From [Zimmermannella] faecalis ATCC 13722 (GTDB lineage Bacteria; Actinomycetota; Actinomycetes; Actinomycetales; Microbacteriaceae): a stretch of DNA of 64,000 nt. The first letter of the stretch is position 1, and each line of letters begins with the position of its first letter. The notes under the pieces are model-generated. The model was not told the origin of the DNA and searched no databases. It saw nothing but the letters and a program-made list of their open reading frames with translations. This document shows positions 1-64,000 of this stretch, piece by piece. The stretch lies in the NCBI RefSeq assembly GCF_000381765.1, contig NZ_KB907074.1, positions 1 through 64,000 on the forward strand. The letters run 5' to 3'. Made by a program: the position numbers and the translations under genes.

Positions 1-1557
1 TACCAGCGTCGCGATCGTGACGACCGGGACCGCGGCGGCTATCAGAAGCGTGACGGTGACCAGCGTCGTGGGTACCAGCGTCGTGATCGCGACGATCGCG
101 AACGTGGCGGCTACCAGCGTCGTGACCGTGACGAACGTCCCCGTCGCGACGACCGTGCTCCGCGCGGCGACCGCGCAGACCGGGCCCCGCAGTCGCGCGG
201 CCAGCAGGGCCGTGCCCAGTGGCAGAAGCCCGAGGGGAGCGCGCGCCTGCAGCCCTCGCGCCCCGAAGAACTGCAGGCCGTGCGTGCCGTGCACGTCGAC
301 CCCGAGATCCCTGAGGGGGTCACGGAGCGCGACCTCGACCAGGGCGCACGCATGGAGTTGAAGACGCTCGCGAAGGACACCTCGGACTTCGTCGCGAAGC
401 ACCTCGTGATGGCGTCGGCCCTCATCGACACCGATCCGGAGCTGGCGCATCAGCACGCGCTGAGCGCATCCCGCCGTGGCGGACGGATCGCCATGGTGCG
501 GGAGACGCTCGCGATCACGGCCTACACGGTCGGCGACTTCGCGCTCGCGCTGCGCGAGCTGCGCACGTACCGACGCATTTCGGGCAAGGACGACCAGATC
601 GCCCTCATGGTCGACTCGGAACGCGGCCTCGGCCGCCCCGACCGCGCGCTCGAGCTCGGCCGCTCGGTTGACGAGTCGAAGCTCGACACGAACGGGAAGG
701 TGCAGCTCGCGATCGCGATGTCGGGCGCACGCCTCGACCAGGGGCAGCCGGAACTCGCGCTCGCCGAGCTCGAGATTCCGCAGCTCGACCGCACCCGCGC
801 GTTCTCATACAGCCCCGCGCTGTTCGGCGCCTACGCAGCCGTGTTGACCGACCTGGGCCGCGATGCCGAGGCCGCGACCTGGCAGAAGGCCGCCGAGCTG
901 GCAGAGGCGGCGCTTGCAGACGCCGAGCACAACGAGTACGAGACGATCGACTTCGTGACCGAGGCGAACCCCGACTACGTCGAGCCCGAGCCGACCGAAG
1001 AGGAGCTGGCCGAGGCCGCTGTCGACGACGAAGACGAGACTGACGCTGCGTCCGATTCCGAAACGCAGGTCGCCGACGAGCCCGAGGCCAACGAGCCTGA
1101 CGCCACGCAGAGCCCTTCGGTTGACGACGACGAGTTCGCACGCGCATCCGTCGAAGCCCAGGTCGACGCGGAGATCGCAGAGATCTTTGCCGAGATTGAC
1201 GACGCCACCGAGGCCGAGGCCGACGAGGTCGCCGCCGCGGTCGAGGCGGCCCAGGCTGAAGATGCGGCCGCTGAGAATGCGGAGGCCGAGGATGTGGCTT
1301 CCGAAGACGCGGCTGCAGCGGCCGACGTTGCCGAGGAGAGTGCACCTGAGTTCGAGGCAGTGGCCGAGGCGGCAGATACGCCCGCCGATGCTCCGACTGC
1401 GCCGCAGGCGGAGGAAGCAGCTGCCGACAGCGCTGTCCCCGCCAGCGAGCAGCCGGCAGAGGCTGCGTCTGCGAGCACTGAGCCTGCCACGACCGAGTCC
1501 GCTACGACCGAGCACGAGGACGACGAGAACCTCCCGCCCTCGCTCTTCGACCTGTAG
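1..1557 (+). CDS. TPR-like protein with basic repeat N-terminus and acidic tail (5' partial)
   Basis: The reading frame is already open at base 1, so the true start lies outside the window. Three parts are visible. The N-terminus (to about base 200) is an Arg/Asp-rich repeat with iterated YQRRDRD units. The middle (about 280-930) is helical, with alternating Ala/Leu/Arg-rich helices like tetratricopeptide repeats. The tail (about 960-1530) is almost wholly Ala, Glu and Asp and is probably disordered. The protein ends in LPPSLFDL. A gene of this type commonly precedes the HAD-tlyA-nadK-recN block in actinobacteria. It probably works as a scaffold or RNA/protein-binding factor, but this is inference; no catalytic motif is visible. 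Confidence 0.85.
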   Translation, partial: YQRRDRDDRDRGGYQKRDGDQRRGYQRRDRDDRERGGYQRRDRDERPRRDDRAPRGDRADRAPQSRGQQGRAQWQKPEGSARLQPSRPEELQAVRAVHVDPEIPEGVTERDLDQGARMELKTLAKDTSDFVAKHLVMASALIDTDPELAHQHALSASRRGGRIAMVRETLAITAYTVGDFALALRELRTYRRISGKDDQIALMVDSERGLGRPDRALELGRSVDESKLDTNGKVQLAIAMSGARLDQGQPELALAELEIPQLDRTRAFSYSPALFGAYAAVLTDLGRDAEAATWQKAAELAEAALADAEHNEYETIDFVTEANPDYVEPEPTEEELAEAAVDDEDETDAASDSETQVADEPEANEPDATQSPSVDDDEFARASVEAQVDAEIAEIFAEIDDATEAEADEVAAAVEAAQAEDAAAENAEAEDVASEDAAAAADVAEESAPEFEAVAEAADTPADAPTAPQAEEAAADSAVPASEQPAEAASASTEPATTESATTEHEDDENLPPSLFDL

Positions 1558-1565
1558 GAGCCTCG

Positions 1566-2600
1566 ATGGGACTGTTCGGGAACCGTTCCACGCAGCCGGC
1601 GCCCCTCGAGGGCATCGACGTGCTGCTCGCTGACCTCGACGGCGTCGTCTATCGGGGCCCGCGGGCGATCGAGCACGCCGTCGAGGCGCTGAACGGATAC
1701 GCGGCCCGCGGCATCCGGCTTGGGTACATCACGAACAACGCGAGCCGCACCGACGCCGCGGTTGCGGAGCAACTCGCCGGCTTCGGGCTGAACACGAAGG
1801 CCGACGACGTCGTGACGAGCCCGCAGGCGGCCGTGCACCTGCTGCGCGAGCACGTCGAACCGGGCGCGCTCGTGCTCGTGATCGGCGGCGACGGCATCGT
1901 GCACGAGCTCGAGAAAGCTGGCTACCGCACCACGCGTTCGGCCGACGACGCGCCCGACGCTGTGCTGCAGGGCTTCGCCCCCGACGTCGGCTGGCAGCAC
2001 CTTGCCGAGGCATCGTTCGCGCTCTCGCGAGATATCCCATGGATTGCGACGAACCAGGACTGGACGATCCCGGTCGAACGCGGCATTGCTCCCGGCAACG
2101 GCACGCTCGTGAGCGCCGTGCACACGGCCGTGCAGAAGCTGCCGATCGTTGCGGGGAAGCCCGAGACGGCGCTGTTTGAGACGGCGATCGAGCGGTTCGG
2201 TGCGACATCGCCGATCATGGTCGGCGACCGGCTTGACACCGACATCAAGGGCGCCGCACGGGCGAAGGTGAAGTCGGCGCTCGTGCTCACCGGTATCGAC
2301 GGCCCGAAGCAGCTCATCGCGGCCGGGCCCGACGAGCGGCCCGACTACATTGTCGGCGACCTGCGCGACCTCGATGCCGCGTATCCGAACGTCGAGGTGA
2401 AGCGACAACCCGAGCTCGTCGAGGCACGCGTCGGCGCCGAGCGGGTCGTGCTCGACGGCATCGACCTGCAGGTGCGCTCGCGCGGCAAGGAGCCGCTCAA
2501 CCTGCTGCGTGCAGCGACGGCGGCGATCTGGAACTCCGACAAGCTGATCTACGCGCTGCGCGTGCCCGAGTACCTCACGAAGGACTGGTCGCAGTGGTAG
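1566..2600 (+). CDS. HAD-IIA family sugar-phosphatase-like hydrolase (NagD-like)
   Basis: 344 residues. All four haloacid dehalogenase motifs are present: motif I LLADLDGVVYRG near residue 20 (nucleophile Asp in DLDG), motif II ITNNAS, the motif III lysine in GKPETALFE, and motif IV MVGDRLDTDIKGA. The long cap between motifs II and III places it in the IIA (NagD/4-nitrophenylphosphatase) group, which hydrolyses small phosphate monoesters in the cytoplasm. The substrate cannot be told from sequence. The Shine-Dalgarno TAGGAG overlaps the stop codon of the preceding gene, and the 3' end overlaps the next small gene by 7 bases, so it lies in the same transcript. Confidence 0.93.
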   Translation: MGLFGNRSTQPAPLEGIDVLLADLDGVVYRGPRAIEHAVEALNGYAARGIRLGYITNNASRTDAAVAEQLAGFGLNTKADDVVTSPQAAVHLLREHVEPGALVLVIGGDGIVHELEKAGYRTTRSADDAPDAVLQGFAPDVGWQHLAEASFALSRDIPWIATNQDWTIPVERGIAPGNGTLVSAVHTAVQKLPIVAGKPETALFETAIERFGATSPIMVGDRLDTDIKGAARAKVKSALVLTGIDGPKQLIAAGPDERPDYIVGDLRDLDAAYPNVEVKRQPELVEARVGAERVVLDGIDLQVRSRGKEPLNLLRAATAAIWNSDKLIYALRVPEYLTKDWSQW

Positions 2601-2794
2601 ACCTCGACGGTGTTCCGCTCGGCGAGCACGCGGCCGCGCTCCAGCGCGAGCTGGAGCAGCTGAAGCGGGCGCTCGACGACCCGAACACCCCGCTCGATTT
2701 CGAGGCGGAGCAGCCGGCTGACGGCAGCAACGACGCCGAACCGCCGACCGACGCCGAGCCACTGACCGACGCCGAGCACGCGCCCGATGCCTGA
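2594..2794 (+). CDS. small acidic protein between HAD hydrolase and tlyA
   Basis: 66 residues from a GTG that overlaps the HAD gene stop by 7 bases. Its own stop overlaps the tlyA start by 8 bases. The first 35 residues can form a short amphipathic helix (LQRELEQLKRALDD); the rest is Asp/Glu/Pro-rich with repeated PTDAEP-like units. No function is recognised. Overlap on both sides with solid genes, and codon use that matches them, support its being translated. Similar small proteins sit at this place in related genomes as far as I know; that is recollection, not a search. Confidence 0.7.
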   Translation: MVDLDGVPLGEHAAALQRELEQLKRALDDPNTPLDFEAEQPADGSNDAEPPTDAEPLTDAEHAPDA

Positions 2795-3587
2795 GCGGCT
2801 CGACCGGGCGCTCGCCGCGCGGGGGCTTGCGAAGAGCCGCACCGAGGCGGCACGGCTCATCGCTGACGGCGCGGTCGCGGTCGACGGTGTGCGCGCCACG
2901 AAGCCCTCGCAACCGGTCGACGGCACCGCACTCATCGAGGTCCCTGAGCGCAGCCGCTGGGTCTCACGCGCGGCCCACAAGCTCCTGACCGCGCTCGAGA
3001 CCTTCGGGGTGGATGCGCGGGGCCGCGTCGCGCTCGACGTTGGCGCGTCGACGGGCGGCTTCACCCAGGTGCTGCTCCAGCATGGCGCGGCCCGGGTCGT
3101 CGCACTCGACGTGGGGCACGACCAGCTCGACGGGCTGCTGCGGGCCGACACCCGAGTGACCGTCATCGAGGGCGAGAACGCGCGCTACCTCACGCGCGCG
3201 CGACTCGACGAGCTCACGGGCGGCGCGCATCCCGACCTCGTCGTGGGCGACCTCTCGTTCATCTCATTGCGGCACGTGCTGCCCGCGCTGCGCGAGAGCG
3301 TGCCCGATGCCCGCGACTACCTGCTGCTGCTGAAGCCGCAGTTCGAGGTGGGCCGCGGCTACGTGCGCGGCGGCCTCGTCACCGACCGCGACGTCGCGGC
3401 CGACGCCGCACTCGCCGTGATCGCCGACGCGCAGGAACTCGGCCTCGGCCTCGCGGGCTTCGCCCCGTCGCCGATCACCGGCACGCACGGGAATTCCGAG
3501 TTCCTCATGCATCTGCGCCCCGGTACGGTTCCTGAACACGACCCGAGCGACTCGGTTCGTAGGATGGTGGCAAAGGGAGGCGTATGA
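2787..3587 (+). CDS. tlyA: TlyA family 16S/23S rRNA 2'-O-methyltransferase
   Basis: 266 residues, the usual TlyA length. An S4 RNA-binding domain occupies about residues 3-60 (RLDRALAARGL, SRTEAARLIADGAV), followed by an FtsJ-type SAM-binding Rossmann domain with LDVGASTGGFTQVLL at about 82-98 and GDLSFISLR further on. Members methylate the 2'-hydroxyl of specific cytidines in 16S and 23S rRNA, which makes ribosomes sensitive to capreomycin. The older name haemolysin A is historical. The start overlaps the upstream small ORF and the stop overlaps nadK in an ATGA junction. Confidence 0.93.
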   Translation: MPERLDRALAARGLAKSRTEAARLIADGAVAVDGVRATKPSQPVDGTALIEVPERSRWVSRAAHKLLTALETFGVDARGRVALDVGASTGGFTQVLLQHGAARVVALDVGHDQLDGLLRADTRVTVIEGENARYLTRARLDELTGGAHPDLVVGDLSFISLRHVLPALRESVPDARDYLLLLKPQFEVGRGYVRGGLVTDRDVAADAALAVIADAQELGLGLAGFAPSPITGTHGNSEFLMHLRPGTVPEHDPSDSVRRMVAKGGV

Positions 3588-4489
3588 CCGGCGAAGTCCG
3601 CAGAATTCTCGTGGTGGGGCACGTCGCGCGCGAGGAAGCCATCGACGCGACGCTGAACACCCTCCACTTCTTGCTCGAGCGCGCGATCACGCCCATGCTC
3701 GAGCGCGAATTCGTGCACGAGCTCGAAGGCCACCTCGGTGTCGAACTGCCGGTCGGCGTCGAGCAGCTTGGCCGCGACGGTGACGTTTCGGCGTGCGAGC
3801 TCGTGATCGTGCTCGGTGGCGACGGCACGATTCTGCGCGGCGTTGACCTCGCCCGCGACAGCAACGTGCCGGTGCTCGGCGTGAATCTCGGCCACGTCGG
3901 ATTCCTCGCCGAGTCGGAGAGCGAGTCGCTTCCGCTCGTGCTGCAGCGCGCGATCGACCGCGACTACGAGGTCGAGGAGCGCATGGCGCTGCGCATCGAC
4001 GTCACGCGCCCCGATGGCGGCCGTGTGACGAACTGGGCGCTCAACGAGGCGTCGATCGAGAAAGGCAACCGGCAGCGGATGCTCCAGGTCGCGATCGACA
4101 TCGACGGCGAGCCGCTCTCAAGCTTTGGCTGCGACGGCGTGCTGTTCTCGACGCCGACCGGCTCGACCGCGTACTCGTTTTCGGCCGGCGGCCCGATCAT
4201 CTGGCCCGCCGTCGAGGCGCTGCTGCTCGTGCCGGTCTCGGCGCACGCGCTGTTCACGAAACCGATCGTCGTCGCGCCCGACTCCGAACTCACGGTCGAG
4301 ATCGAGCCCGACGGACCCGACGCGATTATCTGGCTCGACGGCCGCCGCAGCATCGCGCTGCCCCCGGGCTCGCAGGTGACGGGTACCCGTTCGGAGCAGC
4401 CCGTGCGCCTCGCGCGGCTGCACCCGGGCCCGTTCACGACGCGGCTCGTGAAAAAGTTTCAGCTGCCGACGGTGGGCTGGCGCGGCTAA
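3584..4489 (+). CDS. nadK: NAD kinase
   Basis: 301 residues. The GGDGT loop (VLGGDGTILRG) that binds the phosphate donor, NLGHVGFLAE, and the NAD-binding GSTAYSFSAGGPI segment are all intact. The enzyme phosphorylates NAD to NADP in the cytosol and is the only source of NADP in most bacteria. The start ATG overlaps the tlyA stop (ATGA) with a good Shine-Dalgarno (AAGGGAGG). A TAGGAT hexamer just upstream, inside tlyA, could be an internal promoter. nadK next to recN is the normal actinobacterial order. Confidence 0.96.
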   Translation: MTGEVRRILVVGHVAREEAIDATLNTLHFLLERAITPMLEREFVHELEGHLGVELPVGVEQLGRDGDVSACELVIVLGGDGTILRGVDLARDSNVPVLGVNLGHVGFLAESESESLPLVLQRAIDRDYEVEERMALRIDVTRPDGGRVTNWALNEASIEKGNRQRMLQVAIDIDGEPLSSFGCDGVLFSTPTGSTAYSFSAGGPIIWPAVEALLLVPVSAHALFTKPIVVAPDSELTVEIEPDGPDAIIWLDGRRSIALPPGSQVTGTRSEQPVRLARLHPGPFTTRLVKKFQLPTVGWRG

Positions 4490-6204
4490 TGCTCGACGAC
4501 ATCGAGATTCGTTCGCTCGGGGTCATCGATCGCGCCCGGCTTCCGCTCGGTCCGGGATTCACCGCGATCACGGGTGAGACCGGCGCGGGTAAGACGATGG
4601 TCGTGACCGCGCTCGGACTGCTGCTCGGCGGCCGTGCGACGAGCGACGCCGTGCGCGCCGACGCCGAGAAGGCGAACGTCGAGGGACACGCCGTCATCGA
4701 CCCCGAGGGTCCGATCGCGGCGATCGTCGGCGAGGCCGGCGGCGAGCTCGAGCACTTCACCGACGGTGGCGCGGAGCGCGCCGAGGTTGTGCTCGCACGG
4801 CAGGTCGCGGCGAACGGTCGCTCACGCGCGTGGCTCGGCGGCCGCGCCGTCCCCGCAAGCCAGCTTGCGCAGGCGGGGGAGTACCTCGTCGCGGTGCACG
4901 GGCAGTCCGAGCAGCTTCGCCTCACCCGCGAGGAGGCGCAGCGCACGGCCCTCGACCGCTTCGGCGGTGACGACCTCGCCGATGCGCTCGACCGGGTCGG
5001 ACGCCTCCACGACGAACTGCGCGATCGTGAGCGCGAACTCGCCGAGCTGCGCGCCTCGGCGGGCGAGCGCGACGCCGAACGGGCTAGCCTCGCCGAGCTC
5101 GTGGACACGGTCGACGCGCTCGCCCCGCGGCCTGGTGAAGACCGGGAGCTGCTCGGCCGCATCGAACGACTCAGCAACCGAGAGCAGCTGCGCGCCGACA
5201 TCGGCGGCGCCCACGAGCTGCTCAGTGGCGAGCATCCGGCCGGGTCGCTCCGCGACCGCGCCCGCGAGGTGCGCTCGGCGATCGAGCGCGCCCTGCGCAG
5301 CGACTCGACCCTCGAGTCGGTCGCCGAGGCCGCGGGCGACCTCGAATACACGATCGACGACCTCGCCGCGCAGCTCGGCGGCTACCTCGCCGACCTCGAC
5401 ACCGAGGGCGTCGGCGAGCTCGACGCGCTCAACGATCGGCTCGCGGCACTCGAAGATCTCAAGCGTCGCCATGACGGTGACCTCGACGACCTGCTCGAGC
5501 GGTCCGACGCGGCCGGCAAACGACTGCTCGACCTCACGGGTGCGGATACGCGCATCCCGCAGCTCGCGGAGGCGGTCACCCAGCTCGGGGCCGACCTCGA
5601 GGAGGCGGCGACCCGCCTCAGCAACCTCCGTTCCGCCGCGGCCGCCGAGCTCGCCGACCTTGCGACGGTCGAGCTCCACGCCCTCGCGATGCCAAACGCG
5701 CGACTCGACGTCGTCGTGACACCGGGCGAGCGCATCCGCCGCACGGGACGCGACCAGGTGCAGTTTCAGCTCACCCCGCATCCCGGCGCGAAGCCGTCGC
5801 CACTCGCGACCGGCGCGTCGGGCGGTGAACTCAGCCGCGTCATGCTCGCGCTCGAGGTCGTGCTCGCCGCCGCGAGCCCAGTGCCGACCCTCGTGTTCGA
5901 CGAGGTCGACGCCGGCGTCGGCGGCGCCGCGGCACTCGAGATCGGCGCGCGGCTCCAGCGCCTCGCGGCCTCGAGCCAGGTGATCGTCGTGACCCACCTC
6001 GCGCAGGTCGCCGCCTTCGCCGATCACCACGTGCGCATCGAAAAAGCGACCGACGGGCAGGTGACGACCTCGTCGATCCGCGAGCTCGACGGCGCCGGGC
6101 GCGTCGAAGAACTCACGCGCCTGCTCTCGGGCCTCACCGAGTCGGAATCGGGGCGCGCCCACGCCGAAGAACTACTGCGCCGGGGAGCGCGTGAGGTAGG
6201 CTGA
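4489..6204 (+). CDS. recN: DNA repair protein RecN
   Basis: 571 residues, SMC-like. Walker A GETGAGKT at about residues 29-36, a long central coiled coil rich in Glu/Arg/Leu, the ABC signature SGGELSRVMLALE, and Walker B LVFDEVDAGVGG near the C-terminus. RecN joins DNA ends early in recombinational repair of double-strand breaks. The first base of the ATG is shared with the nadK stop codon (TAATG), giving tight coupling. Confidence 0.96.
   Translation: MLDDIEIRSLGVIDRARLPLGPGFTAITGETGAGKTMVVTALGLLLGGRATSDAVRADAEKANVEGHAVIDPEGPIAAIVGEAGGELEHFTDGGAERAEVVLARQVAANGRSRAWLGGRAVPASQLAQAGEYLVAVHGQSEQLRLTREEAQRTALDRFGGDDLADALDRVGRLHDELRDRERELAELRASAGERDAERASLAELVDTVDALAPRPGEDRELLGRIERLSNREQLRADIGGAHELLSGEHPAGSLRDRAREVRSAIERALRSDSTLESVAEAAGDLEYTIDDLAAQLGGYLADLDTEGVGELDALNDRLAALEDLKRRHDGDLDDLLERSDAAGKRLLDLTGADTRIPQLAEAVTQLGADLEEAATRLSNLRSAAAAELADLATVELHALAMPNARLDVVVTPGERIRRTGRDQVQFQLTPHPGAKPSPLATGASGGELSRVMLALEVVLAAASPVPTLVFDEVDAGVGGAAALEIGARLQRLAASSQVIVVTHLAQVAAFADHHVRIEKATDGQVTTSSIRELDGAGRVEELTRLLSGLTESESGRAHAEELLRRGAREVG
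6197..6202 (+). promoter_or_regulatory. -10 element for leaderless pyrG transcript
   Basis: TAGGCT lies 8 bases before the pyrG GTG, inside the end of recN. This fits the actinobacterial TANNNT -10 box, with transcription starting at or next to the start codon. No clear -35 box is visible. pyrG also lacks a Shine-Dalgarno, which supports a leaderless message. Confidence 0.5.
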
Positions 6205-6210
6205 TAATCC

Positions 6211-7904
<1,694 letters not shown>

Positions 7905-7908
<4 letters not shown>

Positions 7909-8564
7909 CACTGCGCGACGAGCCGGAGCACCACGAACTCGGCGCGCGGACGCTGCTGCACCGCGGCTGGGTGTGGAACCTCGTCGACGACGAGGTGCAC
8001 TACGGCGACGCGACGATGCATCGCGAATACGTCGACCACACGTCGGCGGTCGCGGTGCTCGCGATCAACGAGCGCGACGAGGTACTGCTGATCTCGCAGT
8101 ACCGGCACCCCGTGCGGGCACGCAACTGGGAGATTCCGGCCGGCCTGCTCGACGGCGGTCCCGACGAGTCGCCGCTCGTCGCCGCACAGCGCGAGCTCGC
8201 CGAGGAGGCGCAGCTCGAGGCTGACCGCTGGTGGCTGCTCCACGACTTCTGGAACAGCCCGGGCGGCTCGAACGAGTCGATCCGCATCTTTCTCGCGCGC
8301 GACCTGCGCACCTCGCCGCTCGAGTTTGACCGCAAGCTCGAGGAGGCCGACATCGAGACGCGCTGGGTCGCGCTCGACGACGCCGTCGACGCGGTGCTCG
8401 CCGGCGACCTGCACAACCCCGCGCTGCTGCAGGCGCTGCTCGTCGCCAACGAGTCGCGCCGCCGCGGCTGGGCGAACCTCCGCGACGCAGCGACGCCGTG
8501 GCCGACGCGCTCGCCCGGCCCGGAGGTGACGCCGCGCGCCCTCGAGGGCGGCCGGCGCGCGTGA
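7905..8564 (+). CDS. NUDIX hydrolase, ADP-ribose pyrophosphatase type
   Basis: 219 residues starting at the GTG that overlaps the pyrG stop. The frame stays open further upstream, but only as a shadow of pyrG. The Nudix box is [11 protein letters not shown], seven residues, then RELAEEA: the catalytic RExxEE is intact, the first Gly-to-Glu spacing is longer than the canonical five, and the usual Gly after EE is replaced. That variant is common in actinobacterial ADP-ribose pyrophosphatases, which cleave ADP-ribose to AMP and ribose-5-phosphate. Position between pyrG and xerD is the conserved one. Confidence 0.92.
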
Positions 8565-9460
8565 AGCAGCTCGTCGAGCGCTACCTGCGGCACCTCACGA
8601 TCGAGCGGGGCCTGTCGAAGAACTCGCTCGCCGCGTATCGGCGCGACCTCGAGCGGTACACGGGATTTCTCGCCGAGCAGGGGATCGACGACCCCGCCTC
8701 GATTTCCGTCGGCGACACGCAGGCGTTCATGTCGTGGCTGCGCGACCCCGACGAGCTCGACATGTCGGCGTCATCGGCCGCGCGCATCGCGTCGTCGGTA
8801 CGCGGGTTTCATCGGTTTCTCGACGACGAGGGCGTCGTTGACGGCGACGTCGCGAGCGAGCTGAAGGCGCCGAAGCAGGCGCGAAGGTTGCCGAAGGCCC
8901 TCACGATCGACGAGGTGCAGCGGCTGCTCGACGCCGCCGGGGGAGACGCGCCCGAGCAACTCCGCGACCGGGCGCTGCTCGAGGTGCTCTACGCCTCCGG
9001 CGCCCGCATCTCTGAGGCGGTGGGCCTCGCGGTCGACGACGTCATCGACCGCGACATGGTGCGCGTGCGCGGCAAGGGAGACAAGCAGCGGGTCGTGCCG
9101 CTAGGGTCGTACGCGCAGGCGGCGCTCGGCGCCTACCTCGTGCGGGCGCGGCCGATCTTCGCGGCGAAGGGCAAGGGGTCGCCCGCCCTGTTTCTCGGGG
9201 TGCGCGGCGGTGCGCTGTCGCGGAATAGCGCCTGGAACATCCTGCAGCGCGTCGCGGAGCGTGCCGAGTTGTCGACGCACGTGTCGCCGCACACGCTGCG
9301 ACACTCGTTCGCGACACACCTCATGCAGGGCGGGGCGGATGTGCGCGTCGTGCAGGAGCTGCTCGGCCACTCGTCGGTGTCGACGACGCAGATCTACACG
9401 AAGGTGACCGCTGACGCGCTGCGCGAGATGTACGCGCTCGCGCATCCGCGTGCCCGCTGA
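8561..9460 (+). CDS. xerD: site-specific tyrosine recombinase XerD
   Basis: 299 residues from the GTG overlapping the NUDIX stop (GTGA). N-terminal SAM-like core-binding domain (residues about 1-90), then the catalytic domain with Arg in SGARISEA, the HxxR box [11 protein letters not shown], His in [13 protein letters not shown] and the nucleophile Tyr. With XerC it resolves chromosome dimers at dif during division. Its place ahead of parA and scpAB groups it with chromosome segregation genes. Confidence 0.95.
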
Positions 9461-9474
9461 ACTAGTCGAGTGAA

Positions 9475-10026
9475 CTAATCGAGACACTCGTCGGCGATTC
9501 GCGCGTCGTCGAGGCCCGACGCGGCGAGCAGCTCTTGAAGCTCTGCGACGCTATCGCCAGAACTGGTTTGCTGTGCGCAGGATTCGTACACCGTCGTGAC
9601 ATCGCCCTGATTGCCGTTGAGCCAGATCTTGGCGACCTGCTCAGGATGCTCGACGAGGAACCCGACGACCTGTTCGAGGTAGTCGGTCGAACGCGTGCCG
9701 TCGAACAGCACGCTGAGGTGTTGCCCGTCGCCGAAGGTGACCGTGACGCTCTCGGCATGCTGCTTGGTGACCAACTGCCACACCTCGGCGGCGATGTCCT
9801 CGGGCGTCGCGTCGGCACGCGCCGTGGCCGCGACGGTGCGAACCGAATCGTTCGTCACCGAGCGGATCTCGAGCACGTCGTCGCGCACGGAGCTGGTGAC
9901 GCGTTCTTCCCACGTCGTCGTCGCACCGACATACAAGGGGTAGGCGATCAACGCGAGCAGCACGACAACGGCCGCAATGATGCCGAGCCGCAGCCAGCGT
10001 CGCCGACGATTCACCTCGCTTGCCAC
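9475..10026 (-). CDS. membrane-anchored protein of unknown function
   Basis: 183 residues. A short Arg-rich cytoplasmic start (RRRRWLR) is followed by one transmembrane helix (about residues 14-35, IIAAVVVLLALIAYPLYVG); the rest is an extracytoplasmic domain rich in Val, Thr and Asp. I recognise no motif. It converges on xerD with only 14 bases between the stop codons, where a 13-base near-duplicate (GAACTAGTCGAG / GAACTAATCGAG) lies. It diverges from parA, so its promoter shares the 10027-10329 region. Confidence 0.75.
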   Translation of the reverse strand: MASEVNRRRRWLRLGIIAAVVVLLALIAYPLYVGATTTWEERVTSSVRDDVLEIRSVTNDSVRTVAATARADATPEDIAAEVWQLVTKQHAESVTVTFGDGQHLSVLFDGTRSTDYLEQVVGFLVEHPEQVAKIWLNGNQGDVTTVYESCAQQTSSGDSVAELQELLAASGLDDARIADECLD

Positions 10027-10329
10027 CGCATCCCCCTGAGCTACCCGTTGCTCGTGGACCCTACCCGGGCATCTTGACGCGCTCGCGCATCCGCTGCCCG
10101 GTAGTGGCGCTGAGGGCGAGTATTGGCGCTTGATACGACAACTGGCGCTGTCAGGACGGCGCCAGTTGTCGCTAGCGGCGCCAGTGGCCGAGCCGCAGGC
10201 TCAAACTTAAGGTTCAACCTGTACTTGAGGTGCAGTGGGGTGGAAGCGGCGAGGCTGCACGGGCGTCTCGGGGGCGGTGCCTACTATTTGGAAACGCGTG
10301 ATCATCATGTCGAAAAGGAGGCGGCGCCT
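10027..10329. promoter_or_regulatory. divergent intergenic region upstream of parA
   Basis: 303 bases without a gene between the divergent membrane-protein gene and parA. It holds the TGGCGC half-site array (10105-10183), a short palindrome AGGTTCAACCT at 10210-10220, a possible -10 hexamer TACTAT at 10282-10287, and the parA Shine-Dalgarno AAGGAGG at 10315-10321, eight bases before the GTG. No clear -35 box is seen. Confidence 0.6.
10105..10183. repeat. array of five TGGCGC half-sites with 19-bp spacing
   Basis: TGGCGC occurs at 10105, 10124 and 10143, and its complement GCGCCA at 10159 and 10178. The direct copies are exactly 19 bases apart and so are the two inverted copies. The central pair forms a perfect 11-bp inverted repeat (10138-10148 with 10159-10169, arms ACAACTGGCGC). 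No T-run follows, so this is more like a protein-binding array than a terminator. It lies in the divergent promoter region upstream of parA-scpA-scpB. Confidence 0.65.
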
Positions 10330-11319
10330 GTGTCTGCAATGAACGAAGCCGACCTGCCCGAACTGCCGGGCCTCGAGGTGCCCGCAGATCTGCTGAAGAC
10401 GAAGCCGAAGGTGAAACCGCGGCCGGTGACCGGCCCCGCGCCCGAGCCGGCGTCTGCGAGCGAGCCCGGTCAGCCGCGCTCGGCCGAGGCGGTTTCGACG
10501 CGCCAGTACAACAAGTTCCCGGTTCCCGAGCCGCTCACCGAGCACGGCCCTGCCCGCGTCATTGCGATGTGCAACCAGAAGGGTGGCGTCGGCAAGACGA
10601 CGACGTCGATCAACCTCGCGGCATCGCTCGCGACGTACGGCCGCCGCGTGCTCTGCATCGACTTCGACCCACAGGGCGCGCTCTCGGCGGGCCTCGGCAT
10701 CACGACCCACAACACGCTCACGATCTACGACCTGCTCATCGGCCGCGAATCCGACCCCCGCGTCGCGATTCAGTCGACCGACTTCGAGGGGCTCGACGTG
10801 ATTCCCGCGAACATCGACCTCTCGGCGGCCGAGGTGCACCTCGTCACCGAGGTCGCCCGCGAGCAGATTCTCGCGTCGATTATTCGCAAGGTCGCCGACG
10901 AGTACGACCTCGTGCTCATCGACTGCCAGCCGTCGCTCGGCCTGCTCACCGTGAACGCGCTCACCGCGAGCCACGGCGTGATGATTCCGCTCGAGTGCGA
11001 GTATTTCGCGCTGCGCGGCGTTGCGCTGCTCATCGAGACGATCGAGAAGGTGCGCTCGCGCCTCAACCCGGCGCTCGAGCTCGACGGCATTCTGCCGACG
11101 ATGTTCGACGGCCGCACCCTCCACGCCCGCGAGGTGCTCGACCGCGTCTTCGAGGTGTTCGGCGACAAGGTGTTCGACACCGTCATCGGCCGCACCGTGA
11201 AGTTCCCCGACGCCTCCGTCGCCGGTGTGCCGATCGTCGAATTCGCCCCCGAACACGCCGCCGCGAAGGCCTACCGACAGCTCGCGCGCGAGCTGGTGGC
11301 CCGCGGTGCAGCCGCCTAG
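10330..11319 (+). CDS. ParA family ATPase
   Basis: 329 residues from the GTG preceded by AAGGAGG at ideal spacing; the frame is open further upstream but has no better start. After a Pro-rich variable N-terminus (about 75 residues), the deviant Walker A CNQKGGVGKTTTSINLA begins, then FDPQGALSAGLG, and Walker B LVLIDCQPSLGLLTVNAL. It is the ParA copy that sits beside scpAB in actinobacteria, not the oriC-linked parAB. It probably helps chromosome organisation or segregation. Its end overlaps scpA by 14 bases. Confidence 0.92.
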   Translation: MSAMNEADLPELPGLEVPADLLKTKPKVKPRPVTGPAPEPASASEPGQPRSAEAVSTRQYNKFPVPEPLTEHGPARVIAMCNQKGGVGKTTTSINLAASLATYGRRVLCIDFDPQGALSAGLGITTHNTLTIYDLLIGRESDPRVAIQSTDFEGLDVIPANIDLSAAEVHLVTEVAREQILASIIRKVADEYDLVLIDCQPSLGLLTVNALTASHGVMIPLECEYFALRGVALLIETIEKVRSRLNPALELDGILPTMFDGRTLHAREVLDRVFEVFGDKVFDTVIGRTVKFPDASVAGVPIVEFAPEHAAAKAYRQLARELVARGAAA

Positions 11320-12127
11320 CGAGCCGTCGCTCGACGTCGCCGACGACGCGGATTTCCGCGTCACCCTCGACGTCTTTTCCGGACCGTTCGACCTGCTGCT
11401 GCAGCTCATCAGCCGCCACGAGCTCGACATCACCGAGGTGTCGCTGTCGAAGGTGACCGACGAATTCATCTCGTACGTCGCGACGCTCGAGACCGCGGAG
11501 GAGCTCGACCAGGCGAGCGAGTTCATCGTGGTGGCGGCGACGCTGCTCGACATGAAGCTCGTGAGCCTGCTGCCGCAGGGCGAGTACGTGGATGCGGACG
11601 ACGTCGCGGTGCTCGAGGCGCGCGACCTGCTCTTCGCTCGCCTGTTGCAGTACAGGGCGTTCAAACAGGCGGGTGAGTGGTTCCGCGCTCGATTCTCGGT
11701 CGAGGAGGGCCGGCACGCCCGCGCGGTTCCGCTTGAGCAGAAGTTCATTGACCGCGTGCCCGACCTCATCTGGAATCACTCGCTCGACGACTTCGCCGCG
11801 ATTGCGGCGCTCGTGTTCGCGCCGCGCGAGGTGCCGACTGTCGGCCTCGACCACCTGCACGCCCCGCTCGTGTCGATTCGCGAGCAGGCGAGCCTCCTCG
11901 TCGAGCGGCTGCAGCATTCGGGGCCGGTGTCGTTTCGCGAGCTCGTCGCCGACGCCGACATCGCGGGCGTCGTTGTCGCGCGGTTTCTCGCAGTGCTCGA
12001 GCTCTATCGGCGCGCGGCGGTCGAACTGCAACAAGAGGTGCCGCTCGGCGAACTCGTCGTGAGCTGGAGCGGCGACGACTGGGACGATGAAGACCTGAGC
12101 ACGCTGGGGGCCGACTATGACCAATGA
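11306..12127 (+). CDS. scpA: segregation and condensation protein A
   Basis: 273 residues from a GTG inside the last codons of parA. The diagnostic kleisin N-terminus FSGPFDLLLQLISRHELDI is present, and a C-terminal winged-helix segment (FRELVADADIAGVVVARFLAVLELYR) that contacts the SMC head. ScpA bridges SMC heads with ScpB in the bacterial condensin complex. Overlaps on both sides (14 bases with parA, 11 with scpB) indicate one operon. Confidence 0.95.
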   Translation: MQPPSEPSLDVADDADFRVTLDVFSGPFDLLLQLISRHELDITEVSLSKVTDEFISYVATLETAEELDQASEFIVVAATLLDMKLVSLLPQGEYVDADDVAVLEARDLLFARLLQYRAFKQAGEWFRARFSVEEGRHARAVPLEQKFIDRVPDLIWNHSLDDFAAIAALVFAPREVPTVGLDHLHAPLVSIREQASLLVERLQHSGPVSFRELVADADIAGVVVARFLAVLELYRRAAVELQQEVPLGELVVSWSGDDWDDEDLSTLGADYDQ

Positions 12128-12728
12128 TTCGTTCGACGCCGAGGCAAGCGTTTCGCCCGAGGCGACGCCGGATGCGCCTGCCGAGATCGACCTCGACCGC
12201 GCGCTCGAGGCGATGCTGTTCGTGAGTGACGAGCCCGTTCCGGTCGTCGCGCTCGCGGCAGCGGTGTCGCAGCCTGTGCGCGCGGTGCACGATGCCCTGC
12301 TGCGGCTTGTCGCGGACTATGATGGAGAGTCTGGCGGCGCGCGCCGAGGCTTCGAGCTGCGCGAGGTCGGCGGCGGCTGGCGCATGTATGTGCGTGCGGA
12401 CTTCGACGACATCGTGGGTGACTTCGTGTCGGTGCGGCAGCCGTCGAGACTCTCGCAGGCGGCGCTCGAGACCCTCACGGTGATCGCGTACCGCCAGCCC
12501 GTGACCCGCTCGCAGGTCGCGCAGGTGCGAGCCGTGAACGTCGACTCGGTCGTGCGAACCCTCGTGAGCCGGGGGCTCATCGCCGAAGCCGGCGTCGACG
12601 AGGTGACCGGCGGCACGCTGTACGCCACCACCGACCTACTCCTGCAGTTCCTCGGCATCAATTCGATCGAGGAGCTGCCCAAGATTTCCCCGTTGCTCGA
12701 CGACGGGCAGGATGGATTCCATGACTGA
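12117..12728 (+). CDS. scpB: segregation and condensation protein B
   Basis: 203 residues. Tandem winged helices: LDRALEAMLFVSDEPVPV in the first and QAALETLTVIAYRQPVTRSQ followed by RTLVSRGLIAE in the second, the hallmark of ScpB. It dimerises and binds the middle of ScpA. The start overlaps scpA; the end overlaps the rluB-like gene. Confidence 0.95.
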   Translation: MTNDSFDAEASVSPEATPDAPAEIDLDRALEAMLFVSDEPVPVVALAAAVSQPVRAVHDALLRLVADYDGESGGARRGFELREVGGGWRMYVRADFDDIVGDFVSVRQPSRLSQAALETLTVIAYRQPVTRSQVAQVRAVNVDSVVRTLVSRGLIAEAGVDEVTGGTLYATTDLLLQFLGINSIEELPKISPLLDDGQDGFHD

Positions 12729-14196
12729 CGACCACCGCCGCGCCAACGGCCGACCGAATCGCGGCCGGCCCCAGCCCGGTCGCCCGAACTTCGACCGTCG
12801 CGATGACGACCGCCCGGGCAACGGCCGGTACCGGGATGACCGGCCGCGCCGTGACGACCGGCCGCGCCGCGACGACCGATACGACGAGGACTTCCGCCGC
12901 GAACGGGCGCAAGACCGGGCCGAGCGCGAGCAGGAGCGCGATGCCGTGCGTCGGGCGACGAGCCAGCGGCCGACCGGCGGCTACTCGCTCGCCGACTTCG
13001 ACGACATCCCGTTCCAGCCGCAGCACCGCCCTGAGGGCGCGGCTGAGCCGGCTCCGCGGTCGCAGGAGGGCGTGCGCCTGCAGAAGGCGCTCTCGAACGC
13101 CGGCGTCGCGTCGCGCCGTACCGCCGAGGAGCTCATCTCGAAGGGCAAGGTGCTCGTGAACGGGAAGCGCGTCACCGAGCTCGGCACGCGCATCGACCCC
13201 GAAACCGACAAGGTCATCGTGAACGGCACGCCCGTGCAGTTCGACCAGACGAAGCGCTACGTCATGCTGAACAAGCCCGTCGGCGTCGTGTCGACGATGC
13301 GCGATGAGCAGGGGCGCCCCGACCTGCGGGAGTTCACCGACCAGTTCGCCGAGCGCGTCTACAACGTCGGCCGACTCGACGCCGAGACGAGCGGCCTGCT
13401 CATTCTCACGAACGATGGCGAGCTCGCGCACGTGCTCGCGCATCCGTCGTTCGGCGTCACGAAGACCTATGTCGCGAAGGTGCGCGGCAAGTTCTCGCCG
13501 GGCAAGCTCAAGCAGCTGCTCGACGGGTTCGAGCTCGAAGACGGCTTCATCAAGGCCGACGCCGGGCACATCGTCGACCGCGAGAGTGGTGGCCGCACGA
13601 CGCTCGTCGAGGTGACCCTGCACTCTGGCCGCAACCGCATCGTGCGCCGCATGTTCGACTACGTCGGGCATCCGGTCGAGGAGCTCGTGCGGCGCAGCTT
13701 TGGTCCGCTGCAGCTCGGCACGCTCGCCGCGGGCGACCTGCGCGAGCTGACGAGCGAGGAGCTCGGCCGGCTGCTGCGGCTCGGCAAGCGCGCCGAACGC
13801 AACCTCGAGCGCGACCGCGGCGAGGGCCGCGACGCGCGCGGCGGCGAGAGCCGGGATGTCCGCGGTCGCGGTCGTCCGCAGCAACAGCGACGTCGGCAGT
13901 CGCCCGCGGGCGCTCCGCGACGCGACGAGCGGAATGCGCCGCGCCGGAACGATCGTGGCGATCGCCGCGATGACTTCCGTGGTGACCGGCGCGACGACTT
14001 CCGTGGCGACCGGCGCCGGAACGACCGGGAGGCGCCGCGCCGCAATGACCGTGGCGATCGCCGCGATGACTTCCGTGGTGACCGTCGCGATGATTTCCGC
14101 AGCGACCGCGGCCGCAACGACCAGCGTGGCCGGGGCCGTGGCGGCAATCCGCGCGGCGGTCAGGCCCGCGGCGGTAACCGATACGGAGGTCGCTAG
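12721..14196 (+). CDS. RluB/RsuA-type pseudouridine synthase with long charged tails
   Basis: 491 residues, about twice the usual length. The start chosen is ATG 12721 (AGGA well spaced upstream); ATG 12712, three codons earlier, is the alternative. The core holds an S4 domain (VRLQKALSNAGVASRR) and the catalytic domain with GRLDAETSGLLILTNDG, whose Asp is the nucleophile; it converts uridine to pseudouridine in rRNA. Both ends are extended: an Asp/Arg-rich N-terminus (about 115 residues) and an Arg/Asp/Gly-rich C-terminus (about 130 residues) with iterated RGDRRDDF units, likely disordered RNA-binding tails. The stop overlaps the tyrA GTG. Confidence 0.93.
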   Translation: MTDDHRRANGRPNRGRPQPGRPNFDRRDDDRPGNGRYRDDRPRRDDRPRRDDRYDEDFRRERAQDRAEREQERDAVRRATSQRPTGGYSLADFDDIPFQPQHRPEGAAEPAPRSQEGVRLQKALSNAGVASRRTAEELISKGKVLVNGKRVTELGTRIDPETDKVIVNGTPVQFDQTKRYVMLNKPVGVVSTMRDEQGRPDLREFTDQFAERVYNVGRLDAETSGLLILTNDGELAHVLAHPSFGVTKTYVAKVRGKFSPGKLKQLLDGFELEDGFIKADAGHIVDRESGGRTTLVEVTLHSGRNRIVRRMFDYVGHPVEELVRRSFGPLQLGTLAAGDLRELTSEELGRLLRLGKRAERNLERDRGEGRDARGGESRDVRGRGRPQQQRRRQSPAGAPRRDERNAPRRNDRGDRRDDFRGDRRDDFRGDRRRNDREAPRRNDRGDRRDDFRGDRRDDFRSDRGRNDQRGRGRGGNPRGGQARGGNRYGGR

Positions 14197-15302
14197 TGGC
14201 ACCCACTCGCACGAATTCGCCGGTCCTCGTCGTCGGTACGGGCCTGCTCGGCTCGTCGGTCGGTCTTGGCCTGCGCATGAAGGGCGTCGACGTGCTGCTC
14301 AGCGACGCGTCGCCCGTCGCGCTCGGCCTCGCGGCTGACTACGGCGCCGGCCGCATTGCGCCGGCGCGCAACGCCGACGAGGCCGAGCCACAGGATGTGC
14401 CGAAGATCGTCGTCGTCTGCGTGCCTCCGGATGTCGCCGGCCGCGTCGTCGTGCAGCAGCTCGAGGCGTGGCCCGACGCGATCGTCACTGACGTCACGAG
14501 CGTGAAGCTCGCGCCGCTCGAGCACGTGCGCGCCTCGGGCGCCGACCTCAGCCGGTACCTCGGCTCGCACCCCATGGCTGGCCGGGAGACGGGTGGCCCC
14601 CTCGCGGGCCGCGCGAACCTGTTCGTCGGCCGCCCCTGGGTCGTCGCGCCGCACGAGGAAACGACGGTGTTCGCGCTGCAAGAGGTCGAGGGCCTCGCGC
14701 TCGACCTCGGCGGCACGATCGTCACCCTTGCGGCCGAGGAGCACGATGACGCGGTCGCGCTCATCTCGCACGTGCCGCAGCTCGTCTCGAGCGTTATGGC
14801 CGAGCAGCTGCTTGCCGACGAGACCGAGGCGGCCGCGCTCGCGGGCGCCGGCCTGCGCGACGTGACGCGCATCGCGGCGAGCGACCCGACGATGTGGAAC
14901 CAGATTCTCGCGGCGAACGGCCCGCGCGTCGCCCGCATTCTGCGCAACGTCGCGGCCGACACGACGGCGCTCGCCGACGCGCTCGACGACATGGCGCAGC
15001 CGGGGGCCCGCAAGACGGTCGCCGAGCACATGCGCGCCGGTAACGAGGGCGTCTCGAAGGTGCCCGGCAAGCACGGCAGCCGCCGCACGTTCGCGCGGCT
15101 CACGGTGCTCGTCGACGACCAGCCGGGCCAGCTCGCGCGGCTGTTCGCCGACATCGGCGCCGCCGAGATCAACATCGAGGAGCTCGTGATCGAGCACTCG
15201 CCGGGCGTCAACCTCGGCCTCGTGCAGCTCGAGGTGCTGCCCGAGGCGCACGGCAAGCTCATCGAAGTACTCGAAGCACGCGGATGGAGGCTCGCCCAGT
15301 GA
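14196..15302 (+). CDS. tyrA: prephenate dehydrogenase
   Basis: 368 residues, GTG start sharing one base with the preceding TAG. Rossmann GTGLLGSSVGLGL near the start binds NAD. SHPMAGRETGG is the TyrA signature. A C-terminal ACT domain (RLTVLVDDQPGQLARLFADIGAAEIN) suggests feedback control by an aromatic amino acid. It oxidatively decarboxylates prephenate in tyrosine synthesis. tyrA ahead of cmk is usual in actinobacteria. Confidence 0.94.
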   Translation: MAPTRTNSPVLVVGTGLLGSSVGLGLRMKGVDVLLSDASPVALGLAADYGAGRIAPARNADEAEPQDVPKIVVVCVPPDVAGRVVVQQLEAWPDAIVTDVTSVKLAPLEHVRASGADLSRYLGSHPMAGRETGGPLAGRANLFVGRPWVVAPHEETTVFALQEVEGLALDLGGTIVTLAAEEHDDAVALISHVPQLVSSVMAEQLLADETEAAALAGAGLRDVTRIAASDPTMWNQILAANGPRVARILRNVAADTTALADALDDMAQPGARKTVAEHMRAGNEGVSKVPGKHGSRRTFARLTVLVDDQPGQLARLFADIGAAEINIEELVIEHSPGVNLGLVQLEVLPEAHGKLIEVLEARGWRLAQ

Positions 15303-15973
15303 CGGCGACGACGGTAGCAATCGACGGGCCCGCGGGCTCGGGCAAGTCGACGGTTTCGCGCGAGGTCGCCCGGCGACTCGGGTGGCAGCTGCTCGACACG
15401 GGCTCGGTGTACCGGGCGCTCACGTGGTTCGGGCTGCAGCGGGGCGTCGACCTCGACAACGAGCAGAGCGTGATCGAGCTCGTCCCCGAGTTCCTCGCGG
15501 CCTGGCGACTCTCGCTCAACCCCGATGAGTCGTGGGTGCGGGTCGGCGACGCCGACGTTACGGCGGCGATCCGCACGACCGAGATCAGCTCGCAGGTCTC
15601 GAAGGTCGCGCGCATCATTCCGGTGCGCGAGGCGGTCAACGAACGATTCCGCGAGCTCATGTTCGGCACGGATGCGCCGGGCATCGTCGCGGAGGGCCGA
15701 GACATTACGACGGTGGTTGCGCCCGACGCGGCCGTGCGCATCCTGCTCACCGCCGACGAGGCGGTGCGGATTCGCCGCCGCCAGGCCGAGCAGCAGGGCG
15801 ATGACGCGGCGCAGGTCGCCGCTTCGGTTGCGGCGCGCGACGCCCGTGACTCGCAGGTCGTGAACTTCACGACGGCCGCCGATGGCGTGCGCGTCGTCGA
15901 CTCGACCACACTTGATCTCGACACGGTGATCGACACCGTGCTCGGGCTGATCCGTGAAAGGAGCGCCGAGTGA
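15299..15973 (+). CDS. cmk: cytidylate kinase
   Basis: 224 residues from the GTG overlapping the tyrA stop (GTGA). P-loop [14 protein letters not shown] at the N-terminus, then [12 protein letters not shown], and [14 protein letters not shown] which binds the acceptor. It phosphorylates CMP and dCMP. Four-base overlaps with tyrA and der show tight coupling. Confidence 0.95.
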
Positions 15974-17550
15974 GCGATTCAACTTCTCGCGACGCCGAAT
16001 TCGAGGGCGTGCAGGTCGACGCCCCCTATGAGCACGAGTTCGTCTCGGGCGACGAGGCGTTCGAGGACGCCTACGAGGGCGACCTGGTCGAGCGCCTCGA
16101 CGAGATTGACGACGAGCTTGCCGAGCAACGCGCCGACGTGTTGCGCCGTGCGCTCGACGAGTACGACCTCGAAGAAGACGACCTCGAGGTGCTCGAGGGC
16201 GACTTCGCCGACGACGGCACGTTCCTCATGCCGGCGCTGCCGGTGCTCGCGGTCGTCGGCCGCCCGAACGTCGGCAAGTCGGCGCTCGTCAACCGCATTC
16301 TTGGCCGTCGCGAGGCGGTCGTCGAAGACGTGCCCGGTGTCACCCGCGACCGGGTGAGCTACCGCGCCGAATGGGGCGGCCGCCACTTCACGCTCGTCGA
16401 CACGGGCGGCTGGGAGCCGGATGCGCGCGGCATCGACCGGTCGGTGGCCGAGCAGGCCGAGATTGCGATCGAGCTCGCCGACGCGGTGCTGTTCGTCGTT
16501 GACTCGAACGTCGGCGCGACCTCGAGCGACGAGCACGTCGTGCGGATGCTCCGCAAGAGCGACCGCCCCGTGCTCCTCGTCGCGAACAAGGTCGACGACC
16601 TCGTGCAGGAGCCGAACGCGGCGGCACTGTGGGCCCTCGGCCTCGGCGAACCGCACGCCGTGTCGGCGCTCCACGGGCGCGGCGTCGCCGACATGCTCGA
16701 CGAGGCCATGCGCATCCTGCCCGAGATCTCGAAGGTCGCGAAGCAGGAGGTCGGCGGGCCGCGCCGCGTCGCGATCGTGGGTCGCCCGAACGTCGGCAAG
16801 TCGAGCCTGCTGAACAAGGCGGCGGGGGAGGAACGGGTCGTCGTGAACGACCTCGCGGGTACGACCCGCGACCCCGTCGACGAGCTCGTCGAGCTCGGCG
16901 GGCGCGTGTGGCGGCTCGTCGACACGGCGGGCATTCGCAAGCGCGTGCACCTGCAGCAGGGCGCCGACTTCTACGCGTCGCTGCGCACCGCGGCCGCGAT
17001 CGACAAGGCCGAGGTCGCGGTCGTCGTGTTCGACGTCACCGAGCCGCTTGGTGTGCAGGATGTGCGCATCGTCGACATGGTGCTGCAGTCGGGCCGCGCG
17101 CTCGTGCTCGCCTTCAACAAGTGGGATGAACTCGACGACGAGCGCCGCTGGCAGCTCGAGCGCGAGATCGAACAGGACCTCGGGCACGTCGCCTGGGCGC
17201 CGCGCGTGAACATCTCGGCGAAGACGGGCCGGCACCTCGAGAAGCTCGTGCCGGCGCTCACCGTCGCGCTCGAGTCGTGGGATACGCGCATCCCCACCGG
17301 CAAGCTCAACGCGTTCCTCACGGAGCTCACGCAGGAGCTCCCACACCCGCTGCGCGGCGGCAAGCAGCCGCGCGTGCTGTTCGCGACGCAGGCGCAGACT
17401 CGTCCGCCGACGTTCGTGCTGTTCACGACGGGGTTCCTCGACCCCGGGTACCGTCGCTTCATTCAGCGACGGCTGCGCGAGGTGTTCGGCTTCGTCGGCA
17501 CCCCGATCCAGATCAACATGCGCGTGCGCGAGCGGCGCAAGCGCAAGTAG
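15970..17550 (+). CDS. der: ribosome-associated GTPase Der (EngA)
   Basis: 526 residues. Two tandem G domains: [15 protein letters not shown] with DTGGWE and NKVD, then [15 protein letters not shown] with DTAGIR and NKWD, followed by the C-terminal KH-like domain. Der acts in 50S subunit assembly. The first 90 or so residues are an acidic extension (Glu/Asp-rich) before G1 that is longer than in E. coli. GTG start overlapping the cmk stop. The strong hairpin at 17570-17617 ends the transcript. Confidence 0.96.
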
Positions 17551-17569
17551 TCACGCCCGGTCACGGGCA

Positions 17570-17617
17570 CGCGGTGGGCGCCTTCTTTCGCTAGTCTGAA
17601 GGGGCCCACCGCGTTTT
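17570..17617 (+). terminator. intrinsic terminator after der
   Basis: A 16-bp stem with a single G-G mismatch (17570-17585 with 17598-17613), a 12-base loop and TTTT directly after. It closes the long housekeeping transcript. The loop carries the hexamer TAGTCT, discussed separately. Confidence 0.85.
17592..17597 (+). promoter_or_regulatory. possible gap -10 box inside terminator loop
   Basis: TAGTCT fits the TANNNT -10 pattern seen before many genes in this window. It occupies the last six bases of the der terminator loop. A start near 17604 would give gap a leader of about 50 bases that begins with only the 3' arm of the stem. No convincing -35 box is present. Confidence 0.35.
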
Positions 17618-17654
17618 GGCGCGCCCAAATGAGCCCAACGGAGGACCTCAGAAC

Positions 17655-19112
17655 ATGACCGATGAGTACTTGGCCGAACAGCGACAGTGGTTTGCCCGCG
17701 TCGAGGCTGCCGAGCAGCTGATTCCCCTCATCTCGAAGCTGTACCGCGAGCGCAACATCGTCACCTCGATTCACGGCCGCCGGCTCATCAATCTCTCGTC
17801 GATCGACATCATTAAGGCGCACCGCTTCGGTCGCCGCCACGGCAACGGTGGCGCGCTCGACCTCGCGGTGACGAAGCAGCTGCTCGAGGCGCTCTCGCGC
17901 ATGAACGTGAGCATCGCGTCGGTCGACCTCGGTGCGCTCGGCGTCGCGTTCCGCGAGTCCGGTTCGGGCGACCCCGACGCGTTCCTCGCGTCGCAGCTCG
18001 GCGACGTGAAGCCCCTCGTCGAGGGAGACGGCGGCACCGACGTCGTGCTCTACGGCTTCGGCCGCATCGGCCGCATTCTCGCGCGCATCCTCATCGACCA
18101 GGCGACGACCGGCCCCGGCCTGCGCCTGCGCGCGATCGTCGTGCGCAAGAACGGTGACGACGACCTCGGCAAGCGCGCCTCGCTGCTGCGCCGCGACTCG
18201 GTGCACGGCCCGTTCCGCGGCACGATCAAGGTCGACCGCGACAACAACACCATCACTGCGAACGGCACGCTGATTCAGGTCATCTACTCGAACGACCCGA
18301 CCTCGATCGACTACACGCAGTACGGCATCAACGACGCGATCGTCGTTGACAACACGGGCCGCTGGCGCGATGAGGAGGGCCTCGGCCAGCACCTGCAGGC
18401 GAAGGGCGTCGCCCGCGTGCTGCTCACCGCGCCGGGCAAGGGCTCGATTCGCAACGTCGTGTTCGGCATCAACGACCAGGACATTCAGCCCGACGAGAAG
18501 ATTCTCTCGGCGGCCTCGTGCACGACGAACGGCATCACTCCGGTGCTCCACGCGCTCGACAAGAAGTTCGGCGTGAACCACGGCCACGTTGAGACGGTGC
18601 ACTCGTTCACGAACGACCAGAACCTCATCGACAACTACCACAAGGGTTCGCGCCGCGGCCGCGCGGCGACGCTGAACATGGTGCTCACCGAGACCGGCGC
18701 CGCGAAGGCCGTCGCGAAGGCGCTGCCCGAGTTCGCGGGCAAGCTCACGGGCAACGCGATTCGCGTTCCCACGCCCGACGTGTCGATGGCCGTGCTCAAC
18801 CTTGAGCTCGAGACCGAGGTGACGAAGGAGCAGGTGAACGACTACCTGCGCCAGGTCTCGCTGCACTCGAACCTGCGCCAGCAGATCGACTACATCGAGT
18901 CGCACGACGTCGTCTCGACCGACTTCGTCGGCCACGACCGCGCCGGCATCGTCGATGGCCTCGCGACGATCGCGAACGGTAAGAACCTCGTGCTCTACGT
19001 CTGGTATGACAACGAGTTCGGCTACTCGAAGCAGGTTGTGCGGGTCATCGAGGCGCTCGGCAACGTGCACCCCTCGGTCGTGCCGGTGCGCCGCGACGTC
19101 ACCGAGGTCTAG
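17655..19112 (+). CDS. gap: glyceraldehyde-3-phosphate dehydrogenase, long actinobacterial form
   Basis: 485 residues from the ATG with GGAGG upstream (17640-17644). About 125 extra N-terminal residues precede the NAD-binding fold (YGFGRIGRILAR). The catalytic Cys lies in ASCTTNGITPVL, and YVWYDNEFGYS near the C-terminus binds NAD. This is the larger GAPDH class found beside or instead of the 335-residue form in actinobacteria; whether it runs in the glycolytic or gluconeogenic direction, or uses NADP, cannot be told. It is monocistronic, with terminators on both sides. Confidence 0.94.
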   Translation: MTDEYLAEQRQWFARVEAAEQLIPLISKLYRERNIVTSIHGRRLINLSSIDIIKAHRFGRRHGNGGALDLAVTKQLLEALSRMNVSIASVDLGALGVAFRESGSGDPDAFLASQLGDVKPLVEGDGGTDVVLYGFGRIGRILARILIDQATTGPGLRLRAIVVRKNGDDDLGKRASLLRRDSVHGPFRGTIKVDRDNNTITANGTLIQVIYSNDPTSIDYTQYGINDAIVVDNTGRWRDEEGLGQHLQAKGVARVLLTAPGKGSIRNVVFGINDQDIQPDEKILSAASCTTNGITPVLHALDKKFGVNHGHVETVHSFTNDQNLIDNYHKGSRRGRAATLNMVLTETGAAKAVAKALPEFAGKLTGNAIRVPTPDVSMAVLNLELETEVTKEQVNDYLRQVSLHSNLRQQIDYIESHDVVSTDFVGHDRAGIVDGLATIANGKNLVLYVWYDNEFGYSKQVVRVIEALGNVHPSVVPVRRDVTEV

Positions 19113-19139
19113 TCACTCGGAGACCAAGCCCTGTGTGCT

Positions 19140-19182
19140 GAGCCGGGGCACCGATTCGTCGGTGTCCCGGCTCGCTCGTTTT
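19140..19182 (+). terminator. intrinsic terminator after gap
   Basis: A 13-bp stem (19140-19152 with 19161-19173, one G-U pair), 8-base loop GATTCGTC, then GCTCGTTTT. Confidence 0.85.
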
Positions 19183-19200
19183 CCGGGCAGCATGCCCGCG

Positions 19201-19206
19201 TAGACT
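19201..19206 (+). promoter_or_regulatory. -10 element of leaderless GNAT gene
   Basis: TAGACT exactly 7 bases before the ATG at 19214, with no Shine-Dalgarno between. This is the clearest leaderless arrangement in the window. Confidence 0.6.
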
Positions 19207-19213
19207 CGCTGAA

Positions 19214-20227
19214 ATGCAGCACGTCACCGTGCGCGCGTTCGACGCGGAACGCGACGCCCAGCCATTCGCCCAGTTTCTGACCGACGACGAGTGCGCACTC
19301 CACGGCGCCGCGAGCATCCTCACTCCCGACGCCGTTCGGGTGATGTGCGCCGACACCGAATACTGGCGGCAGCGGCGCTGGGTCGCGGTGCGCGACGGGC
19401 GCGTGGTCGGCACGGCCGCGCTCTTGCTCCCGCTCAGCGAGAACCTCGACCTCGCGAACGTCGTGCTGAAGGTGTTGCCGGATGCGCAGGGCGAGGGCAT
19501 CGGCACGCGGCTGGTCGAAGAGTGCCTGCTGCCCGCCTTCCGGGAGTCGGGCCGCGCCCGCCTCGAGGCGTATGGCGAGTTTGTCGGCGATGACGACGTC
19601 GACGACCCGGCGCATCCGGTCAACCGGATTGCTCGCCGGCTCGGTGTCGTGCGGAAGAACCTCGCAGTCGCGCGCATCGCGCCGATTCCCGTCGACGCTG
19701 GTGCCATGGCGGAGCTGCAGCGCGAGGCCGATGCCGCCTCGGGCGACTACCGGCTGCTGCTGTGGCGCGACCGCGTGCCCGAGGAGTATCTCGCCGAGTA
19801 CAGCGCGCTCATGCGGCAGCTCGACCTCGACGAGCCCGACGAAGACGTCGTGTCGGAGGTGGCCGACTACACGCCCGAGCGCATCCGTGCCGCCGAGGAG
19901 CGCTCCGACCGCATGGGCGAGCGCATGATCATCGCGGTCGCGCAGGCGGCCGACGGCACGCTCGCCGCGCACTCCGAGGTGCACGTGCTCGACACTCCCG
20001 GTACCGACCTCGCGCTGCAAGAGAACACGATCGTGTTCGAAGCGCATCGCGGGCACCGGCTCGGGCTCGCGCTGAAGCTCGCGACGCACCGTCGGCTCGC
20101 CGAGGACTTCCCCGAGGTGCGGCGCATCGTCACCTGGAACTCGCACGTGAACCCGTGGATGATTCACGTGAACGAGCAGCTCGGGTACGAGATCGCGTAC
20201 CGCGAGGTCACGTACCAGACGCCGTAG
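19214..20227 (+). CDS. GNAT family N-acetyltransferase (double-domain size)
   Basis: 337 residues, long enough for two GNAT folds. The N-terminal half has a typical acetyl-CoA loop region (VLKVLPDAQGEGIGTRLVEECLLPA); the second half has VFEAHRGHRLGLALKLATHRRLAED and ends with WNSHVNPWMIHVNEQLGYEIAYRE, where a GNAT places its substrate-side strand. It resembles the mycothiol synthase-like twin-GNAT group, but the acceptor is unknown. Leaderless start. The next gene also encodes a GNAT protein. Confidence 0.85.
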   Translation: MQHVTVRAFDAERDAQPFAQFLTDDECALHGAASILTPDAVRVMCADTEYWRQRRWVAVRDGRVVGTAALLLPLSENLDLANVVLKVLPDAQGEGIGTRLVEECLLPAFRESGRARLEAYGEFVGDDDVDDPAHPVNRIARRLGVVRKNLAVARIAPIPVDAGAMAELQREADAASGDYRLLLWRDRVPEEYLAEYSALMRQLDLDEPDEDVVSEVADYTPERIRAAEERSDRMGERMIIAVAQAADGTLAAHSEVHVLDTPGTDLALQENTIVFEAHRGHRLGLALKLATHRRLAEDFPEVRRIVTWNSHVNPWMIHVNEQLGYEIAYREVTYQTP

Positions 20228-20248
20228 CTCGCGGTGCCGCGCGCCGTG

Positions 20249-20254
20249 TAGCGT
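20249..20254 (+). promoter_or_regulatory. -10 element of second leaderless GNAT gene
   Basis: TAGCGT, 7 bases before the GTG at 20262, in the 34-base gap between the two acetyltransferase genes. No Shine-Dalgarno precedes the GTG. Confidence 0.5.
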
Positions 20255-20261
20255 CGAGCGG

Positions 20262-21191
20262 GTGACCAACCTCGCCGCCGCAACCGACGCCATGAACGAG
20301 TGGCGTATCCACGCCTTCGCCGAACTCGCGCCGTACGACGTGCCCGCGGGGGAGGCGACGCACGCCGCCGGCTCGCTCGTCGGCGTCGCGACCGAGCTGC
20401 GGCCCGACGAGGCGGCGACGTGGTCGATCTTCAACCCGCCCGTCGTGCGCGAGCTCGTCGTGCGCGGCGCCGACGTCTCGGGCGAAGACCCCGACGCGCC
20501 TCGCCCGCCCGAGCTCGCAGCGCTCCTCGACGAGTGGGTGGCGGATACGCCGGGCGACGCGCCGCTGCGGGTCGAGCTGCCGGTTGCCCTGCGTGGCGCC
20601 CCGGCGGTACTCGCGGCCCGCGGGTTCGCGCCCGTCAGCATGTTCGCGGTGAAGCGGGTTGAACCGAGCGCGGTCGAACCCGCGGATGGGGCCGGCCGCG
20701 CCGACTGGACCGCCCGCCCTGGCCGCGCACTGCGCCGACCGACCGACACCGACCGCGCGGGGGTCGCCGACCTGCTGCGTGAGCTGCACGACGCCGACGC
20801 CGACGCGGGTACCGGCGCGTGGGCGCATCCGCGCCTCGTCGAGCACCTCGACGCGTATGCCGAACAGGTCGTCGCGACGCCCGTGCTCGCCGTCGTCGCT
20901 GAATACTTCGGGCTGCTCGCGGGCGTCGCGAACCTCGCGGCGCCCGGCGCCGTGCCCGCGCGCACGAGCCGCGAGCGGGAACTCTACGTGCAGTTCGCGG
21001 CCGTCACGCGGCGGCTGCGCGCCGGCGGCGTTGGCACGGCGCTCGTGCGCGAACTCGAGGCGCGCGCGGCGGCCGCGGGCGCCGAGGTGCTCGGCGTCGA
21101 CTTCGGCGCGCTGAACCCCGAGTCGGCGCCGTTCTGGTTCCGGCACGGGTTCCGCCCGCTCACGACCGTTTGGCAGCGGGCAGCGAGGTAG
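20262..21191 (+). CDS. GNAT family N-acetyltransferase
   Basis: 309 residues. The clear GNAT domain is C-terminal (about residues 160-309): RRPTDTDRAGVADLLREL, acetyl-CoA loop RRLRAGGVGTALVRELEARA, then GVDFGALNPESAPFWFRHGFRP, the usual end of the fold. The N-terminal half is Ala/Glu/Pro-rich and looks like a degenerate second domain. The substrate is unknown. It converges with the minus-strand gene that follows. Confidence 0.82.
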   Translation: MTNLAAATDAMNEWRIHAFAELAPYDVPAGEATHAAGSLVGVATELRPDEAATWSIFNPPVVRELVVRGADVSGEDPDAPRPPELAALLDEWVADTPGDAPLRVELPVALRGAPAVLAARGFAPVSMFAVKRVEPSAVEPADGAGRADWTARPGRALRRPTDTDRAGVADLLRELHDADADAGTGAWAHPRLVEHLDAYAEQVVATPVLAVVAEYFGLLAGVANLAAPGAVPARTSRERELYVQFAAVTRRLRAGGVGTALVRELEARAAAAGAEVLGVDFGALNPESAPFWFRHGFRPLTTVWQRAAR

Positions 21192-21209
21192 CTGGCCGGG
21201 TCGGCCGCG

Positions 21210-22115
21210 TCAGGCGGGCAGCGGCAGGCCGTCGAGCACCTCGAGCAGCCTCGCCCGCAGCGCCTGCGATCGCGCCGCGAACGCCCGCTGCTGCCGCACG
21301 TACTCGGCCTTGCCCTGCGGTGTCTCGATCTCGACCGGGTCGACCCCGTAGTCGCGCACGTCGTACGGCGACGCCGCCATGTCGAGCCAACGAATCTCCC
21401 GCGCGAGCTCGAACGCGTCGAGCAGCAGCTCGCCCGGCACGAGCGGCCCGAGCTTGATGCACCACTTGTAGATGTCCATGTTTGCGTGCAGGCAGCCCGG
21501 CTGGTCGAGCTCGCACTGCCGCTCACGGGTGGGCTGCAGCCGATTACGAGGCTGCGCGTCGGGCGTGAAGAAGCGGAACGCGTCGTAGTGGCTGCAGGCG
21601 ATCGTGTGCGACTCGACCACCGCATCCGTGCCCCGCTGCCCGAGCCGCAGCGGAATCGGGTGCCGGTGCTCCTCATCGCGGTACACCATCGCCCACTCGT
21701 GGAGGCCGAAGCAGCCGAACTGGCCCGCCCGGCCCGCGATCGCCGTCGTGAGTTCGCGGATGCTCCCGACGAGCTCGCCGCGCTTCGCGAGGAACGCGTC
21801 GACGTCGACGCGGAGCCGCCCCGCGTCGGTCGTGACGTACCAGCGGCGGTCGACGAGCGCATCCGCCCCCTCAAGCTCGACGCCGAGGCCCGGATGCCAC
21901 CGGCGCAGCACCGCCGGCTTGTACGAGTAGTACGTGAACAGGAAGTCGTCGATCGCGTGCGGGCGCCCCGCAGCTCGGGCCTTGCGGTACGCGGTGGTGA
22001 GGCGGTCGGCGCGCTCGCGGTGGGCGGCCTCCCGGGCCTGCCAGTCGGCGGCGGCGAGGATGCGCGGGGCGGGAGCTTGCCGGGCTGGAGCGAGCTGGGT
22101 GAGATCGTGCGACAT
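21210..22115 (-). CDS. actinobacterial protein of uncertain function
   Basis: 301 residues with a conserved-looking block HAIDDFLFTYYSYKPAVLRRWHPG near residue 55, FGCFGLHEWAMVYR in the middle, and LHANMDIYKWCIKLGP, with several His/Cys/Trp residues spaced as in a metal or nucleotide site. From memory, homologues are often labelled 3-methyladenine DNA glycosylase in actinobacteria; I see no helix-hairpin-helix or AAG-type motif that confirms it. It is transcribed away from the HAD gene through the palindromic promoter at 22123-22136; a Shine-Dalgarno (GGGGAGG) precedes the ATG. Confidence 0.8.
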   Translation of the reverse strand: MSHDLTQLAPARQAPAPRILAAADWQAREAAHRERADRLTTAYRKARAAGRPHAIDDFLFTYYSYKPAVLRRWHPGLGVELEGADALVDRRWYVTTDAGRLRVDVDAFLAKRGELVGSIRELTTAIAGRAGQFGCFGLHEWAMVYRDEEHRHPIPLRLGQRGTDAVVESHTIACSHYDAFRFFTPDAQPRNRLQPTRERQCELDQPGCLHANMDIYKWCIKLGPLVPGELLLDAFELAREIRWLDMAASPYDVRDYGVDPVEIETPQGKAEYVRQQRAFAARSQALRARLLEVLDGLPLPA

Positions 22116-22122
22116 GACCTCC

Positions 22123-22136
22123 CCAGGCTAGCCTGG
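22123..22136. promoter_or_regulatory. palindromic divergent promoter core
   Basis: A perfect 14-bp palindrome, CCAGGCTAGCCTGG, between two divergent genes. It contains TAGCCT on the + strand (22129-22134) and on the - strand (22130-22125), so two -10 boxes overlap by two bases. It could set both start points or be a dimer operator. Confidence 0.45.
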
Positions 22137-22162
22137 AGAGCCGACGACACCAGGAGGACGAC

Positions 22163-22897
22163 ATGCCCGCAACGCAACCGCCCGAATCGGCAAAGGCCAC
22201 GTACGACCGTCCGCCGTCGGGCCTGCCGGCGGCGATCCTGTTTGACCTCGACGGCACGCTCGTCGACTCGGAGCCGAAGTGGAGCGAGACCGAGCGCGGC
22301 CTCGCTGAGAAGTACGGCTCGCGGTGGACCGAGGCCGATGCGTTTTCGACCATCGGCAACCCGCTCGCGGTGACCGTCGCCGAGATGCGTGCGCTCGGGC
22401 TGCCGCTCACAAACGAAGAGGCGATCAACGAGATCGTGCAGATGATGGTGGCGCACCACCGGGCCGGGGTCGAGTGGATGGCCGGCGTCGAGGCGCTGCT
22501 CGAGACGGTGCGGTCGGCGCAGATTCCGGCCGCGATCGTGTCGGCGAGCTTCCGCAGCCTCGTCGACGCGGTGCTCGCGGCGGCACCCGGGGGCGTGTTC
22601 CACGACTCGGTCGCCGGCGACGAGGTGCACGCGAATAAGCCCGACCCCGAGCCCTATCTGACGGGCGCCTCGCGGCTCGGCGTTGCGATTGGCGACTGCC
22701 TCGTGATCGAAGACTCAGTGAGCGGCGCGACCTCGGGCGTCGTGGCGGGCGCACACGTGCTCGTGGTGCCGAGCAACCTCGACCACCTCGACGATTTCGA
22801 GCGGCTCGGGGCATCGATCACGACGTCGCTCGAGCTCGTCGGCATCGACGAACTGTCGCGGATGCACGCCGGCGAGCGCCTGCGGCTCGGGCTGTAG
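22163..22897 (+). CDS. HAD family phosphatase, beta-phosphoglucomutase-like
   Basis: 244 residues. Motif I LFDLDGTLVDSEP (nucleophile Asp), motif II serine in AIVSAS, lysine in ANKPDPEPYL, and motif IV VIEDSVSGATSG. The helical cap between motifs I and II is of the C1 type. The substrate is likely a sugar or nucleotide monophosphate; no assignment is possible. GGAGGA lies before the ATG. Confidence 0.9.
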   Translation: MPATQPPESAKATYDRPPSGLPAAILFDLDGTLVDSEPKWSETERGLAEKYGSRWTEADAFSTIGNPLAVTVAEMRALGLPLTNEEAINEIVQMMVAHHRAGVEWMAGVEALLETVRSAQIPAAIVSASFRSLVDAVLAAAPGGVFHDSVAGDEVHANKPDPEPYLTGASRLGVAIGDCLVIEDSVSGATSGVVAGAHVLVVPSNLDHLDDFERLGASITTSLELVGIDELSRMHAGERLRLGL

Positions 22898-22970
22898 CGC
22901 GGCCTGCGCGCGGCCTGCAATGTGGCCGTGGCGTGGGATACGGCCGTATCGTACGGCGACCCGGTGCATG

Positions 22971-23080
22971 GTGTGCGATACCGCCGGTGCCGTTTCGTGC
23001 AGCCGCTCGTGTGAATGGCGGTACCGAACGGCGAATGGCGGTACCGCACACCGTCATGCCGGTGACCGTGCGATACCGCC
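22971..23080. repeat. inverted/direct repeat cluster between convergent genes
   Basis: Four copies of a 13-base unit lie between the HAD gene and fruA. GTGCGATACCGCC is on the + strand at 22973-22985 and 23068-23080. Its near-complement GGCGGTACCGCAC is at 23037-23049, with a partial copy GGCGGTACCG at 23017-23026. Neighbouring opposite copies can fold into tandem hairpins. The 207-base gap holds nothing else. Bidirectional terminator or a small dispersed repeat are both possible. Confidence 0.6.
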
Positions 23081-23104
23081 CTTCGGGAGGCGTGGCGTAG
23101 CCGC

Positions 23105-25117
23105 TTAGCTCTCGAGCTGCGCCGTCACGCGCGTCGTGATCTCGTCGGCGCTGCCCGAGATGAGCGTCTCGCGCAGGTCGTTGCCCATGAGGCCGCGCGC
23201 GATCTTCGCGAGCAGCTCGAGGTGGGTGCTGCCGGCCTCGGCCTCGGGCACGAGGATCGCGAGGGCGGTCGCGACCTGCTCGCCGTCGGTCCATTCGACG
23301 GGCTGTGCACCGCGGGCGACGATGATCGCCGCCCGCGACACGGCCGCCGTCTTCACGTGCGGAATCGACACGCCCTCGGCGAGCGCCGTCGTGCTCTGTG
23401 CCTCGCGGGCAAGCATCCCCTCGACGACCGCCGAGGCGTCGCTCGCGATGCCGAGCTCGACCGCGGTCGCGGCGACCTGCTCGAGCAGCGCGTCGCGGCC
23501 GGATACGTCGAGGTCGACGCGCACCTGCTCGCGGCTGAAGATGTCGGTCGCGGTCGTGGTGGCGGTCGCCGTGCCGGTGCCGCCAGCGGTGGCCGGCGCG
23601 GCAGCGGGAGCCGCGGCAGGAGCATCCGTCACTGCGGGAGCCGATGCGGCGGGCGCAGCCGACGCATCCGTGCCCTCGGTCGCGGCCTTCCGGCGCGCGG
23701 CCGCAGTGCGGTAGAGGCCGAAGATCACGCCGCCGACGGCCGAGCCGATGAGGATCGCGAGGAACCACTGCAGCGGGTTCGTAACGACGGGGAGCACGAG
23801 GAATCCGCCGTGCGGGGCGGGGGAGCCGGCGCCCCACGCGAGCGAGAGCGCGCCGGTGATGGCGCTCGAGACCATGAAGATCGGGATGACGACGAGCGGG
23901 TTGCGCGCGCCGAACGGAATCGCGCCCTCGGTGATGAACGTCGCGCCGAGCACGTAGTTGACGTAGCCCGCGCGGCGCTCGGCGGGCTGGAAGCCCTTCG
24001 GGAACAGCGTGGTCGCGATCGCGGTGACGAGCGGCGGGGTCATACCGGCCGCGATGACGCCGGCCATGAACGTGAGGTTGCCGTCGCCGAGCAGCGCGAC
24101 GCCGGTGACGTAGGCGGCCTTGTTCACGGGGCCGCCCATGTCGAACGCCATCATGCAGCCGAGTACGATGCCGAGCAGCATCGGGTTGGCGTCTTGGAAC
24201 GAGGTGAGCCAGTTCTGGAGCCCGGTCGAGATGCCGGCCATGGGGGTCGCGATGACGACGGTGATGAGCCCGAAGATCACGGTGCCGAGCACGGGGAACA
24301 GGAAGATCGCCTTGAGCCCGTTCAGTGCCTTCGGCAGCCACTTCAGCGCGAGGTCGAGCAGCAGCATGCCGTAGCCCGAGAGGAAGCCGGTGACGAGGCC
24401 GCCGAGGAATCCGGTGCCATAGGTCGAGGCGATGAGGCCGGTGATGAAACCGACGACGAGCGCGGGGCGTTTACCGATCGCGTCGGCGATGAACGCCGAG
24501 AGCACGGGCACCATGAGGCTCATGGCGATGCCGCCGATTTCGTTGAGCTTCGCGGCGAACACGTTGTACTGCTCGTTGTCGGGGTCGGCGGAGTAGATGC
24601 CCCAGAGGAACGAGACGGCGATGAGCACGCCGCCCGCGACGACGAACGGCAGCATGTGCGAGACGCCGTTCATGAGCGACTTGTAGATGTCCTTGCCGAC
24701 GCGACGCCAGCCAGAGCCGCCGGTTTCGATCGACTTCACGTCGAGCAGGTCGGCGTCGAGTGCCGATTCGGGCTCGTCGTCGCCAGCCGAGGCGGCCTCG
24801 CCGGCCTTCGCCTTCGCGAGGGCCTGGTCGATGAGCTCGTCGGCCTTGTGCATGCCGGTCGCGACCGAGACGTCGACGACGGGCTTGCCCGCGAAGCGTT
24901 CCTTCTGCACGTCCTTGTCGGCGGCGATGATGACGGCGGTGGCGCGGCGAATGTCCTCGGCGGTGAGGGCGTGGTCGACGCCGACCTGGCCGTGGGTCTC
25001 GACCTTCACTTCGATGCCGCGGGCCTGCGCGGCCTTAATGATGGCCTCTTCGGCCATGTAGGTGTGGGCCACTCCGGTGGGGCAACCGGTGGCGGCGATG
25101 AGGTAGGTGTCAGACAT
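23105..25117 (-). CDS. fruA: fructose PTS permease, EIIB-EIIC-EIIA fusion
   Basis: 670 residues in the order IIB-IIC-IIA. IIB opens the protein: the phosphocysteine lies in AATGCPTGVAHTYMAEEAI. IIC spans about residues 150-470 with many hydrophobic helices (HMLPFVVAGGVLIAVSFLWG, GPVNKAAYVTG). A linker rich in Ala/Thr/Pro leads to IIA, whose phospho-His lies in VSIPHVKTAAV. It takes up fructose and delivers fructose-1-phosphate. It follows fruK by 24 bases in the fruRKA operon; AAGGAG precedes the ATG. Confidence 0.95.
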   Translation of the reverse strand: MSDTYLIAATGCPTGVAHTYMAEEAIIKAAQARGIEVKVETHGQVGVDHALTAEDIRRATAVIIAADKDVQKERFAGKPVVDVSVATGMHKADELIDQALAKAKAGEAASAGDDEPESALDADLLDVKSIETGGSGWRRVGKDIYKSLMNGVSHMLPFVVAGGVLIAVSFLWGIYSADPDNEQYNVFAAKLNEIGGIAMSLMVPVLSAFIADAIGKRPALVVGFITGLIASTYGTGFLGGLVTGFLSGYGMLLLDLALKWLPKALNGLKAIFLFPVLGTVIFGLITVVIATPMAGISTGLQNWLTSFQDANPMLLGIVLGCMMAFDMGGPVNKAAYVTGVALLGDGNLTFMAGVIAAGMTPPLVTAIATTLFPKGFQPAERRAGYVNYVLGATFITEGAIPFGARNPLVVIPIFMVSSAITGALSLAWGAGSPAPHGGFLVLPVVTNPLQWFLAILIGSAVGGVIFGLYRTAAARRKAATEGTDASAAPAASAPAVTDAPAAAPAAAPATAGGTGTATATTTATDIFSREQVRVDLDVSGRDALLEQVAATAVELGIASDASAVVEGMLAREAQSTTALAEGVSIPHVKTAAVSRAAIIVARGAQPVEWTDGEQVATALAILVPEAEAGSTHLELLAKIARGLMGNDLRETLISGSADEITTRVTAQLES

Positions 25118-25141
25118 CTGCCGGCTCCTTGTTCGTGGGGA

Positions 25142-26125
25142 TTAGTGGATGAGCCCGGCGGCGGGCTCGGAAAGCGTGGTGTCGGGGGTGTCGAGCTCGC
25201 GCACCTGGATGCGGTCGGCGAACTCGGTGCGCACGGGGAAGAGGGTCGTTGCCGAGGCGACGGCGCTCGAGGCCCAGAGGGCGGCGGTGCGGAGGGATTC
25301 GGGGCCGAAGTCGCCGCCGGCGAGGAAGCCAGCGAGGAGGGCGTCGCCCGCGCCGACGGTGTTCACGACGGGGATGTCGGTCGCGGTCGCGATCCAGGTG
25401 CCGTCGGCGGTGACGAGCATCGAGCCGTCGCCGCCGAGGCTGGCGAGCACGGCGCCGGCGCCGAGTTCGCGGGCGCGGTGGGCGGCATCAGCGACGTCGC
25501 CGAGGGTCGTGAGCGGGCGGCCAGTGAGGTCGGCGAGCTCGTCGGCGTTCGGCTTGATGAGATCGGGGCCGGCGCTCACCGCCTCGGCGAGCGGGGCGCC
25601 CGACGTGTCGAGCACGAGGCGCGCGCGGGGCGAGCGGGCGCGGGTGGTGCTGAGCAGGCGGTTGTAGGTGTCGGCGTCGGCGCCGTCGGGCAGGCTGCCG
25701 CAGAGCGCGACGATGTCGGCGGTCGACGCGGCGGCCCAGGTTGCCGCGGCGAGCGCGTCCCACTCGTCGGCGTCGAGGGGCGTGCCGGGCTCGTTCACCT
25801 TCGTGGTCGCGCCGGGAGAGATGAGGGTGAGGTTCGTGCGCACTGGGCGGGCGATCGGGATCAGCTCGTGGCGGAGCGCGCCCGCCGCGAATTCCTCGGC
25901 GAAGAACTCGGCGGTGGAGCCACCGGCCGGCACGATCGCGGTCGCGGCGAGGCCCGCGCGGTGGAGGGCCCAGGCGACGTTGACGCCCTTGCCGCTCGCC
26001 TCGCGGGTCGAGCCGGTGGTGCGGTTGACGGCGCCGAGCTCGAAGTGGTCGACGCGCACGGTCCAGTCGATGGACGGCGCGGGCGTCACCGTCACGATGG
26101 TGGCGCGTGGGTGGTCGTCGTGCAC
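25142..26125 (-). CDS. fruK: 1-phosphofructokinase
   Basis: 327 residues, PfkB family. TPAPSIDWTVRVDHF at the start, the substrate-binding GKGVNVAWALHRAG, and the C-terminal signature VGAGDALLAGFLAGG with its catalytic Asp. It converts fructose-1-phosphate to fructose-1,6-bisphosphate. GTG start with TAAGGAG upstream. The partner transporter fruA follows directly. Confidence 0.95.
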   Translation of the reverse strand: MHDDHPRATIVTVTPAPSIDWTVRVDHFELGAVNRTTGSTREASGKGVNVAWALHRAGLAATAIVPAGGSTAEFFAEEFAAGALRHELIPIARPVRTNLTLISPGATTKVNEPGTPLDADEWDALAAATWAAASTADIVALCGSLPDGADADTYNRLLSTTRARSPRARLVLDTSGAPLAEAVSAGPDLIKPNADELADLTGRPLTTLGDVADAAHRARELGAGAVLASLGGDGSMLVTADGTWIATATDIPVVNTVGAGDALLAGFLAGGDFGPESLRTAALWASSAVASATTLFPVRTEFADRIQVRELDTPDTTLSEPAAGLIH

Positions 26126-26193
26126 GATTTCTCCTTACCTCGCGGCGATGCGAGCGCAACGCGGGTAGTTGCGATTACTTGGTAAGTATTGGG

Positions 26194-26218
26194 GATGCTT
26201 GGGTAAAACGCAAGCATC
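26194..26218. promoter_or_regulatory. candidate FruR operator upstream of fruK
   Basis: A perfect 8-bp inverted repeat, GATGCTTG and CAAGCATC, separated by 9 bases. The right arm with its flank (ACGCAAGCAT, 26208-26217) recurs upstream of fruR at 27164-27173. Both sit 30-90 bases upstream of a fru gene on the minus strand. Confidence 0.55.
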
Positions 26219-26361
26219 AAGCGCAGGCTGGTGCGAGGTTGTTGCCTGAGAAGGGTGGATGCGGCGCTCGTGGCGGTTGGAAAACCAAGTTGGTGCCTGG
26301 ACGCGGGCACGCAAACGCCGCCCATCGACGCGGGTCGACGGGCGGCGCGGTGAGTTGCTGA

Positions 26362-27132
26362 CTACGCGATGACGAGTTCGACGCCGGCGCGGTCGAGCGC
26401 GCGGCGGTACTCGGCGTTTGGTGCCTGGTCGGTGATGATGACGTCGAGGTCGTCGAGGGTGGCGTGCTGTTCGCCCTGCACCTGCCCGAACTTCGAGTGG
26501 TCGGCGAGGAGGATGCGCCGCTCGCTCGCGGCGAGCATCGCGTGCTTTGCGGCGGCCTCGTCGGGGTTCGGGGTCGTGAGCCCGCGCTCGTGCGAGATGC
26601 CGTTCGTGCCGAGGAATGCCACGGCGACGTTGATCGTCGAGAGGTTCTGGTTCGTGCGGGCGCCGACGGCGGCCGAGGTGGTGGCGCGCATCCGGCCCCC
26701 GATGAGCTCGACGCGCACGTTCGGCAGGCGCAGCAGTGTCGTCGCGAGGGGGAGCGCGTTGACGTACGCGGTGAAGCTGGTCGACTGGGGGAGGTGCTGT
26801 GCGAGCTGGTGCGTGGTGGTGCCGGCGTCGAACATGACGGCGCCGCCGTCGGGTACGAAGTCGAGGGCGCGCTTCGCGATGCGCTGCTTTTCGCTCGAGA
26901 ACTCGAGGCGCGCCGCGAGGTGCGGTTCGTGCAGGTGGGCGTCGGCTCGCACCGCGCCCCCGTGGATGCGCCGCAGCAGGCCCGTTGATTCGAGCGCGAT
27001 GAGGTCTTTGCGGATCGTCTCGGAGGTCACGCCGAGCTCGTTGGCGACGTCGGCCGCGTCGATGCGCCCCGACGTTGCGAGAATGCGCAGTAGTTCGGAG
27101 CGGCGCTCTTCCGCGTACTTGATGTCTGCCAT
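26362..27132 (-). CDS. fruR: DeoR/GlpR-type repressor of the fructose operon
   Basis: 256 residues. N-terminal DeoR winged helix (RRSELLRILATSGRIDAADVANELGVTSETIRKDLIAL, shown in part here by its key residues) and a C-terminal sugar-phosphate-sensing domain with MFDAGTTTHQLA and GTNGISHERGLTTPN. It probably represses fruRKA and is released by a fructose phosphate; this follows from family and place, not from direct evidence. The 229-base gap to fruK holds an operator candidate, so fruK may have its own promoter. Confidence 0.9.
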   Translation of the reverse strand: MADIKYAEERRSELLRILATSGRIDAADVANELGVTSETIRKDLIALESTGLLRRIHGGAVRADAHLHEPHLAARLEFSSEKQRIAKRALDFVPDGGAVMFDAGTTTHQLAQHLPQSTSFTAYVNALPLATTLLRLPNVRVELIGGRMRATTSAAVGARTNQNLSTINVAVAFLGTNGISHERGLTTPNPDEAAAKHAMLAASERRILLADHSKFGQVQGEQHATLDDLDVIITDQAPNAEYRRALDRAGVELVIA

Positions 27133-27163
27133 GCTCGCCTCCGTCGGTTGCTCCTACTTGTGA

Positions 27164-27173
27164 ACGCAAGCAT
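27164..27173. promoter_or_regulatory. operator half-site upstream of fruR
   Basis: ACGCAAGCAT, identical to 26208-26217 upstream of fruK, 32 bases before the fruR start. It suggests autoregulation. Confidence 0.45.
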
Positions 27174-27261
27174 ACGCAATCGTGGCGCCGCGGTGCCCGG
27201 ATGCGTTCCCACGAGCCCGCAGGATGCGCTAAGCTATTCGAGTTGTCACGCAAGTGATCAA

Positions 27262-27338
<77 letters not shown>

Positions 27339-27340
27339 AA

Positions 27341-27372
27341 AAATCGCGGAAACTCAAGGGTTTCCGCGATTT
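27341..27372 (+). terminator. terminator downstream of tRNA-Pro, supplied by the island
   Basis: A perfect 13-bp stem (27341-27353 with 27360-27372), 6-base loop TCAAGG, ending in TTTCTT. It lies three bases past the CCA. Since it is on the element side of attL, the element brings the tRNA a new terminator. Confidence 0.8.
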
Positions 27373-27493
27373 CTTCGTAGGTGAGATTTGATCCGGTCAT
27401 CACAAACCCATCTTTTTGACACGCCGAGGCGGTACTCGGGCGGCAGTCGCCCGGCAGGGCCCCGACCGCTCCGATTGTGTACGGTCAGCTGCG

Positions 27494-27751
27494 ATGCGCG
27501 CCGTGCACCTGTTCGTTATGGACACCGAAGCACAACCCTCCCCGTGGGGCCTGGAGCCCCTGATCGATGTCGGCGAGCTGGCCACGTATTTGGGCATCCC
27601 CGTCTCGACGATCTACGACTGGCGCACCCGCGGCCTCGGCCCGCCCGCGTACCGCTTCGGCAAACACCTGAAGTTCGCCGTCTCCGACGTGCGAGTCTGG
27701 ATCGAGCAGCAACGCGACGGCGCCCCTGCTTTCCCGCTCGACGAGAGGTGA
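27494..27751 (+). CDS. excisionase-like HTH protein
   Basis: 85 residues from ATG 27494 (TACGGT lies 8 bases before it); ATG 27518 is an alternative start. The core LIDVGELATYLGIPVSTIYDWRTRGLGPPAYRFGKHLKFAVSDVRVWIEQ region is a MerR/Xis-type winged helix (HTH_17), seen here through its LATYLGIP and IYDWR motifs. It stands 4 bases ahead of the integrase, the usual xis-int order, and probably steers excision of the element. Confidence 0.82.
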   Translation: MRAVHLFVMDTEAQPSPWGLEPLIDVGELATYLGIPVSTIYDWRTRGLGPPAYRFGKHLKFAVSDVRVWIEQQRDGAPAFPLDER

Positions 27752-27755
27752 CGCG

Positions 27756-28937
27756 ATGAGCCGCCCACGCCTCACTATCGGCACCTTCGGCACGATCGGG
27801 TTTCAGACCTCTTCGAACGGTCGCGTGACCGCCCGCGCGAGGTATCGCGACTGGGATGGAAAGTCACGCCTCGTGCAAGCCACCGGTGACACGAAGCGCG
27901 CCGCCGAACAACGGTTGAAAGCAAAGCTTGCCGAGCGCACGCTCTACCAGCCCGCAGGTATCGGGCTGACCGCCGACAGTCCGTTCCCCGACCTGGTGGC
28001 GTACTGGCTTGAAGATCTCGATCTTGAAGACCGGCTCTCGACCACGACCCGCCAGCTGTACGAACGCAACATGCGCACGCTCGTCATGCCCGCGTTCAAA
28101 GACCTCACGCTGCGTGAGATCGGCGTGGCACGCTGCGACCATTTCTTGAAGCAGCTGGCGAAGCAAAGCTACAACCGTGCCAAGCAGGCCCGAGTCGCAT
28201 TGCGGCTCGCGCTCGGGCTCGCGGTGCGGCACGAGGTGCTGCCGCGCAACCAGATGGATCACGTCTCACGGCTCCGGAAACCCCCGACGACACCGAACGC
28301 ACTCACCCCCGCTGAGGTGAACGCAATCCGCACCGCGATCGCGTTCTGGGAAACCGGGCTCTCACCCACCGGGCCGAAACCAGACGGGCAGCTCAGCGCG
28401 ATCGTCGAGGTGATGCTCGGCACGTCGGCCCGCATCGGTGAGGTGCTCGCGATCCGCCGCCGCGATATCGACATCGTGAGCGCCCCGCCGTCGATTCGCA
28501 TTAGCGGCACCATCGTCGCGCACCGCGGCGAGCCGACCCAGCGGCAGGATCATCCCAAGACCGCGAAGTCCAGACGCACCGTCGCACTCCCCGCGTTCGC
28601 TGCCGAGGCGGTGCGGCTCAGGCTCGCCCGCCGTGACGACGCCACGCTCGATGCACTGTTGTTCTGCAATCGTGACGGTGGCCCGCTGACGACGAACAAT
28701 GTGCGCAGGCAGCTTCGGCACGTGCTCGACCTCGCGGGCATCGAGGGCGTCACACCGCACATGTTTCGTCGCACGGTTGCCACCGCAATCAGCAATGAGG
28801 CTGGCGTCGACCTTGCCGCCGAGCTGCTTGGACACACGGACCCGGCGATCACGGTGCAGCACTACATCCGCCGCAACGAGATGGTCAACCCGGCGACCGC
28901 CGAAATGCTCGACCGTGTCTTCGGGAAGGAGGCGTGA
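27756..28937 (+). CDS. int: tyrosine recombinase / integrase of the element
   Basis: 393 residues. N-terminal arm-type DNA-binding segment (ARARYRDWDGKSRLVQATGD), a core-binding domain (about 75-180), and a catalytic domain with Arg in GTSARIGE, HMFRRTVAT, His in LLGHTDPAIT and Tyr in VQHYIRR. All catalytic residues are intact, so the element may still be mobile. Located next to attL, as expected for a tRNA-targeting integrase. Confidence 0.95.
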   Translation: MSRPRLTIGTFGTIGFQTSSNGRVTARARYRDWDGKSRLVQATGDTKRAAEQRLKAKLAERTLYQPAGIGLTADSPFPDLVAYWLEDLDLEDRLSTTTRQLYERNMRTLVMPAFKDLTLREIGVARCDHFLKQLAKQSYNRAKQARVALRLALGLAVRHEVLPRNQMDHVSRLRKPPTTPNALTPAEVNAIRTAIAFWETGLSPTGPKPDGQLSAIVEVMLGTSARIGEVLAIRRRDIDIVSAPPSIRISGTIVAHRGEPTQRQDHPKTAKSRRTVALPAFAAEAVRLRLARRDDATLDALLFCNRDGGPLTTNNVRRQLRHVLDLAGIEGVTPHMFRRTVATAISNEAGVDLAAELLGHTDPAITVQHYIRRNEMVNPATAEMLDRVFGKEA

Positions 28938-29557
28938 AGTCGGCGTTGATCGGGACGCAACTTTGACGTACGTTGGCTACATAGTTGCCGCGCTAGGAGC
29001 TGCGCCGTCAAGCATCGCGCACATATCTGGTGCGAGTTCACGGTCACGCAAATTTTGCGGCACAGTGACGAAACCCGCGGAATTTGAGGTTCCGCCGAAT
29101 CGGCGGAACCGTTGATCCTGTGAAATAGCGCTTCGTGCGGGTTTCGGTATGACGGTTGAGAGTGAGCGAGTCCGTTACGACCGCATGCTTGGCCGTCCCG
29201 CCCAGGGCTACTTCGAACACGCAAGAGTTCGACCTGGGCATGACAGTCTCCTCCCGCTAATGCTCATTCCCATGAATTAGGTGCACGGCTTCTCCCAGCC
29301 GCCAATCACCCGTCCCCTCGATCAACCGATCCCAAAGCTGCCACGCCTCTGGCAGATCGAGGAAAGGGCGATTCAAGGAGATCGTTTTGGGTCGCTCGTC
29401 CGTGATCTGCCAGACGCGTGGCGACGAATCAGCGACCTGCTGAGTATCAGAATCTCGTTCAGTCTGAAGCACCTGCTTTGCTCCGCCAAGACCTGCCTTA
29501 CTCCGATAAGATCCTGTCAAGCGAGGTTTCTGATGCGCGTACTAAAGAGGAGCGGAT
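28938..29557. other. 620-base gap between integrase and defence operon
   Basis: No gene I can defend. It holds a perfect 11-bp palindrome with one central base at 29088-29110 (arms GGTTCCGCCGA), which may end the integrase transcript. A minus-strand frame of 87 codons (29257-29520) has a plausible tail but no recognised motif and no good Shine-Dalgarno. A -10-like TAAGAT at 29507-29512 could serve the operon starting at 29558. Confidence 0.5.
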
Positions 29558-29746
29558 GTGGCTGAACCATGGCTCTCGGCCGATGAGATCGCCACACACC
29601 TCGGCGTTTCCAAAGACACCGTGTACGCATGGATCAGCGCGCAAAACATGCCCGCCCACAAGGTTGGGCGGCTGTGGAAGTTTCAGACAAGCGAAGTTGA
29701 CGAGTGGGTGCGCCAAGGCGGCGCCTCGACAAAGGAGAACGAATAG
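29558..29746 (+). CDS. small HTH DNA-binding protein heading the defence operon
   Basis: 62 residues from a GTG with AGAGGAG upstream. LSADEIATHLGVSKDTVYAWI and HKVGRLWKFQTSEVDEWV form a complete Xis/MerR-like winged helix (HTH_17). The next gene begins four bases after its stop, so it belongs to the methyltransferase operon, not to the integration module. It may be an operon regulator like the controller proteins of restriction-modification systems; that is inference. Confidence 0.85.
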   Translation: MAEPWLSADEIATHLGVSKDTVYAWISAQNMPAHKVGRLWKFQTSEVDEWVRQGGASTKENE

Positions 29747-29749
29747 CCG

Positions 29750-31888
29750 ATGTCACGACTCACGGATCTACTCCGTCAACTGCGCAGTGCCGACCCTCAG
29801 CTCGGTGCGGATCTCGAAAAGGAGATCACCGCGCTCACGAAGCGACGCAGCTTCGGACTGGTTTTCGAACGCCACCAGCCCGAGGCCGTCGAACTACCCG
29901 GCCAACCTATACGCCGCGGATCGAAGGTGCGTGTGCTTCCGCTGCGAGGAGAGACCGCCAAGGGCGACTCACGGCTCTGGCGCGTCGAATCCTTCACGTT
30001 TGATGAGAGCGGTGCGCAACTCGCGCAGTTAGTCGAGCACGTCACCGATGAGCCCGAGCGGCGTACTGCTTCGCTTGACAATCTCGTAGTCGTCGCTGAG
30101 TTCGACGACAAGATCTTCCCCGGTCTCGTTGAGACCGGGCGGATCGAGCGCGGCGGCGACAAGCCTTTCCACACGGTGATCAACGCTGAGAACTACCACG
30201 CCCTCGAAATGCTCACGTACACGCATCGAGGCAAGATCGACGCAATCTATATTGACCCTCCTTACAACACTGGTGCTCGCGACTGGAAGTACAACAACGA
30301 CTACGTCGAGGGCGACGACGACTACCGTCATTCGAAGTGGCTGGCCTTCATGGAACGCAGGTTGCTAGTCGCCAATGAGCTGCTAAACCCGAACGATTCG
30401 GTACTTATTGTCACAATTGATGAGAAAGAGTACCTACGACTTGGTCTGCTATTGGAGCAGACGTTCCCTCAAGCCAATATTCAGATGATCTCATCCGTCA
30501 TCAATCCCGCTGGTGTCGCACGCGGTGGCGAGTTTGCGCGTACTGATGAGTACATTTTCCTTGTAATGATCGGTGATGCACGCCCGCTGCCTGCCGCTCT
30601 AGCTCCAGAGTGGCTTGGCAAAATTGGTAGCTCCGTAAAGAACAAGTTGCACTGGAATGCTCTTGTCCGGACAGGCACGAATTCACGTCGTGTAGATCGT
30701 CCTAACCTATTCTATCCCATTTATGTCTCCGAGTCAGGGCAATCAATTCTCAGCGTTGGGGAGCCGCTTGCTCTGGAAGATTCGCGCGATGATGTTCCTG
30801 CACCCGAAGGCGCGAGAGTGATCTGGCCGCTCAAAGCCAATGGCGAGGAAGCCAATTGGCAAATCTCCCCTGTAGCACTTCGGAGTTCAATCGAATCTGG
30901 GTATGTCCGCCTCGGACGGCTCACAGAACGAGGCATGGCGATTTCGTACTTAAAGAGTGGTGAGCGCAAAAAGATTGAGGCTGGCTTATTTCCAGTAGTG
31001 GGTCACCGGCCTGACGGATCCGTGCTTGTTGACGAGTCGGAATATGTAGCGAAGTTCATTCCCGGAACACAATGGTCAATTCCATCGCACGATGCAAGCC
31101 GCAACGGATCTAACCTACTTTCATCCCTCATGCCGGATAGAAAATTCCCTTTTCCAAAGTCCCTATACGCCGTCGAAGACGTTCTTCGCTTCTTTGTAAG
31201 TAACAAACCTTCTGCTGTGATACTGGATTTCTTCTCAGGGTCTGGCACGACAGCAAATGCTGTGATGCGACTGAATCGTCAGGACCGCGGCCGACGCCAA
31301 TGCATTTCAGTTACCAATAACGAGGTCAGCGCCGAGGAGCAAAGTAAGCTCCGCAAGCAGGGTCTTCGCCCTGGCGATCCCGAATGGGAGAAGTGGGGAA
31401 TCTGCAACTACATCACAAAGCCCCGCATCCGTGCCGCGATCACCGGCCGTACGCCTGATGGCGAACCGATCAAGGGCGACTATAAATTCACTGACGAGTT
31501 TCCAATGGCCGATGGGTTCGATGAGAACGCCGTGTTCTTCACCCTGACTTACGAGTCGCCGCTCTCAGTGCGCCACAACCGTGCTTTCGAGCGCATCGCG
31601 CCAATGCTGTGGATGCGAGCGGGATCCACAGGTCGGATAATCGGTGACCTCGGCGACCGAGGCTGGGAAATCTCCGAGGTGTACGCAGTGCTGGAGAATA
31701 TCGACAACGCTGAAGCCTTCTTCTCCGCGATACGCGACGCCGAGGATGTACGCACGGTGTTCGTCATCACCGACGATGATGCCGCGTTCCAGATGGTCTG
31801 CCGTGAACTCCCGTCGGAGCTTGACATGGTACGGCTCTACGAGTCGTACCTGCAGAACTTTGAGATTAATCAGGGGCGTGCAGTCTGA
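29750..31888 (+). CDS. type III-like DNA adenine methyltransferase (Mod-like)
   Basis: 712 residues. Catalytic motif IDPPYNTG at residues 168-173 precedes the SAM-binding motif DFFSGSGTTANAV at about 493, the beta-class N6-adenine order used by type III Mod subunits. The roughly 320 residues between them should hold the target recognition domain; there the DNA is visibly more AT-rich (about 30390-31330) and includes rare codons such as TTA. About 200 residues after the SAM motif form an extra C-terminal domain (YITKPRIRAAITGRTPDG). The stop overlaps the helicase ATG by one base. Likely modifies host DNA and, with the next gene, forms a restriction-like pair. Confidence 0.92.
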   Translation: MSRLTDLLRQLRSADPQLGADLEKEITALTKRRSFGLVFERHQPEAVELPGQPIRRGSKVRVLPLRGETAKGDSRLWRVESFTFDESGAQLAQLVEHVTDEPERRTASLDNLVVVAEFDDKIFPGLVETGRIERGGDKPFHTVINAENYHALEMLTYTHRGKIDAIYIDPPYNTGARDWKYNNDYVEGDDDYRHSKWLAFMERRLLVANELLNPNDSVLIVTIDEKEYLRLGLLLEQTFPQANIQMISSVINPAGVARGGEFARTDEYIFLVMIGDARPLPAALAPEWLGKIGSSVKNKLHWNALVRTGTNSRRVDRPNLFYPIYVSESGQSILSVGEPLALEDSRDDVPAPEGARVIWPLKANGEEANWQISPVALRSSIESGYVRLGRLTERGMAISYLKSGERKKIEAGLFPVVGHRPDGSVLVDESEYVAKFIPGTQWSIPSHDASRNGSNLLSSLMPDRKFPFPKSLYAVEDVLRFFVSNKPSAVILDFFSGSGTTANAVMRLNRQDRGRRQCISVTNNEVSAEEQSKLRKQGLRPGDPEWEKWGICNYITKPRIRAAITGRTPDGEPIKGDYKFTDEFPMADGFDENAVFFTLTYESPLSVRHNRAFERIAPMLWMRAGSTGRIIGDLGDRGWEISEVYAVLENIDNAEAFFSAIRDAEDVRTVFVITDDDAAFQMVCRELPSELDMVRLYESYLQNFEINQGRAV

Positions 31889-34467
31889 TGCGGTACACAC
31901 TCAAGGATTATCAAGCCGAAGCCGTCGGCAATGTACTCAAGAATCTGGCCCAGGCGAAGGACATGTACCAGCGCTACGGCTCCTTGTCGCAGTTCTCTCT
32001 TTCAGCTACCACAGGTGCTGGCAAGACGGTGATGGCCGCTGCTGTCATCGAAGCGCTCATCTCAGGGTCAGACGAGTTTGACTTCCCGGCTGACCCCGGA
32101 GCGGTAGTGCTGTGGTTCTCAGATGACCCCTCGCTGAACGAACAATCCCGCGCCCGGATTCAGGCAGCGTCCAGCGAGTTGGACTGGCGGCTGAAGCTCA
32201 TCACAAACGACTTCCGTGAAACCTCGTTTCGGCCGGGGCACGTCTACTTCCTGAACACTCAGAAGCTCAGCAGGACGTCAAACCTGGTCAAGGGCGCAGG
32301 TACCAGGATCGACCCGACGGCGACGATCGACGAGCTGACCCCTGCACCTGACGAGATGCAGTCGAACATCTACGACACGATCATCAACACCATCGAGAAC
32401 AAGGAACTCACGTTGTATCTGGTGCTTGATGAGGCGCACCGAGGCATGAAACCGCAACGGGACCGCTCGACGATCGTGCAACGACTCATCAACGGCCAAG
32501 GGCAAGTGCCGCCCATTCCGATCGTTTTTGGAATCTCCGCAACTGTGGAGCGCTTCGAGCAGGCGATGAAGTCCGTGACGGGACGCACAGCTCTACCGAG
32601 TGTCGAGGTTGACTCTGCGCTGGTGCAGGCATCCGGCCTGTTGAAGGACGATATCGTGCTGTCCATTCCAGCCGAGACCGGCGCGTTCGACACCGTGCTG
32701 CTGCGGCGTGCCGTTGACAAGATTCGTGAGGCAGGTCGCGCGTGGGATGCCTACACGCGGGAGCAGGAAGAAGCCGACTCCGTCGTACCCCTCCTCGTCG
32801 TGCAAATGGCCGACAAACCGAGCGACGAAACACTCGTGCGTACGATCGACACGATCCTCGAGTCATGGCCCGAGCTTGATCACGGCGCGATCGCGAACGT
32901 GTTCGGTGAACATCAAGACCTCAAGGTCGGCGGCTACACGATCCCGTACATCGAACCCCAGCGTGTGCAGGATTCGACGCATGTGCGGGTGCTGATCGCA
33001 AAGTCGGCGATCTCCACGGGGTGGGATTGTCCGCGGGCCGAGGTGTTGGTGTCGTTCCGCCCGGCCTCCGACCCGACCAACATCACGCAGTTGCTCGGGC
33101 GCATGATCCGCACGCCACTGGCGCGCCGCATCCCCGGCAATGAAGTTCTCAACTCGGTCGACTGCATGTTGCCCTACTTCGACCGCACCACCGCGATGCG
33201 TGTCGCTGAGATGCTCATGCACGGCGCAACTTCGAAGGACGACGAGGGCGACAGCGGCGGCGGCGAAGGACGCCGGGTGCTGTTCGACCCGGTGCTGCTC
33301 CATCCGAACCCGGATCTTCTGGCGGAGGTATGGGAGAAGTTCGAAGCTCTCCCAACCGTGACGATTCCGAAGCACCGCAGCAAACCGATCAAACGATTCA
33401 CCGCGCTCGCAGCTGCGCTCACGAAGGACAAGGTCGTCGACCAGGCACTCAAGCGCGCCCACGACGAGCTGAACAACGTCGTGGCCTCACGCGCCATGCA
33501 ATACAAGGCGCAGGTGGACCGTGCCCGTGAAGACGTGCTGACGATGTCGGGAGAGGAACTGCGTGCACGGCTCGGTGGCGGTCTGTGGGTGAACTCGTCG
33601 TTCGAGCTTGCCGCTGATACTCGCGCCATTACCGAGGCGTACAAGGTAGCCGAGCGCAACCTCAGCCCGGCGTTGTGCTCGTCGTATGTGGACTACCTGG
33701 TACCCGAAGACGCCATCGAAGATGACCTCCTGGAGGCATACATCGAAGTCGCAGCGATTGGGCTTGTGCCCGATATCGTCGCAAGCGTCGAGGCCGAAGC
33801 CGATCGTCTCGCTCGCGCATGGTTGACCGACACCCGAGTTGACCGCAAAAACCTCAGTGACGAGAAGCAAGCTGAGTATGACCGTCTCGAAGGCATGTCG
33901 ACGGAGCCCGAACGCATCAGCCTCGTCAGCCCGAAGACCGGGCAAGCAGAGGCCAAGGCACGCGAAGTCGACGGCACCGAGACTGACTTGCCGGTCTACC
34001 GCAACCACCTCATGGTCACCAACACGGGCGATTACCCGGTCGAGCTGAATTCGTGGGAACGCCACGTATTTGCCGCTGAGTCCGACAGGAATGGTTTCGT
34101 CGGGTGGTGGCGCAACCCGGATCGCGCGGTGAAGGAATCGCTCGCGATCGCGTACATGGACGGATCACGTAACTGGAAGGCGCTCAGACCCGACTTCATC
34201 TTCTTCGCAGAGGGCCAGAACGGTATCGTCGCCGATCTGGTCGACCCGCACGGTCATCACCTGGCCGACGCGATGCCGAAGCTACGCGGGCTTGCCGAGT
34301 TTGCCGAACAATATGGTGGCGAGTTCCGTCGAATCGAGTCCGTGGCTGAGACGAATGGCGTCTATCGTGTGCTCGATCTGAAGCGTGATCAAGTGCGCGA
34401 AGCGATTCGCAGCGTTCATGACGCGAAAACCTTGTACGAGTCTGACCTGGCTAGCGACTACCGGTAG
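31888..34467 (+). CDS. type III restriction-like DEAD/DEAH helicase (Res-like)
   Basis: 859 residues. Walker A TTGAGKT at 41-47, DEAH at 181-184 (LVLDEAHRG), motif III FGISAT, and motif VI QLLGRMIRT: an intact superfamily 2 motor. The C-terminal 150 residues should be the nuclease. They show RPDFIFF (Asp 769) followed by VADLVDPHG, so the expected D/ExK triad lacks its lysine (Asp 783-Leu-Val 785). It may therefore be a divergent or inactive nuclease. It shares one base with mod and is followed after 9 bases by the SNF2 gene. Confidence 0.9.
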   Translation: MRYTLKDYQAEAVGNVLKNLAQAKDMYQRYGSLSQFSLSATTGAGKTVMAAAVIEALISGSDEFDFPADPGAVVLWFSDDPSLNEQSRARIQAASSELDWRLKLITNDFRETSFRPGHVYFLNTQKLSRTSNLVKGAGTRIDPTATIDELTPAPDEMQSNIYDTIINTIENKELTLYLVLDEAHRGMKPQRDRSTIVQRLINGQGQVPPIPIVFGISATVERFEQAMKSVTGRTALPSVEVDSALVQASGLLKDDIVLSIPAETGAFDTVLLRRAVDKIREAGRAWDAYTREQEEADSVVPLLVVQMADKPSDETLVRTIDTILESWPELDHGAIANVFGEHQDLKVGGYTIPYIEPQRVQDSTHVRVLIAKSAISTGWDCPRAEVLVSFRPASDPTNITQLLGRMIRTPLARRIPGNEVLNSVDCMLPYFDRTTAMRVAEMLMHGATSKDDEGDSGGGEGRRVLFDPVLLHPNPDLLAEVWEKFEALPTVTIPKHRSKPIKRFTALAAALTKDKVVDQALKRAHDELNNVVASRAMQYKAQVDRAREDVLTMSGEELRARLGGGLWVNSSFELAADTRAITEAYKVAERNLSPALCSSYVDYLVPEDAIEDDLLEAYIEVAAIGLVPDIVASVEAEADRLARAWLTDTRVDRKNLSDEKQAEYDRLEGMSTEPERISLVSPKTGQAEAKAREVDGTETDLPVYRNHLMVTNTGDYPVELNSWERHVFAAESDRNGFVGWWRNPDRAVKESLAIAYMDGSRNWKALRPDFIFFAEGQNGIVADLVDPHGHHLADAMPKLRGLAEFAEQYGGEFRRIESVAETNGVYRVLDLKRDQVREAIRSVHDAKTLYESDLASDYR

Positions 34468-34476
34468 GGCTGCATC

Positions 34477-37356
34477 TTGGCAATACCGCTGACCGCGCAT
34501 CAGGCGAAGTTCTATGCCCACCAACTGGAGCGTTCGTACGCGTCTGATCATGTGGGAAAGCTCGCTGGGCTGCTGTTTGACGCGCAGGTTGAGCCGAAGC
34601 CGCACCAGATCGATGCGGCCCTTTTCGCACTGCAGACCTCCACCTCGCCGGGTGTCATTTTGGCGGACGAGGTGGGTCTTGGAAAGACCATCGAAGCAGG
34701 CATCGTGCTGTGCCAGTATTGGGCAGAACGCAAGCGACGGATCCTGATCATCGCGCCATCATCGCTTCGTCAGCAGTGGCGGCAGGAGCTGGATGAAAAG
34801 TTTGCGATCCCTTCGAAGTTGCTTGATTCGAAGAACAAAGACCAGCTTCTGAAACCGAGTGCGGTTCTCTCGAGTGATGTCTTGATTTGCTCGTACGAGT
34901 TTGTGCTCCGCAATGTTGATGATCTTGCCCGACACTGGGACCTTGTTGTCGCGGATGAAGCGCACCGCTTGCGTTCATTCTGGAGGGGCAGCGACGCGAA
35001 GATCGCGCAGGCCGTCTCCGAAGTGATGGGCTCGGCTCGGAAGTCGCTCCTCCTCACCGCGACGCCGCTGCAGAACCGGCTCGAAGAGCTGTACGGCCTC
35101 GTCTCCGTGTTCGATCCCGAGTTCTTTCACTCGATCGAAGGGTTCAAAGAGCGGTACGTCGACCATCCCGACGATTACGGGAACGACGATCTCTCTATGC
35201 GCATCTCTCACCTGGCGAAGAGGACGCTTCGGAAAGACGCACAGAAGTACATTCGCTTCACCGAACGGATGCCGCTCACGTTCGGTTTCATGCCGTCACC
35301 GGCAGAGCAAGACCTTTACAACAAGGTCAACGCTTACCTGCAGCGCCCAACTCTGTACGCATTCGCGAGTTCTCAGCGGCACCTGTCTGCGCTGATCCTG
35401 CGTAAACGCCTCGGCTCCTCTACGTATGCGGTTGCCTCAACGCTCGAAGGCATCGCCAACAGACTCGAAGCGGAACTACAGTCTGGCCGCCGCCGCTCGA
35501 ACCGTGGAGCGCTGGTCGATGAAGACATGACAGATGAAGAGCTCGAGGCGTCGGAGTCGGCCCTGTTCGCACTCCCGTCTCCCGAGCATGCCGAGGCTGT
35601 CGAGGCGACCCGCAAGGAGATCGCGGCTGAGGTCGAGGAGCTGCGATCTTACGCGGATCTGGCGCGATCGATCACAGTGAACCAGAAGGCTGTCAAACTC
35701 TTAGACGCTCTCGACCAGGGCTTCGCCAAGCTTGCCGAGATCGGCGCCCCACAGAAGGCGATCATCTTCACCGACTCAACGAAGACACAGGAGTACCTCG
35801 CCTCCGCACTCCGTGCGGGAGGGCGCGGTGAGGGTTTGGTGCTCTTCAACGGCGCGAACAACTCCCCCGAAGCGACCGAGATCTACCGGGCCTGGTTGGA
35901 GACAAACGAGGGGTCAGACCTGATTACAGGGAACCCGTCGGCAGACCGACGCAAGGCACTCGTCGACGAGTTCCGCGAACGCGGCACCATAATGATTGCC
36001 ACCGAAGCCGCTGCCGAGGGCATCAACTTGCAGTTCTGCTCGATGCTCGTCAACTACGACCTCCCCTGGAACCCACAGCGCGTCGAGCAACGCATCGGTC
36101 GTGTGCACCGTTTCGGTCAACAGCACAACGTGATCGTGGTGAACTTCTCCAATCAAGGAAACCTCGCCGAGGAGCGCATCCTTGAACTACTCACCGAGAA
36201 GTTCAACCTCTTCACGTCCGTCTTTGGCGCCTCAGACGAAGTGCTCGGGTCGATCGAGGACGGACTCGACTTCGAGAAGTCCATCGCCGCGATCCTTGAA
36301 CGATGCCGCACCGCAGACGACATCAATGCTGCTTTCGACGAGCTAGAGCGTCAATACGAATCTGAGATCAGCCAAGAGATGCGGTCGACTCGAGCTCGTG
36401 TCTTCGACAACCTCGACCCGAACGTGCAAGACAAACTCAAGAGCTATGACACCCAGCAGGACGTTGTGCTCAACAGGTTTGAACAGCTCTTGCTTCGTGT
36501 GACCCGCCGCCAGCTCGACTCGTTCGCCGAGTTTGATTCTGACGGTCACAACTTCACGCTCACACACGCTCCCGCCGAGGGAATTCCGACCGGAAAGTAC
36601 TTCTTCAAGTCGAAGCCGCAACTTGGCGCCCATCAGTACCGGTACGGCAGCGACCTCGGGCGATTCGTGGTGCAAACTGCGCTCGCCGAGAAGACGCCTG
36701 CGGCCAACCTCGTCTTCTCTATTGCCGACTCGGATCGAGTTGCCTCCGCTGCGCGCGAGCTTGTCGGCGAACGCGGCATTCTAACTGCCGAGCTACTGAC
36801 CTTTACGATGCGATCCGGAAGCGACACTGTTACTGAGTCCTACGTGCTCAGCGCTGGTCACACTGATAGCGGAAAGCTTCTTGACGCCGAACAGGTCGAA
36901 CAGCTTTTGGATCTCACCTGCGTGTCCATATCCGAGACTGAAGCTATCGACACGAGCATGTTGCAGGCTGCGCTCATGCAACAGAGCGAACAGTTCAACG
37001 ACGAAGTCCAGAACCGAACGGCACAGTTCAGTATTGAACAGGGCGACCTCGTGGAGTCACGGCTGAAGGACCACAAAGCCAAGTACGACGCCGAGGTGCG
37101 AAAGCTCAACAAGGAAGAGGAAGATGCACGTGCGCGAGAGCGCAGGACCGATGACCTTTCGGAGCGGCTGAAACTTCGCAAAGAAGCACAGCGCCTGGCA
37201 CGTCGGGCCGAGGCACTTTACGACGACTTCAAAGTTGAACGCGACCGGCTCCGGCAACAGGCCGACGATTACCTTGAAATGATCGAGCAGGCACTGAAGG
37301 GCACCGACGAGCGTGAGCACATTCTCACGATCCGCTGGGCGGTAGAAGCAGCATGA
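34477..37356 (+). CDS. SNF2-family DEAD/DEAH helicase
   Basis: 959 residues from a TTG start at 34477 with AGGG upstream. Walker A DEVGLGKT at about 64-71, DEAH at 160-163, LLLTATPLQNR (motif III), a C-terminal lobe with LVNYDLPWNPQRVEQRIGRVHRFGQ (motif VI region; GRVHR intact). After about residue 560 comes a long C-terminal part that ends in a charged coiled coil (about 860-940). The length and order resemble DrmD of class 1 DISARM, yet no DrmA, DrmB or DrmC genes are nearby. It is probably the DNA translocase of the defence operon. Confidence 0.9.
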   Translation: MAIPLTAHQAKFYAHQLERSYASDHVGKLAGLLFDAQVEPKPHQIDAALFALQTSTSPGVILADEVGLGKTIEAGIVLCQYWAERKRRILIIAPSSLRQQWRQELDEKFAIPSKLLDSKNKDQLLKPSAVLSSDVLICSYEFVLRNVDDLARHWDLVVADEAHRLRSFWRGSDAKIAQAVSEVMGSARKSLLLTATPLQNRLEELYGLVSVFDPEFFHSIEGFKERYVDHPDDYGNDDLSMRISHLAKRTLRKDAQKYIRFTERMPLTFGFMPSPAEQDLYNKVNAYLQRPTLYAFASSQRHLSALILRKRLGSSTYAVASTLEGIANRLEAELQSGRRRSNRGALVDEDMTDEELEASESALFALPSPEHAEAVEATRKEIAAEVEELRSYADLARSITVNQKAVKLLDALDQGFAKLAEIGAPQKAIIFTDSTKTQEYLASALRAGGRGEGLVLFNGANNSPEATEIYRAWLETNEGSDLITGNPSADRRKALVDEFRERGTIMIATEAAAEGINLQFCSMLVNYDLPWNPQRVEQRIGRVHRFGQQHNVIVVNFSNQGNLAEERILELLTEKFNLFTSVFGASDEVLGSIEDGLDFEKSIAAILERCRTADDINAAFDELERQYESEISQEMRSTRARVFDNLDPNVQDKLKSYDTQQDVVLNRFEQLLLRVTRRQLDSFAEFDSDGHNFTLTHAPAEGIPTGKYFFKSKPQLGAHQYRYGSDLGRFVVQTALAEKTPAANLVFSIADSDRVASAARELVGERGILTAELLTFTMRSGSDTVTESYVLSAGHTDSGKLLDAEQVEQLLDLTCVSISETEAIDTSMLQAALMQQSEQFNDEVQNRTAQFSIEQGDLVESRLKDHKAKYDAEVRKLNKEEEDARARERRTDDLSERLKLRKEAQRLARRAEALYDDFKVERDRLRQQADDYLEMIEQALKGTDEREHILTIRWAVEAA

Positions 37357-37396
37357 CTGAAGGCGCAGCCTTGGACGACCGAGGGAAGAGGGGGAC

Positions 37397-39439
37397 ATGA
37401 TGGCTGAACGTGCGGTCACTCGTTCGCTCTCGACCCGCATCTGGGATCCCAAGTCTCAGTCGCATTACAAAGACTTCCATGCTGTCATCCAGCTTCACCG
37501 AGAGAGTAAAGCGACACTAGGTCACCTCCCATTTGCTGCTTTTGAAGCAGCCGGGGACAAGGGACAACTCGTTCTTGGTCTCATCGACGATGAAATCGCC
37601 GGGTACGTACTTTTCAGCACGCCTCGGCAGCATCTCATCCGGCTTGTTCACGTTTGCGTTGGCGACTCTGCGCGGCGGTCCGGTTTGGCGAGAGCAATGG
37701 TGAACAAAGTCATTGACTTGAATCCTGCTCGCACGATGATCACCGCACATTGCCGCGTGGACTATGGCCTCGATGATTTTTGGCGCTCGCTCGACATGGC
37801 GCCAACGGGACAGCGGCCCGGTCGCGCAAAGGCTGGGTCAACACTCACCATTTGGACGCGATCCATTGGCCAACTCGACTTATTTGAGAGCGCGCTGTAC
37901 GACTTGACAAAGCCGAAAGCTGTACTCGATTCCAACGTCATCATCGACCTCTACTCTTCTAGCACGTTCCAACGCCCTGAACGTGAAGAGTCACTCGGTC
38001 TTGAAGCGGATTGGCTCATCGGTGAAGTTGAGTTGACGATCTCCCCCGAAGTCGCCTCAGACATCGATCGATTACAACTAGAGAGCGAGCGCGACAGGGT
38101 TCGTGAGGCCTTGAATGGCCTTGTAACGCTCCGAAGAGAGGGAGGGATGCGCGGCCTCGCATCCGAACTCCTTCGAAGAATGCCGGAACGGCTCACGTCT
38201 GGCGACGCCAGCCTGGCTGATGACGTCAAGCATCTCGCCGACGCAATCCTTGCGGGAGCAGAGTTCTTCGTGACCCGTGACTCGAACCTTATTGCAGCCT
38301 GCGAGACATGGATCGAAGCCGAGTTCGGAACCGAGGTGCTGCGCCCCGTCGACCTCATTCAACGGCTGATGCCCCCAGCGCCACCGTTTAGATTCCGTTC
38401 CGAGCAACTGGAGGCTGTGGGCCTCCAGTGGGAGAAAGTCGCGTCGCTGTCATCGCGGCTCGAAGAAGCCTTCGTGGAGCGCACCTCTCGCGAGAAGGGT
38501 ACGGCTCTCCGTCGTCAGCTCCAGGCAATACTCGCCAAGCCGTCAGAGTTCGGGCTGCAGGTACTCGTCGACGAGAGATCTCGCCTGTGGGCGCTACTTG
38601 CAACTGAGCTACGTGACGCGACACTTCACGTTCCGATCCTGCGAGTCGGTAGTGGATCGCTTGGTGAAACCATCGCGTTCCAGCTGGTACGTCATCTCCG
38701 CTGGCGCGCGCTGGAGCAGGGTGCCGACAGCATCTCCATTACCGATCAAGCCCTCTCGCCGGTACTGAGGTCTGCCTTGCAGGCCGACGGTTTCACTGGG
38801 AAGGGGCCGAGCGTGAAGCTGTCCTGGCTGGCTCCACCTGATGCTGCCGCGCGAGCGATCACCGACACCGAGGTCAGCGAGTATGAGCGAATGAATTGGC
38901 CCCAGGTTCTCTTAGAACGCAACATTCCAGTCTATATCGTACCTATCCAGCCCAGGTACGCACGCGAACTCATCGGTTACAACGACACTCTGTTCAATAC
39001 CCGTGAGAAGCGAGCACTGGGCTTCGCACGGCACGTCGTCTACTTCGCCGCTCCGAAGGGAGTCCAAGAGGTGCCTTCGCGCGTTTTGTGGTACGTCAGC
39101 TGGGACCCGAAGGGGCATAAGGCTTCAGCTGTCCGTGCCGTGGTTGCACATTCCCGCGTCGTGGAGGCAACGACGCTTCCAGTAGAAGCAGCCATTGAGC
39201 AGTATCGAGCGATCGGAACACTACGGACCAGAGAGATCGAAGCACACGCAACGAACGGGAAAGTCGCGGTACTGCGGGTCGAGGATACACAGCTACTCGA
39301 AAGGCCCATTGATCGCGCGACATTCGATCGCATCCTGAAGAAGCACGACGTGACAACTTCCAAGATCACCGCCCGTCGAGCAACACCCGGTGTGTTCGAT
39401 GACGTCATGCGCATGCAACCGAGGTGGGCTGAGCGATGA
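37397..39439 (+). CDS. GNAT-PIN-GNAT-like-PUA-like multidomain protein
   Basis: 680 residues. Residues 1-155: a GNAT fold (FAAFEAAGDKGQLVLGLIDDE, then LVHVCVGDSARRSGLARAMV, the acetyl-CoA loop). Residues 170-310: a PIN ribonuclease domain with Asp 178 (LDSNVIIDLY), Glu 218, Asp 282 and Asp 295 (FVTRDSN), spaced as in active PIN enzymes. Residues 350-480: a second GNAT-like region without a clear acetyl-CoA loop. Residues 510-660: a PUA/ASCH-like beta domain (RVLWYVSWDPKGHKASAVRAV). No named family joins all four to my knowledge. Its four-base overlap with the ASCH gene suggests the two act together, perhaps as effector and sensor. Confidence 0.85.
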   Translation: MMAERAVTRSLSTRIWDPKSQSHYKDFHAVIQLHRESKATLGHLPFAAFEAAGDKGQLVLGLIDDEIAGYVLFSTPRQHLIRLVHVCVGDSARRSGLARAMVNKVIDLNPARTMITAHCRVDYGLDDFWRSLDMAPTGQRPGRAKAGSTLTIWTRSIGQLDLFESALYDLTKPKAVLDSNVIIDLYSSSTFQRPEREESLGLEADWLIGEVELTISPEVASDIDRLQLESERDRVREALNGLVTLRREGGMRGLASELLRRMPERLTSGDASLADDVKHLADAILAGAEFFVTRDSNLIAACETWIEAEFGTEVLRPVDLIQRLMPPAPPFRFRSEQLEAVGLQWEKVASLSSRLEEAFVERTSREKGTALRRQLQAILAKPSEFGLQVLVDERSRLWALLATELRDATLHVPILRVGSGSLGETIAFQLVRHLRWRALEQGADSISITDQALSPVLRSALQADGFTGKGPSVKLSWLAPPDAAARAITDTEVSEYERMNWPQVLLERNIPVYIVPIQPRYARELIGYNDTLFNTREKRALGFARHVVYFAAPKGVQEVPSRVLWYVSWDPKGHKASAVRAVVAHSRVVEATTLPVEAAIEQYRAIGTLRTREIEAHATNGKVAVLRVEDTQLLERPIDRATFDRILKKHDVTTSKITARRATPGVFDDVMRMQPRWAER

Positions 39440-39867
39440 CCCGAGCCTTACTGTTATCGATAAAGCCGCAGTACGCTCGGGCGATCCTAGAGGGACGCAA
39501 GACGATCGAAGTACGGCGCAGGTTCCCAAACATCGATCCGGGAACCACAGTGGTTCTGTATTCAAGTTCCCCTGAGAAAGCGGTCCTCGGCACCGTGCGT
39601 CTTCGGCGAACGATCAAGATCAGCCCTGGTTGCGTGTGGGCATTGCATGGATCGGACATTGGTATTGATGAGAGCGACCTCAACGCGTATCTCGCAGGTG
39701 CTGATGAGTCGACTCTCTTGGAAGTTGACTGCCCAGAGTCCTGGGAACAACCGGTGTCGCTCAACTCACTGAGGGCCGTCCTTGGAATCGAACCATCACA
39801 GAGCTTCCGCTACCTCGCCACTGAGCAGGTGGAGCAAGCGAAGCAGCTGAGCTTTTCAAGTACCTGA
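39436..39867 (+). CDS. ASCH domain protein
   Basis: 143 residues. ALLLSIKPQYARAILEGRKTIEVRRRFP is the characteristic ASCH opening (quoted here through SIKPQYA and GRKTIEVRR), followed by the beta-barrel strands (VVLYSSSPEKAVLGTVRL). ASCH domains are PUA-like folds thought to bind RNA or modified nucleotides. The ATG overlaps the stop of the GNAT-PIN gene (ATGA). It closes the operon. It may sense modified bases for the system; inference. Confidence 0.88.
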   Translation: MTRALLLSIKPQYARAILEGRKTIEVRRRFPNIDPGTTVVLYSSSPEKAVLGTVRLRRTIKISPGCVWALHGSDIGIDESDLNAYLAGADESTLLEVDCPESWEQPVSLNSLRAVLGIEPSQSFRYLATEQVEQAKQLSFSST

Positions 39868-40257
39868 ACTCAGGCCAGTAGATGTCCGGACAGCCAAGCG
39901 CTGACAGAAGACTTCCACCGCTGAGAATCCGAGTTCCACGCCTGCGTGTGCCCTGCATCGAAGGCTTCCAGCTGCACCAGGTCTTTTCTCCGTACCGAGA
40001 GTGCCGAAGAGACGCTAATCGGCATCGAGTCATATCCGAAATCGGCAACTCACTCTCCGCACTCAGCCATGCGCCTACACCGGCAACCCACCAGCGAGGC
40101 GGAGTCCTCGCGGAAACCCACCCAACTTGGACATCGCACATGGACTCGCATTGACCTTAGAGTTATCATAACGCTCTCACATAGGGGTATCTGCGAGGGC
40201 AATCCACTTTGGTCTAATGATGCAACCCACGATCCTTCGTGCGGTAATCTTATGGGC
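39868..40257. other. 390-base gap between the two island cassettes
   Basis: The frame of the next gene stays open upstream from 39946, but the codon pattern there is unlike a protein, so I take it as non-coding. It contains an imperfect palindrome around TTATCATAA (about 40163-40173) and the -10 box at 40245-40250. No terminator with a clear T-run follows the ASCH gene. Confidence 0.5.
40245..40250 (+). promoter_or_regulatory. -10 element of leaderless island gene
   Basis: TAATCT, exactly 7 bases before ATG 40258, the same layout as the chromosomal leaderless genes. It supports 40258 as the start. Confidence 0.5.
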
Positions 40258-41088
40258 ATGGATAAAGCGACCCGCCCACATACTGGGGCGAAAACCGCCC
40301 CACAGAGGCGGCCGCCACGGCGCGATCTCCTGATCCCGATGCTCGAAGGCACCAGACGTGCCTTCGTTCCGATCCGTCGAGGTTTCATTCAGAAACCTCG
40401 CGGAACGGAGGGGGGTCGCGGATCAAGTCTCGCACTTCTTGCACGGGACAGTTTCGCTCTGGACGCCTATCTCCTCCTCCATGCGCTGGCATCCAGCAGC
40501 GAGCCCTATGTTGCGGCCTACCCAGCGGCGACGTGGGTGCAGATTGTGCGACTTGATGAAGCAGCGACATTCGAGGCGGGGAAGTCTCGTTGGTCAAAGG
40601 TCGTCACCAAGCTCGTTTCGCTGCGTCTGCTCGAGCGCGAACGCAAGGGCAACGAGATGCAGTACAAGCTTCTTCACGAAGCGGGTACTGGCGAGGAATA
40701 CACTCGACCCAAGAAGGCTGGAGACGGGCACTGGTTGCGCCTGCCCTACTCCTACTGGATCGATGAGTACGACGCGTCGCTCAGTCACCCCGAGAAGTTG
40801 ATGCTACTGATCGCGCTCGACCAGCAGGATGACTTTCCCCTCCCTCTCAACCAGTCCGCCAACTGGTATGGGGTATCAGAATCTACGGCGCGTCGAGGGC
40901 TTCGTGGACTGGAAGCTCGCGGCTTGCTGAGCAAGATCAGCTCGTTCGTTCCTTCGCCTCGGTCGCCCAACGGTTGGGCAGAGGAGTTCCGTTACACCCT
41001 GCAAGGCCCGTTCTCGAAGAAAGCCATCGATGACGCCCAAGCAGCGAGCCGGAAGAAGGTTCGATTCACGGAAGCAGGTGCATCATGA
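40258..41088 (+). CDS. winged-helix protein paired with DUF3800 gene
   Basis: 276 residues from a leaderless ATG. Two possible winged helices are visible: WSKVVTKLVSLRLLERERKG in the first half and LNQSANWYGVSESTARRGLRGLEARGLL in the second. Between them, RLPYSYWIDEYDASLSHPEKLMLLIALDQQDDF resembles the N-terminal part of replication-initiator or regulator proteins of mobile elements (motif quoted by its ends RLPYSYW and ALDQQDDF). It overlaps the DUF3800 gene (ATGA), so the two are one unit. Regulator or DNA-binding partner are the likely roles. Confidence 0.8.
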   Translation: MDKATRPHTGAKTAPQRRPPRRDLLIPMLEGTRRAFVPIRRGFIQKPRGTEGGRGSSLALLARDSFALDAYLLLHALASSSEPYVAAYPAATWVQIVRLDEAATFEAGKSRWSKVVTKLVSLRLLERERKGNEMQYKLLHEAGTGEEYTRPKKAGDGHWLRLPYSYWIDEYDASLSHPEKLMLLIALDQQDDFPLPLNQSANWYGVSESTARRGLRGLEARGLLSKISSFVPSPRSPNGWAEEFRYTLQGPFSKKAIDDAQAASRKKVRFTEAGAS

Positions 41089-41612
41089 GCATCCTGTTCG
41101 TGGACGAATCGAAGGCCAAGGGCTACACGATGGTTGCGGCACTGGTCGTGCCCGGCGACGTGACCAGTCTGCGTCGCGACGTGCGATCGCTGGTGCTCCC
41201 AGGCCAGCGGCGGATCCACTTCACCAAGGAACAGCCCGAGCGTAAGCGGCTGATCCTCTCTCGACTCACCGCGTTCGGTGCTCAAGCGCAGGTGTTCCAC
41301 TGTGCGACGAAGAGCCAGATTCTTGGCCGTGAGGCCTGTTTGACAGGTATCGTCGCTCATGCTGCGGAGCACGCGCACACCAAGATCGTGATTGAGCGTG
41401 ACGAATCAATCGAGAAGGCTGATCGTCAGATTCTGTTCCGTGAAGTCAGGCGTCACGGGCTTGGCGACATACTTAGCTACGCTCTCGAAGTGCCGCATCA
41501 GGAGCCGCTGCTGTGGGTAGCCGACGCGATCGCGTGGAGCTACACCAAAGGCGGAGAATGGAAGAAACGCGCCGACCCGCTCATCGCGGGGATTACCAAG
41601 CTGTCGCCATGA
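41085..41612 (+). CDS. DUF3800 domain protein
   Basis: 175 residues. FVDESKAKGYTMVAALVVPG opens it and LLWVADAIAWSY closes it, the acidic blocks by which the DUF3800 family is known; the fold is predicted RNase H-like, with Asp 6 and Glu 7 and the late Asp as candidate metal ligands. It is shorter than many family members. DUF3800 genes recur in mobile elements and near defence genes. Its upstream partner overlaps it by four bases. Confidence 0.82.
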   Translation: MSILFVDESKAKGYTMVAALVVPGDVTSLRRDVRSLVLPGQRRIHFTKEQPERKRLILSRLTAFGAQAQVFHCATKSQILGREACLTGIVAHAAEHAHTKIVIERDESIEKADRQILFREVRRHGLGDILSYALEVPHQEPLLWVADAIAWSYTKGGEWKKRADPLIAGITKLSP

Positions 41613-42031
41613 AAGCGCGAAGCTCGGCTCACCGACCGTCCGGAAGGCTGCCGAGCTCACTTCACACCGCTACTGCAGTGCACAACATCATTCTAGCTCA
41701 GCGAGGTCGTGGAGGCCACCTCACCCTCGCGCTAACTTTCAACCGAGGCACCTCGAATTCCCCGGCGGAACGCTCCGGTTTGGGCGGCTCAATCAACCGA
41801 AGGTGCGTAAGGCCCAAGCGGCGCAGCTCGCTCAGTCGAGTCGGATGGCTCTCAGTTGTCCCAGCACGTGTCTCGCGCCGAACACACTGCAAGCCCAACT
41901 CAATCACTCCTGACGGACCGACGATGATCGGGTACACTCGGAGGAGGCGAAACGCCTACTTCCCAGTCCACACTAGGGAACCCAAGACAATCCAAGATTT
42001 TCGGAAAAACCCGCTCTGATCAGGGATTTTC
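41613..42031. other. right end of the island without genes
   Basis: 419 bases. No frame with a plausible product. A stretch near 41740-41770 (GAGGCACCTCGAATTCC) resembles, in reverse, the region near 29080 (GGAATTTGAGGTTCCGCC), which may be a remnant duplicated inside the element. GGAGGAGG at about 41940 has no credible ORF behind it. Confidence 0.5.
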
Positions 42032-42066
42032 CAAGGGGTCGCAGGTTCAAATCCTGTCAGCCCGAC
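42032..42066. repeat. attR: 35-bp direct repeat of the tRNA-Pro 3' end
   Basis: Identical over 35 bases to 27302-27336. It is preceded by island sequence, so there is no tRNA 5' half here. The bases after it are CCCGAC-ATAA, not CCCGAC-CAAA. Confidence 0.93.
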
Positions 42067-42109
42067 ATAATGCGAAACGCCCTGCCGAAGGCAGGGCGTT
42101 TCGCATTAT
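42067..42109. terminator. ancestral terminator of tRNA-Pro
   Basis: A perfect 20-bp stem (42067-42086 with 42090-42109) around GAA, directly after attR. Before integration it would have followed the tRNA. The T-run is poor, but the stem is very stable and AT pairs lie at its base. Confidence 0.7.
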
Positions 42110-42632
42110 TCGCGTTGCCAAGGCGGGGTCCCCGCTGCGCCGTAGGGGTCCCCGGCCGCCGCCCCGCCTCCCTCGCGAAGCCCGCCTCGTTTACCGGCGG
42201 CGGTTGGGGAGGCGCAGTGGGGCGCATCCCGACGCTTCGGGTTATCGGCAGAAACGTGTGGATGGCGTTGGGCGTGTCAGGGGCGACCGGCCCATCCGTG
42301 TCGTAGCCAGAGTCCTTCTGCAGCGTCGAGTCCGGTGTCGTAGAGCACTGGCCCTGGGGCGGGATCGGTGTACTCGGGTCGCTGTTGCTGTGGCGGGTGT
42401 ATGACGTTCTCGGTGATGAGCTCGTAGGCATGTTTGCAGAGCCCTTCACGCAGTCGAAAGCGACCGGGTCAACCGTGTTCGAGTCTGCGCGATGATTGGT
42501 GACGGGAGGCGGACTCCCGCACGATACGCAGTTCCTGGTCCTGCTGCGGGTCTCCTGTCCATCTTCTACGCCATGAATGAGATGCGGACTGCAGTGCGTA
42601 TCCGTTGCGGTGAGCCCAAGCGGCATACCGGG
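42110..42632. other. gene-poor stretch between attR and the IS element
   Basis: About 520 bases. A long minus-strand frame runs through it, but its composition is Pro/Thr/Ser-rich and shows no motif. The only piece that looks once-coding is at 42277-42469 (listed separately). The stretch reads like degraded chromosomal or mobile DNA. Confidence 0.45.
42277..42469 (-). pseudogene. possible 3' remnant of an unidentified gene
   Basis: Minus-strand frame of 64 residues bounded upstream by a stop. RLREGLCKHAYELITENV and a C-terminal YDTGLDAAEGLWLRHGWAGRP look protein-like, unlike the overlapping frames. No start codon fits and no family is recognised. It may be the tail of a gene broken when this region was rearranged. 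Confidence 0.3.
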
Positions 42633-42655
42633 GGCGTGAAGAACGAACTGGTGAC
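42633..42655. repeat. IS terminal inverted repeat, left
   Basis: 23 bases, perfect complement of 43888-43910. Contains TGAAGAACGAACTGGTGAC. Confidence 0.85.
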
Positions 42656-42664
42656 AGATTCGGT

Positions 42665-43540
42665 TTAGGCCGCGAGTGTGAGCGGCTCGGTTAGCTTCGC
42701 TTCGAACTCGATGGGCGTCAAGCCGCCGAGGGTGTCCTGGGCGCGCTGGCGGTGGTACTTCCGCTCGATCCAGACGACGATCGCGAGTCGCAGGTCCTGC
42801 CGTGTGTCCCAGCGCTGCTGGTTGAGCACGTTGGTTTGGAGGAGCGACCAGAAGCTCTCCATGGCGGCGTTGTCGCCCGCTGCGCCGACGCGGCCCATCG
42901 AACCGACCATGTCGTGACGGCGGAGCTCACGGGCCATCGCTCGGCTTCGAAACTGGCTACCTCTGTCGGCGTGCCGGATGCAGCCGGCGACGTCACCGCG
43001 GCGCGTGACGGCATTGCGGACGGTATCGACGGCGAGCTTCGCAGTCATTCGATCTGAGATCGAGTACCCGACGATTCGGTTGGAGAACACGTCTTTGATC
43101 GCGCAGCAGTACAGCTTGCCTTCGCTCGTCCAATGCTCCGTGATATCCGTGAGCCAGAGCCGGTTCGGCGCGTCGGCGCGGAACTGTCGCTGGACGTGGT
43201 CGTCGAACACGGGCGGGCCGGCCTTCTTGCCCTTCCCGCGACGACGGCGCTGCTCGGACGAGAGGATCCCCGCCTGCGAGCACAGCTTCCACGCCGTCCG
43301 TCTGCTCATCCGCCACCCCGCCCGGCGGGCTTCGTCGGCAAGGTATCGATAACCGAACGTCGGGTCGTCGTGGTGAGCGTCATGCAGCGCGTTGATCCGA
43401 TGCGCACGGAGCACGTCCGCATCCCGGACGGGATCGTTGCGCCACCGGTAGTAGGGCTGTCTCGCGAGCTTGAGAACCCGACACGACACCGACACGGGGA
43501 TCCCCGCCTCAGCGAGCTCAGATACGAGCGGGTACGTCAT
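42665..43540 (-). CDS. IS3-family transposase, OrfB
   Basis: 291 residues. An HTH_21-type segment precedes the rve integrase core with the DDE triad: Asp in WLTDITEHW, Asp in IRHADRGSQF, Glu in DNAAMESFWSLL. The start ATG lies in the orfA stop (AAAATGA); an A4 run makes a -1 frameshift onto a fused OrfAB possible as well as translational coupling. Confidence 0.93.
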   Translation of the reverse strand: MTYPLVSELAEAGIPVSVSCRVLKLARQPYYRWRNDPVRDADVLRAHRINALHDAHHDDPTFGYRYLADEARRAGWRMSRRTAWKLCSQAGILSSEQRRRRGKGKKAGPPVFDDHVQRQFRADAPNRLWLTDITEHWTSEGKLYCCAIKDVFSNRIVGYSISDRMTAKLAVDTVRNAVTRRGDVAGCIRHADRGSQFRSRAMARELRRHDMVGSMGRVGAAGDNAAMESFWSLLQTNVLNQQRWDTRQDLRLAIVVWIERKYHRQRAQDTLGGLTPIEFEAKLTEPLTLAA

Positions 43541-43842
43541 TTTGGGGAGCCACCGAGTTTCAGATTCGCCTGCGACAGATACGCCGCCGCCTGCCTGAGT
43601 ACCTCGTTCTCCTGCTCAAGGAGACGGATCCGCTTCTTCAACTCCCGAGCCTCAGCTGCGTCCGCCGCGGTCTGACCGGGACGGTTCCCGTCTTCGACAT
43701 CGGCCTGACGGAGCCAGTTCTGCAGGGTCGCTTCGCTGATACCGAAGTCGGTGGCGATCTGTTTGATGGTGACGCCGCTCTCGCGGCGACGAGCGACCGC
43801 GACGACGTCCTCGCGGAACTCTCTGGGATAGGGACCGGGCAT
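43537..43842 (-). CDS. IS3-family transposase, OrfA
   Basis: 101 residues from ATG 43842 (GGGGAGG upstream). HTH domain YPREFREDVVAVARRR with IKQIATDFGISEATLQNWL, then a leucine-zipper-like helix ELKKRIRLLEQENEVLRQAAAYL. Ends at CCAAAATGA where OrfB begins in the -1 frame. Confidence 0.93.
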   Translation of the reverse strand: MPGPYPREFREDVVAVARRRESGVTIKQIATDFGISEATLQNWLRQADVEDGNRPGQTAADAAEARELKKRIRLLEQENEVLRQAAAYLSQANLKLGGSPK

Positions 43843-43887
43843 GATGACATCCTCCCCGTCAGCGCCTCCCGGCACTAACGATCAGTT

Positions 43888-43910
43888 GTCACCAGTTCGT
43901 TCTTCACGCC
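43888..43910. repeat. IS terminal inverted repeat, right
   Basis: 23 bases, perfect complement of 42633-42655. Confidence 0.85.
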
Positions 43911-44090
43911 CTTGAGCTGCACCGGTTGTTTGGCACTCCGGACTACACCGCTCGAGTCGCGACCGCGGACACCGACGCCTACGAGTCATTCTTGACTGAC
44001 CAGGTACTTACGATCCCGGGAATTGCTCGCGTCTCGTCACGGTTCGCGATGAAGACCCTCAAGACGTTGCGGCCATCGGGAGGTGACTGA
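43911..44090 (+). pseudogene. truncated Lrp/AsnC family regulator (C-terminal fragment)
   Basis: An open frame directly after the IS right end encodes 59 residues with the pattern of an Lrp effector domain: LHRLFGTPDYTARVATAD, LTIPGIARVSSRFAMKTLK, then a stop at 44088. The N-terminal HTH and most of the RAM domain are absent. They are not found left of the IS either, so the gene was cut by the insertion together with a deletion or rearrangement. Confidence 0.75.
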
Positions 44091-44130
44091 GCCGGTGGGT
44101 AGGAGAGTGCGGGCCCAGGATCGTGCGAGG

Positions 44131-45849
44131 TCAGAAGAACGCCTGCAAACGCTCGCGTAACGCCGCATCACACACGTACACGTATGTCCCAAGGATTCCG
44201 CGAGTCAGCAGCACCGTGTAGATGTTCCGCACGTATTGCAGCAGGTCCTCATCGGTGTAGATGATGCCGAGCTTCGGATTATTCTCGCGACCCTTCTTAT
44301 CGAAGTACTGCGAACGGTCAAACACGATGCGGCCAGAGCCGGCGTCGTACCGAAGATCCTTGCCGATGATCACGCCAGCATAATTCAGGTCGTAGCCCTG
44401 CACCGTGTGAATTGAACCGACCTCGTCGATGGAACCGGGCGAGTTGATCCAGTCGCGTTGCGTCGAATTCCAACGCAGTTGTTCGCCGTCGAGTTCGATG
44501 TCGAATGCGTGCTTATCGGTCTTGCTGCGCCACGGCCACGCATATCCCGCAATGAGCCGCGCGAGGCCGTGCTCACGCTCGCGCGCTTGAATCGCCTGGC
44601 GCAGTTCTCCGAAGTCGGTGAAGAACCGGAGGTCGTAGTCGCCGAAGTCTTCTCGCGCCAATGGGGGAGTGTCGCTCAACGCTGCGCGAACGTAGCCAAC
44701 GTAGTCCCGGTCAGCTGCGATGCGCATCTGTGACTGCAACGGATAGACGCGGCCCCGCGCGTTCGCTTCGGAGAGCAACGCTCGAGTCGTCTTCTCGGGG
44801 AGGTCAGCGGGGCGCACTGACTGACCTGTGTCAAGCATGAGAATTCGGTGCTTGCTCTGCTTGATGATCCAGTCGAGCTGGGTGACGCTGAGATCGTCTT
44901 CGCCGAAGAGTCGCTCGTTGATGGCAGCAAACTTCTTGTTCAGTGGGCCAGACGGCATGTTCGCACGTTGGTTGAGTCGGTGAGCCTCATCAACTATCAG
45001 CAGATCAAAGCGTTCCTCGCTTTCGCCAACTGCAAACGGCGTCAATACGAGTCGTTTGTGCAGGCCCGGAGTGAGCGTGAACACCTTCGAGATTGACTCG
45101 CGAAGCGACTGCTGTGGCACGACGATGCCGACCTTGAGCGATGCCAACAGCTCGGCATGACCCGGTGTGAAGAACTCGCTGAAAATCGAGTCGCTGTCGA
45201 GTGGCTCCTCGGGGTTATGCCGCCGGATATCTTCAAAAAGCTTCAACAGATAGATCGCGACGACCGTCTTGCCAGTACCCGGGTTGCCTTTCACAACGAC
45301 AGTGCTCTCGGCGCCGGTCTCGAGGTCATCGAACAGACCCTCAAGAATGTCCTCAACAGCGATCGCCTGGTCGTGATTCAGCGCCTTGAACGGTGACAGC
45401 TTGAAGAGGTCGCTATTGATGATCTCCGGCAGCGTGCGCGTGAAGAGCTGCTCCTGCGTGCGCAGCTGTTCAAAGACGGCGTCGAACGTCCTGCGATACG
45501 TCGCGCGGTTGTAATAGTCGGCGTCGGTGATGCCCGCATTGTGATTGAGTACCTGCAGTTTCCCATCCCCCGAAAACATCCGGATGAGGAACGATTCAAG
45601 GTCGAGACACGCTGACTTGTTGAACGTATCGTCGAGCACGACGCGTACCCACTCGAGCCCCTGTTTCTCCGCTGACTCGAGGTGCTGGCGCATCCGCCCC
45701 TCAGCATTGAGTGACTCGCCGACATAGACCTCGCGTGCGTTGTTCATGACGTACACGACGGGCCAATTACGGTGCCGCGCTGAAGACGCACCCCACGTGC
45801 GAATCTCGTTGAGGGCGAAGGGGAACCGTTGTACCTCAAAGTCGGTCAT
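44131..45849 (-). CDS. GIY-YIG nuclease + DUF2075 helicase fusion
   Basis: 572 residues from ATG 45849, inside the end of the MazG-like gene. Residues about 30-110 form a GIY-YIG-type domain (VVYVMNNAREVYVGESLNAEGRMRQHL by its VVYVM and VYVGES strands and the Arg and His that follow). Then a P-loop NTPase: Walker A GNPGTGKTVVAIYLL, Walker B LLIVDEAHRLNQ, and C-terminal SIHTVQGYDLNYAGVIIG, the DUF2075 helicase signature. Nuclease plus helicase on one chain suggests nucleic acid cleavage coupled to unwinding. The pairing with a nucleotide pyrophosphohydrolase, near an IS and an island, suggests defence. Confidence 0.88.
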   Translation of the reverse strand: MTDFEVQRFPFALNEIRTWGASSARHRNWPVVYVMNNAREVYVGESLNAEGRMRQHLESAEKQGLEWVRVVLDDTFNKSACLDLESFLIRMFSGDGKLQVLNHNAGITDADYYNRATYRRTFDAVFEQLRTQEQLFTRTLPEIINSDLFKLSPFKALNHDQAIAVEDILEGLFDDLETGAESTVVVKGNPGTGKTVVAIYLLKLFEDIRRHNPEEPLDSDSIFSEFFTPGHAELLASLKVGIVVPQQSLRESISKVFTLTPGLHKRLVLTPFAVGESEERFDLLIVDEAHRLNQRANMPSGPLNKKFAAINERLFGEDDLSVTQLDWIIKQSKHRILMLDTGQSVRPADLPEKTTRALLSEANARGRVYPLQSQMRIAADRDYVGYVRAALSDTPPLAREDFGDYDLRFFTDFGELRQAIQAREREHGLARLIAGYAWPWRSKTDKHAFDIELDGEQLRWNSTQRDWINSPGSIDEVGSIHTVQGYDLNYAGVIIGKDLRYDAGSGRIVFDRSQYFDKKGRENNPKLGIIYTDEDLLQYVRNIYTVLLTRGILGTYVYVCDAALRERLQAFF

Positions 45850-46153
45850 ATTTGTCGCTTCGTCCGCGGGCCTTATCAGCCGGATACTTTTCGCGCGTCT
45901 TCGCGAGCTTCTCAAGCACGATCGTGTCGGGGTCGACTTCGAGCCGGTCGGCCAGCAGGATGCAGTAGGTGAGCACGTCGGCGAGTTCATCTTTCGCTTC
46001 ATCGGTTGAAGCATCACCCCACTGGAAACATTCGAGAAGCTCGCCGGCCTCGATCGAAATGCTCTTCGCGAGATTCTCGGGCGTGTGGAATTGCGCCCAA
46101 TCTCGCTCAGCCACGAATTCGCGCAGCTCGTCACGAACTGGTTTCCAGTACAT
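45836..46153 (-). CDS. MazG-like nucleotide pyrophosphohydrolase
   Basis: 105 residues from ATG 46153 (a TTG nine bases upstream is an alternative). SISIEAGELLECFQWGD and DELADVLTYCILLADRLEVD supply the ExxE and ExxD metal-binding pairs of the all-alpha NTP pyrophosphatase family. It would hydrolyse dNTPs or modified nucleotides to monophosphates. It overlaps the GIY-YIG helicase gene by 14 bases. TAAGTT sits 7 bases before the ATG. Confidence 0.88.
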   Translation of the reverse strand: MYWKPVRDELREFVAERDWAQFHTPENLAKSISIEAGELLECFQWGDASTDEAKDELADVLTYCILLADRLEVDPDTIVLEKLAKTREKYPADKARGRSDKYDRL

Positions 46154-46160
46154 GGAACTC

Positions 46161-46166
46161 AACTTA
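46161..46166 (-). promoter_or_regulatory. -10 element of the leaderless MazG-like gene
   Basis: TAAGTT on the minus strand, 7 bases before ATG 46153; no Shine-Dalgarno. It drives the two-gene MazG/GIY-YIG operon. Confidence 0.45.
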
Positions 46167-46226
46167 GCAAGGGGTGGGGTGGCAGTTGCCGGCGCCGACG
46201 TTCATCGACTTTGAGGTCTGAGGCAC

Positions 46227-47510
46227 CTACCGCGCTCCGCCACCCCGCCGCGTGCGCCGAAACTCAAGCACGAGCATCCCAATGCCCAGCGCCCACAGCG
46301 GCACCTGCGTTGCGAACGCGAGCTTGAATGCACCGAGCTCGTAGGTGTCGGGTGTGCCGGCACCCTGCAGGTCGAGCACGAGGCCGATGAGGAACACGGC
46401 GGTGAGGGTCGCGATGAACGCTCCCATGTTTACGAATCCCGCGGCGAGGCCCTGCGACCGCGCCGGGGCGTGGGTTCGCGCGACGTCGAGCGCCACCATC
46501 GAAAGCGCCCCGCCACTCGACGTCAGCGTAATCGTCAACAGTGTGAGCCACAGCGGCGGCATGCCCGGCACGGCGAGCAGAGCGATCCACGCGAGCGCGA
46601 CGGTCGAGACCGAGCCGATCACGATCGGCACCCGCTGCTCGGCGTATCGGCCCGTCACCCTCCCGAGTACGAGCCCGATGAACACCCCGACAAGCACCAT
46701 GCCGCTCAGCGTCGCCGCTGCCTGCCCGGTCGTGAACCGGAGCCCGCCGACGAGCAGCGGCGTGCCCCACAGCAGCAGAAACAGGTGCTGCGGGAACCCC
46801 GCCGTGAAGTGCACCCAGAACGCGAGCCGCACGCCCGGCCGCGACAGCGCGCCACGCAGGCCGGCCGGCGTTGGGACTACGGATTCGGAGACGGGGGAGT
46901 CGTCGGGCTCCAGCCCGGCTGCCCCCACGGGGCGATCGCGCAGCAGCACCACTGCGAGCAGCACGACGAGTGCCCCAACCGCCGCGATGCCGATGAACCC
47001 GGTGGCCCAGCCGAACCGGTCGACCGCGAACGCGAGCGGGAGCACCGAAACGAGCTGCCCGAGGTTGCCACACATGAACGTGAGCTGCCCCATGAGCGGA
47101 AGGTTGCGCGGCGGGAACCACGCCGGCAGCAGTCGAACCACGCTGATGAACGTGAAGGCGTCGCCCGCGCCAACGAGCATGCGCGCGACGACGGCGAGCC
47201 ACACGTGCTCGGTCATCGCCAGGAGCAGCTGCCCGGCGAGCATGATCACGCCACCACTCAGCACCATCGCCTTCGAGCCGTAGCGGTCGAGCAGCGCGCC
47301 GACCGGCACCTGCATCCCCGCGTACACGACGAGCTGCAGCACCGTGAACGACGAGAGTGCCGTCGCGTCGATGCTGAAGTGCTCCTGCGTCATCGGACCG
47401 AGCGCCGACAGCGACGTGCGGTTCGCGACCGCGAGCACGTAGCAGGCAACCGCGATGCACCACACGGCCCAGGCGGTCGCCGTCGCGCGCTGCGCTCTGG
47501 AATCGTTCAC
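46227..47510 (-). CDS. MFS transporter
   Basis: 427 residues, GTG start, 12 predicted membrane helices. The loop 2-3 signature GALLDRYGSKAMVLSGGVI is present, as are ARMLVGAGDAFTFISVVRLLPAWFPPRN features of the major facilitator superfamily (motif quoted by its ends). The family exports or imports small solutes with protons; the substrate is not predictable. A long gap to the next operon member suggests monocistronic expression. Confidence 0.88.
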   Translation of the reverse strand: MNDSRAQRATATAWAVWCIAVACYVLAVANRTSLSALGPMTQEHFSIDATALSSFTVLQLVVYAGMQVPVGALLDRYGSKAMVLSGGVIMLAGQLLLAMTEHVWLAVVARMLVGAGDAFTFISVVRLLPAWFPPRNLPLMGQLTFMCGNLGQLVSVLPLAFAVDRFGWATGFIGIAAVGALVVLLAVVLLRDRPVGAAGLEPDDSPVSESVVPTPAGLRGALSRPGVRLAFWVHFTAGFPQHLFLLLWGTPLLVGGLRFTTGQAAATLSGMVLVGVFIGLVLGRVTGRYAEQRVPIVIGSVSTVALAWIALLAVPGMPPLWLTLLTITLTSSGGALSMVALDVARTHAPARSQGLAAGFVNMGAFIATLTAVFLIGLVLDLQGAGTPDTYELGAFKLAFATQVPLWALGIGMLVLEFRRTRRGGGAR

Positions 47511-47588
47511 TCGGTATTGCCTCGGCTTACGAACAGAAAAGGTACGTGGATGCGCGAGGCCGCACCCGGCCGCGTCGCCGAACGTAGG

Positions 47589-48203
47589 CTATCGCGAGCC
47601 GCGCCGCAGGCCGCGCACAAGTAGCCAGCCGAGCAGCACGACCTCACCGACGAACGAGAACTCGCTCACCGACAGCGGTGCCTCGAGCGCGACGCTCACC
47701 GAGTCGACGAGGTAGCCGACGCCGGCGAGCGCTGTGAGGGTACCGACCCACGACGGCATGCCGGCGGCGCGCACGACGGTGACGCCGACGAGCACGAGGT
47801 GCGCACCGAAGACGAGCAGTGCCGCGTCCCAGGCCGCCTCGAAGCGAGCGACGTCGGCGTCACCGAGCAGCCAGCCCGCGGCCGAGGCGAACGCCGCGGC
47901 GTACGCGAGGCGCAGCGCGGCGGCACAGCCGGCGAGGAGCCGCCCCGCCGGACGCAACACGACGAACAGCGCGACGCCGACGACAACGTCGAGCGCCGCG
48001 ACGACGAGCACCGTGAGTGCGGCGATGCCGGTTGCGCCCGCGGGCAGTGCGACGAGCAGGCCGAGGGGAGCGGCGACCGCCATGACGGCGAGCGTGATGC
48101 CGGTGGTGCGGGCGGCCGCACGGTCGAGAACGGATGCGGCGCCCGAGTCGGGCGAGCGGTCGGTCGAAAGCGTCGGAGTGGCGGAGACGGCGGCGGCGGA
48201 CAT
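47589..48203 (-). CDS. DUF4386-like membrane protein
   Basis: 204 residues with about six hydrophobic helices (ALTVLVVAALDVVVGVALFVVL, AHLVLVGVTVVRA, VVLLGWLLVRG). A Ser/Thr/Ala-rich N-terminus of about 30 residues comes first. Gene length and the GYLVDSVS segment match the DUF4386 family as I recall it. AAAGGAG precedes the ATG. It is divergent from the TetR gene and shares its operator, so it is the likely regulated target. Confidence 0.75.
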   Translation of the reverse strand: MSAAAVSATPTLSTDRSPDSGAASVLDRAAARTTGITLAVMAVAAPLGLLVALPAGATGIAALTVLVVAALDVVVGVALFVVLRPAGRLLAGCAAALRLAYAAAFASAAGWLLGDADVARFEAAWDAALLVFGAHLVLVGVTVVRAAGMPSWVGTLTALAGVGYLVDSVSVALEAPLSVSEFSFVGEVVLLGWLLVRGLRRGSR

Positions 48204-48256
48204 GATCGGAACTCCTTTTGTGGGGCGGGGCGCGCACGGAGAGGGCCCTCACGTCC

Positions 48257-48287
48257 GTATCGTACAGCGTACGATACGCCGTACGAT
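48257..48287. promoter_or_regulatory. TetR-type operator between divergent genes
   Basis: Two 9-base arms, GTATCGTAC (48257-48265) and GTACGATAC (48269-48277), form a perfect dyad around AGC. A third half-site GTACGAT follows at 48281-48287 and runs into the tetR -10 box TAGTCT (48287-48292). A bound repressor dimer would block tetR and probably the divergent membrane-protein gene. Confidence 0.75.
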
Positions 48288-48298
48288 AGTCTCGCAGC

Positions 48299-48940
48299 AT
48301 GTCGGATCGAGCCCCGCGCAACACCCTCACCCGCGACCGGGTGCTCGCCGGCGCGTTCGAACTCGCCGATGCGAAGGGTCTCGAGGCGCTCACGATCCGC
48401 GCGCTCGCGGCACACCTCGGGGTGCGGCCGATGTCGATCTACCACTACGTCGCGACGAAAGACGCGCTGCTCGACGCCCTCGTCGACGGCGTCTTCGAAA
48501 CGATTGCTCGGCCCAGCTCCAGCGGCGACTGGCGCGACGAGCTCGCCGACCGTGCCCGTTCGGTGCGCGCGGCGATGGCCGCGCATCCGTGGGCCCTCAG
48601 CGTCATGGAAACCCGCGCCCACCCTGGGCTGGCAAACCTCGCGGGACACGAGGCGGTGCTCGCCGTGCTGCGTGGGGCTGGGTTCTCGGTTGAGGCGGCT
48701 GGCCACGCCTTCGCGGTGCTCGACGCGTTCGTCTACGGCTTCGCGCTGCAAGACGCGATGTTGCGCCAGGTCGGCCTCGACACCGACGCGGCCGAGCTGC
48801 GCGACGGCATGCCGCTCGAGGGCTTCCCGCACATCGCCGAGCAGGCCGAGCGGTACGTGACCGACGCGTATCCAATCGCCGACTCGTTCGAAGTCGGCCT
48901 CGGCATCGTGCTCGACGGCATCGCGAAGCTACGGACGTGA
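48299..48940 (+). CDS. TetR/AcrR family regulator
   Basis: 213 residues. N-terminal HTH LTIRALAAHLGVRPMSIYHYV followed by KDALLDALVDGVF is a standard TetR domain; the C-terminal ligand domain is of the TetR_C_1 (tetracycline repressor) type. TAGTCT 6 bases before the ATG makes the message leaderless. Its last 20 bases are repeated once after the stop (48920-48939, 48940-48959), a fresh tandem duplication. It likely represses itself and the divergent DUF4386 gene. Confidence 0.9.
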   Translation: MSDRAPRNTLTRDRVLAGAFELADAKGLEALTIRALAAHLGVRPMSIYHYVATKDALLDALVDGVFETIARPSSSGDWRDELADRARSVRAAMAAHPWALSVMETRAHPGLANLAGHEAVLAVLRGAGFSVEAAGHAFAVLDAFVYGFALQDAMLRQVGLDTDAAELRDGMPLEGFPHIAEQAERYVTDAYPIADSFEVGLGIVLDGIAKLRT

Positions 48941-49031
48941 TCGCGAAGCTGCGGGCGTAGTCCACAAGAATTCGCCAACTGTTCCGCGAGGCCAGCTTGC
49001 ATCGAACCGTGGCCCAGGAGATGCTCGACGG

Positions 49032-50243
49032 ATGAGTGATGCACCACCGCCGCCCCGCGCGCATCCGGGCACGGTCGGCGAAGTGTTCACCGCGTTCCTG
49101 CGCCTCGGCCTCACCTCGTTCGGTGGGCCGGTTGCGCACCTCGCGTACTTTCGCGAAACGTTCGTCGTGCGCCGCAGGTGGCTCGGCGACCGCGCGTACG
49201 CCGACCTCGTCGCGCTCTGCCAGTTTCTGCCGGGCCCTGCCTCGAGCAAGGTCGGCATGGCGATCGGCTTGCAGCGCGCCGGCGTGCTCGGACTCATCGC
49301 CGGGTGGCTCGCGTTCACGCTGCCCTCGGCGGTGCTGCTCGTCGCCTTCGCATTCGGAGTGACGGCGCTCGGCGACGTCTCGGGCGCCGGCTGGCTGCAG
49401 GGGTTCAAGGCAGCAGCCGTCGCGGTCGTCGCCCAGGCGGTGATCGGCATGGCGCGCACGCTCACCCCCGACGCGACCCGCGCGACAATCGCCGCGGGCG
49501 GGATGCTCGTCGTGTTGCTGCTGCCGGGGCCACTCACGCAGGTGGGCGTGATTGTCGCCGCCGCGATCGCGGGGCTCATCGTGCTGCGGGCAACGCCGAC
49601 GCCCGCCGGTGATGAGGCGCCGTTCCACGTGCGGGTTCCGCGTTGGGTCGGCGTCGCGTGCTTCGCCGCGTACGGACTGCTGCTCGCGGTGCTGCCGCTG
49701 CTCGCCGCGACGGGGGACTCGACCGCGGGGCTCATCGATGCGATGTACCGCTCGGGCGCGCTCGTGTTCGGCGGCGGCCACGTCGTACTGCCGATGCTCG
49801 AGGCCGAGACGGTGCAGACCGGCCTCGTGGGTGCCGACGAGTTCCTCGCGGGCTACGGCGCCGCGCAGGCGGTACCCGGCCCGCTGTTCACGTTCTCGGC
49901 CTACCTCGGCATGCTCGCGCAGACCCCACCTAACTGGCTGCTCGGCGCCGCGATCGCGCTCATCGCAATCTTCGTGCCCGGCACACTGCTGCTCGTCGGC
50001 GCGCTGCCGTTCTGGTCGCGGCTGCGCGACGCGCCCCGCGTGCGCCGCGCGCTCATGGGCGTGAACGCCGGCGTCGTGGGCCTGCTCGCAGCGGCGCTCT
50101 ACGACCCGGTCATTGTCGAGGGCATCACCTCGACCCCGACGTTCCTCGTCGCCGCGCTCGCGTGGTTCGCGCTGCGCGTGTGGAAGACCCCGCCGTGGGC
50201 GGTCGTCGTCGCCGCGGGGCTCGTCGGCTGGGCGGTGCTGTAG
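49032..50243 (+). CDS. chrA: chromate transporter, long-chain ChrA
   Basis: 403 residues with two CHR domains. The first has LGLTSFGGPVAHLAYFRETFV and ALCQFLPGPASSKVGM; the second repeats the pattern with VFGGGHVVLPMLE and GAAQAVPGPLFTFSAYLG. About 10-12 membrane helices. Family members export chromate with protons; some CHR proteins have other, unknown anions. No chrB-like regulator is adjacent. A weak Shine-Dalgarno (GGAG) precedes the ATG. Confidence 0.92.
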   Translation: MSDAPPPPRAHPGTVGEVFTAFLRLGLTSFGGPVAHLAYFRETFVVRRRWLGDRAYADLVALCQFLPGPASSKVGMAIGLQRAGVLGLIAGWLAFTLPSAVLLVAFAFGVTALGDVSGAGWLQGFKAAAVAVVAQAVIGMARTLTPDATRATIAAGGMLVVLLLPGPLTQVGVIVAAAIAGLIVLRATPTPAGDEAPFHVRVPRWVGVACFAAYGLLLAVLPLLAATGDSTAGLIDAMYRSGALVFGGGHVVLPMLEAETVQTGLVGADEFLAGYGAAQAVPGPLFTFSAYLGMLAQTPPNWLLGAAIALIAIFVPGTLLLVGALPFWSRLRDAPRVRRALMGVNAGVVGLLAAALYDPVIVEGITSTPTFLVAALAWFALRVWKTPPWAVVVAAGLVGWAVL

Positions 50244-50338
50244 CGGCTGCTTGGGGAGTGCGGCGCGGCTAGCTGTTGCTGGCCGGGAGGTTGTTGACGT
50301 TTTCCGCAGCTGGCAGATCGCGCAGCTACGATAGTGCT

Positions 50339-50410
50339 ATGCGGATGCAGCAGCGATTTCAAGACCCCCGGCCGGGATATGGCCGCGGGGTCTTCGACGC
50401 GCAGTTGTAG
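50339..50410 (+). CDS. 23-residue leader peptide upstream of the PheS-like gene
   Basis: ATG at 50339 with TACGAT 6 bases before it (50327-50332), so probably leaderless. The peptide begins MRMQQRF, has DPRPGYGRGVF in its middle and ends DAQL. It uses TTT and TTC for its two Phe codons (codons 7 and 19) and the rare Arg codon CGA before the first. A hairpin forms inside its coding sequence and an SD-sequestering stem lies eight bases past its stop. No database entry is known to me. Confidence 0.5.
   Translation: MRMQQRFQDPRPGYGRGVFDAQL
50361..50394 (+). promoter_or_regulatory. leader hairpin inside the leader peptide ORF
   Basis: AAGACCCC (50361-50368) pairs with GGGGTCTT (50387-50394), and GGCC (50370-50373) with GGCC (50381-50384), around a 7-base loop. 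Its 5' arm could also pair with GGTCT at 50418, so it competes with the downstream stem. Confidence 0.55.
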
Positions 50411-50417
50411 CGCAGTA

Positions 50418-50483
50418 GGTCTCCGCAGGTACGGCCGGGGGAAGTTTCTCGTCCTTCGCCTACCTGCCATCTTCTTGGAGACC
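50418..50483 (+). promoter_or_regulatory. Shine-Dalgarno-sequestering stem of the PheS-like gene
   Basis: GGTCTCC (50418-50424) pairs with GGAGACC (50477-50483); just inside, GCAGGTA (50425-50431) pairs with TACCTGC (50461-50467). GGAG at 50477-50480 is the Shine-Dalgarno for the ATG at 50489 (8 bases away), so this fold hides it. The layout matches translational attenuation by a leader peptide. Confidence 0.6.
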
Positions 50484-50488
50484 TTCTC

Positions 50489-51490
50489 ATGTCGCATGCC
50501 GACTATCTGACTTCCGACCAGCTCTATCGTGCTCTCAATATTCGAGACCTCAGCGATCCCGACCAGGGACGTCACGCCATCCAGTCTCTCCTGCAATCAG
50601 TCATCGACCGTCTGCAGCCCGAGTTGGACAGCTCCCTCCGGTATGTGCGCAGCTCGCCGGTCGTTCCTGTTCGGGACAACTACGACCGCCTCGGCTACGA
50701 CCCAGGTGATGTGACTCGGGCTCGCCGGTACACCCGGTACATCAGCCCCGCCGTCGATCGCACCCACGTGGGGGAACCGCACCAGGTGGACTTGTGGCGC
50801 ATCCGTAGCACTCCGGATACCGGTGACGAGGACATGCTCACGATGATCGGCCACTTGGTCGAGGCAGTCCTTCCGGATGCGCAGTGGAGAACAACAGACG
50901 TGGCGCACCCGTACACCGTCGGTGGTAGGCAGATCGACGTGTTCCACGACGGCGAATGGCTTGAACTTGCCGAGTGCGGCCGCATCCATCCCGAGGTGCT
51001 GCGCGGATCGGGCCTTGACCCCGAGCGATGGTCCGGCCTGGCGCTCGGTATGGGGCTTGAACGTGCACTCATGCTGCGCAAGGGCATCCCTGACATCCGC
51101 TACCTTCGGGCAGAAGACCCTCGCATATCGGCCCAGATGCTCACCTTGGATCCATGGCGGCACGTTTCACTTCTGCCTGCGGCACGGCGCGACCTCTCAG
51201 TCGTCGTGGATGCGGAAGAGGATGAGGAGACGCTTGGTGACCGCATCCGCGTCGCGCTCGGAGACAATGCCGACGTCATCGAGTCTCTCGAGGTTCTCAG
51301 CCGCACGGGCCACGAGGAATTGCCAGAGGCCGCGCGCTCTCGACTCGGCACTCAGGACGGACAGGTCAATCTCCTGATCCGGATCATGTTGCGCCCCATC
51401 GGCCGCACCCTGACCTCGGATGAGGCCAACGTGATCCGCAACGCGATCTACGAGGCCGTGCATGAGGGCCCGGTGATGGAGCTGATCTGA
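50489..51490 (+). CDS. srmL: PheS-related ligase of unknown substrate (SrmL-like)
   Basis: 333 residues. The N-terminal two-thirds is a class II aminoacyl-tRNA synthetase core like PheS or mitochondrial PheRS: VGEPHQVDLWRI, HPYTVGGRQIDVFHDGEWLELAECG and motif 3 GLALGMGLERALMLRKGIPDIR (in part). The C-terminus is an FDX-ACB anticodon-binding domain (RDLSVVVDAEEDEETLGDRI, RPIGRTLTSDEANVIRN). The segment between RYTRYIS and VGEPHQ is very short, so the region around motif 2 seems reduced. NCBI uses the name PheS-related mystery ligase SrmL for such proteins as far as I recall. It sits behind the attenuator-like leader. Confidence 0.85.
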   Translation: MSHADYLTSDQLYRALNIRDLSDPDQGRHAIQSLLQSVIDRLQPELDSSLRYVRSSPVVPVRDNYDRLGYDPGDVTRARRYTRYISPAVDRTHVGEPHQVDLWRIRSTPDTGDEDMLTMIGHLVEAVLPDAQWRTTDVAHPYTVGGRQIDVFHDGEWLELAECGRIHPEVLRGSGLDPERWSGLALGMGLERALMLRKGIPDIRYLRAEDPRISAQMLTLDPWRHVSLLPAARRDLSVVVDAEEDEETLGDRIRVALGDNADVIESLEVLSRTGHEELPEAARSRLGTQDGQVNLLIRIMLRPIGRTLTSDEANVIRNAIYEAVHEGPVMELI

Positions 51491-51550
51491 GATCGCTGAG
51501 AGCAGTCATGACCTCGCCTACGCATGCCAACGCGCCCCTGGGCATTACAG

Positions 51551-52627
51551 CTACCGCACTCGCCGCCCGGTGGTCGGGTCGAATGCGATGACGTCGTCGG
51601 CCCGCACCGCGAACCCGAGCTCCTGCCCGGGCTGGGGCTGGGCGCCCTTCGGCAGCCGCGCTGTCCAGCGCGCGCCGTGCCCCGTGCCGTACACGTACGT
51701 GTCGGAGCCGAGCTCTTCGACGAGCTCGACCGTCACCCGCACGGGCGCAGCCTCGGACGTTGCGTCGGCGACGTACGCGAGGTCTTCGGGCCGGATGCCG
51801 TAGGTCAGACTGGTCGCGGAATGGCCGGCCGCCGGGGCGAACGGCAGCGGGAGGTCGCCGACCGTCGCGCCCCGGGCATCCGACCACGACCCCTCGAGGA
51901 GGTTCATCTGCGGTGAGCCGATGAAGCTCGCGACGAACAGCGTCTCGGGCTCGTCGTAGAGCTCGCGCGGCGTGCCGACCTGCTCGATGCGGCCCTTATT
52001 CATGACGACGACGCGGTCTCCCATCGTCATCGCCTCGGTCTGGTCGTGGGTGACGTACACGGTCGTCACGTCGAGCTTGCGCTGGAGCGCAGCGATCTGC
52101 CCGCGGGTCTGCACTCGCAGCTTCGCGTCGAGGTTCGAGAGAGGCTCGTCCATGAGGAACACCTCGGGGCGACGCACGATCGCGCGCCCCATCGCGACGC
52201 GCTGCCGCTGCCCGCCCGAGAGCTCGCGGGGCTTGCGGTCGAGCAGCTCGGTGAGTTCGAGGAGCTCGGCCGCCTCGGCGATGAGCTCCTGCCGCTGCGG
52301 CGCCGGCATCTTCGCGTTCTTCAGCGCGAACTCGATGTTGCCGGCGACCGTCATGTGCGGGTAGAGCGCGTAGCTCTGGAACACCATGGCCACGTCACGC
52401 TCGCTGCCGTCGTCGCCCGTCACGTCGCGGTCGCCGAAGGCGATGCGACCCGACGACGGGAACTCGAGCCCCGCGAGCGCGCGCAGCGTCGTCGACTTGC
52501 CGCACCCCGAGGGGCCGACGAGCACGAGAAACTCGCCGTGCGCGATCTCGAGGTTGAGCGAGTCGATCGACGGGCTCGTCGCGCCGGGGTACGTGAGGGT
52601 GACGTCGGTGAGCGTGACGTTGACCAT
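51551..52627 (-). CDS. ABC transporter ATPase, UgpC/MsmK type
   Basis: 358 residues from ATG 52627. Walker A GPSGCGKST, Q-loop MVFQSYALYPHMTV, signature LSGGQRQRVAMGRA, Walker B VFLMDEPLSNLD, followed by a C-terminal TOBE/MOI regulatory domain as in sugar importers. It powers the permeases at 54085-55847. It is the last gene of the operon. Confidence 0.93.
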   Translation of the reverse strand: MVNVTLTDVTLTYPGATSPSIDSLNLEIAHGEFLVLVGPSGCGKSTTLRALAGLEFPSSGRIAFGDRDVTGDDGSERDVAMVFQSYALYPHMTVAGNIEFALKNAKMPAPQRQELIAEAAELLELTELLDRKPRELSGGQRQRVAMGRAIVRRPEVFLMDEPLSNLDAKLRVQTRGQIAALQRKLDVTTVYVTHDQTEAMTMGDRVVVMNKGRIEQVGTPRELYDEPETLFVASFIGSPQMNLLEGSWSDARGATVGDLPLPFAPAAGHSATSLTYGIRPEDLAYVADATSEAAPVRVTVELVEELGSDTYVYGTGHGARWTARLPKGAQPQPGQELGFAVRADDVIAFDPTTGRRVR

Positions 52628-52670
52628 GGTGTTCGGTGCCTTCTTTGGTGGGGTGCGGGACGCTCCGGGA

Positions 52671-54017
52671 TTAGCCCTCGAGCTGCGGCTTGAGGTCGTT
52701 CTCGTAGAGGCCCTCAAGCTCGGTCTGGAGCGACGCGAGCGACTCTTCGACGTCGACGTCGCTCGTGAGGATGCTCTGGAGCGCCGTCGCGAGCGCGAGG
52801 TCGCCGCCCGGGAGCAGCACGCGCATGTAGTCCTGCGTGCGCGTGCCGGTCTCGAGCTGGTCGACCGCGACCTTGAAGTTCGGGTTCTCTTCGTAGAGTG
52901 CGGTCGCGTCGGCGTCCGAGCGCACCGGCATGTACCCGGTGGCCGTCGAGAACGTCACCGTGTTCTCTGCGTTCGTGAGGTAGTCGGCGAGCATCGCCGC
53001 GGCGAGCTGCTCCTCGGGCGTCGAGTTCGCCGACACCGCGATGCCCGCGCCGCCGGTCGGTACGACGAGCTCTTGCTCGACGGGGCCGCCGGGGAGGAAC
53101 GCGACGCCAACCTCAAAGTTCGCCGTCTCGGTGACTCCGCCGAGCGAGCCGGTCGAGCCGATGAACTGGCTCGTCGCGCCGGCCGCGAAGTCGTCGGCGG
53201 GGGAGCCGCTCGACACGTTCGCCCAGCCGTCCTGCACCGCATCCTGCGCGAACTGCACGGCCTCGACCGTGCCGTCGCTCGTGACGGCGCTCGCATCCCA
53301 CTCGTCAGACCAGCCGCCGCCGTAGCCCCACACGAGGTTGTTCATCATCCACGCCGGGTAGTCCTCGGCGGGCGGGAAACTGAACGCGGTGTCGGTGACA
53401 CCGGCCTCGATGAGCTGCTCGGAGTTCGCCTTCACCTCGTCCCACGTCGTGGGCGCCTCGGTGAGGCCGGCCTCCTCGTACTGGTCTTTGTTGTAGTAGT
53501 AAATCGTCGTCGAACGGGCGTACGGCACGGCGTAGTGCGCGTCCTCATAGAGGTAGTCGTCGAAGAGCGTCTCGTGGTAGGTCGAGGTGTCGCCACCGGC
53601 CGCCGCGAACACATCGTCGATCGGCAGCAGCGAGTCGTTCACGTAGTTCGTGAACCAGGTGGCGTCAGACATCACGACGAGGTCGCCCGCGTCGCCCGAG
53701 TTCTGCGCCGTCTGGAACTTCTGCGAGACCTCCTCGTAGTTCGCGCCGGCCGTGACGACCTCGACCTCGATGCCGGTCTCGGCGGTGAACTGGTCGATGA
53801 GCTCCTGCTCGACCTCCTGCGACCCACCGGGGTGGTTCGTCCAGAACGAGATCGAGTCGGCGGGCTCGATCGACGCCCAGTCGACCGCGGCGGCCTCGGC
53901 GTCGTCGGTGGCGCCAACGCTCGGGCCGCAGGCGGTGAGGCCGAGCCCGGCCACGGCGAGGGCCGCGACGGCGGTGGTGACGCGCGTCGCGCGCGTCGAG
54001 GGGATGCGGGTGGTCAT
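52671..54017 (-). CDS. sugar ABC transporter substrate-binding lipoprotein (UgpB-like)
   Basis: 448 residues from ATG 54017. Lipoprotein signal with lipobox LTAC (Cys 30). Mature protein: ISFWTNHPGGSQEVEQELI, YYYNKDQYEEAGL and FSTATGYMPVRSDAD; the last resembles the glycerol-3-phosphate binder UgpB. Family cluster 1 of carbohydrate binders. It hands substrate to the two permeases. AAGGAGC precedes the ATG. Confidence 0.9.
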   Translation of the reverse strand: MTTRIPSTRATRVTTAVAALAVAGLGLTACGPSVGATDDAEAAAVDWASIEPADSISFWTNHPGGSQEVEQELIDQFTAETGIEVEVVTAGANYEEVSQKFQTAQNSGDAGDLVVMSDATWFTNYVNDSLLPIDDVFAAAGGDTSTYHETLFDDYLYEDAHYAVPYARSTTIYYYNKDQYEEAGLTEAPTTWDEVKANSEQLIEAGVTDTAFSFPPAEDYPAWMMNNLVWGYGGGWSDEWDASAVTSDGTVEAVQFAQDAVQDGWANVSSGSPADDFAAGATSQFIGSTGSLGGVTETANFEVGVAFLPGGPVEQELVVPTGGAGIAVSANSTPEEQLAAAMLADYLTNAENTVTFSTATGYMPVRSDADATALYEENPNFKVAVDQLETGTRTQDYMRVLLPGGDLALATALQSILTSDVDVEESLASLQTELEGLYENDLKPQLEG

Positions 54018-54084
54018 GGTGCTCCTTCGTACGAATCGGGTGATGGGTGACGTGGTCATTGGGGTGGTGGCTGCGGGGCCGGCG

Positions 54085-54948
54085 CTACTTCACGGCGCCC
54101 TGGGTGAGGCCCGCGACGATGAAGCGCTGCAGTGCGGCGAACACGACGAGCACCGGCAGGATGACGAGCACGGCACCAGCCATGAGATAGCCGTAACTGC
54201 CGGTCTGCCCCTCGAGCGACTGCAGGAGGTTGAGCCCGACGGGGAGCGTCATGTTCTCGGCCGAGTCGGTGATGATGAGCGGCCACATGAAGTTGTTCCA
54301 CTCGCCGACGATCGTCACGAGTGCGACGGTCGCGATCGTCGGCGCCGACACCGGCACGACAATTCGCCACAGGCGCTTCCAGTGCCCGGCCCCGTCGAGC
54401 TTCGCGGCCTCGAGCAGGTCGCGCGGCAGCGTCTTGTAGTGCTGCCGCAGCAGGAAAGTACCGAATGCCGTGCCGAGGCCGGGCAGGATGATGCCCCACA
54501 GGGTGTTGCGGCCGCCGAGCGCCGAGACGGTCATGTAGTTCGGCAGCAGCGCCGCCTCGGGCGGCACCATGAGCGCGACGAGAATCGCGAGGAACACGAC
54601 GTTCTTGAAGCGGAAGTCGACGAACACGAGCGCGTACGCCGTCGTGATCGCGAGCGCGACCTTGATCACCGAGGCCACGGCCGTGACGATGATGCTGTTA
54701 CGCAGCACCGTGAGCAGCGGCACCTTGTCGGCGACGTGCCGGTAGTTGTCGAGCGTCGGCTCCTGCGGCCAGAGCGTCGGTTGCATCGTGATGATCTCCG
54801 ACGGCGGCTTGAACGAGGCAATGACCATCCAGATGAGCGGCAGCGCGATGATGACGGTGGCGAGCAGGATCGGCAGGTAGCCGCCGAGCAGCGTCGCGGC
54901 GAGGTTGGGGCGCGAGAACGCGTGCCGCCACTGGGTGTGGGAACTCAT
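54085..54948 (-). CDS. sugar ABC transporter permease (UgpE/MalG-like)
   Basis: 287 residues from ATG 54948, which overlaps the upstream permease stop (ATGA). Six membrane helices; EAA loop EAAKLDGAGHWKRLWRIVVP, which docks on the ATPase. The frame is open further upstream only as a shadow. Confidence 0.9.
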   Translation of the reverse strand: MSSHTQWRHAFSRPNLAATLLGGYLPILLATVIIALPLIWMVIASFKPPSEIITMQPTLWPQEPTLDNYRHVADKVPLLTVLRNSIIVTAVASVIKVALAITTAYALVFVDFRFKNVVFLAILVALMVPPEAALLPNYMTVSALGGRNTLWGIILPGLGTAFGTFLLRQHYKTLPRDLLEAAKLDGAGHWKRLWRIVVPVSAPTIATVALVTIVGEWNNFMWPLIITDSAENMTLPVGLNLLQSLEGQTGSYGYLMAGAVLVILPVLVVFAALQRFIVAGLTQGAVK

Positions 54949-55847
54949 GCGTAGTGCACCCGCTTTTCGACGAAGCGAAGCTGAAACGCGGTGATCGCGA
55001 AGAGCGCGACGAACAGCACGACTGAGATCGCCGCGGAATAGCCCGCGTTCTGGTACGGGCCGAAGCCCTGCAGGTAGAGCTCGAAGACGATCGTGTTCGT
55101 GCCGTTGCCCGAGGGGGTCATGATCTTCAGCAGGTCGAACGCCTGCATCGAGCTGAGGATCGTCGTGACGGTGAGGAAGAACACCGTCGGCGAGAGCAGC
55201 GGCAGCGTCACCTTGAAGAAACGGCGCAGGGTGCCCGCGCGGTCGATCTTCGCGGCCTCGAGGAGGTCGGATGGGATCGACTGCAAGCCGGCGAGGAACA
55301 CGACGGCGCAGTAGCCGAGGTTCTTCCACACGTAGACGATCATCACCATGACGAGGGCGAGGTCGCCGTCGAGGTACCACTCGGGCGAGCGGCCACCGAA
55401 GGCGCGCAGCACGTGGCCGAGGAGGCCCAGCTGCGGGTCGAAGATGAAGTTCCAGACCATGCCGACACCGACGCCCGAGAGCACGTACGGCGAGAAGATC
55501 GCGGTGCGTCCGGCCGTGACGCCCGGAATCTTGTGGTTGAGCGCGAGCGCGACGAGCAGCCCGAGCAGCATCGAGGCGGCGACCGTGACGACCGTGAACG
55601 TGATCGTGACCCGCCACATCTCGGCGCCCTGCGCCGACGTGAACAGGCGCACGTAGTTGTCGAAGCCCGCGTACGAGGCCTTCGACGAGCCCATCCGCCA
55701 GTTCAGCGTCGAGTAGTAGAGATTGCTGAAGAGCGGGTAGTAGATGAACGTCGCGATGAGCACGAGGTTCGGGCCCGCGAACGCGAAGAAGATCAGCGCG
55801 TTGCGTCGGCGCTGGCGCCGGCGATGCGGGGAGGGGAGGGCGGTCAC
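54945..55847 (-). CDS. sugar ABC transporter permease (UgpA/MalF-like)
   Basis: 300 residues from a GTG at 55847. Six membrane helices; EAA loop EAAKIDRAGTLRRFFKVTLP. First gene of the permease-permease-binder-ATPase operon. The import substrate may be glycerol-3-phosphate or an oligosaccharide. Confidence 0.9.
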   Translation of the reverse strand: MTALPSPHRRRQRRRNALIFFAFAGPNLVLIATFIYYPLFSNLYYSTLNWRMGSSKASYAGFDNYVRLFTSAQGAEMWRVTITFTVVTVAASMLLGLLVALALNHKIPGVTAGRTAIFSPYVLSGVGVGMVWNFIFDPQLGLLGHVLRAFGGRSPEWYLDGDLALVMVMIVYVWKNLGYCAVVFLAGLQSIPSDLLEAAKIDRAGTLRRFFKVTLPLLSPTVFFLTVTTILSSMQAFDLLKIMTPSGNGTNTIVFELYLQGFGPYQNAGYSAAISVVLFVALFAITAFQLRFVEKRVHYA

Positions 55848-56029
55848 GGGCGGCGATTCTTCGCCACGACGTTGAACCGGCGATGTCGGGCCGGCGACGT
55901 GCCGGGGCCCCTCGGGTGACCGGCTCGCAAGCGCGAGGTGAACACGGGCCGGTGGCCGCGGGATTCGGCAGTGGTCGAAGCTGGGCAACCGCGTGAACCT
56001 GGGCGTCACCCGAAAGTCACTTGCCGTGA

Positions 56030-56054
56030 CGGAAAGACTTGCATAGTCTTTCCG
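56030..56054. promoter_or_regulatory. operator overlapping the -10 box of a leaderless gene
   Basis: 10-bp arms CGGAAAGACT (56030-56039) and AGTCTTTCCG (56045-56054) around TGCAT. The hexamer TAGTCT (56044-56049) lies in it, 7 bases before the ATG at 56057. An ArsR-type regulator encoded by the second gene is the obvious candidate to bind. Confidence 0.65.
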
Positions 56055-56056
56055 GT

Positions 56057-56524
56057 ATGGAAACTCACTCTGGAGATGCCGCCCGCAACGAGGCGGCCGA
56101 CGCCCTCGACGCCCTCGCCGACGACCGCGACCGGCTCTCGTCGCGGGTGCGCATCCCCTGGCCACTCATGGCGGCCTACGGCGCGCTCAGCGCGTGGTGG
56201 GTGGCCGCCGCCGCGACGACGCAGCCCGGCGCAAACTACGAGCCGCCGGCCTCGGCGTGGCTCGCGTTCGTCGGCGTGTTCGTCGTCGCGCACCTCGTGC
56301 AGCGCGAACTCGGCGTGCGCTTTCGCAACATGGGCGCACGCGCCACGTGGGCGACGGTTGGCATCATCGTGATCGCCCTCGCGCTGTTCAGCGTCTCGCT
56401 CGGGCTCGTGTCGCTCGGTGCCGGCTGGGTGGTTGTACTCACGAGCCTCGTCGCGTTCGCGAGCACAACCCTCCTTGCCGGATACGCGTACCGGTCGGCG
56501 CTCGACCACCTGCGCCGTGGCTGA
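56057..56524 (+). CDS. small membrane protein paired with ArsR-type regulator
   Basis: 155 residues from ATG 56057 (leaderless). Four hydrophobic helices after a hydrophilic start (PWPLMAAYGALSAWWVAAAA, WLAFVGVFVVAHLVQREL, ATVGIIVIALALFSVSLGLV and a last one near 140). No family recognised. The stop overlaps the GTG of the regulator gene, so the two are co-translated. Confidence 0.8.
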   Translation: METHSGDAARNEAADALDALADDRDRLSSRVRIPWPLMAAYGALSAWWVAAAATTQPGANYEPPASAWLAFVGVFVVAHLVQRELGVRFRNMGARATWATVGIIVIALALFSVSLGLVSLGAGWVVVLTSLVAFASTTLLAGYAYRSALDHLRRG

Positions 56525-56822
56525 CGGGCGCTTCGACGAGACGATCCACGCGCCATTGCGACTGCGCATCTGCGGCCTGCTGCGTCGCGTCGATCGGCTC
56601 GACTTTGCGCTGCTGCGTGACTCCCTCGACGTTGCCGACGCGACGCTCTCGAAGCACCTCAAGGTGCTCACGGCGGCGGGCTACGTCGACTCGACGAAGG
56701 CCGCCTCGGCGGGTCGCGGCGACGCCCGGCGCGTCATGTGGGTGTCGCTCACCCGCGAGGGCCGTGCTGCGTTCGACGCGCACGTACTCGCCCTGCGCGC
56801 CATTGCGGGGCCAGCCGACTAG
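56517..56822 (+). CDS. ArsR-type winged-helix regulator
   Basis: 101 residues from a GTG overlapping the membrane protein gene. A complete winged helix: RLRICGLLRRVDRLDFALLRDSL, ATLSKHLKVLTAAGYVDSTKA, and a wing (DARRVMWVSLTREGRAAF). No metal-binding Cys are present, so it is not a classical metal sensor. It probably represses its own operon through the palindrome at 56030-56054. Confidence 0.88.
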   Translation: MADGRFDETIHAPLRLRICGLLRRVDRLDFALLRDSLDVADATLSKHLKVLTAAGYVDSTKAASAGRGDARRVMWVSLTREGRAAFDAHVLALRAIAGPAD

Positions 56823-56834
56823 GCAGCGCCCGGC

Positions 56835-57206
56835 CTACCGCCCGAGGCGGGCGAGCGCGATGCGGTCGATCGCCCAGATCACGAGCCCGAGCACGGCGGT
56901 GACCGCGTGCCCGATCACCGCGAGCCCGATGCCCGCAGCAAGAAACAGCGCCGCCTCGAGCGCGAGCTTCGCGCCCGGCGACCGCCGAATCGGCGCCTTC
57001 GGCGAGAGGAACACGCCCCACAGCGTCGCGACCGCGACGACGAGCAGTGCCGCGAGCACCCAGCCGAGCCACCCGGCGACGAGCTGCACCACGACGATCG
57101 CGACCGCGACGAGCAGCCCGATCTCGAGCAAGAACCGCACCGTCAGCGCGAGGTTCGCGCTCCCCGAATCGCCGAGCTCCGCTCGCTCGTGCTGGTCGTC
57201 GCGCAT
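56835..57206 (-). CDS. DUF2568 (YrdB-like) membrane protein
   Basis: 123 residues from ATG 57206 (GAGGAGG upstream). Four hydrophobic helices, RFLLEIGLLVAVAIVVVQL through GLVIWAIDRIALARLGR. It matches the short YrdB/DUF2568 family by length and layout. The function is unknown. It converges with the ArsR gene. Confidence 0.75.
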   Translation of the reverse strand: MRDDQHERAELGDSGSANLALTVRFLLEIGLLVAVAIVVVQLVAGWLGWVLAALLVVAVATLWGVFLSPKAPIRRSPGAKLALEAALFLAAGIGLAVIGHAVTAVLGLVIWAIDRIALARLGR

Positions 57207-57271
57207 GGGCGCCTCCTCGCGTTCTGCGCTCACCGTGCCACGCGCGGCGAAACGCCGCCCCGTGGGGCGGG

Positions 57272-57277
57272 TACCGT
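57272..57277 (+). promoter_or_regulatory. -10 element of leaderless GH114 gene
   Basis: TACCGT, 6 bases before the ATG at 57284, no Shine-Dalgarno. Confidence 0.4.
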
Positions 57278-57283
57278 GAGCGC

Positions 57284-58114
57284 ATGGTGAGACGAGCGCG
57301 GATGCGCGGGCACGGTATCGCGGCGGCCTGTGGCGTGGCCGCGGCGCTCGTGCTCGCGGGCTGCGCGGGTGCGCCGAGCGACACGGTCGAGCCCCGCCCC
57401 GAGTTCCCCGCCGGCGCCCCGTTCGACTACCAGCTCGGCGGCGGCTACGCGCCACCCGACGGTGTCGAGGTCGTCGTGCGCGATCGCACCGACGTGCCCG
57501 AGCCCGGCGCGTACTCGATTTGCTACGTCAACGCGTTCCAGACGCAGCCGGGGGAGCAGGACGACTGGCCCGCCGAGCTGCTCCTGCACGACTCCGACGG
57601 CGCGCCCGTCACCGACCCCGACTGGCCCGACGAGGTGCTGCTCGACCTTTCGACGCCCGAGCGCCGTGACGCGATTGCCGACGTACTCGGCGACTGGACC
57701 GCCGACTGCGCGGCCGACGGATTCGCGGCCGTCGAGTTCGACAACCTCGACAGCTTCACCCGCTCGGGCGACGCCTTCACGGTCGACGACGCGACCGCGC
57801 TCGCGGCGGTGCTCGTCGCCGACGCCCACGCCCATGGGCTCGCGGTCGGTCAGAAGAACGCCGCCGAGTTCGCCGAGCGCCTGCGCGACGACGCGGGCTT
57901 CGACTTCGCGGTGAGCGAGGAGTGCGCCGCCTACGCCGAGTGCGAGGCCTACACCGACGCGTACGGCGACGCCGTGCTCAACATCGAATACGTCGACAAC
58001 CTCCCGCGGCCGTTCGTCGAGGCGTGCGCCGACGCGCCCGCGAGGACGATCCTCCGCGATCGAGACCTCGTGACGCCCGGCGACGACGGGTACCGCTACG
58101 ACGCGTGCGGGTGA
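57284..58114 (+). CDS. GH114-like endo-alpha-1,4-polygalactosaminidase lipoprotein
   Basis: 276 residues. Lipobox VLAGC with Cys 27. The TM1410/GH114 barrel is evident from FDYQLGGGYAPPDGVEVVV, AYSICYVNAFQ, and FAAVEFDNLDSF with the catalytic acidic residues, followed by GLAVGQKNAAEF. Family members cleave galactosaminogalactan-type polysaccharides outside the cell. Single gene, leaderless. Confidence 0.82.
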   Translation: MVRRARMRGHGIAAACGVAAALVLAGCAGAPSDTVEPRPEFPAGAPFDYQLGGGYAPPDGVEVVVRDRTDVPEPGAYSICYVNAFQTQPGEQDDWPAELLLHDSDGAPVTDPDWPDEVLLDLSTPERRDAIADVLGDWTADCAADGFAAVEFDNLDSFTRSGDAFTVDDATALAAVLVADAHAHGLAVGQKNAAEFAERLRDDAGFDFAVSEECAAYAECEAYTDAYGDAVLNIEYVDNLPRPFVEACADAPARTILRDRDLVTPGDDGYRYDACG

Positions 58115-58208
58115 CCGCCTGCATCCGTGAGTAAGCCCCGGCGCGCAACCCCGTACATCCGCGGGCGGATTCGTGCCAATGTGCGGCGAACCTTCGAGGT
58201 CGCCTCCG

Positions 58209-58214
58209 TAGTCT
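58209..58214 (+). promoter_or_regulatory. -10 element of leaderless HSP90-like gene
   Basis: TAGTCT, 7 bases before the GTG at 58222; no Shine-Dalgarno. Confidence 0.55.
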
Positions 58215-58221
58215 TGGCCGA

Positions 58222-60048
58222 GTGACGAAGGAAAACTTCCAAGTAGACCTGCGCGGCATCGTCGAGATCCTCTCGCATCACCTCTACTCGAGCCCGCGGG
58301 TGTACGTGCGCGAGCTGCTCCAGAACGCCCGCGACGCCGTCATCGGGCGCCTGCGGGTCGAGCCGAACGCCTTCGAGGGCATGCAGCGTGCACCGATCGA
58401 GGTGCTCGTCGACGACGCGAGCCGCTCGATCGTCGTGCGTGACTACGGCATTGGCCTCACCGAAGACGAGGCGCGCGGCCTGCTCGCCACGATCGGCGCC
58501 TCGAGCAAGCGCCGCGAGTTCGCCGCCGCGCGCCGCGACTACCTCGGCCAGTTCGGCATCGGCCTGCTCTCGTGCTTCCTCGTCGGTGACGCGATCGAGG
58601 TGCGCAGCCGCAGCGCCCGCGACCCGAACGCGCCGACGATGCAGTGGGTCGGTTACGGCGACGGCACCTACACCGTCCGCCCGTCCGACGAGCCCTTAGC
58701 CGAGCCCGGCTCCGAGGTTTGCGTGCACGCCCGCCCCGACGAGTGGGAATGGACCGCGCCCGGGCGCGTGCGCGTGCTCGCCGAACGCTTCGCGCGACAC
58801 CTCGACGTGCCGATCGTCTTCTTCGAATCGCCCACCGCGACGAGCGAGCTCGTGAGCCTGCGCCGCCTGCCGCACGAGCTCGACGGCGCCGGCGCGAGCG
58901 AGTGGTGCGAGCGCGAATTCGGGTTCACTCCGCTCGTGATGTTCCGGCTCGAGGGCGTGACGCATGGCGTCAACGGCGTCGCGTACGTCGCCCCGTCGGC
59001 GAGCGGCAGCAGCAAGCGCGGCGGTGACATCGTTTACTCGCACGGCATGTTCGTCGACGACGCGAACAAGCAGCTCGTGCCCGACTGGGCGACGTTCGTG
59101 CGCGTCGCCCTCGACTCGGGCGACCTCGCGCTCACCGCCTCGCGCGAGGCGTTCCAGGAATCGACGGCGCTCGAGACCGTGCGCGACGAAATCGGTCGCC
59201 AGATTCGCGCACAGCTCGAGGCGCTATCGGAAAACGCACCCGAACTGTTCGCCGCCTTCATGGAGGCGCACTCCGCGAGCCTGCTCTCGATGGCCGCCGC
59301 CGACCCCGACATGCTCGACTTCGTCGCCCGCCACTACCTCTGGGAGACGAGCGCCGGCTCGCTCGTGTTTACCCGGCTGCCCGGCCACGTCGCCTATGCC
59401 GCCACCGTCGGTGAATTCAACACGTACGCCCCGCTCATTGCGGCGCAGGGCGGGATACTCGTGAACGGCGGCTACGTCGACGGCACGAAGGTGCTCCGCG
59501 CGTACGACAAGGCGCAGAGCCGCGTCTCGCTGTCCCCGTTCAACCTCGAGCGCGTGCTCGACGACCTGCCCGCCCCGGCCGAGGCCGATCGCGAACTCGC
59601 GGAGCGCATCCGGGTCGCAACCGAGCGCGTGCTCGACCTCGAGGCGATCGCCGTCGAGGTGCGGTCGTTCCGGCCCGACTCGCTCATGGTGCTGCACGTG
59701 CCCGGCAAGCTCGACGCGTTCACCTTTGACGACGCCGTCGACGACCCGTGGGCCGACCTGCTGTCGACCACGGCGAAGCCGAAACCCGACCGTCGCGCAA
59801 AGCTCGTGCTCAACCTCCGCGCCCCGGCCGTGCGCGCACTCGACGGCGGGCTCGCACCCGACACCCGCGACGAGGCCGTGCGCGCGCTCCACCTCATGAG
59901 CCTGCTCCAGGGCGGCCTGCGCCTCGAACCCGAGCAGCAGCACACGCTCGCTGGCGCCCTGCAGTCGATTCTGCTCGCCGCATCCGCCAGCCCCGCGCAG
60001 CAAGCGCACGCAACCACTCCCGAGAACCCGACCCACGAAGAGAGCTGA
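58222..60048 (+). CDS. HSP90 family protein (HtpG-like)
   Basis: 608 residues. GHKL ATPase motifs: VRELLQNARDAV (catalytic Glu), VRDYGIGLTEDEA, and GQFGIGLLSCF. The middle domain keeps SREAFQEST, with the catalytic-loop Arg. After about residue 430 it diverges from E. coli HtpG. It is followed 7 bases later by the 738-residue helical protein, so it seems to work with it rather than as a general chaperone; inference. Leaderless GTG start. Confidence 0.88.
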   Translation: MTKENFQVDLRGIVEILSHHLYSSPRVYVRELLQNARDAVIGRLRVEPNAFEGMQRAPIEVLVDDASRSIVVRDYGIGLTEDEARGLLATIGASSKRREFAAARRDYLGQFGIGLLSCFLVGDAIEVRSRSARDPNAPTMQWVGYGDGTYTVRPSDEPLAEPGSEVCVHARPDEWEWTAPGRVRVLAERFARHLDVPIVFFESPTATSELVSLRRLPHELDGAGASEWCEREFGFTPLVMFRLEGVTHGVNGVAYVAPSASGSSKRGGDIVYSHGMFVDDANKQLVPDWATFVRVALDSGDLALTASREAFQESTALETVRDEIGRQIRAQLEALSENAPELFAAFMEAHSASLLSMAAADPDMLDFVARHYLWETSAGSLVFTRLPGHVAYAATVGEFNTYAPLIAAQGGILVNGGYVDGTKVLRAYDKAQSRVSLSPFNLERVLDDLPAPAEADRELAERIRVATERVLDLEAIAVEVRSFRPDSLMVLHVPGKLDAFTFDDAVDDPWADLLSTTAKPKPDRRAKLVLNLRAPAVRALDGGLAPDTRDEAVRALHLMSLLQGGLRLEPEQQHTLAGALQSILLAASASPAQQAHATTPENPTHEES

Positions 60049-60055
60049 GACCAGC

Positions 60056-62272
60056 ATGATCCGCTATGACGAAGTGAAGAATCTCGAGGGCGAACAGGCC
60101 GAGCGAGTCAGCGCCCTCATCGACCGCAGCTCCGAGATCTGGGATATGCCGGAGGACCTCGGCAAGATCGAGGCCTGGGAGCAGCAGGCGGCCGACTGTG
60201 AGGCCGAGGGCGTGCCGCACCTCGCGGCGAGCGCCCGCTTCGGCCAGTACACGACGTACCTGCTCGGCGGCCTGCCGAACGAGGCGCTCGAAGCCTACGC
60301 ACGCCTCATGCAGATCATCGCGCGCTACGGCGACCACATTCACCCCGAGAACCTCGAGCGGTTCCTCGGCTCCGTGAGCTCGCTCGCCGACACGCTCGTC
60401 GACGACCCGAGGGTGCCGCTCGAGCGCATCGAGCGGGTCATCGGCCTCGTCGAGGAGACGACGAAGGCCCGCGGGCTGAACCTCGCCGACATCTGGCTGG
60501 CGCAAGCGGTGCTTGCCGCCGAGAAGGGCGACGCCACGGCGACCTTCGACTGGCTCGACCGGTGGCACGCGGCCGGCAGTGAGGGCTGGACGCTCGACTA
60601 CCTTCCGACGACGCAGATCGAGACCGCGATCGTCATGCGCGTCGACCCGGCCCGCGCGCTTCAGCTGCTCGAGGAGCGGTTCGCACGGCTCGGTGTTCGC
60701 CCCGGCCCGCTTGACCCGAACCATCCCGAGGTCGACGAGCTGGCCGGGCTGCGCGCTCGCCTCGCACTGCTCTATGCGCGCGTCGGCCGCCGCGACGTTG
60801 CCGCGACGATCGGCGGCGAACTTCGCGAGCAGTTCGGCGGCGACTGGATGATTCGCAACATCGTCGTCGACGACGCGCTCACGGCGCTCGAGGCCTTCCC
60901 CGAGGACGCGCAGGCCGGCGCCGACTGGACCCTCTCGCAGCTGCTGTACGACGGCTCCGACTGGAGCAACGTCGCGGCCGCGGCCCGCACGCGCCTGCTC
61001 GCCGAGCCCGAGGGCGAAGAAGGGGAGCTGCTCAGGGCCGTCGCGCTCGAGGGCGCCCGCCGAAGCGACGAGCGGTCGGGCAGCGACGTGTCGACCCGCG
61101 AGGTCACCGAGTTCTGGTTCGCCGGTCTGCCCGAGGGTCCGCGGCCCGCCGTGCTCGACGACGCCGAGGTCTGGGACGACCCCGAGGAGCGTGCCCTCGC
61201 GATTCTCAAGGCCGGCTGGTTCCCGCGTCACGCCGACGGCGTGACCCTCGAAGACTCGCCCATCGCGCTGAAGGACCGCTTCGTTGAGGTGAGCACGCGG
61301 CCGATGGCGATCATCGAGGCGGCCTCGAGCGAGGAGGCTGACGCCCTCACCGAGGAAATCTACGCGCGTGCAAACGACGTTCACCTCACGTCGGCGACGT
61401 TCGGGGCCCGCCTATTCCGCGCGCTCTACGCGGGCACGCACGGCGACTTTGTCGGCGCGGTCGAGCACTACGCCGTCGCGCAAGAGGAACTCAGCCGCAC
61501 CCACGCCACCGTGCAGCAGGGCCTGCTCGACTCGTCGTTTGCCGTGTATCCGACCATCGTCGAGCTCGGGATGTGCGAGCCGAAGATCTCGCTTGATCGG
61601 ATCTCGCAGCTCATGTACGTCGAACACGAGCTGCGCGAGCGCCTCGACGCACCGACCGTGCACCTCGCGGTCGCGCAGGCGGTCGTCGCCTCGTACCTCG
61701 GCGATGCCGCCCGACTGCAGACGCTCGCTGGCGAGGTGACGACCCGCGCCGAGGCCGAACGCGACGACACCGATCAGTACGAGTCGCTGCTGCAGCTCGT
61801 GCGCCTGGCCGAGCCGTACGCGCCGCAGTACGCGGCGACGCTCGCGCGGGCCGTGTTCGACGAGACCACGAACCCCGAGCAGCAGCGCGCCGCGCTCGCG
61901 TGGACCGCGTGGTTCCTGCGCGGCGAACAGGACATCAGCCGCGACGTGCTCGACGAGCTCGAGTCGATCGACCGCGACGTCGAGTCGTTCGGCAACGTGC
62001 CCGGCTGGGTGCTGCTCGAGAGCCTGCTCCAGCACCCCGAGGCGCGCTCGTGGGCGATCGACGCGGTCGAGTCGAACATCGACAACGGCGTGAAGGAAGA
62101 ACTCGCGACCTACGCGGTCATCGCCCGCGCCCTCGGCGGCTACCAAATTGACCCTGAGCGCGCGGACTCGCTGCGCGCCGAGGTGCTCAGCATCGCGAGC
62201 GAGCTCGACGCCCGCAACGGCAACACGTACCAGAGCACGATGCTGCGCGGCCGCTGGCTCGGCAACGCCTAG
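60056..62272 (+). CDS. 738-residue helical-repeat protein paired with HSP90-like gene
   Basis: Almost all helix, with many TPR-like pairs (LGGLPNEALEAYARLMQII, ALQLLEERFARLG, RARLALLYARVGRRD, GAVEHYAVAQEELSR). A disordered acidic patch (AEPEGEEGELL) lies near residue 325. No catalytic motif or membrane segment. ATG start 7 bases after the HSP90-like stop. Such large TPR proteins next to HSP90 genes are known to me in other actinobacteria, without an assigned function. Co-chaperone or client adaptor is the natural guess. Confidence 0.85.
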   Translation: MIRYDEVKNLEGEQAERVSALIDRSSEIWDMPEDLGKIEAWEQQAADCEAEGVPHLAASARFGQYTTYLLGGLPNEALEAYARLMQIIARYGDHIHPENLERFLGSVSSLADTLVDDPRVPLERIERVIGLVEETTKARGLNLADIWLAQAVLAAEKGDATATFDWLDRWHAAGSEGWTLDYLPTTQIETAIVMRVDPARALQLLEERFARLGVRPGPLDPNHPEVDELAGLRARLALLYARVGRRDVAATIGGELREQFGGDWMIRNIVVDDALTALEAFPEDAQAGADWTLSQLLYDGSDWSNVAAAARTRLLAEPEGEEGELLRAVALEGARRSDERSGSDVSTREVTEFWFAGLPEGPRPAVLDDAEVWDDPEERALAILKAGWFPRHADGVTLEDSPIALKDRFVEVSTRPMAIIEAASSEEADALTEEIYARANDVHLTSATFGARLFRALYAGTHGDFVGAVEHYAVAQEELSRTHATVQQGLLDSSFAVYPTIVELGMCEPKISLDRISQLMYVEHELRERLDAPTVHLAVAQAVVASYLGDAARLQTLAGEVTTRAEAERDDTDQYESLLQLVRLAEPYAPQYAATLARAVFDETTNPEQQRAALAWTAWFLRGEQDISRDVLDELESIDRDVESFGNVPGWVLLESLLQHPEARSWAIDAVESNIDNGVKEELATYAVIARALGGYQIDPERADSLRAEVLSIASELDARNGNTYQSTMLRGRWLGNA

Positions 62273-62284
62273 CGACGCTGCGAC

Positions 62285-62330
62285 GACGCGAAGCTGCGTA
62301 TCCGGCCCACCGGATACGCAGCTTCGCGTC
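62285..62330 (+). terminator. 21-bp hairpin after the HSP90-TPR operon
   Basis: Perfect 21-bp stem (62285-62305 with 62310-62330) and the four-base loop CCCA. No T-run follows, so termination efficiency is uncertain. Confidence 0.65.
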
Positions 62331-62355
62331 AATTGCGTATTCGTAAGATATGCGC

Positions 62356-62433
62356 ATGGAAGATTCTCCCGGGCATAGTCCGAAGCTCACCCCACCACCG
62401 TCACAGCGGACGAATCAGCGGGGTGAGCGATGA
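62356..62433 (+). CDS. 25-residue leaderless upstream ORF coupled to CNNM gene
   Basis: TAAGAT (62344-62349) lies 6 bases before ATG 62356, as in the other leaderless genes here. The 26-codon frame begins MEDSPGHSPK, ends NQRGER, and its stop overlaps the CNNM start (ATGA at 62430). It probably serves to load ribosomes for the downstream gene, which has a GGGGTGAG Shine-Dalgarno of its own. Confidence 0.4.
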   Translation: MEDSPGHSPKLTPPPSQRTNQRGER

Positions 62434-63842
62434 ACACCGAACTCTGGGGCATCCTCGCCGGCGTGCTCCTCACCCTCGGAACCGGCGTCTTCGTCGCATC
62501 CGAGTTCTCCCTCGTCAACCTTGACCGGCCCGACCTCGAGCGCCGCCGCAGCCGCGGCGAGAAGCGCCTGACGCCGACCATCAACGCGCTGCGCGTCACG
62601 TCGACCCACCTCTCATCGGCGCAGCTCGGCATCACGCTCACGACCCTGCTCGCCGGGTACACGTTCGAGCCCGCGATCAGCTCGCTGCTGCGCGACCCGC
62701 TCGCCTCGCTCGGCGTCACGGGCGGCGGCGCGGCGGCGGTCGGCGCGATTGTCGCGATCGTCATCGCGACACTGTTCTCGATGATCTTCGGCGAGCTGAT
62801 CCCGAAGAACTTCGCCCTCGCCGTGCCGCTCGCGACCGCGAAGATCGTCGCGCCGCTGCAGATCGGCTTCACCTGGTTCTTCAAACCCGTCGTGCTGCTG
62901 TTCAACGGCACGGCGAACGCGGTGATCCGCGCGGTCGGCATCGAGCCGAAAGAAGAACTCTCGGGCGCCCGCAGTGCCGAAGAGCTGAGCTTTCTCATTC
63001 GCCGCTCGGCGCTCCAGGGCACGCTCGACCACGATGACGCCGCCATGCTCCACCGCACGCTGACGTTCTCGGAGCGCACCGCCGAGTCGGTCATGACCCC
63101 GCGCGTGCGCATGCTCGCGCTCGCGGGCGACGCGACGGCGGCGGATGTGGTGGCCGAGGCCGAGCGCACGGGCCACTCGCGCTTCCCGCTCGCCGGCCGC
63201 GACAGTGACGACATCCTCGGCATCGTGCACGTGAAGGCCGCGTACGGCGTGCCCTTCGAAGACCGCGACACGACCGCCGCCGCGAGCATCGCGACGCCGC
63301 CCCTGCTCGTGCCCGAGTCGGCCGGCGTCGGCCAGCTGCTCGGCACCCTCCGCGGCCGCGGCTATCAGATCGCGGTCGTCGTCGACGAGCACGGCGGCAC
63401 CGCCGGCATCGTCACGCTCGAAGACCTCGTCGAAGAGCTCGTCGGCGAACTCCGCGACGAGCACGACGCCCCGGCCCCCGCGCACGACGGCGTAAGCCGC
63501 GGCACCGAGACGATTCTCTTCAGCGCGGCCCTCCGCCCCGACGAGCTCTGGGAGCGCGCCGGCGTGCGCGTGCCCGAGAGCGACGACTACGAGACCGTCG
63601 CGGGCTTCGTGCTCGAGACACTCGGGCGCATCCCTTCGGTCGGTGATGACGTCGAGACCGAACACGGGCGCCTGCGCGTCGAGCGCATGGTCGGCCCGCG
63701 CATCGACCGCCTGCGCTACCTGCCGCGCGACCGCGACACCGACCCCGCCTTCGCCGGCGGCACCCGCGAACGCCTGCTCGACGACTTCGGCGAGCACGCC
63801 ACGAGAGCCGACCGCCACGAACACGAGGAGGAAACCCGATGA
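62430..63842 (+). CDS. CNNM/CorC-type membrane protein with CBS domains
   Basis: 470 residues. DUF21 (CNNM) membrane domain at 1-190 (ILAGVLLTLGTGVFVASEFSL, VGAIVAIVIATLFSMIFGELIPKN quoted in part), two CBS domains (about 205-340: VMTPRVRMLALAGDATAADVV, VVVDEHGGTAGIVTLEDLVEE), and a C-terminal CorC/HlyC transporter-associated domain. Likely magnesium or other divalent cation efflux. Followed by a second copy with ATGA overlap. Confidence 0.92.
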   Translation: MNTELWGILAGVLLTLGTGVFVASEFSLVNLDRPDLERRRSRGEKRLTPTINALRVTSTHLSSAQLGITLTTLLAGYTFEPAISSLLRDPLASLGVTGGGAAAVGAIVAIVIATLFSMIFGELIPKNFALAVPLATAKIVAPLQIGFTWFFKPVVLLFNGTANAVIRAVGIEPKEELSGARSAEELSFLIRRSALQGTLDHDDAAMLHRTLTFSERTAESVMTPRVRMLALAGDATAADVVAEAERTGHSRFPLAGRDSDDILGIVHVKAAYGVPFEDRDTTAAASIATPPLLVPESAGVGQLLGTLRGRGYQIAVVVDEHGGTAGIVTLEDLVEELVGELRDEHDAPAPAHDGVSRGTETILFSAALRPDELWERAGVRVPESDDYETVAGFVLETLGRIPSVGDDVETEHGRLRVERMVGPRIDRLRYLPRDRDTDPAFAGGTRERLLDDFGEHATRADRHEHEEETR

Positions 63843-64000
63843 GCGAGTACCTCCCCGGCATCATCTGGCTGTTCGTGCTGTTGATCGTCAACGCGTTCTT
63901 CGTGGGCGCCGAGTTCGCGGTGATCTCAGCCCGCCGCTCGCAGATCGAGCCCCGCGCCGCGCAGGGCAACCGCGCGGCGAAAACCACGCTCTGGGCGATG
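63839..64000 (+). CDS. second CNNM/DUF21 membrane protein (3' partial)
   Basis: ATG 63839 overlaps the first CNNM gene stop. The 54 residues in the window begin MSEYLPGIIWLFVLL and continue with VNAFFVGAEFAVISARRSQIE, the DUF21 opening. The gene runs off the window. Tandem CNNM genes are common in actinobacteria, and the two proteins may form a heterodimer. Confidence 0.88.
   Translation, partial: MSEYLPGIIWLFVLLIVNAFFVGAEFAVISARRSQIEPRAAQGNRAAKTTLWAM

Follow-up and report, generated by a model that had tools for sequence, protein, structure and literature searches.

The window, that is, the whole 64,000-nucleotide stretch of [Zimmermannella] faecalis ATCC 13722 that was analysed, contains a 14.7-kb element integrated at a tRNA-Pro gene. 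The ends of the element are perfect copies of a 35-bp direct repeat derived from tRNA-Pro. The left copy (attL, 27302..27336, plus strand) lies inside tRNA-Pro(ggg) at 27262-27338, and the right copy (attR) occupies 42032..42066 on the same strand. The tyrosine integrase of the element is encoded on the plus strand at 27756..28937 (PF00589, 78.2 bits). Six plus-strand genes are located inside the element, where an earlier note on this DNA had placed them, and their ORFs, the tRNA-Pro gene and the repeat were all found. They encode a 62-aa HTH_17 or excisionase-type regulator (29558..29746), a 712-aa type III-like DNA methyltransferase, Mod (29750..31888), an 859-aa SF2 helicase, Res (31888..34467), a 959-aa SNF2 helicase of the DrmD/RapA type with a TTG start (34477..37356), a 680-aa protein composed of GNAT, PIN, a GNAT-like region and a PUA/EVE-like domain (37397..39439) and a 143-aa ASCH protein related to ZmASCH (39436..39867). 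The junctions are likewise as had been claimed: in gene order, a 3-base gap, one shared base, gaps of 9 and 40 bases and a 4-base overlap. Pfam families above their cut-offs in the operon are HTH_17, N6_N4_Mtase, ResIII, SNF2 with Helicase_C, GNAT and ASCH. Promoter-like and terminator-like sites did not rise above those of shuffled sequences. Pfam and NCBIfam were the only profile sets applied to the integrase and to two ORFs close to the right element end.

Close to the right element end, a DUF3800 protein is encoded at 41085-41612 (21.3 bits, cut-off 21). An IS3-family transposase gene is located on the minus strand at 42665-43540, immediately past the right att copy. In G657, a genome of the same genus, the tRNA-Pro end occurs again as a perfect copy about 8 kb from the tRNA gene (C1:1713727-1722817), and further perfect copies are present in G654, G655 and G659 of this genus. 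The tRNA-Pro gene looks like an integration hotspot in the genus of the window.

Whether the set co-occurs elsewhere had been named as a check, and an intact set in identical order was found at locus L103 in G856, a genome of another genus. The identity between the two loci is 90% for HTH, 69% for Mod, 89% for Res, 82% for SNF2, 73% for GNAT-PIN and 75% for ASCH. Over the six genes dN ranges from 0.07 to 0.23; dS is 0.97 in the short HTH gene and almost saturated in the other five, so that dN is far lower than dS in each of them. With this recurrence, the arrangement exceeds what chance would give. The DNA homology is confined to 29538-39861 of the window; it starts 20 bases upstream of the HTH gene and runs to where the ASCH gene ends. 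L103 adjoins a TrwC-type relaxase gene, and the integrase type of the window is not present there. As L103 stands beside a relaxase gene rather than the integrase of the window, the block moved as a unit between different carriers. The six-gene block is a transferable unit.

The GNAT-PIN protein was detected in 1 of 11 genomes of the window's genus (the window's own), in 5/297 genomes of the order and in 6/394 of the class, own genome included; Res and SNF2 were each found in 14/297 genomes of the order. No second full set was revealed in the neighbourhoods from the order and class samples or in nine further contig loci; in the SNF2 search of the order, 11 of the 13 other carrier genomes were inspected, with G166 and G237 (40-41% identity) left out. 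Among 249 family genomes SNF2 is carried by eight, own included, and six of the seven non-window carriers, all except G856, had no window-type set. A second family search found Res in 8/378 genomes, alongside SNF2 only in the window genome and G856. The GNAT-PIN protein was present in 3 of 72,556 plasmid records, none of them with a window-type core by the criterion used. Viral contigs, searched with single-protein patterns only, contained no relative of GNAT-PIN or Res. The full set is known from two genomes and the core from three.

The third core belongs to the genus of G856, in which 5/54 genomes have Res. At this locus, L115 in G921, the Mod-Res-SNF2 part is 93% identical to L103 at the DNA level outside a swapped domain of Mod, and the downstream flank is 94% identical. 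The G921 contig begins inside Mod, and the HTH gene and the upstream flank of L115 are outside view. The region 12773-15418 of L103, which holds GNAT-PIN and ASCH, corresponds in L115 to about 705 bases with one 159-aa ORF (DUF1643, 17.1 bits, below the cut-off of 22.5). Since L115 keeps the core and the downstream flank while the pair is swapped for another gene, the GNAT-PIN/ASCH pair behaves as an exchangeable cassette in a variable slot behind SNF2. L103 and L115 form a natural comparison within one genus, with a shared core and downstream flank and the pair set against another gene. The added value of an accessory pair to a restriction system is therefore directly testable.

The methyltransferase covers the PADLOC type III Mod model (MTase_III) over its full length with 1023 bits, and its PDB matches are Mbo45V and EcoP15I Mod. 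The DPPY motif (motif IV) is found at residue 169 and FSGSG at 495, with a variable domain between them; motif IV thus precedes motif I, as in type III Mod proteins. In residues 256-470 (30515..31159, plus strand), the window Mod is 35% identical to that of L103 and 47% to that of L115, while the other four regions show 75-93% identity (80-93% versus L103). L103 and L115 differ from each other in the same manner, with 32% in this region and 88-93% elsewhere. The DNA homology between the window and L103 is interrupted inside Mod at 30524-31130. This pattern fits a target recognition domain that has been exchanged.

The C-terminal domain of Res (residues 768-798) carries a conserved PD...DPH...K variant where PD...ExK would be expected. 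In the alignment of homologues, PD, DPH and D794 are present in 24/24 sequences and K798 in 23/24; this lysine sits in the next predicted helix after DPH. The order of C-terminal elements fits PD-(D/E)XK. The listed structure matches fall mainly on the helicase part, and no PDB sequence match was obtained for the C-terminus. The PADLOC REase_III models match the window Res weakly and partially (best 33.2 bits). From motif and predicted secondary structure, the Res C-terminus is a candidate variant PD-(D/E)XK nuclease. Res and Mod can be classed as a divergent type III-like pair. Such a PD...DPH variant would widen the known restriction-nuclease active sites and could account for the poor scores of type III Res models. 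In L138 (G881:C1, 10662-13463), a 933-aa ORF overlaps the end of a Res gene of the window-type lineage by 4 bases; by eye it resembles a UvrD-type helicase, perhaps another accessory.

The best matches of the SNF2 protein are DrmD models, with 578 bits in PADLOC and 579.7 of the 950 bits required in NCBIfam. FastTree phylogenies place the window, L103 and L115 together in a single clade, for SNF2 as well as for Res (support 1.0 each). The helicase belongs to an SNF2 clade that was examined at 16 other actinobacterial loci; its members there are accompanied by another Mod lineage in all cases and by another Res lineage in 15, and in the remaining one, L062, the contig ends before Res. The nearest SNF2 in the tree, that of L059 (support of the grouping not printed), belongs to a locus with the order Mod-Res-SNF2, as in the window. 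It is likely that a Mod-Res pair of another lineage took the place of an older one beside SNF2.

Plasmid records were inspected for 3 of 45 with SNF2 matches and 6 of 20 with Mod matches. In the three inspected for SNF2, the SNF2 family of the window accompanies Mod and Res: as HTH-SNF2-Mod-DUF262-Res in Rhizobium, as HTH-SNF2-Mod-Res in Cupriavidus, and in Deinococcus as SNF2 followed by AIPR, a regulator, VapC, Mod and Res. The HTH proteins of the Rhizobium and Cupriavidus operons are related to that of the window (30% and 41% identity, respectively). Res homologues lack a close SNF2 gene in 23 of 25 other wide loci, a count from which L038, L042, L043 and L044 were excluded as having only a partial Res gene. 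The SNF2 matches at L010 (a distant, partial SNF2-like gene, 26-33%) and at L042 (weak matches near a Res fragment) were below the half-coverage criterion.

Two other arrangements of SNF2, Mod and Res were noted. At L069 (G226:C14, 24-10320), genes for a type III-like Mod, a REase_III-type Res and DrmA come after a DrmD-like SNF2 gene, so that this neighbourhood is intermediate between DISARM and type III RM. In two SNF2-Mod-Res triads (L104, 16593-18758; L105, 352-2805), the gene after Res encodes an AAA_13 ATPase; these genes are candidate cassettes at a different position.

In the 680-aa protein, the PIN domain is sub-threshold in Pfam (16.7 bits for the whole protein and 20.7 for the cut segment, cut-off 23.6). 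PIN residues D178, D/E222 and D276 are conserved in 18/20 aligned sequences and D295 in 20/20, and these acidic residues back the assignment. The second PUA-like domain claimed in the earlier note was confirmed at the C-terminus of this protein by profile-profile comparison with the ASCH family (97.8%). The element order of the middle region resembles GNAT in the model, by eye; a second GNAT domain in residues 326-480 was found neither by Pfam nor by profile comparison with the first GNAT. Structure-search matches are almost all within residues 8-162. The match to PADLOC PDC-M11A covers residues 175-643 and is weak (25.6 bits), and the ASCH protein matches PDC-M11B with 86.2 bits.

In the ASCH family, Y42 and Q122 are conserved in 21/21 sequences and S123 in 20/21, and position 48 is K, R or M. 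Residues Y42, K48 and S123 of the window align to Tyr47, Lys53 and Ser128 of ZmASCH, which, in the part of PMC5615036 available, act in RNA binding and cleavage; ZmASCH cleaves ssRNA, and the three residues lie in its cleft. Lys53 matters in ZmASCH, yet the aligned K48 varies within the family. A role of the ASCH protein as a YqfB-like N4-acetylcytosine amidohydrolase removing a mark set by GNAT was also considered. The triad of YqfB is Lys21, Thr24 and Glu74, according to the accessible portion of PMC6972931. The proposal was rejected: the place of the nucleophile is taken by Glu25 (E in 21/21), T24 of YqfB being paired with E25 through motif spacing and not by a computed alignment.

The GNAT-PIN and ASCH genes are adjacent in 21/21 loci, in 2 of them with the window-type core and in 19 without it; L012 and L082 represent a single locus in this count, and core absence is weak evidence at L011 (less than 500 bases upstream) and L013 (an 8.3-kb contig). 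Such neighbours, PIN-GNAT-EVE with ASCH, were described in 2020 as a toxin-antitoxin or defence pair by prediction, without experiment in that text, and have been reported together with type I RM, CRISPR-Cas and a COG1743-DUF499-SNF2 system (PMC7641849, in the portion available). The last two genes of the operon are thus an already catalogued candidate pair (PDC-M11; the same portion of PMC7641849). At L014 (G231:C45, 8389-19478), the pair is located directly behind the DISARM genes DrmMI, DrmA, DrmB and DrmC, and at L009 it adjoins Eco29kI-type RM genes. In L009 and L011, which are Calothrix and Nostoc plasmids, D178 and D276 of the PIN site are lost and the gene pair is retained.

Further neighbours of the pair were seen at two loci. 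In L086 of Microbacterium sp. EST19A (2025-14158), a ThsB-like TIR gene and a caspase gene come after GNAT-PIN/ASCH, and the ORFs upstream of the pair resemble Tn7-type transposition genes by eye. In L012 (G216:C3, 11243-12613), a PIN_8 protein is encoded immediately upstream of the pair.

Mod is known to protect DNA and Mod-Res to cut unmethylated DNA, and SNF2 proteins translocate on DNA. The locus is read here, with somewhat better than even confidence, as an anti-phage operon of the restriction type that is modular, moves horizontally and adds to its core a helicase partner and a back-up cassette directed at RNA. The core would consist of the HTH regulator, Mod, Res and the SNF2 helicase. 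In the biochemical steps that we infer, the exchangeable recognition domain of Mod would define the DNA site to be methylated, and Mod would mark self DNA by methylating it. Res, probably together with Mod, would use its SF2 motor and the variant PD-(D/E)XK nuclease to cut unmethylated invading DNA, and SNF2, as a second DNA translocase, would assist in inspecting or clearing it. RNase activity is predicted for PIN and ASCH, and for the PUA-like domains the reading of nucleic acid that is modified or foreign. The pair may accordingly be pictured as a second line of RNA cleavage that would set in once the DNA-cutting core is evaded; this trigger, like phage protection itself, is part of the proposal. 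It is a reasonable inference that the PIN protein would serve as effector. The model offers no clear role for the acetyltransferase domain. PIN RNases near BREX have been read as back-up effectors (PMC12839542, in the part available), and the pair stands beside DISARM in L014 and Eco29kI-type RM in L009; both observations speak for the reading. The reading is weakened as to long-term stability by the occurrence of the full set in two genomes and of the core in three, and also by the variation at K48 of ASCH, by a nuclease assignment of the Res C-terminus drawn from motif and predicted secondary structure, and by the two cyanobacterial relatives in which the pair is retained although its PIN site is broken.

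A more far-reaching version is possible, at well under an even chance. The core, with its new nuclease site and its own SNF2 motor, might possess a standing accessory slot whose cassettes provide layered second-line immunity. The pair of the window would then sense failed restriction, signalled by modified phage nucleic acid or by inhibition of the Mod-Res-SNF2 complex, and would respond by stopping translation. If true, DNA restriction and RNA-level abortive infection would be wired into one transferable operon.

The modular reading has to be weighed against others with which it partly overlaps, so the likelihoods worded here are not exclusive of one another. A possible account, well short of an even chance, is that two independent systems are neighbours: a type III-like RM accompanied by SNF2 and, having landed downstream of it, a PIN-GNAT-EVE/ASCH pair that works by itself in toxin-antitoxin or defence function. 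It draws on the 19/21 loci where the pair occurs without the core, the 23/25 wide loci where Res has no close SNF2 and the other gene in the place of the pair in L115, as well as on the toxin-antitoxin role proposed for such pairs (PMC7641849, in the portion available). Full independence is at odds with six genes joined by tight junctions in two genera, with homology that stops at the operon limits and with the recurrence of the pair beside different modification-based systems. The same counts tell against six genes as one obligate system. That all six proteins form a machine in which every part is needed is improbable: the same genes in the same order in two genera would suit it, but both modules also occur alone, and at L115, a locus that matches in other respects, the core stands without the pair. 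Of the single anti-phage system proposed in the earlier note, the integrity of the set stood, as seen in G856, and the obligate union of the six did not, the pair being replaced in L115.

It is also rather unlikely that Res, with DPH in place of ExK, does not cleave DNA and acts as a motor only, leaving the PIN protein as the sole nuclease effector. The canonical (D/E)xK is indeed absent from the window Res, unlike the Res proteins of the SNF2-Mod-Res triads, which retain it. However, PD, DPH and D794 are invariant in all 24 homologues, mostly from loci in which no PIN protein was found, and decay would not preserve them; the lysine of the next helix is kept in all but one. The modular reading, with a cutting Res, was preferred.

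The six proteins were compared with known systems, of which DISARM is defined by drmA, drmB and drmC, and BREX by pglZ and brxC. The operon matches neither of these nor a plain type III pair, as had been claimed, since partner genes are absent and extra genes present. It resembles DISARM in having a methyltransferase and an SNF2 protein close to DrmD; unlike DISARM, it has no DrmA, DrmB or DrmC among the six, and the DrmD cut-off was missed. DISARM membership was rejected, as PADLOC gave only DrmD-like matches and general helicase similarity for the six proteins, and BREX membership, as only helicase-level BrxH matches were among those listed. The HTH protein resembles MAD1 of MADS (46 bits in PADLOC; 74.7 of the 80 bits required in NCBIfam). 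With the HTH under the NCBIfam cut-off and no other MADS protein among the matches of the six, membership in MADS was rejected too. A lead to DUF4391 operons gave nothing useful.

PDC-M11 is represented in the window by adjacent homologues of M11A (the weak match) and M11B; unlike PDC-M11, the window protein has an extra N-terminal GNAT, and the partners are a type III-like core and SNF2. The term PDC-M11 was found in no open-licence paper searched. With type III RM such as EcoP15I, the operon shares a mod gene adjoining res, the Mod order of DPPY, variable domain and FxGxG, and an SF2 Res; it differs in PD...DPH for PD...ExK and in the extra SNF2 helicase and accessory pair. The HTH-SNF2-Mod-Res operons of Rhizobium, Cupriavidus and Deinococcus plasmids, and of chromosomes from the taxonomic order of the window, contain parts of the same kinds: an HTH related to that of the window, an SNF2 of its family, Mod of type III and Res, and in some cases accessory genes. 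They differ from the window in other Mod and Res lineages and, mostly, in gene order, and the GNAT-PIN/ASCH pair was in none of those examined. No description of the gene combination was recognised in the open-licence literature, with publication elsewhere possible. Relatives are known for every part of the operon; within the literature searched, novelty lies in the way the genes are combined, in the recurrence of this set in two genera, in the loci with and without the pair in one genus, and in the PD...DPH variant.
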